From the IMG/VR virus record IMGVR_UViG_3300005613_000184, positions 1 to 38,566 of that record: 38,566 nt of DNA. The stretch is one strand, 5' to 3'. A program made the position numbers and the translations under genes. Under the pieces are notes generated by a model. The model searched no databases. It was not told the DNA's origin and was given only the letters and a program-made list of their open reading frames with translations. Below, in pieces: positions 1 through 38,566 of this stretch (positions within the stretch are counted from its first letter, which is position 1; the number at the start of each line of letters is the position of its first letter). Source of the stretch: a virus.

Positions 1-1
1 A

Positions 2-166
2 GTATTAGCTTGGCTTGTAGTATGCACTACTATACTTATATTTATCGATGCAGGTGTAATTGTATTTAAAGTAGAAGACAAGTGGGTTGATTTACTTCAA
101 CTCGTATTAATAACAGTAATCGGCGCCTACTTCGGAGGTCGATCGATTGAAAAAGTAAAAAAATAA
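2..166 (+). CDS. Holin-like small membrane protein, 3' end only
   Basis: An open frame runs in from the window edge and stops with TAA at 164-166, giving at least 54 residues without a start. It reads as two hydrophobic stretches (around LAWLVVCTTILIFI and LLQLVLITVIGAYFGG) separated by a short charged loop, with a basic tail ending SIEKVKK. A hydrophobic helix followed by a GAYFGGR-type motif and a lysine-rich cytoplasmic tail is common in phage holins and related small membrane proteins. The next gene starts one base after the stop, so they are probably co-transcribed. Holin is an inference from topology; any small phage membrane protein would look similar. Confidence 0.5.
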   Translation, partial: VLAWLVVCTTILIFIDAGVIVFKVEDKWVDLLQLVLITVIGAYFGGRSIEKVKK

Positions 167-167
167 A

Positions 168-812
168 ATGGGACAAAATTCAACAGAAGTAGCATACGGC
201 TTTGGTCAAATGGGCAGCGCTTTTCAAAATTTAGCAAAGCCTGTTTATCCTCCAAAAGGATTAGTTATTGTAGCTATTCAATTTATAGCTGACAATGCAC
301 CTACAGAACTTATAACTGAAATTTTAAATAGTCAAGGACCTCAATACATAGGAACTAACGACACGGAAGCAACTGCTGCTAATTACTTAGGTGTAACAGA
401 AGCTGCTTGCACTGGAAACACGTCTACAGTAAACTTTACTAATGATACTGTGGAAATAAGTGCAGCTAACACTTTGATAAAGCCTGGTCAGTTTGTATTA
501 TTAGTCAACGATGCTGACACTATAGACGCTGGTCTTACTGTAGATTCTGAAACACCAACACCTATCTACGAAGGGCCTAATAAAGCTGGAGTTAGGGTAG
601 TTTCAGTAAACGATGACGATGTAACATTAAGCGCGGCTTTAACTCCAACTGCATCTCAAACATTAGTGTTTATAGATGAGTTTCACGGAGCCGGAGGTAC
701 TACAGCTGAAGGTATTACTTTTCCAAAAGGATTAACTATATACGGAAGATGGACTAAAGTAACTCCAGCGGCAGATGCTGACGGTGGTGTAATCTGTTAT
801 TTCGGAAAGTAA
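168..812 (+). CDS. Beta-rich virion protein (decoration, fibre or tail-associated), 214 aa
   Basis: The protein has no signal peptide or membrane segment and is rich in Thr, Val, Ala, Asn and Asp, as in beta-structured virion proteins. The N-terminal part (PPKGLVIVAIQF, about residues 28-40) and the C-terminal part (TFPKGLTIYGRWT, about 183-197) read as halves of one beta domain. Between them, about residues 75-170, is an Asp/Thr-rich stretch that looks like an inserted beta domain. It sits directly before a lectin-like gene and upstream of the terminase, where small structural genes cluster. I do not recognise a named family. A capsid decoration or tail-fibre role is inferred only from composition and neighbours. 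Confidence 0.55.
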   Translation: MGQNSTEVAYGFGQMGSAFQNLAKPVYPPKGLVIVAIQFIADNAPTELITEILNSQGPQYIGTNDTEATAANYLGVTEAACTGNTSTVNFTNDTVEISAANTLIKPGQFVLLVNDADTIDAGLTVDSETPTPIYEGPNKAGVRVVSVNDDDVTLSAALTPTASQTLVFIDEFHGAGGTTAEGITFPKGLTIYGRWTKVTPAADADGGVICYFGK

Positions 813-1580
813 ATGCTAGGACTAGGAAATAGTATAGTAACATCTGCATTTTCTCAAGAAGGATTTGAGTTAACTAGTATAAACGGCTTGCAACTTTGGC
901 TTAAAAACAAAGAAGGCGTAACAGATAGCGGCACGCTAACTTGGGCTGACTCTTCTGGCAACTCTAATAACGCTACACAATCTACAGTAAATAGCAAGCC
1001 AGACTATGATAGTAATGACGGAAGCTTTGACTTTGAAGGAAGTACTGGATCAAATCCAATACATTTAGAGTTAGCATCAGATATTAGTTTAGGCGCTTTT
1101 ACAGCTTTTTTCGCTATAGATATGGTTTTTCCTACGCCTGGTACTAGTGATTTTTATATATTAACTGATGTTGCTCTTGGCACAAACAAGTTGATTCAAA
1201 TGTTTAAATCTAGCCAAGACACTACTAGTGTTTTTGGATATGTTTTAGGTGGAACTGCTGGGGCTCCAAGTGGTACTGGAGCTAGACAATTTTCTTCACC
1301 GCCTGTAGCTGATACTAAGTTTGTTTTAGTAATAACTAAGTCAGCTGCTTCTGGTGCTACTATAAAGTTTTTCAAAAATAGTACAGAGATGGTTAGTACA
1401 ACTCTTTTTTCTAGCTCTAACACTGTAGATATAGAAGTAATAGGAAGTGGCCAAAATGGTGGCAGATCTCACTCTGGAAAAATATATGAAATAGCAATAT
1501 ATGACTCTTTATTATCTAGTGATAATATAACATCTGTACTTAGTAATATAGGTGAAAGAAATTCAATAGACGTACAATAG
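813..1580 (+). CDS. LamG/concanavalin A-like lectin-fold virion protein, 255 aa
   Basis: Residues about 22-60 contain the pattern GLQLWLKNKEG...WADSSGNSNNATQ, the usual opening of LamG/concanavalin A-like glucanase domains in Bacteroidetes and phage proteins. The C-terminal part has SGKIYEIAIYDSLLS (about 222-236), matching the last strand of that fold, followed by a short helix. Such domains bind carbohydrate or act as beta-jelly-roll virion spikes. The ATG follows the previous stop with no gap. Together with the previous gene it could form a receptor-binding appendage. The fold call is fairly firm; the ligand and the place on the virion are unknown. Confidence 0.65.
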   Translation: MLGLGNSIVTSAFSQEGFELTSINGLQLWLKNKEGVTDSGTLTWADSSGNSNNATQSTVNSKPDYDSNDGSFDFEGSTGSNPIHLELASDISLGAFTAFFAIDMVFPTPGTSDFYILTDVALGTNKLIQMFKSSQDTTSVFGYVLGGTAGAPSGTGARQFSSPPVADTKFVLVITKSAASGATIKFFKNSTEMVSTTLFSSSNTVDIEVIGSGQNGGRSHSGKIYEIAIYDSLLSSDNITSVLSNIGERNSIDVQ

Positions 1581-1581
1581 C

Positions 1582-1806
1582 ATGATAGTAACAAAATACT
1601 TTATAGGGACAGAGCAAGAGTGCAAAGAAGTAAGATCTATTATAGAAACTGCTCTAAATATACAGCATCCTTGCAAGCTAGCAGACGTAATACACATACC
1701 AGAAACTTTAGAGTATGTTATCGGTTTGAGAGACTACCAACTATCTCATTTATCAGAAGAGCAAATGACGCAAGTTTTTGACAGCTGCGTTATAAACGAA
1801 GAATAA
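1582..1806 (+). CDS. Small hypothetical protein, 74 aa
   Basis: A short frame starts one base after the stop of the lectin-like gene, on the same strand and with the same codon style, so it is probably real. It is soluble, mildly acidic and has no membrane segment or known motif. The order of segments (YFIGTEQECKEV, then HIPETLEYVIGLRDYQL, then LSEEQMTQVFDSCV) suggests a mixed alpha/beta fold, perhaps a chaperone-like or accessory protein for the preceding fibre-like gene. That role is a guess from position alone; I recognise no family. Confidence 0.55.
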   Translation: MIVTKYFIGTEQECKEVRSIIETALNIQHPCKLADVIHIPETLEYVIGLRDYQLSHLSEEQMTQVFDSCVINEE

Positions 1807-1829
1807 ATTAACTTAAATTAAATAAAATT

Positions 1830-2132
1830 ATGGCAAAAAGAAAGACTCCGAAGGTGGAAGCCCTTCGTCCTAACAAAATTTCAGAAGAACAATTAACAAC
1901 GCTAAAAAACTTAGCTAAAGGTATAAATGCAGCTAGAACTGACATAGGCGCTTTAGAAGTTAGAAAGCATGAAGCTATGCATGCTGTTATGGAAATGCAA
2001 GGCATGGTTATGGATCTTCAAAATAAATTTAAAGAGCAGTACGGCACAGATAATGTTGATGTTAATACTGGAGAAATTAAATATAATAAAGATGAACTCG
2101 ACAAAACTAATAAGAAAGATAACGATAGGTAA
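1830..2132 (+). CDS. Small coiled-coil protein, 100 aa
   Basis: The start is preceded by an A/T-only leader without Shine-Dalgarno, as for its neighbours. Residues 1-15 are basic (MAKRKTPK), residues about 18-70 form a predicted long helix or coiled coil (ISEEQLTTLKNLAKGINAAR through MEMQGMVMDLQNKFKEQYG), and the tail is a short DVNTGEIKYN segment followed by charged residues. A helix ending in LQ...YG and then a small beta hairpin is seen in small conserved phage proteins near terminase genes. Its function is unknown; an oligomeric accessory role in DNA packaging is possible. Confidence 0.6.
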   Translation: MAKRKTPKVEALRPNKISEEQLTTLKNLAKGINAARTDIGALEVRKHEAMHAVMEMQGMVMDLQNKFKEQYGTDNVDVNTGEIKYNKDELDKTNKKDNDR

Positions 2133-2151
2133 AGATTACAAAATAGACTCT

Positions 2152-2319
2152 ATGCACTACTCGGTAGGCCAAGAGGTTTATGGAGGTCATAGAATTTGTG
2201 ATATAATTGAAGAAGAGGAAAAGTATAGTATTTACATTCGCAAAAATAAAGATGTTATGCCTTGGAAAGACTTCAATAAAAATATGGCAATATCTATTGA
2301 ATATAATCTTGAATACTAA
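2152..2319 (+). CDS. Small hypothetical protein, 55 aa
   Basis: This frame reads MHYSVGQEVYGGH, then CDIIEEEEKYSIYIRKN, then MPWKDFNKNMAISIEYNL, a plausible small all-beta (SH3-like) protein. I chose ATG 2152 because it leaves the upstream coding frame intact and gives a compact domain. ATG 2092 is an alternative that would add 20 residues and overlap the previous gene by about 40 bases. The stop overlaps the start of the next gene by one base, which supports translation here. Function unknown. Confidence 0.5.
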   Translation: MHYSVGQEVYGGHRICDIIEEEEKYSIYIRKNKDVMPWKDFNKNMAISIEYNLEY

Positions 2320-2909
2320 TGCAAGGTATACATCATTTTATCGTTAAGCCTTGCGGCTCTAGGTATAATAATACTAAGAAAATAGGTGATAAAAGTCTTA
2401 TAGTAAATTCTGAAAATCAAAATCATGAGTTCGTCAACCGTAAAGGTGTTATTGTATCTACTCCTATTATTAATAATACTAATATTCGAGAGAACGCGGA
2501 AGTAATAGTGCACCACAACGTGTTTAGAAGATGGAGCGACGTTAAAGGTGTTGAAAAAAATAGCAAATCTTACTTTTCAAAAGATAAGTATATAGTTGGT
2601 CCTGATCAAATATTTCTATATAAAAACGACGAAGAGTGGAGACCACTCGATGGTTTTTGCTTCGTACAACCTCTTGTAGATGAAGATAATTTTAGTGAAA
2701 GTAAAGAGCATCCAGACAGAGGTGTAATAGTATATACAGACGGTGTTTACGAAAAAGGCGAAGTCGTTGGTTATACTCCATTTTCCCAATACGAGTTTAT
2801 AATTGACGGTCAGCGCTTGTTTAGAGTATACAATAAGTTTATTACAATTAAATATGGACATCAAGGAAGTAAAGAAACATATAATCCAAGCTGGGCACAA
2901 AGCAGTTAA
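2319..2909 (+). CDS. Possible GroES-like (Cpn10-fold) phage protein, 196 aa
   Basis: The protein reads as two similar beta-rich halves. Residues about 42-80 run from KGVIVSTPI to AEVIVHHNVFRRW, resembling the strand-turn-strand around the mobile loop of Cpn10 proteins. The second half (about 135-180) has RGVIVYTDG, KGEVVGYTPFSQYEF and LFRVYNKFITIKY, with the pattern 'restrict the value, then a glycine-valine pair, then a final strand' seen in GroES subunits. Phage co-chaperonins help fold capsid proteins, and this one lies just before the packaging and capsid genes. Overall length is about twice a normal GroES. The assignment is a fold-level impression, not a certain match. Its 3' end overlaps the next gene by 56 bases. 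Confidence 0.35.
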   Translation: MQGIHHFIVKPCGSRYNNTKKIGDKSLIVNSENQNHEFVNRKGVIVSTPIINNTNIRENAEVIVHHNVFRRWSDVKGVEKNSKSYFSKDKYIVGPDQIFLYKNDEEWRPLDGFCFVQPLVDEDNFSESKEHPDRGVIVYTDGVYEKGEVVGYTPFSQYEFIIDGQRLFRVYNKFITIKYGHQGSKETYNPSWAQSS

Positions 2910-3132
2910 AGAGTTAATAAAAGTTGCTGAAGAGCAAATCATAACTAATACTGAAGATGACGTATCTGCTGATCGTCTTAAAAACGCTGCAGCTACTAAA
3001 AAGTTAGCTATATTTGATGCGTTTGAAATACTTAACCGTATACAAGAAGAAGAGAATATTTTGGAAGGAAAGACACCTGAAGAAAAAAAAGAACGAGTAT
3101 TTAAAGGCTTCGCGGAAGGCCGATCAAAATAA
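2854..3132 (+). CDS. Helical protein upstream of terminase; candidate small terminase subunit, 92 aa
   Basis: I start the gene at ATG 2854 (MDIKEVKKHIIQAG). The frame extends further upstream to another ATG at 2803, but that would overlap the previous gene more deeply. The sequence is almost entirely helical and charged, with a central block ADRLKNAAATKKLAIFDAFEIL (quoted in parts: ADRLKNAAATKK, LAIFDAFEIL) and an EEKKERVFKGFAEGR tail. Small terminase subunits are short helical oligomers encoded just before the large subunit, which fits, although one structural gene intervenes. No helix-turn-helix is obvious. Assignment is by position and secondary structure only. Confidence 0.45.
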   Translation: MDIKEVKKHIIQAGHKAVKELIKVAEEQIITNTEDDVSADRLKNAAATKKLAIFDAFEILNRIQEEENILEGKTPEEKKERVFKGFAEGRSK

Positions 3133-3137
3133 AACAA

Positions 3138-3917
3138 ATGGGACTAAATAATAATATATTAGATTTTCACACAGAAGTATCGAAAGGTTTAGTGCCTAAG
3201 CATACTTTAGTTCACAAATTTGGACATAACTTAGATATTGATACAGGTACAGATCCGGAAACAGTGTGGAGCGCCGGCGGCTTATACACTTTCCCTTCTT
3301 CAGCTGACACCTTGAAGATAATAAGCAATGATGTTGACGATAATGGTACAGGTACAACTGGAGCTTTAACGATAAAGGTTCAAGGGCTAGACGCTAATTA
3401 CGATCTTGTAGAAGAAGATTTTACTTTAAATGGTCAAACAGCCGTTACTGGTAGTAAGAATTTTATTAGAGTTTTTAGAGCATTTGTAACTTCTGCTGGA
3501 TCTAGCGAATTAAACGAAGGCACTATAACTATAAATAACTCTGATGATAGCCTAACTCTAGCTGAAATACCAGCAGAACACGGTCAAACACACATGGCTA
3601 TTTACACCATACCTAGAAACCATAAGGCTTATTTAACTTCTTTTTCTGGATCTATGTCTAAAGCAACGCCTTCTACAGCTGTTGTTCTTGAAATGATATT
3701 TAGAAAAGACGGTGTTAAAAGAATAAAGCAGAATGTATCTATTGACACGACTGGCTCTACTAGCTTTATAAAATATTTTAAAATGCCTCTTCCAATTGAG
3801 GAAAAAACAGATGTTTATGTTAACGCTAAAGAAGTGTCACAAAACAATTCGGGTGTATTTTCTAACTTTGCTTTAATACTAGTAGAGCAGAGCGATAAGT
3901 ATACAACCAATGTATAA
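3138..3917 (+). CDS. Beta-rich virion structural protein, 259 aa
   Basis: The sequence has the repetitive beta character of virion proteins: HKFGHNLDIDTG and ETVWSAGGLYTFP near the N-terminus, then LTIKVQGLDANYD, DFTLNGQTAV and FIRVFRAFV, ending in a strand-rich domain with FSNFALILVEQSD. The opening 'KFGHN-DIDTGT-ETVWSAGG' pattern is one I associate with phage structural proteins of unknown position, seen in several marine phages. It lies between the candidate small terminase and the large terminase. Its stop overlaps the terminase start by 8 bases, implying coupled translation. A role as head or tail decoration is inference. Confidence 0.6.
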   Translation: MGLNNNILDFHTEVSKGLVPKHTLVHKFGHNLDIDTGTDPETVWSAGGLYTFPSSADTLKIISNDVDDNGTGTTGALTIKVQGLDANYDLVEEDFTLNGQTAVTGSKNFIRVFRAFVTSAGSSELNEGTITINNSDDSLTLAEIPAEHGQTHMAIYTIPRNHKAYLTSFSGSMSKATPSTAVVLEMIFRKDGVKRIKQNVSIDTTGSTSFIKYFKMPLPIEEKTDVYVNAKEVSQNNSGVFSNFALILVEQSDKYTTNV

Positions 3918-6129
3918 GCAAACTTTATATAAAATAATTGAGCCTATAAAGCTAACAACTATTAATAGGTTGAATAAATCAAAGAAGTGGAAGTATGGCT
4001 ATAATAAAGAACACGATATTGTTGTAATATCAAGGACAGGGCAAATAGGTGATATATATAAAATACAAAACCTAAAAATAGCTCTACCAAAACAACCAAA
4101 AGATGTATACAGCAATAAAGATAAAAAGTGGCAAAGATTCGATTATCCAAAAGAACTATCAAAGCTTAAAAATATATTTGACTGGAGGGACTACCCGGAA
4201 GAATCAAAAGAAAAGTGGTACGATTATATCGACACAGAGTTCGAACGTAGAGAAGCAGGATTTTGGTTCAATAATAACGGGACACCTACATATATAACAG
4301 GCACGCACTACATGTACCTGCAATGGAGCAAAATCGATGTTGGTGCTCCTAACTTTAGAGAAGCTAATAGATTATTTTATATATTCTGGGAAGCTTGCAA
4401 AGCAGACGTTAGATGTTATGGTATGTGTTATCTTAAAAATAGACGATCAGGTTTTTCGTTTATGTCTTCAGCAGAAACAGTTAATCTAGCTACAATATCT
4501 TCAGACGCTAGATACGGAATATTATCAAAATCAGGATCAGATGCTAAAAAAATGTTTACCGATAAGGTGGTACCTATCTCTATCAATTACCCGTTCTTTT
4601 TCAAGCCTATTCAAGATGGTATGGACAGACCTAAGTCTGAACTTGCTTATCGCGTTCCTGCGAGTAAGTTCACGCGTAGAAAAATTACTACGAACGAATC
4701 GCAGGAAGAGTTGGTTGGACTTGATACTACTATTGACTGGAAAAATACAGGTGATAACAGTTACGATGGAGAAAAACTTAATCTGCTAGTACACGATGAA
4801 AGTGGCAAGTGGGAAAAGCCAGACAATATACTAAACAACTGGCGAGTTACTAAAACTTGCTTAAGATTAGGTGCTCGTATAGTCGGAAAGTGTATGATGG
4901 GCTCGACAAGTAATGCTCTTGATAAAGGTGGTAATAACTTTAAAAAACTTTACAATGATTCTGACGTCACAAAGAGAAATCGCAATGGACAAACAAAGTC
5001 TGGTTTATATTCTCTTTTTATCCCAATGGAATGGAACTATGAAGGATTTATTGACAGATACGGACAGCCTGTATTTAATAATCCAAGTAATGATGTATAC
5101 GGACCCGACGGTGAATTAATAGACGTAGGTGTAATTGATCACTGGGATAATGAAGCTGAAGGATTAAAAGACGATCAAGATGCTTTGAACGAATTTTACA
5201 GGCAGTTTCCAAGAACTGAAGAGCATGCGTTTAGAGATGAAACTAAAAATAGTCTTTTTAACCTTGTTAAAATATATGAGCAAATAGATTATAACGAGGG
5301 CGTTAAAAACTCAAACGCTGTTACTGTAGGTAACTTTCAATGGCTTAATGGTATCAAAGACACTAAAGTTGTTTTTAATCCAGATCAAAGCGGTAGATTT
5401 AATATTAGTTGGGTTCCTAATACAAATCTGCAAAATAGAGTGATTATAAAAAATGGAGTAAAACATCCAGGTAACGAACACGTTGGTGCTCTTGGTTGTG
5501 ACAGTTACGATATAAGTGGTACTGTCGATGGCAGAGGTTCAAAAGGATCTTTACACGGGCTAACGAAGTTTTCAATGGAAGATGCTCCACCAAACCATTT
5601 TTTCCTAGAATATATTGCTAGGCCGCAAACCGCAGAAATATTTTTTGAAGATGTGCTAATGGCTTGCGTGTTTTACGGCATGCCACTACTTGCGGAAAAT
5701 AATAAACCAAGGCTTTTATACTATTTCAAGCGTAGAGGATATAGAGGATTTAGTATGAATAGACCTGACAAAGTTTGGAACAAGTTATCTGTAGCTGAAA
5801 AAGAAATAGGTGGTATACCAAACTCTAGTGAAGATATAAAGCAAGCTCACGCTGCTGCTATTGAAATGTATATTAACAATCACGTTGGAAGTAAAGGCGA
5901 TGGCAAGTACGGTAATATATATTTTAATGAAACGTTAAATGATTGGGCTAAGTTTGACATAAACAAAAGAACCAAGTTTGACGCATCTATAAGTAGCGGG
6001 TTAGCTATTATGGCTTGCAATAAAAACCTATATACTCCAGTAGCGAGTAGAAAACCAGCAAGATTAAACATTAATATAGCTAAATATAAAAACGACGGGC
6101 AAACGTCAAAAATAATAAGAAATGGTTAG
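3910..6129 (+). CDS. terL: Terminase large subunit (DNA-packaging ATPase/nuclease), 739 aa
   Basis: This is the motor that pumps and cuts phage DNA into the capsid. An N-terminal extension of about 115 residues precedes the ATPase domain, which opens with GFWFNNNGTPTYITGTHYMY, as in crAss-like and related terminases. The P-loop position reads KNRRSGFS (176-183), with Phe at 182 where the usual Lys would be. Walker B is LLVHDE (D296, E297), and a GSTS coupling motif follows around residue 325. The C-terminal RNase H-like nuclease has GCDSYDISG (D531), LLAENN (E596) and FDASISSGLA (D691), so all three metal-binding acidic positions are present. The start overlaps the upstream gene by 8 bases, and the stop overlaps the portal start by 8 bases. 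Confidence 0.93.
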   Translation: MYKQTLYKIIEPIKLTTINRLNKSKKWKYGYNKEHDIVVISRTGQIGDIYKIQNLKIALPKQPKDVYSNKDKKWQRFDYPKELSKLKNIFDWRDYPEESKEKWYDYIDTEFERREAGFWFNNNGTPTYITGTHYMYLQWSKIDVGAPNFREANRLFYIFWEACKADVRCYGMCYLKNRRSGFSFMSSAETVNLATISSDARYGILSKSGSDAKKMFTDKVVPISINYPFFFKPIQDGMDRPKSELAYRVPASKFTRRKITTNESQEELVGLDTTIDWKNTGDNSYDGEKLNLLVHDESGKWEKPDNILNNWRVTKTCLRLGARIVGKCMMGSTSNALDKGGNNFKKLYNDSDVTKRNRNGQTKSGLYSLFIPMEWNYEGFIDRYGQPVFNNPSNDVYGPDGELIDVGVIDHWDNEAEGLKDDQDALNEFYRQFPRTEEHAFRDETKNSLFNLVKIYEQIDYNEGVKNSNAVTVGNFQWLNGIKDTKVVFNPDQSGRFNISWVPNTNLQNRVIIKNGVKHPGNEHVGALGCDSYDISGTVDGRGSKGSLHGLTKFSMEDAPPNHFFLEYIARPQTAEIFFEDVLMACVFYGMPLLAENNKPRLLYYFKRRGYRGFSMNRPDKVWNKLSVAEKEIGGIPNSSEDIKQAHAAAIEMYINNHVGSKGDGKYGNIYFNETLNDWAKFDINKRTKFDASISSGLAIMACNKNLYTPVASRKPARLNINIAKYKNDGQTSKIIRNG

Positions 6130-8530
6130 TAATTATTTCCCAAGTCAAGCTGTTAGCGATTTAGAAAAAATAAGTTATGAGTATGGCTTAAAAGTAGCTC
6201 AAGCTATACAGTCAGAGTGGTTTTACGATAATAACACTTCGTATGGAACTGGCTCTGGCGTAAATAGTAGATACTACAATTATCAAAATAATTTTCACAG
6301 ATTAAGAATGTACGCTAGAGGTGATCAACCTGTGCAAAAGTATAAAGATGAATTATCTATTAACGGTGATTTAAGTTATTTGAATCTTGACTGGAAGCCA
6401 GTCCCTATTATTCCTAAGTTTGTCGATATAGTTGTCAACGGTATATCTGAAAGAACCTACGATGTAAAAGCATATTCACAAGATCCTTTTGGCGTACAGA
6501 AAAGAACAGAATATATGACGTCTATATTGAAAGATATGCAGACGTCTAATCTAAAAGATTACGTAGCTCAAAACTTTGGTGTTAATCTTTACGAAAACGA
6601 TCCAGAGACTTTACCTCAGTCTAATGAAGAGCTTCAACTACACATGCAGCTTAACTACAAGCAAGAAGTTGAAATAGCAGAAGAGCAAGCTATAAACTAT
6701 TTACTAGAGGGAAATAAGTATGAGCTTACTAAGAAAAGGTTTTATTATGATTTAACTACTATCGGTATTGGCGCTGTTAAAACTTGCTTTAATACTTCAG
6801 ATGGTGTTACTGTTGAATATGTAGATCCAGCTGATTTAGTATACTCTTACACTGAGTCTCCATATTTTGACGATATATACTACGTAGGTGAAGTTAAAAA
6901 CATACCTGTCAACGAGCTTGTAAAGCAGTTTCCGCACTTAAAGCAAGAAGATATAGAAGATATAGTTCAAAAGAATAATCAATATATAGAGAGGTTTAGA
7001 GCTTATAGAGAGTACGATAATAACAAGGTTCAAGTTTTGTATTTTAATTATAAAACTTACATGAACGATGTTTACAAGGTAAAGCAAACGGCTACAGGTG
7101 CTGATAAAGTAATTCAAAAAGACGACACGTTTAATCCGCCAGAAGGAAAAGAAGGCGATTATTCAAGACTTCAAAGACAAATAGAAGTTTTGTACGAAGG
7201 AGCGTTGATACTCGGAACTAACAAACTTGTTAAGTGGCAGCTTTGTCCAAATATGCTTAGAGGCAAAAGCGAATATGGTAAAGTTAAAATGAACTACCAT
7301 ATCGTAGCTCCAAGAATGTATAAAGGTAAAATAGAGTCTCTTGTTGATAGAATAACTGGTTTTGCTGACATGATACAGCTAACTCACTTAAAGTTGCAGC
7401 AGGTTATGTCACGCATGGTTCCAGATGGCGTATATATGGACGCTGATGCTTTAGCCGAAATAGATTTAGGCAACGGAACAAACTACAACCCTCAGGAAGC
7501 TTTAAATATGTTCTTCCAAACAGGTAGTGTTATTGGTAGATCAATGACTGCTGACGGCGACGTAAATCCAGGTAGAGTACCTATTAGAGAAATACAAAGT
7601 GGTAGTGGCAACGCTAAGCTTGCTAGCTTAATACAGACTTACAATTACTACCTGCAAATGATTAGAGATGTTACGGGCTTAAACGAGGCTAGAGATGGAA
7701 GCACGCCTGACTCTAATGCTTTAGTAGGTGTTCAAAAGTTAGCGGCTGCTAATAGTAACACGGCGACAAGACATATACTACAGTCTGGTTTATTCTTGAC
7801 AGCGGAAGTTGCAGAAGCTCTGTCGCTAAGAATATCTGATATTATAGAGTATTCGCCAACTGCAGAAGCTCTTATATCTTCTATTGGAGCTCATAATGTA
7901 GCAGTGCTAGACGAAATGTCTGAACTTCATCTTTATGATTTTGGCATATTTATTGATTTAGCTCCAGATGAAGAAGAAAAAGCTAGGCTTGAAAACAATA
8001 TTCAAATAGCTTTATCTCAAAAAACTATAGAGCTTGAAGACGCTATAGATATTAGAGATATTAAAAATGTATCTCTAGCTAATCAAATGCTAAAGCTTAG
8101 AAGAAAGAAAAAAGAGCAAAGAGATCAAGCTAAAGCTGAAAGAAATATGCAAATGCAAGCTCAAATTAACAACCAGTCTAGTCAAGCTGCCGCAGCCGCT
8201 GAAGTTCAAAAGCAGCAAGCTTTAACTCAGCAAAAAGCCCAGTTAGCTCAGATGCAAGCCTCGCTTGACGCTCAAAAAATGAGAGCTGAAGCTGATGTTA
8301 AAAAAGAGCTTATGCAGCTAGAGTTTCAAATGAACTCGCAAATAAAAATGATGGAAGTTGAAGCTTTAAAAGGTAGAGAAAAAGAAAAAGAAGATCGTAA
8401 AGACGAAAGAACTAAAATACAAGCTTCTCAGCAAAGTGAGCTTATAGATCAAAGGAAAACAGGTGGTTCACCTAAAAAATTCGAATCATCAAGTGATGAT
8501 ATACTTGGATTAGGTGCACTCGACATTTAA
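6122..8530 (+). CDS. Portal protein, 802 aa
   Basis: It follows the large terminase with an 8-base overlap and precedes scaffold and capsid genes, the normal place of the portal. The core includes DLSYLNLDWKPVPIIPKFVDI (read as NLDWKPVPIIPKFVDI, about 84-99), then helical stem-like segments, and a ring-helix region with RDVTGLNEARDGSTPDSNALVG (NEARDGSTPDSNALVG), a common portal signature. From about residue 655 the protein becomes a Gln/Ala/Lys-rich coiled coil, then a short tail with GSPKKF and DDILGLGALDI. At 802 residues it is larger than most podovirus portals, in line with the long portals of crAss-like phages. It would form the DNA-translocating ring at one capsid vertex. Confidence 0.88.
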   Translation: MVSNYFPSQAVSDLEKISYEYGLKVAQAIQSEWFYDNNTSYGTGSGVNSRYYNYQNNFHRLRMYARGDQPVQKYKDELSINGDLSYLNLDWKPVPIIPKFVDIVVNGISERTYDVKAYSQDPFGVQKRTEYMTSILKDMQTSNLKDYVAQNFGVNLYENDPETLPQSNEELQLHMQLNYKQEVEIAEEQAINYLLEGNKYELTKKRFYYDLTTIGIGAVKTCFNTSDGVTVEYVDPADLVYSYTESPYFDDIYYVGEVKNIPVNELVKQFPHLKQEDIEDIVQKNNQYIERFRAYREYDNNKVQVLYFNYKTYMNDVYKVKQTATGADKVIQKDDTFNPPEGKEGDYSRLQRQIEVLYEGALILGTNKLVKWQLCPNMLRGKSEYGKVKMNYHIVAPRMYKGKIESLVDRITGFADMIQLTHLKLQQVMSRMVPDGVYMDADALAEIDLGNGTNYNPQEALNMFFQTGSVIGRSMTADGDVNPGRVPIREIQSGSGNAKLASLIQTYNYYLQMIRDVTGLNEARDGSTPDSNALVGVQKLAAANSNTATRHILQSGLFLTAEVAEALSLRISDIIEYSPTAEALISSIGAHNVAVLDEMSELHLYDFGIFIDLAPDEEEKARLENNIQIALSQKTIELEDAIDIRDIKNVSLANQMLKLRRKKKEQRDQAKAERNMQMQAQINNQSSQAAAAAEVQKQQALTQQKAQLAQMQASLDAQKMRAEADVKKELMQLEFQMNSQIKMMEVEALKGREKEKEDRKDERTKIQASQQSELIDQRKTGGSPKKFESSSDDILGLGALDI

Positions 8531-8548
8531 TAACTTATATTTTATATT

Positions 8549-9727
8549 ATGGAAGAAAACAAAGAAAATGTTGTTGAAGAAATTCAGCAAGAGCAAACTA
8601 CTAGTGAAAACGAAAATGTAGTTGAAGTTAATTTAGACAAGTTTGAAAGTAAAGAAGATGATTCTGTTTTCAAAGTTGACTTAGATAAAAAAGAAGAAGA
8701 AGATGCCGTTCAGGAGCAAAACACAGATGAGGTATCTGTTCGCGACGAATCCGAAGCTAGCGAAGAAGTACGCGAGCAAGATGACGAAGCAACAGTTGAA
8801 GAGATTACCGGAGAAGATGAAGAGCCAGCAGAAGAATTAAAAGAAGAAGTTGAAGAATTAGAAGTTGGTGTTAGTGAAAGCGGTAACGTAGAAATAAAAA
8901 TACCAGGAAACCTAGAAAAGCTAGTTGAGTTTATGAACGATACTGGCGGAACTTTAGAAGACTACGTAAGGTTGAATAAAGATTACTCTGAAATGGATAA
9001 TCAAGAAGCGCTTTACGAATACTATAAAAGAACAAAGCCGCATTTATCTTCTGATGAGATAAACTTTTTAATGGAAGATCAGTTCAACTACGACGAAGAA
9101 GTTGATGATGAAAAAGACATTAAAAGAAAAAAGCTAGCGTTGAAAGAGCAAGTTGCTAACGCTAAAGCCTATTTAGACGGGCAAAAGTCTAAGTATTACG
9201 ATGAAGTTAAAGCAGGTTCTAGGTTAACGCCAGAAGCGCAAGAAGCTTTAGAGTTTTACAACCGATACAATAAAGAATCGGAAGAAGCAAAGTCGATTGT
9301 TGAAAAACAACGCAAAGTATTTAACGAAAAGACTGATAAGCTTTTCAATGACAAGTTCAAAGGTTTTGAATACAACGTCGGAGAGAAAAGATTTAGGTTT
9401 AACGTTAAGAACAAAGAGCAAGTAAAAACGCAACAAGCTAATTTAGATGCTTTCATGCAAAAGTTTTTGAATGAAGATAAGTTTTTAAATAGCGCAGCAG
9501 ATTACCATAAGTCTCTATTTACGGCTATGAACCCAGATGCTATAGCTCAACATTTTTACGAGCAAGGCAAAGCAGACGCTATTAAAGAAAGCGTCGCTAA
9601 AGCTAAAAACGTAAGTATGGAGCCGCGTCAAAGTTTTGGCCAAGTCGAAGCTGGTGGAACCAAAGTTAAAGTAATTAATGGTGAATCCTCTTCTGACTTT
9701 AAATTTAAAATTAGAAAAAAGAAATAA
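8549..9727 (+). CDS. Scaffold-like protein, 392 aa
   Basis: Encoded between portal and capsid. Residues 1-115 are extremely acidic, with long runs of Glu and Asp and few hydrophobics. Residues about 118-170 form a small domain around IKIPGNLEKLVEFMND, and about 190-330 are predicted coiled coil or helix. The C-terminus is strongly basic (KFKIRKKK). An acidic, helical, elongated protein with a basic C-terminal tail that can bind capsid subunits is the classical make-up of internal scaffolding proteins. I see no protease motif in it or next to it, so whether the scaffold is cleaved or released intact is unknown. Sequence similarity alone would not identify it; the call rests on position and composition. 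Confidence 0.72.
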   Translation: MEENKENVVEEIQQEQTTSENENVVEVNLDKFESKEDDSVFKVDLDKKEEEDAVQEQNTDEVSVRDESEASEEVREQDDEATVEEITGEDEEPAEELKEEVEELEVGVSESGNVEIKIPGNLEKLVEFMNDTGGTLEDYVRLNKDYSEMDNQEALYEYYKRTKPHLSSDEINFLMEDQFNYDEEVDDEKDIKRKKLALKEQVANAKAYLDGQKSKYYDEVKAGSRLTPEAQEALEFYNRYNKESEEAKSIVEKQRKVFNEKTDKLFNDKFKGFEYNVGEKRFRFNVKNKEQVKTQQANLDAFMQKFLNEDKFLNSAADYHKSLFTAMNPDAIAQHFYEQGKADAIKESVAKAKNVSMEPRQSFGQVEAGGTKVKVINGESSSDFKFKIRKKK

Positions 9728-9750
9728 TAACAATTTAAAACATTTAAAAA

Positions 9751-11268
9751 ATGCCTTTAACTCCCGGATCGTTGCTAAATAGCGTGCCTTCTGCACAGCA
9801 GCAGGCTTTAGCAACAAATTATATCGATTTTACAGCCTCAGCTACAGCTGGCTGGGCTCAACAGTATTTACCAGACCTAATGGAAAAAGAAGCTGAAGTT
9901 TTCGGACCGAGAACTATCGCTGGTTTCTTGAACCAAGTAGGTGCTGAAGAACCTATGACTTCTGACCAAGTTATTTGGTCTGAGCAAGGTAGATTACACT
10001 TGTCATACACTGGTCAAGTTACTTCTAACGCTGGTGGTGGTAACCCAGGTACTGCAGCTACTTCTCAAATCACTTTACAAAATGATATTGATGGAAACGC
10101 TGTTGGTTCAGGTGCTTCTACTAACGACCATGGTGTTAGAGTTAACGATACTATTATCGTTGCTAACGCTAACGGTGTATTCAAGTGTTTAGTTACAAAC
10201 GTAGCTGATAACGTTATTGATGTTGCTGCTTACGATGTAGCTAACTTAGCTGCTACAGGTACTGCTGATGATACAACAATATTAGTTTATGGATCTGAAT
10301 TTAGCAAAGGTCAGTCTTACCACGTAGGTACAGCTGGTACTGCAACAGAATCTAGAAATGCTAATGAGCCTGATTTCAAAAGCTTTACTAACAAGCCAAT
10401 TATCTTAAAAGATTTTTATGAAGTATCTGGATCAGACGCTTCAAGAATTGGTTGGATTGAAGTTGCTTCTGAAACTGGTGCTTCTGGCTACTTGTGGTAT
10501 CTAAAAGCTGAAGCTGATACTAGAGCTAGATTTATGGACTACTTAGAAATGTCAATGTTAGAAGCTGAGTTTAACGCTGCTGCTTCTGTAGCTGACGGAT
10601 CTAACTTACTGCCTGGTTCAACAGCTGGTACAGTTGGTACTATTGGTTCTGAAGGTTTATTTGCTGCTATCGAAAGCAGAGGTAACTTATCTTCTGGTAT
10701 CACTGGTGTTAACGCTGCTACTGATTTAGCTGAATTTGACGCTATCTTAGCTGAGTTTGACAAGCAAGGTGCTATCGAGGAAAACATGATCTTCTGTAAC
10801 AGAGCTACTTCTCTTGCTATTGATGATATGTTAGCTTCTATGAACTCTTACGGCGCTGGTGGTACTTCTTATGGAGTATTCGAAAACGACGAAGATATGG
10901 CTCTTAATTTAGGTTTCTCTGGATTCAGAAGAGGTTCTTACGACTTCTACAAGTCTGACTTCCGTTACTTAAACGACAAAGCTACTAGAGGCGGTATTAA
11001 TACTGCTGCTGGTTCTGCTGCTATTCGCGGTGTATTTATTCCAGCTGGTACTTCTACTGTATACGATCAAATGTTAGGTCAAAACATCAAAAGACCTTTC
11101 TTACACGTTCGTTATAGAGCTTCTCAAACTGATGACAGAAGAATGAAGACTTGGGTAACAGGATCTGTTGGTGCTGCTACTTCTGCTTTGGATGCTATGC
11201 AAATCCACTTCTTGTCTGAAAGATGTTTAGTGACTCAAGGTGCTAACAACTTTATGTTGTTGAAGTAA
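9751..11268 (+). CDS. Major capsid protein, 505 aa
   Basis: This is the best candidate for the main shell protein. It follows the scaffold-like gene, has a suitable length, an N-terminal helical arm and alternating beta and helical segments, and is followed by the strongest terminator in the window. Residues about 105-180 (TLQNDIDG through ILVYGSEF) look like a beta-rich inserted domain. Codon choice differs from the neighbours: isoleucine is nearly always ATT or ATC, with only one ATA noticed, whereas ATA is frequent in flanking genes, as expected for the most heavily translated gene. The leader is A-rich without Shine-Dalgarno. An HK97-type fold is expected for tailed phages but is not proven by anything I can read here. 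Confidence 0.85.
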   Translation: MPLTPGSLLNSVPSAQQQALATNYIDFTASATAGWAQQYLPDLMEKEAEVFGPRTIAGFLNQVGAEEPMTSDQVIWSEQGRLHLSYTGQVTSNAGGGNPGTAATSQITLQNDIDGNAVGSGASTNDHGVRVNDTIIVANANGVFKCLVTNVADNVIDVAAYDVANLAATGTADDTTILVYGSEFSKGQSYHVGTAGTATESRNANEPDFKSFTNKPIILKDFYEVSGSDASRIGWIEVASETGASGYLWYLKAEADTRARFMDYLEMSMLEAEFNAAASVADGSNLLPGSTAGTVGTIGSEGLFAAIESRGNLSSGITGVNAATDLAEFDAILAEFDKQGAIEENMIFCNRATSLAIDDMLASMNSYGAGGTSYGVFENDEDMALNLGFSGFRRGSYDFYKSDFRYLNDKATRGGINTAAGSAAIRGVFIPAGTSTVYDQMLGQNIKRPFLHVRYRASQTDDRRMKTWVTGSVGAATSALDAMQIHFLSERCLVTQGANNFMLLK

Positions 11269-11281
11269 ACCATATTACTAA

Positions 11282-11311
11282 GGTCAGGGCTTCGGCCCTG
11301 ATCTTTTTTTT
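11282..11311 (+). terminator. Rho-independent terminator after the capsid gene
   Basis: A 9-bp stem (11282-11290 with 11295-11303, one G-T wobble) is capped by a TTCG tetraloop and followed by eight T residues at 11304-11311. It lies 13 bases after the capsid stop codon. It would end or attenuate transcripts after the capsid gene and protect their 3' ends, raising capsid mRNA relative to downstream genes. Confidence 0.93.
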
Positions 11312-11334
11312 ATTAATTTTTATTTTATTTTATT

Positions 11335-12213
11335 ATGTCAAAGAAAAAAGAAACAAAAAAGGCTGAAGTAGAACAGTCTGAAGTACAATCTACAAATGAA
11401 ACGGTTGAGACTTTTGTTGAAGAGTCTGCGCCAGAAAAAGTTATTTATAGAGGTCCTGAAGTTAAAGTTAAAGATTTAGAACCTAAAAATAACTGGGAAA
11501 TAAAAGATAGAATGTATTACCTAAAGGGTAATAAAAAACCTGTATCTAGGTCTGTTAAATCTTCAGGCATGTATTGGTTTGACCAAGAAAAAGGTTATGA
11601 GAGAGAGTTAAAGTATTGTGAAAATCAAAGAACTCCTTTTGTTGACGAAATGGTAGGTGATCAAAGATTAGCTCATATTATTTTTAGAAGCGGAAGCTTA
11701 TATGTTCCAAAAGAAAAAACAGTACTTCAAAAGCTGTTGTCAATGTATCACCCAGACAAAGACAAGCTTTACTACGAGTACAAGCCAGTTGAAGAAGCTA
11801 AAGATGAGCTTGATATTTTAGAAATGGAAATAGAAGCTTTAGACTTAGCAAGATCTATAGACATTGATTTAGCTGAAGCTATAATGAGAGTAGAAGTTGG
11901 ATCTAAAGTATCAGACTTAAGTTCTAAGGAGTTGAAAAGAGATTTGCTACTATTTGCACGTAGAAATCCTGCTTTGTTCTTAGAGCTAGCCTCTGATGAC
12001 AATGTGACACTTAGAAACTTTGGAATTAAAGCTGTCGAGCTTGGAATTATAAAAATATCTGCAGATCAAAGAAACTTTTTGTGGGGATCTAATGGTAGAA
12101 AATTAATGACAGTTCCATTTGACGAGCATCCATATACAGCACTTGCTCATTGGTTTAAAACTGATGAAGGTATGGAGGTTTACTCTAGCATTGAAAAGCG
12201 ATTAAATGCGTAA
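11335..12213 (+). CDS. Conserved-looking phage protein after capsid, probable head-associated, 292 aa
   Basis: Residues 1-45 are a charged, low-complexity leader (MSKKKETKKAEVEQSE...). A small globular domain follows (about 55-150), with KNNWEIKDRMYYLKG, SVKSSGMYWFDQEKGYE and AHIIFRSGSLYVPKEK. The second half (about 155-290) is helical with acidic heptads (LDILEMEIEALDLA) and ends with a motif WFKTDEGMEVY. No membrane segments. It sits alone between the capsid terminator and an intergenic hairpin, so it may have its own transcription. I recognise no named family; by position it could bind the inside of the capsid or the DNA-filled vertex. Confidence 0.6.
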   Translation: MSKKKETKKAEVEQSEVQSTNETVETFVEESAPEKVIYRGPEVKVKDLEPKNNWEIKDRMYYLKGNKKPVSRSVKSSGMYWFDQEKGYERELKYCENQRTPFVDEMVGDQRLAHIIFRSGSLYVPKEKTVLQKLLSMYHPDKDKLYYEYKPVEEAKDELDILEMEIEALDLARSIDIDLAEAIMRVEVGSKVSDLSSKELKRDLLLFARRNPALFLELASDDNVTLRNFGIKAVELGIIKISADQRNFLWGSNGRKLMTVPFDEHPYTALAHWFKTDEGMEVYSSIEKRLNA

Positions 12214-12217
12214 TTAC

Positions 12218-12261
12218 TTATAGAAGAGTATCCACTCTTCGGGGTGGTTACTCAACTATAA
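12218..12261 (+). promoter_or_regulatory. Long UUCG-capped hairpin without a U-tract
   Basis: The intergenic RNA can fold into a 12-pair stem (12226-12237 with 12242-12253, one T-T mismatch and one G-T wobble), capped by TTCG at 12238-12241. Below a symmetrical AA/AA internal loop there is a further 6-bp stem (12218-12223 with 12256-12261). It ends 9 bases before the next start codon and is followed by aaagataatt, not a T-run, so it is not an ordinary terminator. It may stabilise a processed mRNA end, pause polymerase or control translation of the next gene. Confidence 0.75.
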
Positions 12262-12270
12262 AAGATAATT

Positions 12271-13044
12271 ATGGCGGTAAGTATAAATTCAGTATACCAA
12301 AAAGTATTAGCGATAGTAAATAAAGAGCAGAGAGGATATATTACTCCGCAGGAGTTTAACCTATTTGCAGACCAAGCTCAAAGAGAGGTATTTAACTCCT
12401 ACGTTAAACAACATGCCCAGCTATTAGTTCTTCCAAAGAACGATAGTAGACACGGAGATATGCTTGACGTGCTAGAAGAGAAGTTAAATCCTTTTCAAGT
12501 TTTTGATCAAACAGCTCCTTTGTTTTTGTCTGCTGTTCCGCCGAACTCTCCTAAATCATCGTTTTTACCAAATAACTTATATAAGTTAATATCAGTAAAA
12601 GTTGGTGGAAAAGAAGCCGCAGAGCTTACTATGAAAGAGTCTGCCAGAGTTTTAAACGGTCACAAAATAATGAGACCTCACAATGATAGACCTTATTTTG
12701 TTAGAAGACAAAACCCTAACCCTGTAACAACAGGACCAACTTCTCCTGGTATTATAAATATATACGGTGACAACAACACGGTAATAAACAACGTTAATGT
12801 TTTTGTTACTATAGATTTTATACGAACCCCAGTAAAACCTAACTGGGGATATATATTAGCGCCTTACGTAGGATCTAATGGCGTTAACGAGCCATTGTAT
12901 AATCCAGGTACGACTGTAGATTTTGAACTACATAGCTCAGAAGCTTCTAATTTAGTTTTAAAAATAGTTCAACTAGCTGGTATAATGATAGAAGATCCTA
13001 CAATATATCAAGCTGGCGTTGCTGAAGAACAAGCTAATAAATAA
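12271..13044 (+). CDS. Putative head-completion/connector protein, 257 aa
   Basis: The N-terminal half is helical (INSVYQKVLAIVNKEQRGYI, then PQEFNLFADQAQREVFNSYV), followed by a beta-rich middle with LYKLISVKVGGKEA. The C-terminal part resembles the end of many phage adaptor proteins: KPNWGYILAPYVG, then TTVDFELHSSEASNLVLKI, and a helix ending LAGIMIEDPTIYQ. It is the first of two consecutive connector-type genes between the capsid and the giant tail gene. These would form the ring between portal and tail. The segment YGDNNTVINNVNVFVTIDF in the middle is beta and Asn-rich. The structural role is inferred from position and pattern. Confidence 0.6.
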   Translation: MAVSINSVYQKVLAIVNKEQRGYITPQEFNLFADQAQREVFNSYVKQHAQLLVLPKNDSRHGDMLDVLEEKLNPFQVFDQTAPLFLSAVPPNSPKSSFLPNNLYKLISVKVGGKEAAELTMKESARVLNGHKIMRPHNDRPYFVRRQNPNPVTTGPTSPGIINIYGDNNTVINNVNVFVTIDFIRTPVKPNWGYILAPYVGSNGVNEPLYNPGTTVDFELHSSEASNLVLKIVQLAGIMIEDPTIYQAGVAEEQANK

Positions 13045-13050
13045 TAAAAT

Positions 13051-14202
13051 ATGCCATTAATAAACGAAAATCAGTTTACATATTATAGTAACTTAGGCGA
13101 AGATTTTGGTTCGTATCAATTTGTTTCAATATCTGAGATAATTGAAGCTTTTATGTTTATATATGTTGGTGAAGATAAGATAATATCTAAAGTTAATAGA
13201 GCTGATGTATTTTTTCATGCTCAAAGAGCTTTACAAGAATTAAGCTTTGATACTTTAAAATCTATAAAGTCTCAAGAAATAATAGTACCAAATACGTTAG
13301 CTATGGTGCTGCCTCAAGATTATGTAAACTATGTTAAGTTAACTTGGAGCGATGATGCCGGTATTGAACACGTCATATATCCTGCTTCTAAAAGTAGCAA
13401 CCCTGTAAACATATCTCAAAATTCAAACGGAACTTACAACTTTGACGTAGACGGTGATGGAGTCAATACTAGCAGTTTAACTACGTCTCACGACTCTGAT
13501 ACTATATCTAGATCTTTTTCTATAACAAATGGATCTAATCAAGTAACATATACTTTAACTGCCGCTGAATCTGCTACAGGAGCTACGCTTGTCGAAGACA
13601 TCGTAGTTGGTATGACGATAAACGGTGCTGGTATACCTCAAGGAACTATAGTAACAGAAGTAAATGGCACTACATTAACTATTGACAACAATGCCACTCA
13701 AACTAACGGTGGTGTGAGTTTAATACTTAAAAACTTTGATAAAAAATCATCAACTTGGAACAACTTTAAAGATCTAGGAGCTGATTCTGGAAACGATGAT
13801 TTTGATTACGACGACGACATTTACGACTATAATCTAGGTCAAAGATTTGGCATTGATCCTCAACACGCTCAAGTTAACGGATCTTTCTACATTGATGAAA
13901 TCGCTGGTAGAATACATTTTGGCTCATCTCTTAGTGGTAAAACAATTATACTAAAATACATAAGCGATGGCTTAGGCACTGAAGAAGAAATGAAAGTACA
14001 TAAGTTTGCAGAAGAAGCTATGTACAAGCATATAGCTTATGCTATTGTTTCTAATAAAGCCAACATGGCTAGATCAACTATTGAAAGACTTAAAAAAGAA
14101 AGAAGAGCCACTACAAGACAAGCTAAGCTTAGACTTTCCAATATTAAGCTAGAAGAAATAACACAAATACTTAGAGGTAAATCTAAACAAATTAAACACT
14201 AA
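13051..14202 (+). CDS. Putative tail-adaptor/connector protein with inserted beta domain, 383 aa
   Basis: Two conserved-looking helical parts flank an insertion. Residues about 20-115 contain FVSISEIIEAFMFIYVGEDK, VFFHAQRALQELSFDTLKSI and PQDYVNYVKLTW, a pattern I associate with head-tail adaptor proteins of marine podoviruses. Residues about 140-226 form a beta-rich block (VVGMTINGAGIPQGTIVTEV, then TTLTIDNNAT) of the type that is often inserted into phage structural proteins. After it the adaptor sequence resumes (FGIDPQHAQVNGSFYIDEI) and ends with basic helices. The stop codon overlaps the start of the giant tail gene by one base. It probably sits between the connector ring and the tail tube or knob. 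Confidence 0.62.
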   Translation: MPLINENQFTYYSNLGEDFGSYQFVSISEIIEAFMFIYVGEDKIISKVNRADVFFHAQRALQELSFDTLKSIKSQEIIVPNTLAMVLPQDYVNYVKLTWSDDAGIEHVIYPASKSSNPVNISQNSNGTYNFDVDGDGVNTSSLTTSHDSDTISRSFSITNGSNQVTYTLTAAESATGATLVEDIVVGMTINGAGIPQGTIVTEVNGTTLTIDNNATQTNGGVSLILKNFDKKSSTWNNFKDLGADSGNDDFDYDDDIYDYNLGQRFGIDPQHAQVNGSFYIDEIAGRIHFGSSLSGKTIILKYISDGLGTEEEMKVHKFAEEAMYKHIAYAIVSNKANMARSTIERLKKERRATTRQAKLRLSNIKLEEITQILRGKSKQIKH

Positions 14203-17200
14203 TGCCTGAATTTAATAGAGTTTTTAGCGAGGGTAAAATGAATAGAGATCTCGATGAGAGACTCGTGCCTCAAGGTCAATATAGAGAAGGTATAAACGTA
14301 GAAGTTATATCTTCTGATAATGGTAATGTTGGTTCTGTAAAAAACAGAAAAGGAAACTTAAAGCTTTCAGGAGCTGATCTAGGAACTAGCGAAGAAGTAA
14401 GTTTATCACCCGAAGCTGTTTGTGTTGATTATTTAATAGCTGAAGAAAATCAAAAAGCTTATTATTTTGTAGAAAATGCAAAAACAGATGATGGGCTTAC
14501 TAATGTTGGTATTATTTCAGACGCTATAATAGAATATGATATAAACGCTACTTCTCCATCTAACTTTAGCGTTGTTTTTACAGACGTAAAAAGTATACGA
14601 ATATCGCCTTTAGCTACTCAAGCAGGATTTTCTATAGATCCTTTAAATAGCAAAGCAGTACAATTCACCGCTAACATTACTGACCAAAGCACTATTGGCA
14701 TACCTGTTGTTTTTAGAAAAGGAATGACTACTTCAGATGGAAATCCAATAGCTGATGTTTCTTTTGTTGGACTGAATATAACTATACTTTTTGGAAATGA
14801 TGTAGACCCTAATATTTTAACAGATCCTCAAGGTATAACTTTTACAAAAGACTCTGTATTAGGCATAGATAGATCTAATAAATATATAGCTTCTAACTAT
14901 ATAGACGATTTATTATTTTTTACAAATGGAGTTGACGAGCCAAAAAAAATAAATATACAATTATCTAAACAAGGTACAAGTGGAGGTGCTATGAAATTTG
15001 CTAATCACACTAGGTTAATTTCTGATTTGTTTATTTCTGGCAATACAGCTGTAGAAGAGCAAAACGTTACTGTTATACGCAAAAATCCTGACACTCCGCT
15101 AGTTGTTAATTTAGGAGAAAGCTTAAATTCTGAAGGAGCTACTTCTGATGTTATTATATCAGCGCTAGACAATTTTTTAGACGATCAAGGACAACCTTGG
15201 CAGTATTTATCTTCCGCTAACGCAGAACCTCCAAGCGTTGGGCAGATATTTAATTTTCAATCTATAGGGCCTAATGGTTTTAAAGTTGGGCAAACATTAG
15301 ATTTTTTAGACACGGAAGATAATTTTCCAAATGAACCGGTGCAGTTTTTAGTAACTGAAGTTTTAAGTAATAGCACTTTTACAGCTTCTTTAGTAACTCA
15401 ACTTCAAACTGCAGATAGCAACCAGCCTAACTTTGTAGACTTTTCTGGAGTTAGCTTTAAGTCTGCTAGTGTATCTTTAGACAAATCTTTACACGAAGAT
15501 AAGTTCGTTAGATTTTCATACAGATGGAAATACAGAGATGGTGAGTATTCTGGTTTTGCGCCTTTTACTGGCGTGTGCTTTTTACCGGGCACTTATGAGT
15601 ACAATAGTGTAGATTCTCAAAATAAAGCTTTAATTAATAGAACTAAACAAATAGTACTAACAGACTTTATGCCGTTTCATACGCCTAAAGATGTTGTAGA
15701 AATAGAACTTCTATTTAAAGAAGAAAATTTATCTACTGTATACAGTGTTAGATCTTTTAAAGTTACAGACGCAGAATCTCAAGAAAATGGAACTGGAAAA
15801 AACAAAGGTGTATACTCTTCAGACGCTGAAACTTTTTCTCAAGCAATAGCTCCTAATCAAATACTAAGACCTTTCGATCAAGTTCCAAGATCTGCAAAAG
15901 CTCAAGAAATATCAGCTAATAGAATTATTTACGGAAATATAAAAGAAAACTATAACCTAACAAGTGGTCAAGATAAAGTCAACGCGGATATATCTACTGG
16001 ATTAACTTCTGAAGCTTTAGAATTGACTTCTGTATTTTTTACTAACAATTATCAAACTTTTGCTCAAGGATTAACCATACAAGACGCGAACTATTATCTA
16101 AGTTTACCGCCTGGTGAAAATGAACTAAATATCTTTCAATCAATTTTGTCTAACACTACTGTTCCAGGTGAAATCGAATATCCTAGCTTTCCTGGCGTAG
16201 ATCCTGTAAATTCTTTTATTAGCGGTACTAACGTACTTTTCGAAGCTGTTTACTTTTCCGACTTAATTCTTGGTGCTAACGAAGCTGGCACGCCTAATAC
16301 CGAGCTTTTTTCTTCTCCAATAAATTTCGCAGATTACATCAACACTTCTATAGAGCAAGCTGTAGAGGTATTTGCCAATGTTCCAATTACCGGAGTTCAA
16401 AAATATTTAAGAGGAGCTTTTGCTAATGGTGATGATGAAGGCGTACCTGTTGTGAACGCAGATAATCCAGATGGAAATTTTAACCATGGATTTGCTAATG
16501 ATCCTGCTAGCGCCGATGGTGTATATCACGTTTCTACTACAGGTTTTTACACTATTTCAGCGCAAGTTGGAGCTAAAGGATTTATTGATAATTCTGTAGC
16601 AGATGGCACTAATGATTTAGGAACTTGGGGAGATGTTTTAGATGATAAGTATAAAGTTTTACCTTTAAGACTTACACTGCAAATATCCACAGATGGTGGT
16701 GCTACATATCAAAACGCGCCTAATAGTGGTAATTTTATTCCTTGGAAAAAAACTAACTATAGTAGTGACTCTGCTGATATTAACTCGCCAGGGTACAACG
16801 ATAGTATTGTTAAATTTTTGTATCACCCAGCATTTCCAGACTACCCAACTGATAAGCCTCCAACTACAACCTTTACTGATTTGTACGGTAATGCTTACGA
16901 CAGCGTCAACTTAGCAGCCACGCCAGGAGATGGCGGTTATTTTGACATAGACTTTTTAAATAGCGCTTTTGAAAATTTACATCCTAAAGCGTTAGATATA
17001 TTGTACAACACTCCTTTTGATTTTCTAGGAGTAAGTACAATTGAAAGCCCTGGAAACGACTTACCAAGTGGTAAGGCTATAAAAATACTAAAACAAACGA
17101 TAGATTTTTGGTGGCAAGGAGAATGGCATGATACTAAAATTGGTCAACCAAATCCAGTGTATAAAGCTAACTACACACTTTTACTAAACGCTGAAGATAA

Positions 17201-20200
17201 GTTTAGATTTGTTATTCAAAGAGATCCTTATTTTGTAGCTCAATTTGGTTCTAATAATTGCAAAATAAAATTAGAAAATTTTAGTTATAATTTTAAATCT
17301 AGTAATTTAAACCTAGCGTCAGAAAGCCTTTGGCCTTGGTTTAATCCTAACTTTATTGGTAATTCAGAGTTTAATTTTATTTCAGTTCCACAATTAGATC
17401 CTGTAAATGAACTTCCAAATGCAGGTACTTCAAGCTTTCATAAATTAATAGCTAATTGGTTTGGAAGAGCTGACACTACTCAATTTTCTGATTTTCCTTC
17501 TACAATCGTGTTTAATAACGAAAATACATTTTACACAAATATCGCCAACGCTAGTTCGTTTGTAGGTGTAAATACAGCTTATCTTGGCAGTGAAGCTTTA
17601 AACTTTTCATCACTAAATCCTAATTGGGATTACGAAACTATTCTTCATAATAATGAATATAATTTAAGTCAACGCGACTTAAATATAGTGATGTTAGAAG
17701 ATGTTGGCCCTTTTAACTTGGTGGCAGGTGATGGTATTTTTTCTCCAAATCTACTTGGATTTCCTGTAGGCACTGGCGGTATATTAGGAGGAAATAACTT
17801 TGAACTTGCTAGAACGCTTGTATTAGGCGGCGATCTTGAAAGTCATTTCTACATTCCAACACCAATAGATCAAAACAACATAAATAATATACCAATACAA
17901 ATACTAAACTTAGACGCGCCTGATACTCAAGTTGGCTTAACTAATCCTAACAACCTAGGAGCCCCATCAATAAAGTCATTTAGAACTTATAAAATAGGAG
18001 TTGTATATAGAGATAAATTTGGAAGAGAAACACCAGTTTTGCCAAGTAAAAATAATATAGTGTTAGACAATGTAGCTTCAGACAGTATAAATAAGCTAAG
18101 TCTAACCTGCAATCATAAAGCGCCTGACTTTGCTGACTCTTATAAGTTTTTTATAAAAGAAACTTCATCTGAATATTATAACTTAGTAATAGATAGGATA
18201 TACGATGGTGGCGAAAACACCGCGTGGATTTCTTTTAATTCTGTAGACAGAAACAAAATAACAGAAGACACTATACTTATATTTAAAAAACAACACGGCA
18301 GCAACTTTATGGCTACTTCTGATGTTTTAGTCAATGACGTTTTAGATGTTTCTAATGTTAACTTAGAATACCCTATTATAGCTATATCTAACGAAGCTCC
18401 TCCAAAAGTTTTAGATCAAGCTGGCGTTACTGCAGATTTTGAAAATTTATCTACAGAAGCAGAAATAGAAAAAGTTCAAGGTAAGTTTTTTGTTAAAGTA
18501 AGAATTGACGAGCCGTTTAAAGCTAATGTTGTAGGATCAGCAACTGGAATTGTTATTACTGCAAGCGAAAAGCCTGGAGTTTTTGAAACAAAACCAATAG
18601 AAAATAAAGATTTAGACATATATTACGAGGCTAGCCAAGCTTTTCCTATAGAGCTAACTAGCGAAAACGTAGATAGGTTTATTCAAGTCGGCGCAACTAT
18701 CACTCCTATATATCAAAGCTCAAATGGATTTGTTTTTGAAGGTAGTACTTCGCATAGTGTTTTAGATGCTGGTTTTGCTGGAAGTTTTTCAATAGCACAA
18801 GTTGTTGGATCTTTTACTAGCGGTAATAGTGTTAATAGTGATTTTTGCGAAATAGTTTTAGATGGTCCTGTTATTGTTGCACCACTAGTTACCGAAAATG
18901 GTCCTCAAGTTTATAACGCTCAAGATAAGTTTTTTTTAAAAATTAAAAATCCAAACAAAACTATTGTAACCTGCGAAATAGGCTTGTTGACAAATACTCT
19001 TTCTAACAAAGTGTATTTAAAAAGATTTACGCATCCAGTCGCGGGTTTTGACGATAAAACTACTATAGTTTTTCCTTGGTTTAATTGTTTTTCTTTTGCT
19101 AACGGTGTTGAATCTAATAGAATACGAGATAGATTTAATCAACCTTTTATATCTAACGGTGTTAAAGCTTCTACTGTGTTTGAAGATTACTCTGAAGAAA
19201 TAAACAAAAGCAAATTAATATTTTCAGGAATATATAACTCTAAGTCTAGCATTAACAAAACGAATCAATTTATAATTGGTGAAGGTATAACTAAAGACTT
19301 AAACCCAGACTACGGTCAAATACAGAGACTTTTAGCTAGAGATACAGATTTAATAACATTTTGCGAAGACAAAGTTCTTAGAATATTATCTAACAAAGAT
19401 GCTTTATTTAACGCTGATGGAAATACTAATGTTGTAGCATCGAAAAACGTACTAGGAACCGCTACTCCATTTGTTGGTGAATATGGTATATCTAATCATC
19501 CAGAGTCTTTAGCTAAGTATGGCTATAGAGTTTATTTTACCGATGTTAAAAGAGGCAAAGTGCTAAGATTATCTATGGACGGTATAACACCTATATCTGA
19601 CTATGGTATGTCAGACTTTTTCTTTGATACGTTTAATCAAGTAAATAAAGATACTAAAGTTATAGGTAGTTATGACAATGCTAGCGGAGAGTATAATCTA
19701 ACTGTTCCGGTTGTGTCTAATACAACTTCTAATAGTTATGGTTACGTTAATTCTAGTGATGACTATATAGCGCCAACTTTTTCAGATGACATTGGAGGCT
19801 ACACTATATCGTTCGACGAAAGTAATAATGGTTGGTCAAGTTTTAGAACTTATGTTAAAGAAGCTGGATTTAGTCTTAACGATAATTATTACACTTTTAA
19901 AAATGGTAGAATTTGGCAACATCAACAAAATCCTTTAAGAAATAATTACTACGGCCAGCAGTTTAACTGCTCTATTAGATTTATATTTAACGACGCGAGC
20001 AATATTGTCAAAAGCTTTAAAACAGTAAACTACGAAGGCACGCAAGCTAAAATATACGAATCTCTTACTAATAACGAGTATTACGATAACGCTGCTAAAG
20101 ATGGTTGGTATGTAGAAAGAATATCTACAGATATTCAAGACGGTCAAGTAATAAACTTTAGAAATAAAGAAAATAAGTGGCACAAATATATTACTGGAGC

Positions 20201-21755
20201 TGCTAACGCTAATTTAGATTTATCAGAACTAAGCGCTCAAGGATTTGGTCTTCCAGCAGGAGCTCAATTAGGCGATGATACTAATGGTAACGGCTTTGGC
20301 GAAGGAAATGGAAATAATGGAAATAACGATGGGCAAGAAGATCCTATAGAAATAATTTTGGGCTGTACAACTCTTGGAGCTTCTAATTACAACATAAACG
20401 CTAATATAGACGATGGTTCATGCGTATTTTTAGGGTGTACTGATTCTAATGCTATTAATTTTAACGAACTTGCTACTGAAGATGACGGAAGTTGTCAATT
20501 TCCAGTTGTATCAGGTTGTACTGATCCTGCAGCTTTCAACTTCAATCCTGACGCTGATGAAGATGACGGTAGTTGTATACCTGTTGTTTTAGGTTGCATT
20601 GATTCTAACGCGCTTAACTTTAATGAAAACGCTAACACTGATGATGGTTCTTGTATTGCAGCTATAGTTGGCTGCACAGATCCTACTGCTTTAAACTACA
20701 ATCCACTTGCTAACGTAGACTCTGGTTGCGTGTTTGAAGTCGTAGGGTGTACAGATCCTTCTGCTGACAACTATAATCCACTTGCTAACGTAGACGAAAA
20801 TAACTGTGAGTATTGTGGTAATTTTGAAGCTGTGCTTATAAGCACTACAAATCCTTCTTCTCCATCAGCTAGTGACGGGCAAGTATTTGCAACAGGTGCT
20901 AATGGTTCAGGCAATTACGATGTGCAAATATTTGACGGTGTTGTTCAAGTAAATCCATTTGCAATGCCTACTGGAACGTTTACCGTTGTTGTAACAGATG
21001 TTCTTCATTTCCCTCTGCCTGGAGGAGGAGATAATTGCATAGACTCTTTTGAAGTTACTTTAGTAGCTGAAGATAATCCTCCTCCTGCAGTTTTCGCTGG
21101 TGACCTTACATATAGCTTTGATTTGTACGTAGATTCTGAAATTTACAACTCTGAGCCTATGATTGAAGGTAATAATAATGAATTTTTTATTAATCCTAAT
21201 GGAGAATCAGTTACTTTTTACGCTAAAATAAATCCTGATTTAGATTCTTTGTTCGATGAAAATGGTTATTTTGTAGGTCCAGCTGAAAATCCAGCAGACT
21301 ACATAAGAGCTATTATTGCTAGAGATACTAATCAAAGCTTTGGCACTGGCGATTTTAGTGTTTCTAACGATTTTCCTTGGATAGTAGATAGCTTCGGCTC
21401 AAGTGTAGGTACGCAAGGTATTACAAATTTAAACTTTAAAATGAAGACAGGATCTTTTTACGGATCTATAAACGAGTTTGATTTTACTGGAAATTTAGCT
21501 GGGACAGAATTATCACAGTACGACTCTTGGGTATCTTGGACTGCGGATATAGGCCCAGATTCTAATCCTCTTTTAGTTAACACCGCTATTGTTAGATTTC
21601 AACATATAGCTTCTGGAGCTTATAGTGGCGCTACCGTGCCTAATCCAAACTCTGCGTGGAATTTAGCTCAAGATCCTTCGTTTAACTCAACTCCATTTTC
21701 AAGAAGTTATTCATCTTTAAAGCAAACGAATTTTATTGGTCCTTTTAGTATATAA
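14202..21755 (+). CDS. Giant tail protein with P22 gp10-type core and host-like C-terminal repeats, 2517 aa
   Basis: Residues 1-50 (FNRVFSEGKMNRDLDERLVP, then REGINVEV and KNRKGN) match the opening of tail-stabilisation proteins of the P22 gp10/T7 gp12 type. A second part of that signature is at about 1770-1806 (KYGYRVYFTDVKRGKVLRLS, then SDYGMSDFFFD). Large beta-rich expansions fill the space between. Residues about 2054-2206 hold six GC-x-DP-type Cys/Asp/Asn repeats, each ending in DDGSC or a variant, which are common in secreted Bacteroidetes proteins. Residues about 2207-2290 resemble a SprB repeat (ASDGQVFATGANGSGNYDV, then PTGTFTVVVTD). The last 220 residues are a further beta domain. 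It probably forms the tail knob, with host-contact domains at its C-terminus. It is more than three times a normal gp10. Confidence 0.8.
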   Translation: MPEFNRVFSEGKMNRDLDERLVPQGQYREGINVEVISSDNGNVGSVKNRKGNLKLSGADLGTSEEVSLSPEAVCVDYLIAEENQKAYYFVENAKTDDGLTNVGIISDAIIEYDINATSPSNFSVVFTDVKSIRISPLATQAGFSIDPLNSKAVQFTANITDQSTIGIPVVFRKGMTTSDGNPIADVSFVGLNITILFGNDVDPNILTDPQGITFTKDSVLGIDRSNKYIASNYIDDLLFFTNGVDEPKKINIQLSKQGTSGGAMKFANHTRLISDLFISGNTAVEEQNVTVIRKNPDTPLVVNLGESLNSEGATSDVIISALDNFLDDQGQPWQYLSSANAEPPSVGQIFNFQSIGPNGFKVGQTLDFLDTEDNFPNEPVQFLVTEVLSNSTFTASLVTQLQTADSNQPNFVDFSGVSFKSASVSLDKSLHEDKFVRFSYRWKYRDGEYSGFAPFTGVCFLPGTYEYNSVDSQNKALINRTKQIVLTDFMPFHTPKDVVEIELLFKEENLSTVYSVRSFKVTDAESQENGTGKNKGVYSSDAETFSQAIAPNQILRPFDQVPRSAKAQEISANRIIYGNIKENYNLTSGQDKVNADISTGLTSEALELTSVFFTNNYQTFAQGLTIQDANYYLSLPPGENELNIFQSILSNTTVPGEIEYPSFPGVDPVNSFISGTNVLFEAVYFSDLILGANEAGTPNTELFSSPINFADYINTSIEQAVEVFANVPITGVQKYLRGAFANGDDEGVPVVNADNPDGNFNHGFANDPASADGVYHVSTTGFYTISAQVGAKGFIDNSVADGTNDLGTWGDVLDDKYKVLPLRLTLQISTDGGATYQNAPNSGNFIPWKKTNYSSDSADINSPGYNDSIVKFLYHPAFPDYPTDKPPTTTFTDLYGNAYDSVNLAATPGDGGYFDIDFLNSAFENLHPKALDILYNTPFDFLGVSTIESPGNDLPSGKAIKILKQTIDFWWQGEWHDTKIGQPNPVYKANYTLLLNAEDKFRFVIQRDPYFVAQFGSNNCKIKLENFSYNFKSSNLNLASESLWPWFNPNFIGNSEFNFISVPQLDPVNELPNAGTSSFHKLIANWFGRADTTQFSDFPSTIVFNNENTFYTNIANASSFVGVNTAYLGSEALNFSSLNPNWDYETILHNNEYNLSQRDLNIVMLEDVGPFNLVAGDGIFSPNLLGFPVGTGGILGGNNFELARTLVLGGDLESHFYIPTPIDQNNINNIPIQILNLDAPDTQVGLTNPNNLGAPSIKSFRTYKIGVVYRDKFGRETPVLPSKNNIVLDNVASDSINKLSLTCNHKAPDFADSYKFFIKETSSEYYNLVIDRIYDGGENTAWISFNSVDRNKITEDTILIFKKQHGSNFMATSDVLVNDVLDVSNVNLEYPIIAISNEAPPKVLDQAGVTADFENLSTEAEIEKVQGKFFVKVRIDEPFKANVVGSATGIVITASEKPGVFETKPIENKDLDIYYEASQAFPIELTSENVDRFIQVGATITPIYQSSNGFVFEGSTSHSVLDAGFAGSFSIAQVVGSFTSGNSVNSDFCEIVLDGPVIVAPLVTENGPQVYNAQDKFFLKIKNPNKTIVTCEIGLLTNTLSNKVYLKRFTHPVAGFDDKTTIVFPWFNCFSFANGVESNRIRDRFNQPFISNGVKASTVFEDYSEEINKSKLIFSGIYNSKSSINKTNQFIIGEGITKDLNPDYGQIQRLLARDTDLITFCEDKVLRILSNKDALFNADGNTNVVASKNVLGTATPFVGEYGISNHPESLAKYGYRVYFTDVKRGKVLRLSMDGITPISDYGMSDFFFDTFNQVNKDTKVIGSYDNASGEYNLTVPVVSNTTSNSYGYVNSSDDYIAPTFSDDIGGYTISFDESNNGWSSFRTYVKEAGFSLNDNYYTFKNGRIWQHQQNPLRNNYYGQQFNCSIRFIFNDASNIVKSFKTVNYEGTQAKIYESLTNNEYYDNAAKDGWYVERISTDIQDGQVINFRNKENKWHKYITGAANANLDLSELSAQGFGLPAGAQLGDDTNGNGFGEGNGNNGNNDGQEDPIEIILGCTTLGASNYNINANIDDGSCVFLGCTDSNAINFNELATEDDGSCQFPVVSGCTDPAAFNFNPDADEDDGSCIPVVLGCIDSNALNFNENANTDDGSCIAAIVGCTDPTALNYNPLANVDSGCVFEVVGCTDPSADNYNPLANVDENNCEYCGNFEAVLISTTNPSSPSASDGQVFATGANGSGNYDVQIFDGVVQVNPFAMPTGTFTVVVTDVLHFPLPGGGDNCIDSFEVTLVAEDNPPPAVFAGDLTYSFDLYVDSEIYNSEPMIEGNNNEFFINPNGESVTFYAKINPDLDSLFDENGYFVGPAENPADYIRAIIARDTNQSFGTGDFSVSNDFPWIVDSFGSSVGTQGITNLNFKMKTGSFYGSINEFDFTGNLAGTELSQYDSWVSWTADIGPDSNPLLVNTAIVRFQHIASGAYSGATVPNPNSAWNLAQDPSFNSTPFSRSYSSLKQTNFIGPFSI
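20361..20820 (+). repeat. Six GCTDP/DDGSC protein repeats inside the tail gene
   Basis: Six degenerate units of about 24-26 residues start at each GC and end near C. Typical units are GCTDPAAFNFNPDADEDDGS-C and GCTDPTALNYNPLANVDSG-C. The last two units share identical DNA for their NPLANVD part, suggesting recent duplication. Each unit carries two cysteines and an Asp/Asn-rich loop, so disulphide bonds and calcium binding are plausible. This unit type is widespread in secreted flavobacterial proteins. Confidence 0.85.
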
Positions 21756-21773
21756 ATTAAAAAAAAATAAACA

Positions 21774-22148
21774 ATGCCAATTATAACTTTAAACTTCAAC
21801 CACACGGTAAATCCATCACCTCAAGTAGGAGATGAAGCCTGGTTTATACCTACAGGTGATATTTTGTCTAACGGCAACTTTGAAACTTCATCTTCTACAC
21901 CTCAGTCGCTAGGAAGTATAACTAATATAAATCAAGCCAACAACACCACTTCAATAGCTGTATCTAATCCAAACAACGTTCCTTTAGCCGTAGCTCAAAA
22001 TGGGTTTTTTCTATACAGCCAAAGTCAACAAACTAATATTAGCAGTATAAAAGGCTATTATGCTGAGTTAAATATGATTAATGATGATGCTAACAACGAT
22101 GTAGAGCTATTTAGAGTAGGTATAGAAGTTAGTGAAAGTAGCAAATAA
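21774..22148 (+). CDS. Small beta-rich virion-like protein, 124 aa
   Basis: A short acidic protein with Ser/Thr/Asn-rich beta strands (MPIITLNFNHTVNPSPQVGD, then IKGYYAELNMINDDANNDVE) and a C-terminal LFRVGIEVSESSK. The leader is a run of A residues without Shine-Dalgarno. It lies between the giant tail gene and the internal virion protein genes, so it may be a tail-tip, plug or chaperone-like subunit. I do not recognise a family name. Confidence 0.5.
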   Translation: MPIITLNFNHTVNPSPQVGDEAWFIPTGDILSNGNFETSSSTPQSLGSITNINQANNTTSIAVSNPNNVPLAVAQNGFFLYSQSQQTNISSIKGYYAELNMINDDANNDVELFRVGIEVSESSK

Positions 22149-22166
22149 TTATGTAATTATAGAACA

Positions 22167-22871
22167 ATGAGTAAATATAATAAAGTTGTAAAAGGGCAAG
22201 TAGAAAGTCCAATGAAAGTGCTACCTTTGGTTTTAGGTGCTCTTGGTGTAGGAAGCGCGATATACGGTGGAATACAAGCTTCGCAAGGAGTAAGAGATGC
22301 TGAAAGAGCTATTACAGACGCCCAAGGGCCGCTAGCACAATCACAGCAAGCATATATGGATTTTGAATTTAAAAATCCTTTTGAAAGTATAACAAATCCG
22401 TATCTTACAAGTCAAAATGTTTACGAAGATATAACTATAGATCAAAGAGCTGCAGAAGCCGCTAGATCACAGCTAGATGCTCAAACGGCGCAACTTCTAC
22501 AAGCTCAAAGAGAAACTGGTCAATTTGATATATCTACTGTTCAAGCTATAGCAGATATTCAAAGACAAGGTAGACAAGCAATATCACAAGATATAGCTAG
22601 GCAAGAGCAGCAAGCACAAACGCTTAGACTAGGTGAATCTGCTAGAATACAACAGCAACAACAAGCTACAGATTTAGCTTTACAGCAATTAGCAGCTCAA
22701 GGAGCTCAAGCTCAGCAAGCGTTAGAGTTTGATAGATTAGGAACTACATACGGTATGGATTTAGAAAGAATGGCTGGAGCTCAGCAGCAGCTAGGTATGG
22801 CTAGGCAAGGTCAAGCTCAGTTTTTTGGCGACTTAGTTGGATCTTTAACGTCTCTTGCTGGAGTCGTATAA
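22167..22871 (+). CDS. Internal virion/ejection protein with hydrophobic N-terminus, 234 aa
   Basis: The start is basic, with a VESPMK motif at about 12-17. A glycine- and alanine-rich hydrophobic segment follows at 18-38 (VLPLVLGALGVGSAIYGG). Residues about 60-80 contain FKNPFESITNPYLTSQNVYE, and from 90 to 215 the protein is a Gln/Ala-rich amphipathic helix. The C-terminus is hydrophobic (FFGDLVGSLTSLAGVV). This arrangement is typical of small podovirus ejection proteins (T7 gp14 type) that enter the envelope and line a channel for DNA. It is followed by a second soluble protein and a giant one, as in gp14-gp15-gp16 order. Function is by analogy, since sequence similarity to T7 is not evident. 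Confidence 0.65.
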   Translation: MSKYNKVVKGQVESPMKVLPLVLGALGVGSAIYGGIQASQGVRDAERAITDAQGPLAQSQQAYMDFEFKNPFESITNPYLTSQNVYEDITIDQRAAEAARSQLDAQTAQLLQAQRETGQFDISTVQAIADIQRQGRQAISQDIARQEQQAQTLRLGESARIQQQQQATDLALQQLAAQGAQAQQALEFDRLGTTYGMDLERMAGAQQQLGMARQGQAQFFGDLVGSLTSLAGVV

Positions 22872-22889
22872 TAAATACAGTTTTAAAAT

Positions 22890-24167
22890 ATGGCAGATCA
22901 AAATTTAATAAACTCAGCTAGAAGAATGTATCAAGCAAAGGCTCAAGCTTCTCAAAAGCTAGCGCCTTTTGTTGTATCTAAAGTTTTTGGAGGTTTTGAA
23001 AAAATAATAAAAGACGCTGATCTTAAGTTTGAGCAAAACATAGAAAAATACGGCATTGACACAGGTGATATTACACCTCAAATCGCTGCTAGTATGGGCG
23101 AAAAAGGATCTGAACTTATAGATAATCAGTTTAATGATATACAAGAACTATCAAAGCCATTTCTTGGAAAAAAGAAAAAAGCAGAGCTATTAAGTAAAGT
23201 TAATCAAAGACAGGTTAACTTAGCTACTATAAAAAAAGAGCAAGAAATTTACGACGCTAAAGTTAAAAAGATTGTAGCTAAAAAAGGTGCTATGAGCGCG
23301 TACAATAACGCTATCACAAAAGCTTCTTACGCAGAATTTTCAGATCCAAGCAGTGATTGGAACAAAAACATGTTTGTTAATCTAGAGGCTACAGAAGACA
23401 TGCCTGTAGGTATCTATACTAAAGTAGGCGATAAAAACGTAAACATAAACGATTTACAAGAACCAATAGAAGTAGCTATAAAAGAACAAGCTAAAATGGC
23501 CAAGCTTTTAAAGCAAGTTGAAACTTACAAAAAGAATTTAAAGCCAGGCGATACTTGGGAAGGCAGCTCTTTTAGAAACAATATAATGGCAGAAATAAAC
23601 GCTGTTGTATCTACACCTCAAATAGCAGGTTCTTTAGCTTACGATGGTTTCCCGGGCGATAGAGATAATGGCGTTAGCTTTTTGACCGCTATGGCGAAAG
23701 AATATAAAGTTGATTTTGAAAATATAGAAGATATAGACCTTATGTATGAGCAGTTTAAAGATGGTGATATAACATCGTCTTATAGAAGTTGGGCTATGAG
23801 ATTAGCTGATAATGTTTTTGCTAAAACACAAACTAGACCTACTAAGCCCAAAAGCGGTGGCGGTGATGACGATAAAAAAGATTTATCTTACGTTGTAGAA
23901 GCTTTAAATAATAGAAAGATTTTTCAAGACCCAACAAACTCTTATATAAATTATCATTATAGTAGTAGTAAAGGAAAATATTACCCAATGACTACTGGAG
24001 GTAAACAAATATTAGACGATAAAAATAAGGCAATATACTATAATTTATCAGATTTTAACTCATTAATACCAGGGTTAAACTACCAAGCTACAAATAAAGT
24101 TTCTAGAATACCTAGCACAGCTTCCTTCCCAGGTTCACCAACATTTAACGTTCAAGAATTACCTTAA
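22890..24167 (+). CDS. Putative internal virion/ejection protein, 425 aa
   Basis: Soluble, lysine-rich and mainly helical in residues 1-225 (LINSARRMYQAKAQASQKLA at the N-terminus, KKEQEIYDAKVKKIVAKKGA near 115-135). A less regular region at about 305-330 contains a TRPTKPKSGGGDDDKKD linker. The tail holds Tyr- and Ser-rich segments. It occupies the middle place in a three-gene ejection block, comparable to T7 gp15, and is separated from the giant gene by only 11 bases. No enzymatic motif seen. It may line the periplasmic channel or bind DNA inside the capsid. Confidence 0.55.
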   Translation: MADQNLINSARRMYQAKAQASQKLAPFVVSKVFGGFEKIIKDADLKFEQNIEKYGIDTGDITPQIAASMGEKGSELIDNQFNDIQELSKPFLGKKKKAELLSKVNQRQVNLATIKKEQEIYDAKVKKIVAKKGAMSAYNNAITKASYAEFSDPSSDWNKNMFVNLEATEDMPVGIYTKVGDKNVNINDLQEPIEVAIKEQAKMAKLLKQVETYKKNLKPGDTWEGSSFRNNIMAEINAVVSTPQIAGSLAYDGFPGDRDNGVSFLTAMAKEYKVDFENIEDIDLMYEQFKDGDITSSYRSWAMRLADNVFAKTQTRPTKPKSGGGDDDKKDLSYVVEALNNRKIFQDPTNSYINYHYSSSKGKYYPMTTGGKQILDDKNKAIYYNLSDFNSLIPGLNYQATNKVSRIPSTASFPGSPTFNVQELP

Positions 24168-24178
24168 TTATATAAACT

Positions 24179-27100
24179 ATGTTTGAATACAAAGGCGTTA
24201 CATTTTCTCAAGAAGATGTTGAAAATAGAGCTAAAGAGAAAGGCTTATCTTTAGAAGATTATTTACTTCAAAATAAAGATATAAACCGTGTTGAAGTGGA
24301 AAAGCCAACGACTCCAAAGGCAATGAGTGCGGCTGCGGAGTCAAGAAATGCTGCACTCGATACGGGATCGCCATCGGTTCCTACTTTTTCGGAGTTACTA
24401 GATCAAGCAAAAGATGCTTCTAAAAAATACGACAACACTCGCCACGAGTGGATGTTGGATAAAAACAACAAAGGCGAAGTAGTTGATTATTCTTTCTTCA
24501 ACAAGTCTGAAGAAGACGCTGAGGTAGCGTTATCTCAAGCCTACCCTGGTTTTAAATTTGAGCAAGCTGGAAATTTATTTGACGGAGAAAAATACTTTAA
24601 TATGATTAAAGTAGTAGCCCCTGATGGTAAAAAGTCTGAAGCTATTGAGTTTAGAGTTTATGATGCTGCAAAGCCAGAAGACGCAGCTAGAAGACGTAAA
24701 GAATCTTTTGAGCAATTAACATTGTTTATAAACGAAAACTCCGGCGATAAAGAAAAACAAGATCAAGACGCTAAAACTCAACAGGACATAGATAAATACA
24801 TCGACTATAGTAGAACTGTAGAAAATGGTATAGATAAAGACGCTATTACAAAGCAATACTCTGGTGATATTTTTGCCCCTAAAACAACTGTTCAATATGT
24901 TCCTACTAGCAAAATAGGTAGTAGAGTTCAAAAGCTAGAAAAAGTAGAGCAACCTTATATTAAAGAGTTGCAGTTGGCCGCTAAAGAACTAGGTTCTAAC
25001 GCACCTAAGTTTGCTATAGAAGCGAAAGCTAGGGAAATTTTAATAAATAATACTATAGCATCTGAAAGAGACAGAATATCTGAAGAGTTATTTGAAGATA
25101 GTGAAGAGTATAGATTATTATTAGAAAAAGGTGGCAAAGAGTTTGCTCAAAAATACGGATCTAAAATAGAGCTGCAAACTAGCTTAATAAATGACTTCGA
25201 AAACGGTGATGATATTAAAAAGCTTAAAGAAATAGATGGTAAGCTTTCTAATACTAAATACCAATTTGAAATAAAAGAAGGTGAAGAGACTATTACTATT
25301 GAAGATGGTAGAGTTATTCCAGCTAACGTGTTAGACGAATATAATAAAGCTAGTGCAAGTCTTAACGCTAAAGTATCTCATATAAACTCTCTTCAAGATG
25401 AAATTAACTCTAACATAGATATAATATCTTCTACAGATCAGCAGCTAGATTTACTTAAAAGAAATTACAATGGTATTCAAAAGTTTTTTGTTACTACCGG
25501 TGTAGGAACTGCACAGCTGCTAGACGGCGCTTCTTATGGTCTAAAAGCTTTTACTGGAGCTAATAGCTTAGAAGACGATAAAAAGTTTATAGAAAGACAA
25601 AATAGATACCAAGAAATAAGACAAGAGTTTGAAAAAGACGTTCAGTTTGACGATGCTTTTAACTCTGTAGAAAACTTTTTTACATTCGCGGCTCAAGAAA
25701 CGGCTAATCAGCTGCCTATATTTGCCGCTTTAACAACGCCTGTTGGTTTTGGTATTATTGGCGCTAGTGGATTTGGTGAGCAATATTCTAAAATGACAAG
25801 CGAACAACTTGATCCGTTTGTTAGAGCCGAATACAGTGAGATGGATAAAAAATTATCTAGTATAGGCTACGCTGGAGCAGAAGTTGTTTTTGGAGCTTTA
25901 CCAACTGCTAGATTAGTTAGAGGCGCTACAAAGTCTTTAACTAAAACGGCAGCTAGAAACGAACTATACAAAAATCAATTTAAAGATTTTTATAAAACAA
26001 AAAAGCTAGAAGGTATTGTAGGTGCTGGCGGTGAAAGTTTAGGTGAAGGATTAACTATTGTAACTCAAAATATAATTAATGGTATTGATCTTTTTGAAAA
26101 CGTAGATCATGCTATGTTTTCTGGGGCTTTATTTGGCACTGGCTTTGCTAGCGTACCTTTAATTAAAGGCGCTATAGTTCAAAAGTTTTCAGACTTTGAT
26201 ACGTACCAGTCTGTAATGGATAAAAAGAAGCAACAAAAAGAGTTGCATGCTTTAAACAACAGAATAGAAGATCAACTTCAAAGAGGTATAGTTTCCATAG
26301 GTACTAGAGATGATATTGAAAGAAACGAAAATCTTATAAACGAGTTAGAAGAAGATATAATATCAGAAATAAACGAAGTAGAAACTAAAATAACAAAAAC
26401 ATATAACGGTGTCGCTAGAGAGTTTGTTGAAGCCGTAAGTTTGCAGCAAGATCTACGAGTTGAGTATGATAGAATAAAAAATAGCGACTTAGAAGCTAGT
26501 GCTAAAGAGCAGTCGTTAAAGTTAATAGAAGTACAGTTTAACTCTCTGCAAAGCGGAATAAATAAATTCAAAAAGTCTAAAACTTTTGACAACGCCTGGG
26601 CTTTATACAGCGGCAAGAGAAAAAATAAAGACGAGGTAAAAAGAATAAAAGATCAAGCAGAAGAAGAGTTAAAAGCTACGGGCAAGCAATATAGCGATAC
26701 TCAAATAGATGATAAAGCTAGACTTATATATAATACTGAACAGATAAAAAAAGATATATCTAAGTCTAAGTCTAAATATAACAAGCTTAACAAAAGTTTA
26801 AAAGACTTTGAAACAAAAGAGCAAGCTGTTGAGTATATAAATGAAGTATACGATAATAGAATAAAAGCAGAGCCAAATAGAGAAACTGAGCTAAACAACA
26901 ATAGAAATAGCGATATACAAGCTATACAAGAAGGATCTCATGGTTTTAACATTCAAACAGTAGATGGTAGAAAATCTGTAGTCGTAATTGATAGCATGGC
27001 TGCTGATGACAGATTAGAGACTAGAACTCACGAGTTAAAGCATCAAGTCTTTACTAATATATTAGGAAATAATCCAGAAGTTTACAATGATCTAGCAGAG

Positions 27101-30100
27101 CAAGTATTAGCTTGGACTAATAAGTATGCTAAAGATTCATTTGACAGAATAACTGCTTTTGCAGAAAGAGATGCTCAAGGTAACTTAATATCGTATGAAG
27201 TTATGGCTGTCTTTTTTGAAGAAGTAGCAGCTAACAAAATAAATCTAAACAAAGCGAATAGGTTTTCTGGCGTGCTAGGTTATTTGATAGGTAAAGGTGC
27301 TAATGATGTTGGCCTAGAAATTGATTTGGCTGGCGAAGAAGACGCTATAAAGTTTTTAACTGGCGTTGCGCAGAAAATAAAGCAAGGAACTTTAACAGTT
27401 GCTGATGTTTCTAAAATAAAGAAAAACGTATTAATATCAGAAGTAACTAACATAGTAAGAGGCGATAAAACAGCTTTGTCTAGAGCTGCTTCTGAAAAAG
27501 TTCAAGAAATATACGAACAGCAAGGAGACTCTGGTATGTTTGAAATATTTGAGCAATTTAAACCTATAACAACTCGTATTGCTAGAAGGTTTAGAGACGT
27601 GCCTGGCTACGACGAACAGCTTATTATAGATGAAATAGAAACAGGTGAAAGAGGCATTTTAGATCTTATCAGAGCTTATAAGCCTGATTCTGGCGTGCCT
27701 TTAGCTGCTTATATAAACAAGTTTCTTCCAGCTAGATCTATTGAAGCTGGTAATAGAATACTAAAAACAGAGTTTGAAGACGACGTAACAGAGGCTAAAG
27801 GTGTGGTAGCTGATGAAGCTCCGGCCGTAGAAGTTGAAGAAAGAAAAACAAAAGCAAAAGTAATAGCTGACGAACTAAATATAGCTGATAAGGTTGCTTT
27901 AGAAGTGTCAAAAGCTGGTTTAGATGTAACTAAACTAAAAAACTTTAAAAGCGTCCCTAACGCTGCTATAAATACAGTAGGCGAAATGCTAGGTGTATCT
28001 CCAACTAAGATAAAAACAAAAGCAAACTTAACAGCTGACGAAGTAGCTTCCGCGCAAAGATGGTTTAACAAAAATAAACAGCTAGTAATAGATGCTCTTC
28101 CACAGGGCTTTGATGTTGAAGGCGAAGCAACTGGAGTACCAAGAACTGTTCTAGCAGCTTTGTATACTCAAAGAGAAACTAGAGCTAAAACTAAAGCTGG
28201 CTTGAAAGGTCAAGTAAAAAGAACAAATATAAAAGACTCTGAGTTTTTAGAGTTAATAGATATTATTGATGGTAAGCCAACTCGTAACAGAAATACGTCG
28301 GCTAGAATTATAGCGCTTGCAGATTTACTTGGTAAAACAATTACTAATCAAGAGATAAGAAGAACAACTCCAGGTGTTGAAAGAATACGAAGCGGTATGT
28401 CTGAGACTATGTTTAGTCAATCTTTCAACGTTAGACCTGAGTTTAGAATAGACTTATCTGCTATAAAAAATGAAAGAAGAGCAGTAAACAAACTATTAAG
28501 TCTTCATAATCTTGATAGAACGTTTGAAGTTAAATCTACAAAAGATATTGAGCCTTTTATACAAAATGTAGTTTTACCTTTATTTAAGCTAGGTCTAAAA
28601 GAAATGTTTGTTGGGCCAGATGGAGGCACTGTGTTTACTAGTAGCGCTAAAAATTTAGGTCTTAGCGCTAGTAGTGAAACTCAAGGGCCTATATGGAGAG
28701 CTTTTGTAAATAGAGTTAAAGAAGTTGCAGAAACAGCTGAGTTTGGGCAAAATATACCAGGTGTTAATAATAGCGAAATATGGGAGCTTAGAAACAAATA
28801 CAACACATTGTTTGGTACACCAGCAAAAGCTAAAAAAGCTATTGAAGATGGTAGAGTTAAAGATTTTAACAATAAGGTTGGTAAAATACATAAAGAGCTT
28901 TGGGATAGAATATCAAAGTCAATAAAAAACGATAGAAATAATGCTGTTGGTTTAGCTACATATTTAACATTTACAGCTAACGACACTGGTCATTGGCATA
29001 AACTAGGAGCTCAATTTGCTGGTTACTCTAAAAAAATAACAGGCAAAAGGTATGAGTTTGAACATGCTATGCCAGCTACAGCGGCTTATAATTATTTGCT
29101 AGATGCAGCTATCACTGATGCAGACAATAAAACTAATAGTTTTGTAGCTTCTTATGATTTAATTGTAGAAAATTACAAACTAATAGCTCTTGATAAGGCT
29201 ATGGACGATAAGCTTAGAAACGCTAGAACAGCTAGCGGTCTTAGTTTACAAAAAGTAATGCCTGATAATTGGAGCCCTATATTAAACAATTGGTATGAAA
29301 GATACTTTAATAGTATTGTAGCGGTTCAAGATAGAGGTATAAATCCAGCTTCTATAGAAGGTTTAGACGGTAGAACTTTTGACCAAATATACAACGTAAA
29401 CGTAGAAGGCAACTCAATATTCTCAAAGACAGGTATTAAAAAGAACATGATGTTAAGCGAAGCTACATCAAACTCTAGAGCGGTGCTTAATTATACAGGA
29501 AAGTCAAGAGGCATGTCTACTTTTGATTTTGATGAAACGCTGATAATTGATGGCGAAAACTTTATAGTAGCTACTAAAGGAGATGATGTACAAAGAATAT
29601 CATCTGGAGACTGGCCATTACAAGGGCCTAAATTTGCTGCTGATGGCTATGAGTTTGACTTTACAGACTTTGTAAATGTTAGAGGCGGTGTTGATGGTCC
29701 ACTACTTCAGAAGATGCGTAATCAAATTAAAAAATACGGAGTAGACAACGTATTTGTTTTAACTGCTAGACCAGCTGAAGCAGCCACAGCGATACATGAG
29801 TGGCTTAAAACTAAAGGTATAAATATACCGTTTGAAAATATAACTGGTTTAGGCGACAGCAGAGGCGATGCTAAAGCTGAGTGGATGCTAGAAAAATACG
29901 CTGAAGGCTATAATGACATGTATTTTGTAGACGATGCCTTACCTAACGTTGAAGCTGTGCAGCACGTGTTTAATCAACTAGACGTTAAAGGTAAGTCAGT
30001 GCAAGCCAGAACTAACTTTAGTAAAAACTTGAGTAAAGGCTTTAACAAGATGCTTGAAAGAACTAAAAGTGTTGGAGCTGAAAAAGTATTTTCAAGAGTT

Positions 30101-32179
30101 GCCGCTCAAAAGCGTGGTAAAAACGTAGGTAAATACAGATTTTTTGTACCACCATCAGCTGATGATTTTGCTGGCTTATTGTATTATTTTTACGGCAAAG
30201 GTAAGCAAGGTAATGCTGATATGGAGTTTATGAAAAAAGCTTTGTTAGATCCATTTGCTAGAGCAGATCGTGAAATGAGCATGGCTCGCATGACTATATT
30301 AGATGATTACAAAGAGCTTAGAAAGCAGTTTCCAGAAGTTAAGAAAAAACTAGGTAAGTTAATAGACAAAGATAGTGGCTTTACGTTTGACAACGCTGTA
30401 AGAGTTTATTTATTTAATAAAGCTGGCCACGATATTCCTGGTTTATCTAAAAGAGATATTCAGTTCTTAGACAACGTAGTTAAAACAGATCAAGATCTTA
30501 GATCATTTGCAGATTTACTAGGTTTAGTTTCTAAAAGAAAAGAAGGTTACATTAAGCCAACTGATAACTGGAGTGTAGAAAACATCGCTTCAGATATGCA
30601 GAACATCGTGGATAAAATAGGTAGAAAACAGTTTTTAGCGGAGTTTATAGAAAATAAAGATATTATATTTTCGCCAGAAAACATGAACAAAATAGAAGCT
30701 ATCTACGGTAGTCAATTTAGAAAAGCATTAGAAGACGTGTTGTTTCGTATGGAAAATGGCACTAATAGATCTGCAGATAGAAGCTATGGTCAAGCATGGA
30801 CAAACTGGGTTAATGGATCTGTAGGCGCTATTATGTTCTTTAACAGTAGATCTGCCGTATTACAGACTTTATCTACAGTTAACTTTATAAACTTTCAAGA
30901 TAACAATATATTTGCTGCTGGTAAAGCTTTAGCTAACCAAAAACAGTATTGGTCAGATTTTAGTGCGTTATTTAACTCAGACTTTTTAAGAGCTAGAAGA
31001 GCTGGACTTCAAATAAATGTAAATGAAGCTGAGCTTGCTAACGCTGTAGCTGGAGCTCAAAATAAAGCTAAGGCCGCACTAAGATATTTACTTAAAGTAG
31101 GTTTCACACCTACACAAATCGCTGATAGTTTTGCTATTGCTTCTGGTGGTGCTACATTTTATAGAAATAGAATTAACACATACTTAAAGCAAGGCATAAC
31201 TCAAAAAACTGCTGAAGAAAAAGCGTTTTTAGATTTCCAAGAAATAGCTCAAGAAACTCAGCAGTCTTCAAGACCTGATAGAATATCTCAACAGCAAGCT
31301 AGCCCGTTAGGACGTCTTATATTAGCTTTTGCTAATACGCCTTTGCAGTACAACCGTTTAATCAAAAAAGCTGCTTTAGACTTAGCTAATAGACGTGGTG
31401 ATTGGAGGAGTAACGTGTCTAGAATATTATACTATGGAGCTATACAAAATGTTATATTCTCTGCTATGCAGTCTGCTATATTCGCACTAAGTTTTGATGA
31501 TGAAGAAGATGACGAGTTAGATAGAAGAACTTTACGAATAGTTAACGGCATGACTGATACAATACTAAGAGGATCTGGCGTTACTGGAGCTGCTATAGCT
31601 ACTATTAAAAACGTTTTAATGGAGTTTGCTGAGCAGTCTAAAAGAGAATCTAGAGCTGACTACGGACAAGTCGTAGTTGAAGCTTTACAAGTGTCACCTC
31701 CTATGGGGTCAAAAGCTAGAAAACTTTATAGCGCGTTAAACACTTATAAGTTTGACAGAGAAATAATGGCTAGCATGGACACTTTTGATTATAACAATCC
31801 TATTTGGGATGCTATAGGTAATGTAACTTCTGCTGCTACTAATTTACCGCTTGATAGAGGTTTTAGAAAAATAGATAATATACGCGAAGCTTTAAATCAA
31901 GATAACTCAGCGATGCAAAGAGCATTTTTGTTCTTAGGTTGGAGTTCTTGGGATTTACAAGTTGGAGAGCGTGTAGTTATGAATAAAGGTAAAAAAAATG
32001 AATACGTGAAGTATTTAGATACAAAGCGTCAGGCTCAACAAGAAGCTGAAGAGAAATTAAAAAAAGAAAAAAAAGAAACTAGAAAATCTAAGCAATGTAC
32101 AGCTAGATCGCGAAGTACTGGTAGAAGATGTCAGAATACTACAACAAACAAAAGCGGTAGATGCTATGTACATAACTAA
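24179..32179 (+). CDS. Giant polyvalent internal virion protein: zincin, HAD phosphatase, zinc finger, 2666 aa
   Basis: The domains in order are: helical N-terminus (1-480); Gly/Ala-rich hydrophobic region (about 480-670, e.g. FAALTTPVGFGIIGASGFG); coiled coils (670-910); a zinc metallopeptidase-like segment with HELKH at 951-955 and a downstream FFEEVAA whose Glu could be the third ligand; a helical segment recalling sigma-factor region 2 (about 1133-1202); a HAD hydrolase with all four motifs (DFDET 1783-1787, T1862, K1899, DD 1918-1919); a helical region with TQQSSRPDRISQQQASPLG and LILAFANTPLQYNRLIKKAA; and a C-terminal Cys-x10-Cys-x10-Cys-x2-His finger (C2640, C2651, C2662, H2665). It corresponds in position to T7 gp16 and is probably ejected into the host, delivering several enzymes at once. 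The enzyme substrates are unknown. Confidence 0.75.
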   Translation: MFEYKGVTFSQEDVENRAKEKGLSLEDYLLQNKDINRVEVEKPTTPKAMSAAAESRNAALDTGSPSVPTFSELLDQAKDASKKYDNTRHEWMLDKNNKGEVVDYSFFNKSEEDAEVALSQAYPGFKFEQAGNLFDGEKYFNMIKVVAPDGKKSEAIEFRVYDAAKPEDAARRRKESFEQLTLFINENSGDKEKQDQDAKTQQDIDKYIDYSRTVENGIDKDAITKQYSGDIFAPKTTVQYVPTSKIGSRVQKLEKVEQPYIKELQLAAKELGSNAPKFAIEAKAREILINNTIASERDRISEELFEDSEEYRLLLEKGGKEFAQKYGSKIELQTSLINDFENGDDIKKLKEIDGKLSNTKYQFEIKEGEETITIEDGRVIPANVLDEYNKASASLNAKVSHINSLQDEINSNIDIISSTDQQLDLLKRNYNGIQKFFVTTGVGTAQLLDGASYGLKAFTGANSLEDDKKFIERQNRYQEIRQEFEKDVQFDDAFNSVENFFTFAAQETANQLPIFAALTTPVGFGIIGASGFGEQYSKMTSEQLDPFVRAEYSEMDKKLSSIGYAGAEVVFGALPTARLVRGATKSLTKTAARNELYKNQFKDFYKTKKLEGIVGAGGESLGEGLTIVTQNIINGIDLFENVDHAMFSGALFGTGFASVPLIKGAIVQKFSDFDTYQSVMDKKKQQKELHALNNRIEDQLQRGIVSIGTRDDIERNENLINELEEDIISEINEVETKITKTYNGVAREFVEAVSLQQDLRVEYDRIKNSDLEASAKEQSLKLIEVQFNSLQSGINKFKKSKTFDNAWALYSGKRKNKDEVKRIKDQAEEELKATGKQYSDTQIDDKARLIYNTEQIKKDISKSKSKYNKLNKSLKDFETKEQAVEYINEVYDNRIKAEPNRETELNNNRNSDIQAIQEGSHGFNIQTVDGRKSVVVIDSMAADDRLETRTHELKHQVFTNILGNNPEVYNDLAEQVLAWTNKYAKDSFDRITAFAERDAQGNLISYEVMAVFFEEVAANKINLNKANRFSGVLGYLIGKGANDVGLEIDLAGEEDAIKFLTGVAQKIKQGTLTVADVSKIKKNVLISEVTNIVRGDKTALSRAASEKVQEIYEQQGDSGMFEIFEQFKPITTRIARRFRDVPGYDEQLIIDEIETGERGILDLIRAYKPDSGVPLAAYINKFLPARSIEAGNRILKTEFEDDVTEAKGVVADEAPAVEVEERKTKAKVIADELNIADKVALEVSKAGLDVTKLKNFKSVPNAAINTVGEMLGVSPTKIKTKANLTADEVASAQRWFNKNKQLVIDALPQGFDVEGEATGVPRTVLAALYTQRETRAKTKAGLKGQVKRTNIKDSEFLELIDIIDGKPTRNRNTSARIIALADLLGKTITNQEIRRTTPGVERIRSGMSETMFSQSFNVRPEFRIDLSAIKNERRAVNKLLSLHNLDRTFEVKSTKDIEPFIQNVVLPLFKLGLKEMFVGPDGGTVFTSSAKNLGLSASSETQGPIWRAFVNRVKEVAETAEFGQNIPGVNNSEIWELRNKYNTLFGTPAKAKKAIEDGRVKDFNNKVGKIHKELWDRISKSIKNDRNNAVGLATYLTFTANDTGHWHKLGAQFAGYSKKITGKRYEFEHAMPATAAYNYLLDAAITDADNKTNSFVASYDLIVENYKLIALDKAMDDKLRNARTASGLSLQKVMPDNWSPILNNWYERYFNSIVAVQDRGINPASIEGLDGRTFDQIYNVNVEGNSIFSKTGIKKNMMLSEATSNSRAVLNYTGKSRGMSTFDFDETLIIDGENFIVATKGDDVQRISSGDWPLQGPKFAADGYEFDFTDFVNVRGGVDGPLLQKMRNQIKKYGVDNVFVLTARPAEAATAIHEWLKTKGINIPFENITGLGDSRGDAKAEWMLEKYAEGYNDMYFVDDALPNVEAVQHVFNQLDVKGKSVQARTNFSKNLSKGFNKMLERTKSVGAEKVFSRVAAQKRGKNVGKYRFFVPPSADDFAGLLYYFYGKGKQGNADMEFMKKALLDPFARADREMSMARMTILDDYKELRKQFPEVKKKLGKLIDKDSGFTFDNAVRVYLFNKAGHDIPGLSKRDIQFLDNVVKTDQDLRSFADLLGLVSKRKEGYIKPTDNWSVENIASDMQNIVDKIGRKQFLAEFIENKDIIFSPENMNKIEAIYGSQFRKALEDVLFRMENGTNRSADRSYGQAWTNWVNGSVGAIMFFNSRSAVLQTLSTVNFINFQDNNIFAAGKALANQKQYWSDFSALFNSDFLRARRAGLQINVNEAELANAVAGAQNKAKAALRYLLKVGFTPTQIADSFAIASGGATFYRNRINTYLKQGITQKTAEEKAFLDFQEIAQETQQSSRPDRISQQQASPLGRLILAFANTPLQYNRLIKKAALDLANRRGDWRSNVSRILYYGAIQNVIFSAMQSAIFALSFDDEEDDELDRRTLRIVNGMTDTILRGSGVTGAAIATIKNVLMEFAEQSKRESRADYGQVVVEALQVSPPMGSKARKLYSALNTYKFDREIMASMDTFDYNNPIWDAIGNVTSAATNLPLDRGFRKIDNIREALNQDNSAMQRAFLFLGWSSWDLQVGERVVMNKGKKNEYVKYLDTKRQAQQEAEEKLKKEKKETRKSKQCTARSRSTGRRCQNTTTNKSGRCYVHN

Positions 32180-32196
32180 CATGTAATAATAAAGTA

Positions 32197-32433
32197 ATGG
32201 AACCGGTGGATAAAGAAATAGCACTAATGCAGCAACGTATGGATCAAATGGATAAAAAGCTTGATAAAATGGACGAGAAGTTAGACATGCTTACTAAGCA
32301 GCTACTTGATCCTGATAAAGGCATAGCTGCTAGAGTTAATCAAAACACAACTGCTAGAAAAACTATGACTAAAGCTATATGGGTGTTATATGCCGCTGTA
32401 GCCGCCGCGTTAGCTAAAATATTTATAGGGTAA
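32197..32433 (+). CDS. Coiled coil plus C-terminal membrane helix, holin/haemolysin XhlA-like, 78 aa
   Basis: Residues 5-38 are a strict heptad coiled coil of the MDKKLDKMDEKLDML kind. A short linker with RVNQNTTARKTM follows, and residues 57-77 form one membrane helix (IWVLYAAVAAALAKIFIG). This is the architecture of XhlA-type proteins that assist holins. The next gene starts on the last base of its stop codon, and two further membrane/coiled-coil proteins follow, then a putative peptidoglycan-acting enzyme. A lysis accessory role is therefore reasonable but not proven. Confidence 0.6.
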   Translation: MEPVDKEIALMQQRMDQMDKKLDKMDEKLDMLTKQLLDPDKGIAARVNQNTTARKTMTKAIWVLYAAVAAALAKIFIG

Positions 32434-32645
32434 TGGAAGAAGCTTTTAAACTAATAGAAAATTATGGACTATCTGTAGTTTTACTTATGGGTAGCTTATA
32501 TGCTTTATATAAATTTTTCTTTTTTAGTATTAAAGAAGTTAAAGTAGGATTTGAAAAACGCCACGAGTCTTTACGTGAGCAAATGAACGAAGTAAAAGAA
32601 AAGCTAAACATAATACTAGAGTTTATAAAGAAAAATGATAGGTAA
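32433..32645 (+). CDS. Membrane helix plus coiled coil, lysis-associated candidate, 70 aa
   Basis: One hydrophobic helix lies at about residues 11-33 (LSVVLLMGSLYALYKFFFFS), followed by a charged helical tail (FEKRHESLREQMNEVKEKLN) likely to form a coiled coil. Its orientation is the mirror image of the previous protein, which has the coil first. The start overlaps the previous stop by one base, and the stop overlaps the next gene by 11 bases, so the three are translationally linked. Similar small proteins in phages are annotated as holin or YvrJ-like, without experimental proof. Confidence 0.55.
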   Translation: MEEAFKLIENYGLSVVLLMGSLYALYKFFFFSIKEVKVGFEKRHESLREQMNEVKEKLNIILEFIKKNDR

Positions 32646-32853
32646 AAACCTAGAAGTAAACGTTGGTAATATAATTTGGATAGTAGGTGTAATCTTTACT
32701 ATGGGCGTAGCTTATAGTCAAATAGGTCAGCTAGAAGAAGACATTAACGTACTAGAGCAGCGCTTAGAAAAGAAAATAAAAATCATCAATGAAAATGATG
32801 ATAAAATAAATGAATTAGAAAAAGAACTAGCAGCTATGAAAGGCTGCGATTAA
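32635..32853 (+). CDS. Membrane helix plus coiled coil, spanin-like candidate, 72 aa
   Basis: A short polar N-terminus is followed by a membrane helix at about 12-28 (IIWIVGVIFTMGVAYSQIG). A long coiled coil then fills the rest (LEEDINVLEQRLEKKIKIIN, then INELEKELAAMKGCD) and ends near a single cysteine. An inner-membrane helix with a periplasmic coiled coil is what i-spanins look like. No lipobox partner gene (o-spanin) is visible within this frame or next to it, so the spanin idea is tentative. Confidence 0.5.
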   Translation: MIGKNLEVNVGNIIWIVGVIFTMGVAYSQIGQLEEDINVLEQRLEKKIKIINENDDKINELEKELAAMKGCD

Positions 32854-32879
32854 CATTAACAATAAATAACTAAATAAAA

Positions 32880-33290
32880 ATGGCAACAGTAACTGCAGCA
32901 TTAACATTATCGAGCTCTGATTTATTATCAGATGCCTTGAGCACAGCCGTTAGCGTAGGCATCACAGCCGATATTACTAATGGTATGCAAAGAAAAAAAG
33001 TAACATCAACAGCTAAAGGTACAGCTTCTGGTCAGGTAACTCTTATTGGAGCTACCACTGATCAGTTTACTACAACTCCAGCTTATTTGTATGTTAAAAA
33101 CACAGACACAACTAGAACTAACTATGTATATGTTTATCAAGACAGCGCGGCTGATGATGAAACTGTACTTAAATTAGCTGGTGGTGACTGGGCTTTCTTA
33201 CCAGTACCTGATGATGTGACTGACTTAGTAGCTTTTTCAACAGCTGGAACAGAGGTTGTTGAGTTCATGGCATTTGGATCTAGCTCGTAA
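32880..33290 (+). CDS. Small beta-rich virion-like protein, 136 aa
   Basis: The protein is rich in Thr, Ala, Ser, Val and Asp, and reads as alternating strands (MATVTAALTLSSSDLLSDAL at the start, ATTDQFTTTPAYLYVKNTDT and YVYVYQDSAADDETVLKLAG in the middle, ending VVEFMAFGSSS). It has the codon style of a well-expressed gene. Its pattern 'YLYVKNTD...NYVYVYQDS' is similar in spacing to 'YLRIKNYS...ELLIGSD' in the protein at 33750, so it may be a distant relative of the two tandem paralogues downstream. It could be a capsid decoration or fibre subunit. Confidence 0.55.
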   Translation: MATVTAALTLSSSDLLSDALSTAVSVGITADITNGMQRKKVTSTAKGTASGQVTLIGATTDQFTTTPAYLYVKNTDTTRTNYVYVYQDSAADDETVLKLAGGDWAFLPVPDDVTDLVAFSTAGTEVVEFMAFGSSS

Positions 33291-33757
33291 TGAAACTAGA
33301 AGTCTTGCGCTTTAGCAGCGGAAAAGACTCAACATCAGGCGCTTTGTTCTCTGTAGTTGAAGGTGTTAAAACATTTTTATGTTATACGCTTGAAGATGAA
33401 TACAGAGACAATAAGGTTTATAGTGAGACTAGGATTCCTGCTGGTATTTATGAGATACGGTTTAGGACCGTTGGTGGCTTTCACGCTAAGTACTCTAAAA
33501 GGTTTCAAGATATACACAAAGGAATGCTTCACATCATTGACGTTCCTGGTTTTGACTATATCCTTGTACACTGCGGAAACACAGATGAGCATACCGCTGG
33601 TTGTCTCTTGGTGGGGGACACCCAAAATAATAACATGGTCGAAGAAGACGGGTTCATTGGTCGCTCTACGGCCGCTTATAAAAGGATTTATCCTAAAATT
33701 GCTAAAGCTTTGGAGCGAGGTGAAGAAGTAACAATTGAATATATAGATTATGCCTAA
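33290..33757 (+). CDS. DUF5675 family protein, putative lysis-related enzyme, 155 aa
   Basis: The sequence shows the family pattern well: FLCYTLEDEYRDNKVYSETR followed by IPAGIYEIRFRT, then HIIDVPGFDYILVHCGNTDE and TAGCLLVGD. The His in VHCGN and the Cys in TAGCLL are the conserved pair, arranged like the catalytic His/Cys of L,D-transpeptidase-type folds, and the family is often found in phage lysis regions. It lies directly after the membrane/coiled-coil gene group, one structural gene later. Peptidoglycan cleavage or remodelling is therefore a good guess, but enzymatic activity of this family is not established to my knowledge. The stop overlaps the next start by 8 bases. Confidence 0.75.
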   Translation: MKLEVLRFSSGKDSTSGALFSVVEGVKTFLCYTLEDEYRDNKVYSETRIPAGIYEIRFRTVGGFHAKYSKRFQDIHKGMLHIIDVPGFDYILVHCGNTDEHTAGCLLVGDTQNNNMVEEDGFIGRSTAAYKRIYPKIAKALERGEEVTIEYIDYA

Positions 33758-34220
33758 TTTAACTACACGTATTACTGAAGCTTGGACTAGTGGTATAACT
33801 AGTGAAGCTCACGCTTTTGACAAGACTGTAACTATTGCAAACGTTGTGAGATTAGCTAAATTTGAATACAATTGCACTACTAGCTCTCATAGAACTTTGT
33901 TTACTATAGACAATAACGTTAGCTCTGGTGCTAGTAACGCTGGTAAAATAGCTAAAGATGATTTTAAATATCTTAGGATAAAAAATTACAGCGCAAGTAA
34001 TTCTTGTGAGTTGTTAATTGGATCTGACCCAGCTTCACCTATTAACTCGTTTACAAAAAAACTTGCTCCGTTAGAAGTTTTTGAAATAAGTAATTTAGCC
34101 ATGGAAGCTAACGACGCTGGTAAACTAAACAATGGTGATACTGATTTTTTAGCTGAAACTTTTGCAGTTAAAGGAATTGGTGGTAGTGTTAATATTGAAA
34201 TGATAGTAGGATATGCCTGA
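33750..34220 (+). CDS. Small virion-like protein, first of two tandem paralogues, 156 aa
   Basis: The opening (MPNLTTRITEAWTSGITSEA, HAFDKTVTIANVVRL) lines up with the next gene (MPDLTIQTRETFTSGISGEA, LAFDKTQTITGVNRI). Both share DFKYLRI-NY/F in the middle and an I/V-E-x-I/V-V-x-Y/Q-A end. The rest is beta-rich and Ser/Asn-rich. The pair follow one another with 8-base overlaps and probably arose by duplication. They are candidates for capsid decoration or fibre proteins. No catalytic motif is visible. Confidence 0.6.
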   Translation: MPNLTTRITEAWTSGITSEAHAFDKTVTIANVVRLAKFEYNCTTSSHRTLFTIDNNVSSGASNAGKIAKDDFKYLRIKNYSASNSCELLIGSDPASPINSFTKKLAPLEVFEISNLAMEANDAGKLNNGDTDFLAETFAVKGIGGSVNIEMIVGYA

Positions 34221-34662
34221 TTTAACTATACAAACAAGAGAAACTTTTACTAGCGGTATAAGTGGTGAAGCCTTAGCTTTTGATAAAACTCAAACTATAA
34301 CAGGCGTTAACAGAATACAAAAAATGTTATTTCAGCCACCTACAACTGGTCAAACCGAAATAATACGATTTGCGGCTTTAGAAGATGGCGCTGGGACATT
34401 TAAAGTTGCTGATTTTAAATATTTAAGAATAACAAACTTTGACAGTACAAATGCTATAGAGATTTACTTTAGCGATAGTTCTACAAATCATTATTTCGCT
34501 ATACAGTTAAACGCTGGGTGTTCATATATTATGACTTCTTTAGGCTATGATGTTAGAGACAATGGTTTAGCTAGCGGCGTTTCAGCAGCTGAGTTAGATT
34601 TAATAGAAATAAATTCTTTAGTAGCGGCTTGCGATGTTGAAGTAATAGTAGCGCAAGCATAA
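34213..34662 (+). CDS. Small virion-like protein, second of two tandem paralogues, 149 aa
   Basis: It is homologous to the preceding gene over most of its length by the shared N-terminal pattern and the DFKYLRITNF segment. It differs in the middle, with FAIQLNAGCSYIMTSLGYDV (about 96-115), and ends in CDVEVIVAQA. The start lies inside the last codons of the preceding gene, and its own stop shares one base with the next start. The two may form alternating subunits of one structure. The function is not known. Confidence 0.6.
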   Translation: MPDLTIQTRETFTSGISGEALAFDKTQTITGVNRIQKMLFQPPTTGQTEIIRFAALEDGAGTFKVADFKYLRITNFDSTNAIEIYFSDSSTNHYFAIQLNAGCSYIMTSLGYDVRDNGLASGVSAAELDLIEINSLVAACDVEVIVAQA

Positions 34663-34958
34663 TGGCACAGAAGAAACTAAATAAAAAAACAATGGCTTGC
34701 AACAAGCCAAGAAGAACTCCTAGCCACCCTACTAAGTCTCATGTAGTAAAAGCTTGTGAAGGTGGTAAAGAAAAAATAATTAGATTTGGTCAGCAGGGCA
34801 AGGCTATTGGAACTTTAAAAGGTACTGCTGGTAAACCTAAAAAAGGTGAATCAGCTCGAATGAAAGCCAAGCGTAAAAGCTTTAAAGCAAGACATGCTAA
34901 AAATATAGCTAAAGGAAAAATGAGTGCTGCTTGGTGGGCAGATAAAGTAAAATGGTAA
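34662..34958 (+). CDS. Basic small phage protein, first of the basic cluster, 98 aa
   Basis: The protein is very rich in Lys, Ala and Gly. The N-terminal half has MACNKPRRTPSHPTKSHVVK and IIRFGQQG, and the C-terminal half has ESARMKAKRKSFKARHAKNI and AKGKMSAAWWADKVKW. I recognise the KARHAKNI...KMSAA-WADKVKW ending as recurrent in phage virion-region proteins of unknown function. An RFGQQG strand followed by basic helices would suit nucleic-acid binding. It opens a run of seven short genes at 34662-37106 on one transcript. Confidence 0.6.
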   Translation: MAQKKLNKKTMACNKPRRTPSHPTKSHVVKACEGGKEKIIRFGQQGKAIGTLKGTAGKPKKGESARMKAKRKSFKARHAKNIAKGKMSAAWWADKVKW

Positions 34959-34961
34959 ATT

Positions 34962-35165
34962 ATGGCATACGTACAAAAAAATAATCCAATACCTAAAACT
35001 GGCTGCGGTAGAAGGAGACTATCAAAAATGAGTTCTCCTATGAAAGGCAAAATTAGTGAGCCTTGCAAAAGAGCAGCTAAGCGTAAGTTTAAAGTATGGC
35101 CATCAGCTTATGCTTCTGGCTGGGGTGTAAGATGTACTCGTAATCCTAGAAAATTTTTAAAATAA
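34962..35165 (+). CDS. Basic small protein with KVWPSAYASG motif, 67 aa
   Basis: The protein is basic, with four cysteines (Cys in PKTGCGRRR, in SEPCKRAAK and in GVRCTR). It carries FKVWPSAYASGWGVRCTR (about 44-61). That Trp-Pro-Ser-Ala-Tyr-Ala-Ser motif is shared by short proteins of phages and giant viruses that are annotated only as domains of unknown function. The cysteines might bind zinc. It also has SSPMKGK at about 25-31. It starts 4 bases after the previous stop. Functional role not known; DNA binding in the virion is a possibility. Confidence 0.62.
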   Translation: MAYVQKNNPIPKTGCGRRRLSKMSSPMKGKISEPCKRAAKRKFKVWPSAYASGWGVRCTRNPRKFLK

Positions 35166-35536
35166 TGGCTTTTAAAATGAAATACAAAGACTTGCGAGAA
35201 GTTGTTGGACAGCTTAAAAACGCTTCTAACATACATGGAAAGCAAGCAAAAATTGTACAAAAACATATTGATAAGATGGAGAGTAGCTCTCCTAACAAAA
35301 AGCGCATGGGTGATTTTAAACACTCAGACGCTCCTGATGCTAAAGGCAAGTTTAGAGAGTTATCTGCGTCTGATTTAGCTACTTGGATGATTAAGTCTCG
35401 TAAAGGTAATTTATCTAAAATTATAAGTAGCTTAAATCAGCAAGTTGTATTTAGAAGAAATACAGATCCAAAGTACGCTGCCAAAATGCGTAGAACTATG
35501 GACATCGTAAGAAAAAGATTAGGTAAAAAGAAATGA
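35165..35536 (+). CDS. Basic helical small protein with SPNKKR motif, 123 aa
   Basis: A helical protein: MKYKDLREVVGQLKNAS near the start, then a linker SSSPNKKRMGDF at about 41-52, and a second helical domain with FRELSASDLATWMIKSRKGN, LSKIISSLNQQVVFRR and RTMDIVRKRLGKKK. The linker motif SPNKKR recurs in the next gene. The start shares a base with the preceding stop, and its stop overlaps the next start by four bases (ATGA). It is probably a nucleic-acid-binding or virion-packaged protein; I know no family for it. Confidence 0.58.
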   Translation: MAFKMKYKDLREVVGQLKNASNIHGKQAKIVQKHIDKMESSSPNKKRMGDFKHSDAPDAKGKFRELSASDLATWMIKSRKGNLSKIISSLNQQVVFRRNTDPKYAAKMRRTMDIVRKRLGKKK

Positions 35537-35991
35537 GTAAAGCTTACCGCGGAGTATTAAAAGCTAGAATATCAAAGCTGTACGGCGGTGATGTCACTAT
35601 AGAAAAGTGCAAAAAGCTAAAAGCTAGGCCTAATGCTACACCTCGCGATAAACAGTTATGTAACTGGTTTATAAACATGCAAACCAACAGACCATCGCCT
35701 AATAAAAAGCGTAAAGATCCAAAAGTAGGCACGGGTAAAAAGCCAAAAGGATCAGGCAGAAGACTATACACCGATGAGAACCCTAAAGATACAGTTAGTA
35801 TAAAGTTTGCTACAGTAGCTGACGCTAGAAGAACAATAGCTAAAGTTAAAAGAATAAATAAGCCTTACGCTCGCAAAATACAAATACTAACAGTCTTAGA
35901 GCAAAGAGCTGAGGTTATGGGTAAGATGGAACAGGCTAGACTTGCTAGAGCTGCTAAAAAACAATTAAAAGCACAAAGAAAAGATGTTTAA
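35533..35991 (+). CDS. Basic phage protein with GTGKKPKGSGRRLYTDENP core, 152 aa
   Basis: A helical N-terminal domain (YRGVLKARISKLYGGDVTIE, then DKQLCNWFIN) is followed by the linker RPSPNKKRKDPKV at about 52-64. The core has GTGKKPKGSGRRLYTDENP, then DTVSIKFATVADARRTI, and finally KPYARKIQILTVLEQRA with a basic helix. The core is strongly patterned and recurs in phage and giant-virus proteins annotated as a domain of unknown function (DUF5824 type, as I remember it). The run of Arg and Lys before TDENP would suit phosphate or nucleic-acid binding. The start overlaps the previous stop (ATGA), and its end overlaps the phosphatase gene by 8 bases. Confidence 0.62.
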   Translation: MSKAYRGVLKARISKLYGGDVTIEKCKKLKARPNATPRDKQLCNWFINMQTNRPSPNKKRKDPKVGTGKKPKGSGRRLYTDENPKDTVSIKFATVADARRTIAKVKRINKPYARKIQILTVLEQRAEVMGKMEQARLARAAKKQLKAQRKDV

Positions 35992-36526
35992 AGATTTTGA
36001 CATATCTTCTTTTAAAGACATGAAACCACCTAGTGATAACTCTTTTGATACATCTCAAGAGATTAAAGAGCTAAAAAAAATACCAAGCAATAAAAAGTTT
36101 GTTAAGTATAACGACGATATTGAGAAAGTTTTTAAAGATAAAGCAAAGAAGCTCAATATTAAAGACTACGACAACAAGTTAGTTAATAAACTACTTAAAG
36201 AGTCTGTTCCAGTTATATTAAAATTAAAAAAACACTTTAATAGGCCTAGACCTAGTGTAATTGCTAAAAAGATGAACATAGATTTAAAACCTGTATATCT
36301 AGGTTCTGCCCAAACACCATCTTACCCATCAGGGCATGCAACACAAGCTTTTTTAATAGCAGAAGTACTTAGCGATAAATATCCTAAGCATGCTAAAGCT
36401 TTTAACAAAACAGCTGAAAATATATCTAAAAGTAGATTAATAGCTAAAGTTCATCATAGATCAGATTCTAAGATAGGCGAAAAGCTAGGTAAAAAAATGT
36501 ATAACTTTATAAAAAACAAAATTTAA
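35984..36526 (+). CDS. PAP2-superfamily phosphatase, soluble, 180 aa
   Basis: All three catalytic motifs of the PAP2/vanadium haloperoxidase superfamily are present in order: K-x6-RP (K82 to R89-P90), PSGH (P115-H118), and SR-x5-H-x3-D (S150, R151, H157, D161). His118, His157 and Asp161 would be the catalytic core, and the Lys and Arg residues bind phosphate. Unlike lipid phosphatases there is no membrane helix, and unlike class A acid phosphatases no signal peptide is seen. The N-terminal 70 residues are charged and helical. It sits inside a cluster of very basic small proteins. Substrate could be a phospholipid, a phosphate ester or a nucleotide; nothing visible decides this. Confidence 0.82.
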   Translation: MFKDFDISSFKDMKPPSDNSFDTSQEIKELKKIPSNKKFVKYNDDIEKVFKDKAKKLNIKDYDNKLVNKLLKESVPVILKLKKHFNRPRPSVIAKKMNIDLKPVYLGSAQTPSYPSGHATQAFLIAEVLSDKYPKHAKAFNKTAENISKSRLIAKVHHRSDSKIGEKLGKKMYNFIKNKI

Positions 36527-36527
36527 A

Positions 36528-36827
36528 ATGAAAAAAGGACCAATGAAAATGAGCCACCCTAAAAAGATGGCTAAAAAATCAGCTATGAAATTAACTGGTG
36601 ATATGAAGAAAAAATCAGCTATGAAAATAACTGCTAAGCAAGAGAAAAATCTTCCTGCTAACTTAGTTAAAGCTATTAAAGAAAAAGAAGCTTCTGCTAT
36701 GAAGATGAAAAAAGCAGCTATGAAAATGAAGAAAGACTCAGCTATGATGCTTAAAAAATCTGCTATGGAGATGAAAAAAGCTGCTTCTGCTATGAAAATG
36801 TATAAAATGAAAATGAAGAAGAAGTAA
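36528..36827 (+). CDS. Lys/Met/Ala low-complexity protein with SAMKMKK repeats, 99 aa
   Basis: The protein is nearly all Lys, Met and Ala with a few Ser and Glu. Repeat units read KKSAMKL, KKSAMKI, ASAMKMKKAAMKMKKDSAM, MLKKSAMEM and AASAMKMYKMKMKKK, roughly heptad-like. There is no aromatic core, so it is likely disordered or a lone amphipathic helix. The start lies one base after the phosphatase stop, and its stop is directly before the next gene, so the frame is under selection. Resemblance in composition to histone H1 tails and to chromatin-condensing lysine-rich proteins suggests a DNA-compacting or membrane-active role. There is no known family I can name. Confidence 0.65.
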   Translation: MKKGPMKMSHPKKMAKKSAMKLTGDMKKKSAMKITAKQEKNLPANLVKAIKEKEASAMKMKKAAMKMKKDSAMMLKKSAMEMKKAASAMKMYKMKMKKK

Positions 36828-37106
36828 ATGGCTTACGCTCAGTCTAAAAATCCATTTAAAAAAGTAAAAGGCGGAGGTACTAGAAAAGTGTGCTTACCTA
36901 AAGCTAAGGTCATGAGCATGACTAAAGAAGAACGCAAAAAAGTTGTTCGTGCTAAACTAGCTGCAGCTAAAAAAGGTAAGTATAAAAGATCTAGTAAGTC
37001 TTTTGTTAAAGGAGCTAGGAAAAAAGGAGCTACGCTTCGAGACTGGTTCCAAAAGGAAAACTGGGTACAAGTAAATAATCCAAGCAAAAAGTGCGGAGAA
37101 AAATAA
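36828..37106 (+). CDS. Basic small protein with LRDWFQKENWVQV ending (DUF5872-like), 92 aa
   Basis: The N-terminus is AYAQSKNPFKKVKGGGT, then RKVCLPKAKVMSMTKEERKK, then a basic stretch KLAAAKKGKYKRSSKSFVKG, and at the end TLRDWFQKENWVQVNNPSKK followed by CGEK. The last part resembles the 'KWFKE-WVDI-RP-...CGR' signature of DUF5872-type proteins found in phages and giant viruses. Two cysteines (CLPK and KKCGE) may form a metal or disulphide pair. It closes the plus-strand operon, just before the bidirectional terminator. Confidence 0.6.
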   Translation: MAYAQSKNPFKKVKGGGTRKVCLPKAKVMSMTKEERKKVVRAKLAAAKKGKYKRSSKSFVKGARKKGATLRDWFQKENWVQVNNPSKKCGEK

Positions 37107-37109
37107 AAA

Positions 37110-37131
37110 AAAGGGGACGTTAGTCCCCTTT
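37110..37131. terminator. Bidirectional terminator between convergent operons
   Basis: A 9-bp perfect stem (37110-37118 with 37123-37131) with loop GTTA is flanked by A-runs on the left and a T-rich run on the right. It is therefore followed by U-rich RNA in both directions: strongly so on the minus strand (eight T's then ATTTTT) and weakly on the plus strand (tattattt). It lies 4 bases after the last plus-strand stop and 6 bases before the end of the minus-strand histone-like gene, so it ends both operons. Confidence 0.88.
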
Positions 37132-37136
37132 ATTAT

Positions 37137-37334
37137 TTAAGCAATTACTTTTTTAGAATTTTTTTGTTCTTGAACTTCAAGCCTTACTTTTTGAGCAAGC
37201 TCTTTTACGTCTTGCATATTTTTTCGTACTCTAGTTCCAGCAGACATATTGCCTTCTTCAAACTTTTCTAAGTCAGCAATACCTTTTTCTAAGTTTACCA
37301 ACATTGCATTGTATAATTCTTCTAATTCTGTCAT
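37137..37334 (-). CDS. Histone H1-like (Hc1-type) DNA-binding protein, 65 aa
   Basis: I start it at the internal ATG (37334). The longer frame would add 29 hydrophobic residues overlapping the reductase gene, which does not match this family. The protein reads MTELEELYNAMLVNLEKG, then an acidic helix, and FEEGNMSAGTRVRKNMQDVK, then ELAQKVRLEVQEQKNSKK. The 'GN-x-AAGTR-x-RK-x-hQDhK' core followed by a Gln/Val/Glu helix is the pattern of small Bacteroidetes histone H1-like proteins. It is the downstream gene of a two-gene minus-strand operon with the reductase. It would bind and bend or compact DNA, either phage or host. It lacks the long Lys/Ala tail of bacterial H1 homologues. Confidence 0.72.
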   Translation of the reverse strand: MTELEELYNAMLVNLEKGIADLEKFEEGNMSAGTRVRKNMQDVKELAQKVRLEVQEQKNSKKVIA

Positions 37335-37350
37335 AATAAATAAAATTAAA

Positions 37351-38566
37351 TTAAATAACTTCACAGTTGTTACCAGCGCAAGCAAGCTCACCTGATAAAT
37401 CTGTGTTATCGTCCATTTCAATAACTTTCGTTAAATCAATATCAGATAAAACCTTGGACATTTCATTAAACTTAGCTTCGTCAATGTCCTCAAACGGAGC
37501 TTGAGTATAAGTACCACCATCGTAAGGTAATACTGATAGACCGTTGTAGCAGTCTCTGTTTTCCCACATCCACTCACCAGCTTTTTTCCACTCATCATCT
37601 TTTAAAGATATTGTAGCAGAAACATTATGAGTATTACTTCCAGATCTGTGACCAGCTTTAACCCAGTTTTCAGCTACTAGCTTAACACGATTAAGCGTGT
37701 CGAAAGCAGATTCAGTTCTAAGTATAGAGCCTTTTGGCGCTAGCTGAGGTATACTAATAATAGCGGTGTCGTGACCTCTGAAAAAACAGTCTTCAATTAA
37801 TTCAGGGTGCGCTACAGATAAATAGTTATATATAGCTTCGTTTTTGCCTACGCGTACTCTACGGACATAATAATCATTATGCCACGCGTGAATACCAGAT
37901 GAAGTTCCGAGTACTAGAGAAGTCGTTCCAGCAGGCTTGACGCACGTCGTACGCGCTGCTTTGTTAATACCAATTAACTTTGCAACCCTAGCATTTTCTC
38001 TTTTGACTACATCTGCAGCTTTATTTAAGTCCATATCTAATACAACACCAGATCCAATGCCAGTCATTGACACGCCAATTAACGCGTCTTTTTCTGTAGT
38101 CTCTCTCCATACTTCACGTAAGTAGTGAAAGTCAGTGTAGCCAGCTTGTAATGTGCCGATAAATGCCGCAGCTTTAACTCTAGCGTTAAGATCTTCTTGG
38201 TCTGCTACGTTTGATACGTTAACTTCGCATAAGTTACAAAACTGAAATGGTCTAAGTGCTATTTCACAACATGGATTAGTTCCCCAGTCTTTATCGTTGT
38301 TAAGATAAATACCAGGTTCGCCAGAGCCAGACAACTCAATACGTTCCCATAAGTCCATAAAAAACTCTTTAGTAATTTTATGTCTTATTAATACAGCTGA
38401 GTTATTAGCTCTACCTCTTTGTGGATTAAGCTCCCACCAGTTGCCTGATTTACATGAAATCATTTCACTATCGTCTGCTGAAAATAGTGATATTAAAGCA
38501 GCTCGCCTGATACCACCAGCAAGAACAGCATCAGCGATATGACATACAATATCATGTACTTCAATA
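37351..38566 (-). CDS. nrdJ: Class II (B12-dependent) ribonucleoside-triphosphate reductase, C-terminal part
   Basis: The open frame runs past the window edge (first in-frame codon at 38565-38563), so the 5' part is missing; the visible part is 404 residues. It matches the monomeric adenosylcobalamin-dependent RTPR family. N-P-C-C-E lies near the start (38262-38276), giving the thiyl-radical Cys and the catalytic Glu two residues later. The second redox Cys is 11 residues after the first (FQFCNLC). The C-terminus carries CAGNNC, the Cys pair that recharges the active site. AGGIRRAALISL and NPQRGRANNSAVL are further conserved blocks. It reduces ribonucleotides to deoxyribonucleotides and needs cobalamin from the host. 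It is followed by the histone-like gene. No intein is seen in the visible part. Confidence 0.9.
   Translation of the reverse strand, partial: IEVHDIVCHIADAVLAGGIRRAALISLFSADDSEMISCKSGNWWELNPQRGRANNSAVLIRHKITKEFFMDLWERIELSGSGEPGIYLNNDKDWGTNPCCEIALRPFQFCNLCEVNVSNVADQEDLNARVKAAAFIGTLQAGYTDFHYLREVWRETTEKDALIGVSMTGIGSGVVLDMDLNKAADVVKRENARVAKLIGINKAARTTCVKPAGTTSLVLGTSSGIHAWHNDYYVRRVRVGKNEAIYNYLSVAHPELIEDCFFRGHDTAIISIPQLAPKGSILRTESAFDTLNRVKLVAENWVKAGHRSGSNTHNVSATISLKDDEWKKAGEWMWENRDCYNGLSVLPYDGGTYTQAPFEDIDEAKFNEMSKVLSDIDLTKVIEMDDNTDLSGELACAGNNCEVI

Follow-up and report, generated by a model that had tools for sequence, protein, structure and literature searches.

A giant modular protein closing the virion gene cluster of a marine Bacteroidetes-type phage: zincin, HAD phosphatase and sigma-2-like domains in a proposed polyvalent-type ejection protein

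Polyvalent proteins are known from phages and conjugative elements (Iyer et al. 2017, PMC5512222). The commonest domain among them is a zincin, in which an HExxH motif and a further glutamate are arranged on a three-stranded sheet, an HExxH helix and a second, Glu-bearing helix (PMC5512222). Two podovirus systems link large virion proteins to transcription: the virion RNA polymerase of phage N4, gp50, acts at the entry site, and T7 gp16 reportedly recruits the polymerase of the host (both PMC12633501). The parts of the PhiCrAss001 account considered here describe cargo proteins that are packaged in head and tail and are proposed to be ejected, bringing transcription proteins with them (PMC10172136). 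Polyvalent injected proteins are already known; the zincin, HAD and sigma-2-like tool set of the well over a hundred related viruses described below is undescribed in the literature searched.

The window, by which we mean the whole stretch of DNA analysed, is a linear virus sequence of 38,566 bp, probably a genome fragment, from a virus of marine Bacteroidetes-type bacteria. P0001 (24179..32179, +) is an open reading frame of 2666 aa with an ATG start and no internal stops. This giant gene is the last of a terminase-portal-capsid-muzzle late cluster. Upstream lie genes for GroES, the terminase large subunit (3910-6129, +; PHROG 6681, E 6e-172), the portal (6122-8530, +; PHROG 6547, E 6e-156), capsid-type proteins and a muzzle-like tail protein of 2517 aa (14202..21755, +; crAss_MUZ_C, PF25729, E 2.8e-6; PHROG 14478, E 2.5e-113). 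Since the equivalent muzzle-like proteins measure 1493 aa in Flavobacterium phage elemoF and 1612 aa in phi18:3, the one encoded here holds large insertions. A 425-aa protein (22890..24167, +), without a match in the phage collection, has by position the place of a second ejection or cargo protein. The closest relative of the terminase belongs to an uncultured Manatee Spring podovirus (64%), followed by that of Flavobacterium Elemovirus (45%) and then those of Maribacter phage Panino and Cellulophaga phages phi19:3, phi18:3 and phi38:1. Late-gene order is common to this virus, Elemovirus, Panino and the Cellulophaga phages, with the giant gene final in each. The phage lies nearer Elemovirus, Pachyviridae and Pervagoviridae than T7 and has a muzzle of the crAss type.

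A Pfam search with the full-length protein found no family at E<=1, so its domains are invisible to routine annotation; whole-protein searches of Pfam and PHROGs yielded nothing useful. Scans of viral contigs and genomes gathered 149 relatives that are non-redundant and whose 5' end is intact, a virus family of well over a hundred members that is mostly marine and has no function annotated. All 149 carry a family-defining C-terminal core (residues 1945-2480; 30011..31618, +; about 64% mean column identity over 13 sequences), the profile of which found no credible relatives in the PDB; the isolates examined here are all without this core. HAD (129 of 149), zincin (125), membrane-like (75) and sigma-like (61) modules are less constant. 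Among the 139 complete non-redundant relatives, HExxH occurs in 135, HAD in 119, and the sigma-like domain and a terminal finger in 54 each, and only 19 combine the zincin, sigma, HAD and membrane-like domains. Because these counts vary, the protein singled out by the original prediction is one combination from a modular set, in which HAD, sigma-2, finger, kinase, ART-like insert and glucosaminidase are variably present around the constant core. The glucosaminidase lies inside the giant ORF of one relative (L078:1382-12025; PF01832, E 4.5e-15).

We propose, with a probability of roughly two in three, that P0001 is a polyvalent-type virion ejection protein carrying a membrane domain and effector modules. 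The proposal builds on computed domain identities, conservation, modularity and virion-cluster position, from which we infer ejection, auto-processing, RNA polymerase docking and end healing.

The zincin metallopeptidase domain spans residues 905-1077 (26891..27409, +) and is modelled by AlphaFold with a mean pLDDT of about 90. It contains HELKH at residues 951-955 (27029..27043, +). Over 60 relatives, with a mean column identity of 16%, no column is invariant other than G922, H951, E952, H955 and E1007, a pattern that bears out the HExxH metallopeptidase domain first proposed. The downstream ligand suggested at the same time, in FFEEVAA, did not hold up: the invariant glutamate is E1007 (27197..27199, +; ISYEVMAVFFEEVAA), the predicted third zinc ligand, invariant in sets of 60 and 64 sequences, and not the FFEE pair at 1014/1015. 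By a composition estimate only, 0.007 HExxH motifs are expected in this protein and 1.6 in total over the complete relatives, of which 132 have exactly one. In the model, the HExxH motif lies on helix 945-962 and E1007 on helix 1005-1017, preceded by a beta pair, all at a pLDDT of about 90; the sheet has two main strands, a third being not clearly visible. Structure prediction thus supported the two ligand-bearing helices of the fold, and a Foldseek search with the zincin model returned no metallopeptidase among its matches, which we attribute to the sigma-like part probably having dominated a two-domain query. PDB sequence matches are weak, and zincins of single relatives match the peptidase models M78 (10 of 64), ATLF, M4 and M90.

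Most likely, the zincin would cleave its own polypeptide and so free the other modules. A serious if unlikely alternative is that it acts as an effector on a protein of the host, for example by cleaving a repressor, an immune sensor or an RNA polymerase subunit. Known Peptidase_M78 (ImmA/IrrE-like) members cleave regulators, and the ten relatives with M78 matches resemble this group. An effector role is also named as an alternative for polyvalent zincins (PMC5512222). A constant zincin with changing cargo, however, fits self-processing better.

The original prediction also pointed to a sigma-region-2-like stretch, and this was upheld. About residues 1104-1196 (27488..27766, +) form a helical domain resembling sigma-70 region 2. 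A sigma factor is the top PDB match of one profile of the domain (A4; E 8.8e-4), and sigma factors make up 8 of the 10 matches of another (A6). When the segment was aligned by hhalign to 28 genuine region-2 sequences, taken from PF04542 loci and seeded by an Escherichia coli RpoD segment, it scored E 1.4e-6 at probability 90, versus E 0.025-0.47 for three segments from elsewhere in these proteins. Foldseek matched the model to the SigE N-terminal domain (prob 0.93, TM 0.66 by target, 2.9 A over 80 columns) and to phage sigma factors. PF04542 matches the giant ORF of a relative's record (L087, E 5.5e-4) and was not reached by the window segment alone. Judged by these profile and model comparisons, the region-2 fold is real in this segment. 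Of the sigma-70 positions, Y430, L427 and the aromatic residue at 419 are kept; Q406/E407, which contact the core enzyme, and W433/W434, which act in promoter melting, are not conserved and are largely replaced. We therefore call the domain sigma-2-like and not a sigma factor, and its binding to RNA polymerase may be lost or altered. The most likely role would nevertheless be docking on host RNA polymerase, and the protein may affect that enzyme or host defences.

A separate sigma factor of about 250 aa (L220-L227; 'FLPLVENIARKF...DLIQEG...RIKGAIRR') is encoded in 14 of 20 related records of near full length, which makes use of host RNA polymerase probable in the related phages. These sigma factors match the sigma-like profile weakly. 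A search of the 20 records for T7-type RNA polymerase gave no match, but its control was also silent, so the search is uninformative. Within open-licence papers, no precedent was found for a sigma-2 domain in a virion protein.

The HAD phosphatase domain (residues 1765-1945; 29471..30013, +) has the complete motif set that had been read from the sequence: D1783/D1785/T1787 (DFDETL), T1862 (VLTARP), K1899 and D1918/D1919 (FVDD), all invariant in 61 sequences. The features of the superfamily, namely DxDx[TV], motifs II-IV and a Rossmann-like fold, are present. Structure prediction agrees: the AlphaFold model (pLDDT 84) matches HAD phosphatases in Foldseek, led by class C acid phosphatase and HAD proteins of Legionella (prob 0.94-0.99, at modest E-values of about 0.01-0.04). 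A PDB profile search with the domain found no credible relatives. PHROG 415, polynucleotide kinase, is matched by the window domain (E 0.0019) and by that of L077 (E 9e-5). In 18 relatives a P-loop kinase of about 210 aa is placed directly after HAD motif I, giving a nested kinase-phosphatase; carriers include L011 (residues 2710-2920), L034, L048, L052, L054, L055, L060, L165 and L171. The inserted kinase matches AAA_33/Zeta_toxin and PHROG polynucleotide kinase (PHROG 505, E 3e-11 in L165). The HAD of the window protein is without the insert; 3'-phosphatases of the T4 Pnkp type pair a HAD with a neighbouring 5'-kinase. Two relatives (L077, L090) have at the same site an insert of about 110 aa instead of the kinase, with weak Alt-like/ART-PolyVal matches in L090.

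The kinase inserted in the HAD of 18 relatives suggests PNKP-like end healing. Because of the inserts and the PHROG 415 match, we tentatively favour nucleic-acid end healing as the chemistry of the domain, at a little under even odds, with acid phosphatase activity or nucleotide signalling as possible alternatives. In the favoured case the HAD would most likely strip phosphates from nucleic-acid ends.

These modules might alternatively be assembly tools and not effectors, in which case the zincin would act on a precursor inside the head, either ahead of packaging or while it proceeds, and the remaining folds would be worn-out scaffolding that is inactive in the host. Such a role would have a parallel in the zincin-bearing DdrB of phage P1, which is cut before packaging (PMC5512222), and would suit both the partial retention of functional residues in the sigma-like domain and the fact that the C-terminal core is the sole part found in all members. 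Against it, the catalytic residues of HAD and zincin are invariant across highly diverged sequences, so their activity is under selection, and free swapping of modules fits effectors better than assembly factors. We judge the assembly explanation improbable and retain that of an ejected protein with effector modules.

Three further regions accompany these domains. The predicted C-terminal Cys/His finger proved to be a Cys3His finger (residues 2640-2665; 32096..32173, +) formed by C2640, C2651, C2662 and H2665, and its three cysteines are the only ones in the protein. It is DUF5763-like: the score of this Pfam family (PF19067) is reached only in relatives (L004, E 1.6e-6), the window protein having the pattern alone. 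Our best guess is that the finger would bind nucleic acid. Residues 1250-1376 (27926..28304, +) form an uncharacterised domain conserved in 60 relatives (LPeG..G.aTGv, FY), for which a profile search of the PDB gave nothing convincing. A candidate sigma region 4 in its HTH-looking segment 1255-1290 was dropped, the family consensus being LPeG..TGv and no sigma being matched. A helical domain with an EHAMPA motif (residues 1500-1764; 28676..29470, +) is conserved in 81 of the 149 relatives and has a pLDDT of about 90 across most of its length; it is without a named match, and this 'FEHAMPA' domain is possibly an enzyme or an HNH-like relic.

Nearer the N-terminus, residues 440-680 (25496..26218, +; alignment A10) make up a Gly-rich hydrophobic domain that, from its sequence, probably inserts into a membrane; it includes a hydrophobic stretch at 511-533. 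Its profile matches proteins of cultured phages, scoring 98 bits in elemoF, 94 in phi38:1 gp101, 80 in phi18:3 gp123 and 73 in Panino, against 16 bits for the top decoy among 314 reversed or locally shuffled sequences. A PDB profile search with the domain found no credible relatives, T7 ejection proteins included. The Cellulophaga phage phi18:3 gp123, a syntenic final gene, is annotated as 'structural protein, experimental MS/MS proteomics'; it has only the membrane-like domain in common with P0001 and is without zincin, HAD, sigma and core. The elemoF structural protein also matches the zincin, at 39.5 bits against 4.6 for the top decoy, and is without the other modules. This sharing of the membrane-like domain, together with the elemoF zincin, speaks for a virion entry protein in which the cargo part differs by lineage.

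Two other giant final genes (L218:741-12320, MW202828; L219:8229-13718, PP540027) carry the deposited names 'reticulocyte binding/rhoptry protein' and 'tRNA methyltransferase', which seem mistaken: two HEFGH zincin motifs occur in one of the proteins and the membrane-like ejection domain in the other.

By analogy, through gene position and the MS/MS-annotated syntenic relative, a virion ejection protein with effector modules is a well supported description, and the same evidence points to delivery into the host with the DNA. That the protein is a T7 gp16-type machine for passing cell wall and membrane, its extra folds serving channel building only, is very improbable: the final place in the virion cluster, a membrane-like domain common to virion proteins and the glucosaminidase of L078 would fit, but the window protein is without a transglycosylase or a PDB sequence match to T7 ejection proteins, and the HAD and zincin catalytic sites have no evident role in a channel.

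According to our proposal of an ejected effector carrier, the protein would be packaged in the particle and exit by way of the muzzle-type tail, its N-terminus probably leading. The hydrophobic domain would help to build or anchor an inner-membrane channel, and the C-terminal two thirds would bring the effector modules to the cytoplasm. A more elaborate version, which we regard as distinctly unlikely, has the membrane-anchored protein use its sigma-2-like domain to keep host RNA polymerase at the site of entry, starting transcription-driven genome uptake before phage gene expression, while the HAD, with the kinase in relatives, mends nucleic-acid ends cut by host defences.

New beside the 2017 polyvalent survey are the sigma-2-like domain and the HAD, with its inserted P-loop kinase in 18 relatives. 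If the proposal holds, phage proteins injected at entry gain two functions, a sigma-2-like domain and a phosphatase of the end-healing type, which may or may not be joined to a kinase, and there would be a direct route to asking how host transcription is seized at the first moment by podoviruses for which no virion RNA polymerase is known. The cultured relatives named here (Elemovirus and the Cellulophaga phages) offer parts for testing.

Like the polyvalent proteins of that survey (PMC5512222), P0001 is a very long chain of the late cluster with unrelated enzymatic domains and a zincin hub, and its relatives swap modules that include kinase, ART-like and muramidase-type domains. It differs in its recurrent HAD and sigma-2-like domains, the words 'phosphatase', 'polynucleotide kinase' and 'sigma' being absent from the survey; LPD domains, common but optional in polyvalent proteins, have no Pfam match in the window protein or in the wholly scanned relatives. 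The elemoF protein QMP85251, phi18:3 gp123 and phi38:1 gp101 share the final virion-cluster position and the membrane-like domain, and QMP85251 additionally the zincin, whereas all three are without HAD, sigma-2-like domain and C-terminal core. The PhiCrAss001 genes for gp45 and gp46-gp50 likewise follow the muzzle gene; this cargo consists of separate proteins, including a multisubunit RNA polymerase, and the parts of the account considered describe no zincin/HAD/sigma fusion (PMC10172136). T7 gp16 is, like P0001, a large ejection protein encoded by the last internal virion gene, but it has an N-terminal lytic transglycosylase, whereas Pfam finds none here and there is no PDB sequence match; the gp16-like placement of the original prediction therefore stands as a virion ejection or cargo position, shared with the MS/MS-annotated syntenic relative, and not as descent from gp16. 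N4 gp50 (PMC12633501) is the closest functional parallel: it too is giant and ejected, its N-terminal part is linked to the membrane, and it combines a transcription module with an HExxH domain; it carries a whole polymerase where P0001 has a sigma-2-like segment only, plus HAD and finger. The most fitting label for P0001 is that of a polyvalent-type ejection protein, comparable to N4 gp50 and not a T7 gp16 homologue.

Follow-up and report, generated by a model that had tools for sequence, protein, structure and literature searches.

The window analyzed here (IMG/VR virus record, linear, 38,566 bp) raises the question of what use a phage would have for a small protein made largely of lysine, methionine, and alanine. 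The gene for this protein, which we call KM, is the sixth in a cassette of seven (34662-37106) near the end of the record (Table 1). Matches to the window's portal protein were found in 87 phages in GenBank, almost all of which infect Flavobacteriia, including Flavobacterium elemoviruses and phages of Cellulophaga, Tenacibaculum, and Maribacter, with about 42-52% identity among the matches listed. From these portal matches, a marine Bacteroidota bacterium is the most likely host.

The run of plus-strand genes begins with terminase (3910) and portal (6122), continues with capsid, tail, and putative ejection proteins, and leads up to the cassette; several of these functions were assigned from position and by eye. 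A terminator-like hairpin directly past the cassette closes this late operon, and beyond it lie convergent genes that include a ribonucleotide reductase recognized by eye. Two very large proteins are encoded in the run. One, a structural protein of 2517 aa (14202-21755), carries, toward its C-terminal end, repeats of GCTDPxAxNYNPxAxxDDGSC, which is a motif that occurs in Bacteroidota surface proteins. The other, of 2666 aa (24179-32179), matches nothing in Pfam or PHROGs; part of it looks like a phosphatase (HAD) by eye, and it is probably an injected multi-domain protein.

Table 1. Coordinates of the cassette, the parts of the KM gene, and the hairpin that follows.
Feature	Position	Strand	Length and net charge	Remarks
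Cassette gene 1	34662..34958	+	98 aa, +25	phrog_7595 (7e-36)
Cassette gene 2	34962..35165	+	67 aa, +18	Module CKRAAKRKFKVWPSAYASGWGVRCTR; sub-threshold DUF5872 match; N-terminal MAYVQKNNPIPK tag; SPMK
Cassette gene 3	35165..35536	+	123 aa, +21	MAFKMK tag; KASKTHAKQAK-type module; sub-threshold DUF5771 match
Cassette gene 4	35533..35991	+	152 aa, +30	Without named family
Cassette gene 5, PAP2-type phosphatase	35984..36526	+	180 aa, +20	Directly upstream of KM; Pfam PF01569, E 4e-9
Cassette gene 6, KM protein (Lys-Met-Ala repeat)	36528..36827	+	99 aa, +27	Based on composition, relatives, and dN/dS
KM N-terminal part, aa 1-33	36528..36626	+		GPMK/HPKK motifs; two SAMK[LI] units
KM non-repeat insert, aa 34-54	36627..36689	+		ITAKQEKNLPANLVKAIKEKE; lineage-variable module of KQ..LP..L...I type
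KM heptad-like repeats, aa 55-99	36690..36824	+		ASAMKMKK AAMKMKKD SAMMLKK SAMEMKK AASAMKMYKMKMKKK
Cassette gene 7, GGGTRKVCLP (KVCLP) protein	36828..37106	+	92 aa, +24	At least 155 relatives in IMG/VR
Intrinsic-terminator-like hairpin, bidirectional	37110..37131			Closes late operon, directly past cassette

Composition and repeat architecture of the KM protein

The KM open reading frame runs from an ATG to a TAA and encodes a protein with a pI of about 10.5, containing 33 K (33%), 19 M (19%), 15 A (15%), a single His, and no Arg, Cys, or Trp. Measured against the window's own residue frequencies, the probability of at least 33 K is 4e-13 and that of at least 19 M is 2e-13, and random DNA of equal base composition averaged 14.6 K and 1.9 M, along with 8.6 stops. 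The initial annotation had stated that the gene abuts its neighbors within a base, and this is borne out by an upstream stop ending at 36526 and a start codon for the next gene at 36828.

Seven SAMKM-like pentapeptides start at residues 18, 30, 56, 63, 71, 78, and 87, in keeping with the earlier description of a protein that is repeat almost throughout, but residues 34-54 are not repeat and that description has to be narrowed accordingly. In the first half of the protein the pentapeptides are accompanied by [AGS]P-x-K motifs, and relatives carry MKKAPAKMKKAPMKMAKKSPAKK in the N-terminal part, a sequence resembling the tails of linker histone H1. The insert is conserved in the nearest relatives, while elsewhere other short segments occupy its place, among them ITAKQK..LPANLV..I, KPLVGKQKNLPEELKKKIL, FNAKLKAASKAGKLSGKFKAAV, and KKVPTFAVDGKG. 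Codons differ synonymously from one SAMKM-like unit to the next and the repeat copies are about 60-86% alike as DNA, which rules out recent DNA slippage as the origin of the repeat.

Repeats of 7 residues dominated by Lys, Met, and Ala, with 77% helix formers (A, M, L, E, K, Q) in the protein, would also suit a cationic amphipathic peptide acting on membranes, for example as a lysis or host-membrane factor, and two small proteins encoded a few genes upstream (at 32433 and 32635) have an apparent membrane segment by eye. However, the helical moment of the repeat region (0.30, versus 0.21 +/- 0.075 in shuffles) is indistinguishable from that of shuffled sequences, 12% of which are as high. Mean hydrophobicity is negative, the N-terminal half contains proline, and the cassette neighbors are basic proteins in which we saw no membrane segments by eye. 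We therefore consider a membrane-active KM protein very unlikely.

Relatives, selection, and distribution

Used as a query in IMG/VR, the KM protein retrieved 7 relatives. A short ungapped alignment block matched only 2 loci, and a DNA pattern was used instead. Relatives were drawn from 80 loci fetched via the downstream neighbor gene and from stretches with the DNA pattern for AMKMKKxxM, which biases the collection toward that motif; the set fetched by the neighbor gene is free of this bias and has the same features. These sources yielded 64 different ORFs rich in Lys and Met, and by eye some 60 of them resemble members of the KM family. All relatives lie on metagenomic IMG/VR contigs. Many of these contigs are fragmentary, and the genes of the loci are mechanically called ORFs.

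Members of the family have one of two types of N-terminus, MKK[AGD]P-x-K..., as in the window, or MAFKMK[NG]..., some of the latter belonging to proteins of 200-360 aa. Across the family, K makes up 32% of residues and R 1%, and the [ASGDTE]P-x-K motif occurs 124 times versus a mean of 32 in shuffles. The median dN/dS is about 0.14, with all values below 0.5 (106 non-independent pairs at 75% identity or more). The order PAP2-KM-KVCLP is conserved in relatives, in which the KM gene lies either directly upstream of the KVCLP gene or a few genes downstream. The KM gene is thus real, conserved, and under purifying selection. An accidental reading frame, already discounted in the initial annotation, is ruled out by dN/dS, the existence of relatives, and the synonymous codon differences, and synteny agrees.

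Several Met positions are nearly invariant and only two swap M and L freely, in an alignment block picked for conservation. Such a pattern would be expected if the methionines served as an oxidant sink or a soft-metal (Cu+) binder protecting packaged DNA. Against this stand the choice of the block, the existence of related phages without KM, the lack of Cys, and the single His, and Lys beside Met is not typical of a Cu(I) site. We regard a Met-based function of this kind as extremely improbable.

Among records matched by the portal protein, the KM gene is present in 22 of 28 at a portal identity of at least 68% and in 1 of 18 below it (Fisher p about 2e-6, uncorrected for phylogeny). This count excludes weak profile matches above E 1e-6, and 2 of the 22 positive records (L040 and L044) escaped the profile but were recognized by composition. 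Absence or interruption in relatives had been named beforehand as an argument against the gene; the nearest relatives have it intact and syntenic, although 6 of the 28 fairly close records are without it. The exception below 68% is L006, which has a portal of 66% identity, yet a KM protein that is 87% identical across the aligned residues, suggesting that the KM gene may be exchanged between lineages.

No KM-family match was found in 50,697 GenBank phage records, and 84,980 prokaryote genomes gave 6 pattern matches, none of them a KM-family ORF. The prokaryote genomes rule out a prophage or host-derived gene, and both searches support the earlier remark that this type of Met-Lys sequence is rare, at least outside this virus group. 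Pfam had no match for KM or any of 26 relatives and PHROGs none of significance (best phrog_26962, E 0.063), so that no known family was identified for it. We found no isolate with the gene, and a literature search on Lys-rich marine phage proteins, DUF5872, and KM-like virion proteins returned nothing on the family. Its members come only from IMG/VR contigs, the typed ones mostly of the window's own group.

The basic cassette and its N-terminal tags

All seven cassette products are strongly basic, while the other window proteins listed have net charges of +2 or less, the terminase alone excepted (+15). Relatives of the phrog_7595 protein encoded by gene 1 occur in 49 records, including Roseobacter, Synechococcus, SAR116, and other marine phages. 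The PAP2-type phosphatase (gene 5) has the motifs K(x6)RP, PSGH, and SR(x5)H(x3)D, read from its sequence; its active-site signature is complete, it has no evident membrane segment, and it is kept in relatives. In five related loci (L004, L005, L008, L020, and L035), phage GroEL and GroES-like genes lie shortly downstream of the basic cassette.

Individual cassette genes are sporadic among related phages. In isolated, more distant relatives (elemovirus, Maribacter phage Panino, and Manatee Spring podovirus), the stretches read have no cassette, which shows that it is not essential for such particles. Sporadic genes would suit an accessory role in host interaction, and a polycation is unspecific enough that KM could coat the host nucleoid or RNA and shut down host functions. 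Host-takeover genes are usually early, though, and the KM gene stands at the very end of the late run, after the structural genes, so that we think action on the host distinctly unlikely.

A parallel to the cassette is found in pelagiphage HTVC027P, which infects SAR11, a host of another phylum. Here a run of small basic genes includes four cassette-related modules close to one another, namely KAAAKRKFKVYPSAYAN (6e-7), KASKTHAKQAKIVKKHI (8e-5), a KVCLP-like protein (4e-5), and a DUF6321-type protein (4e-21, against the relative in L002), with E-values from a small pairwise comparison. Since related modules recur side by side in this phage, the arrangement argues for a joint function of the cassette modules. 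The pelagiphage run (L218, HTVC027P 27728-33997) sits shortly upstream of GroES. The KVCLP protein and its pelagiphage counterpart show an apparent circular permutation, clearest between L007:5133-5498 and L218:2622-2885, where BLAST aligns segments 53-81 and 96-116 of the L007 protein to 46-74 and 6-26 of the pelagiphage protein.

At least 30 phage proteins, most of them basic and without other relationship to each other, carry short N-terminal tags of the forms MAFKMK, M..Q..NP[FIL]K, and [SN]P[FLMIYA]K (34662-37106 in the window, and L002-L172). Among unrelated cassette proteins, the common elements are MAFKMK, with 62 distinct ORFs starting MAFKM, and M..Q..NP[FIL], with 82 ORFs. The MAFKMK codons show limited synonymous variation (Ala is GCA in 42, GCG in 11, and GCT in 7), which fits selection on the protein as well as a leader serving recombination or translation. 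The [SN]P[FLMIYA]K motif occurs at 2.09 per 1000 residues in positions 1-20 versus about 0.1-0.4 past residue 40, whereas permuted control motifs are flat along proteins. With one member per family the enrichment is five-fold (0.65 per 1000 in the first 40 residues versus 0.13). Tagged genes have a mean charge of +0.19 per residue, and some are neutral, including orthologs of the putative ejection protein at 22167. Among the orthologs of that protein (22167-22871), an N-terminal Pro-Lys element is seen in 6 of 21 phages (L198, L200, L205, L208, and L212 among them) as SPMK, SPFK, SPLK, SPAK, or SPYK, and as RPFK in L198; the gene adjoining the L198 ortholog starts MTKNKKSPMK.

The ejection-protein orthologs tie the Pro-Lys element to likely virion proteins, which speaks for the action on DNA proposed below. 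As a rival idea, KM might be a glue or sorting partner in virion assembly, binding acidic virion proteins and using its N-terminal Pro-Lys element as a signal for prohead entry. A strongly acidic protein in the scaffold position (8549-9727; net -38) and a capsid protein of -24 would provide partners, and the N-terminal enrichment, with tagged members in 38 of 607 families, near-neutral putative ejection proteins included, is in agreement. The tag is nevertheless carried by a minority of the ejection-protein orthologs, and the KM repeat region would need a separate explanation. We judge this assembly role unlikely.

Proposed action on DNA

The closest likeness to the KM protein is in the C-terminal tails of linker histone H1, which are likewise Lys-dominated with almost no Arg, contain Ala and Pro, are of low complexity, and are marked by KKAPAK/KKSPAKK-type motifs. 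A Lys/Ala/Pro tail with S/T/A-P-x-K motifs is present in KM, as a resemblance and not homology, and the K-to-R balance of the family is that of H1 tails and unlike that of protamines. Judged by Pfam, the winged-helix globular domain of H1 is absent from KM and from 26 relatives, KM consisting of the repeat and a 21-residue insert. KM further differs from H1 tails in its 16-19% Met, in being phage-encoded, and in the lack of detectable homology. In bacteria, chlamydial Hc1/Hc2 and other Lys/Ala-repeat proteins are small polycations that compact DNA; KM differs from Hc1/Hc2 in being Met-rich with Pro-Lys motifs, and no Pfam family of Hc1/Hc2-like or HU/IHF type matched it. Internal DNA-associated phage proteins such as T4 IPI-III are small, basic, and late, and KM, as a protein of this sort, could likewise travel inside the capsid. 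KM has no homology to them and is without a known processing site, and a virion location for it would be a prediction.

Among marine phages, small Lys-rich modules (phrog_7595, DUF6321-type, and KFKVWPSAYA-type) are neighbors of KM in one cassette and occur in Roseobacter, SAR116, Synechococcus, and SAR11 phages as well. These have Cys or Trp and a defined sequence, in contrast to KM, a repeat without either. Lysine methylation of phage proteins has been described in a study of Cellulophaga phages that does not cover the KM family (PMC13288928), and is a possible parallel for Lys-rich tails.

The initial annotation offered three functions for KM, namely a DNA condenser, an amphipathic membrane-active peptide, and a phase-separating scaffold. 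The first is the best supported, because of the charge, the H1-tail-like [AS]P-x-K motifs, and the co-oriented basic cassette; the second fared poorly for the reasons given above. We give about an even chance to KM being a disordered, H1-tail-like polycation that binds DNA in the late phase of infection, possibly within the capsid. Judging from operon position and the terminator, the protein would be made late, and it may be intrinsically disordered or only loosely helical. It would bind phage DNA electrostatically and help to neutralize or compact it as a linker-histone tail does, a mode of action favored by its H1-tail-like composition and motifs and by the all-basic setting in the late operon. 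KM may act jointly with the other basic cassette products, and the likeliest role of the seven proteins is coating or compacting DNA, or else helping to fill the virus particle. The site of action would be DNA in the infected cell at the time of packaging or, for an internal protein, the interior of the particle. Such a polycation would also bind RNA, acidic proteins, and membranes, and charge neutralization alone leaves the conserved methionines unexplained. Our guess is that the methionines let chains make flexible hydrophobic contacts with one another or with other proteins of the virion.

A more far-reaching idea, which we think rather unlikely, is that the phage devotes the whole cassette to a kind of "chromatin". 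The set would comprise mix-and-match small basic proteins, many with a shared N-terminal Pro-Lys or MAFKMK tag that sorts them into the capsid, where they would lie alongside the genome until both are delivered together, with KM as a filler polycation in Bacteroidota phages.

KM represents a previously undescribed family of Met/Lys repeat proteins that selection maintains in uncultured podoviruses of Bacteroidota, and modules of its cassette recur in unrelated, abundant marine phages of SAR11, SAR116, Roseobacter, and Synechococcus. If the cassette proteins compact DNA or are internal virion proteins, a role would emerge for many small "hypothetical" genes of ocean phages, and the common N-terminal tag would offer a direct, testable handle on how phage proteins are sorted into particles.
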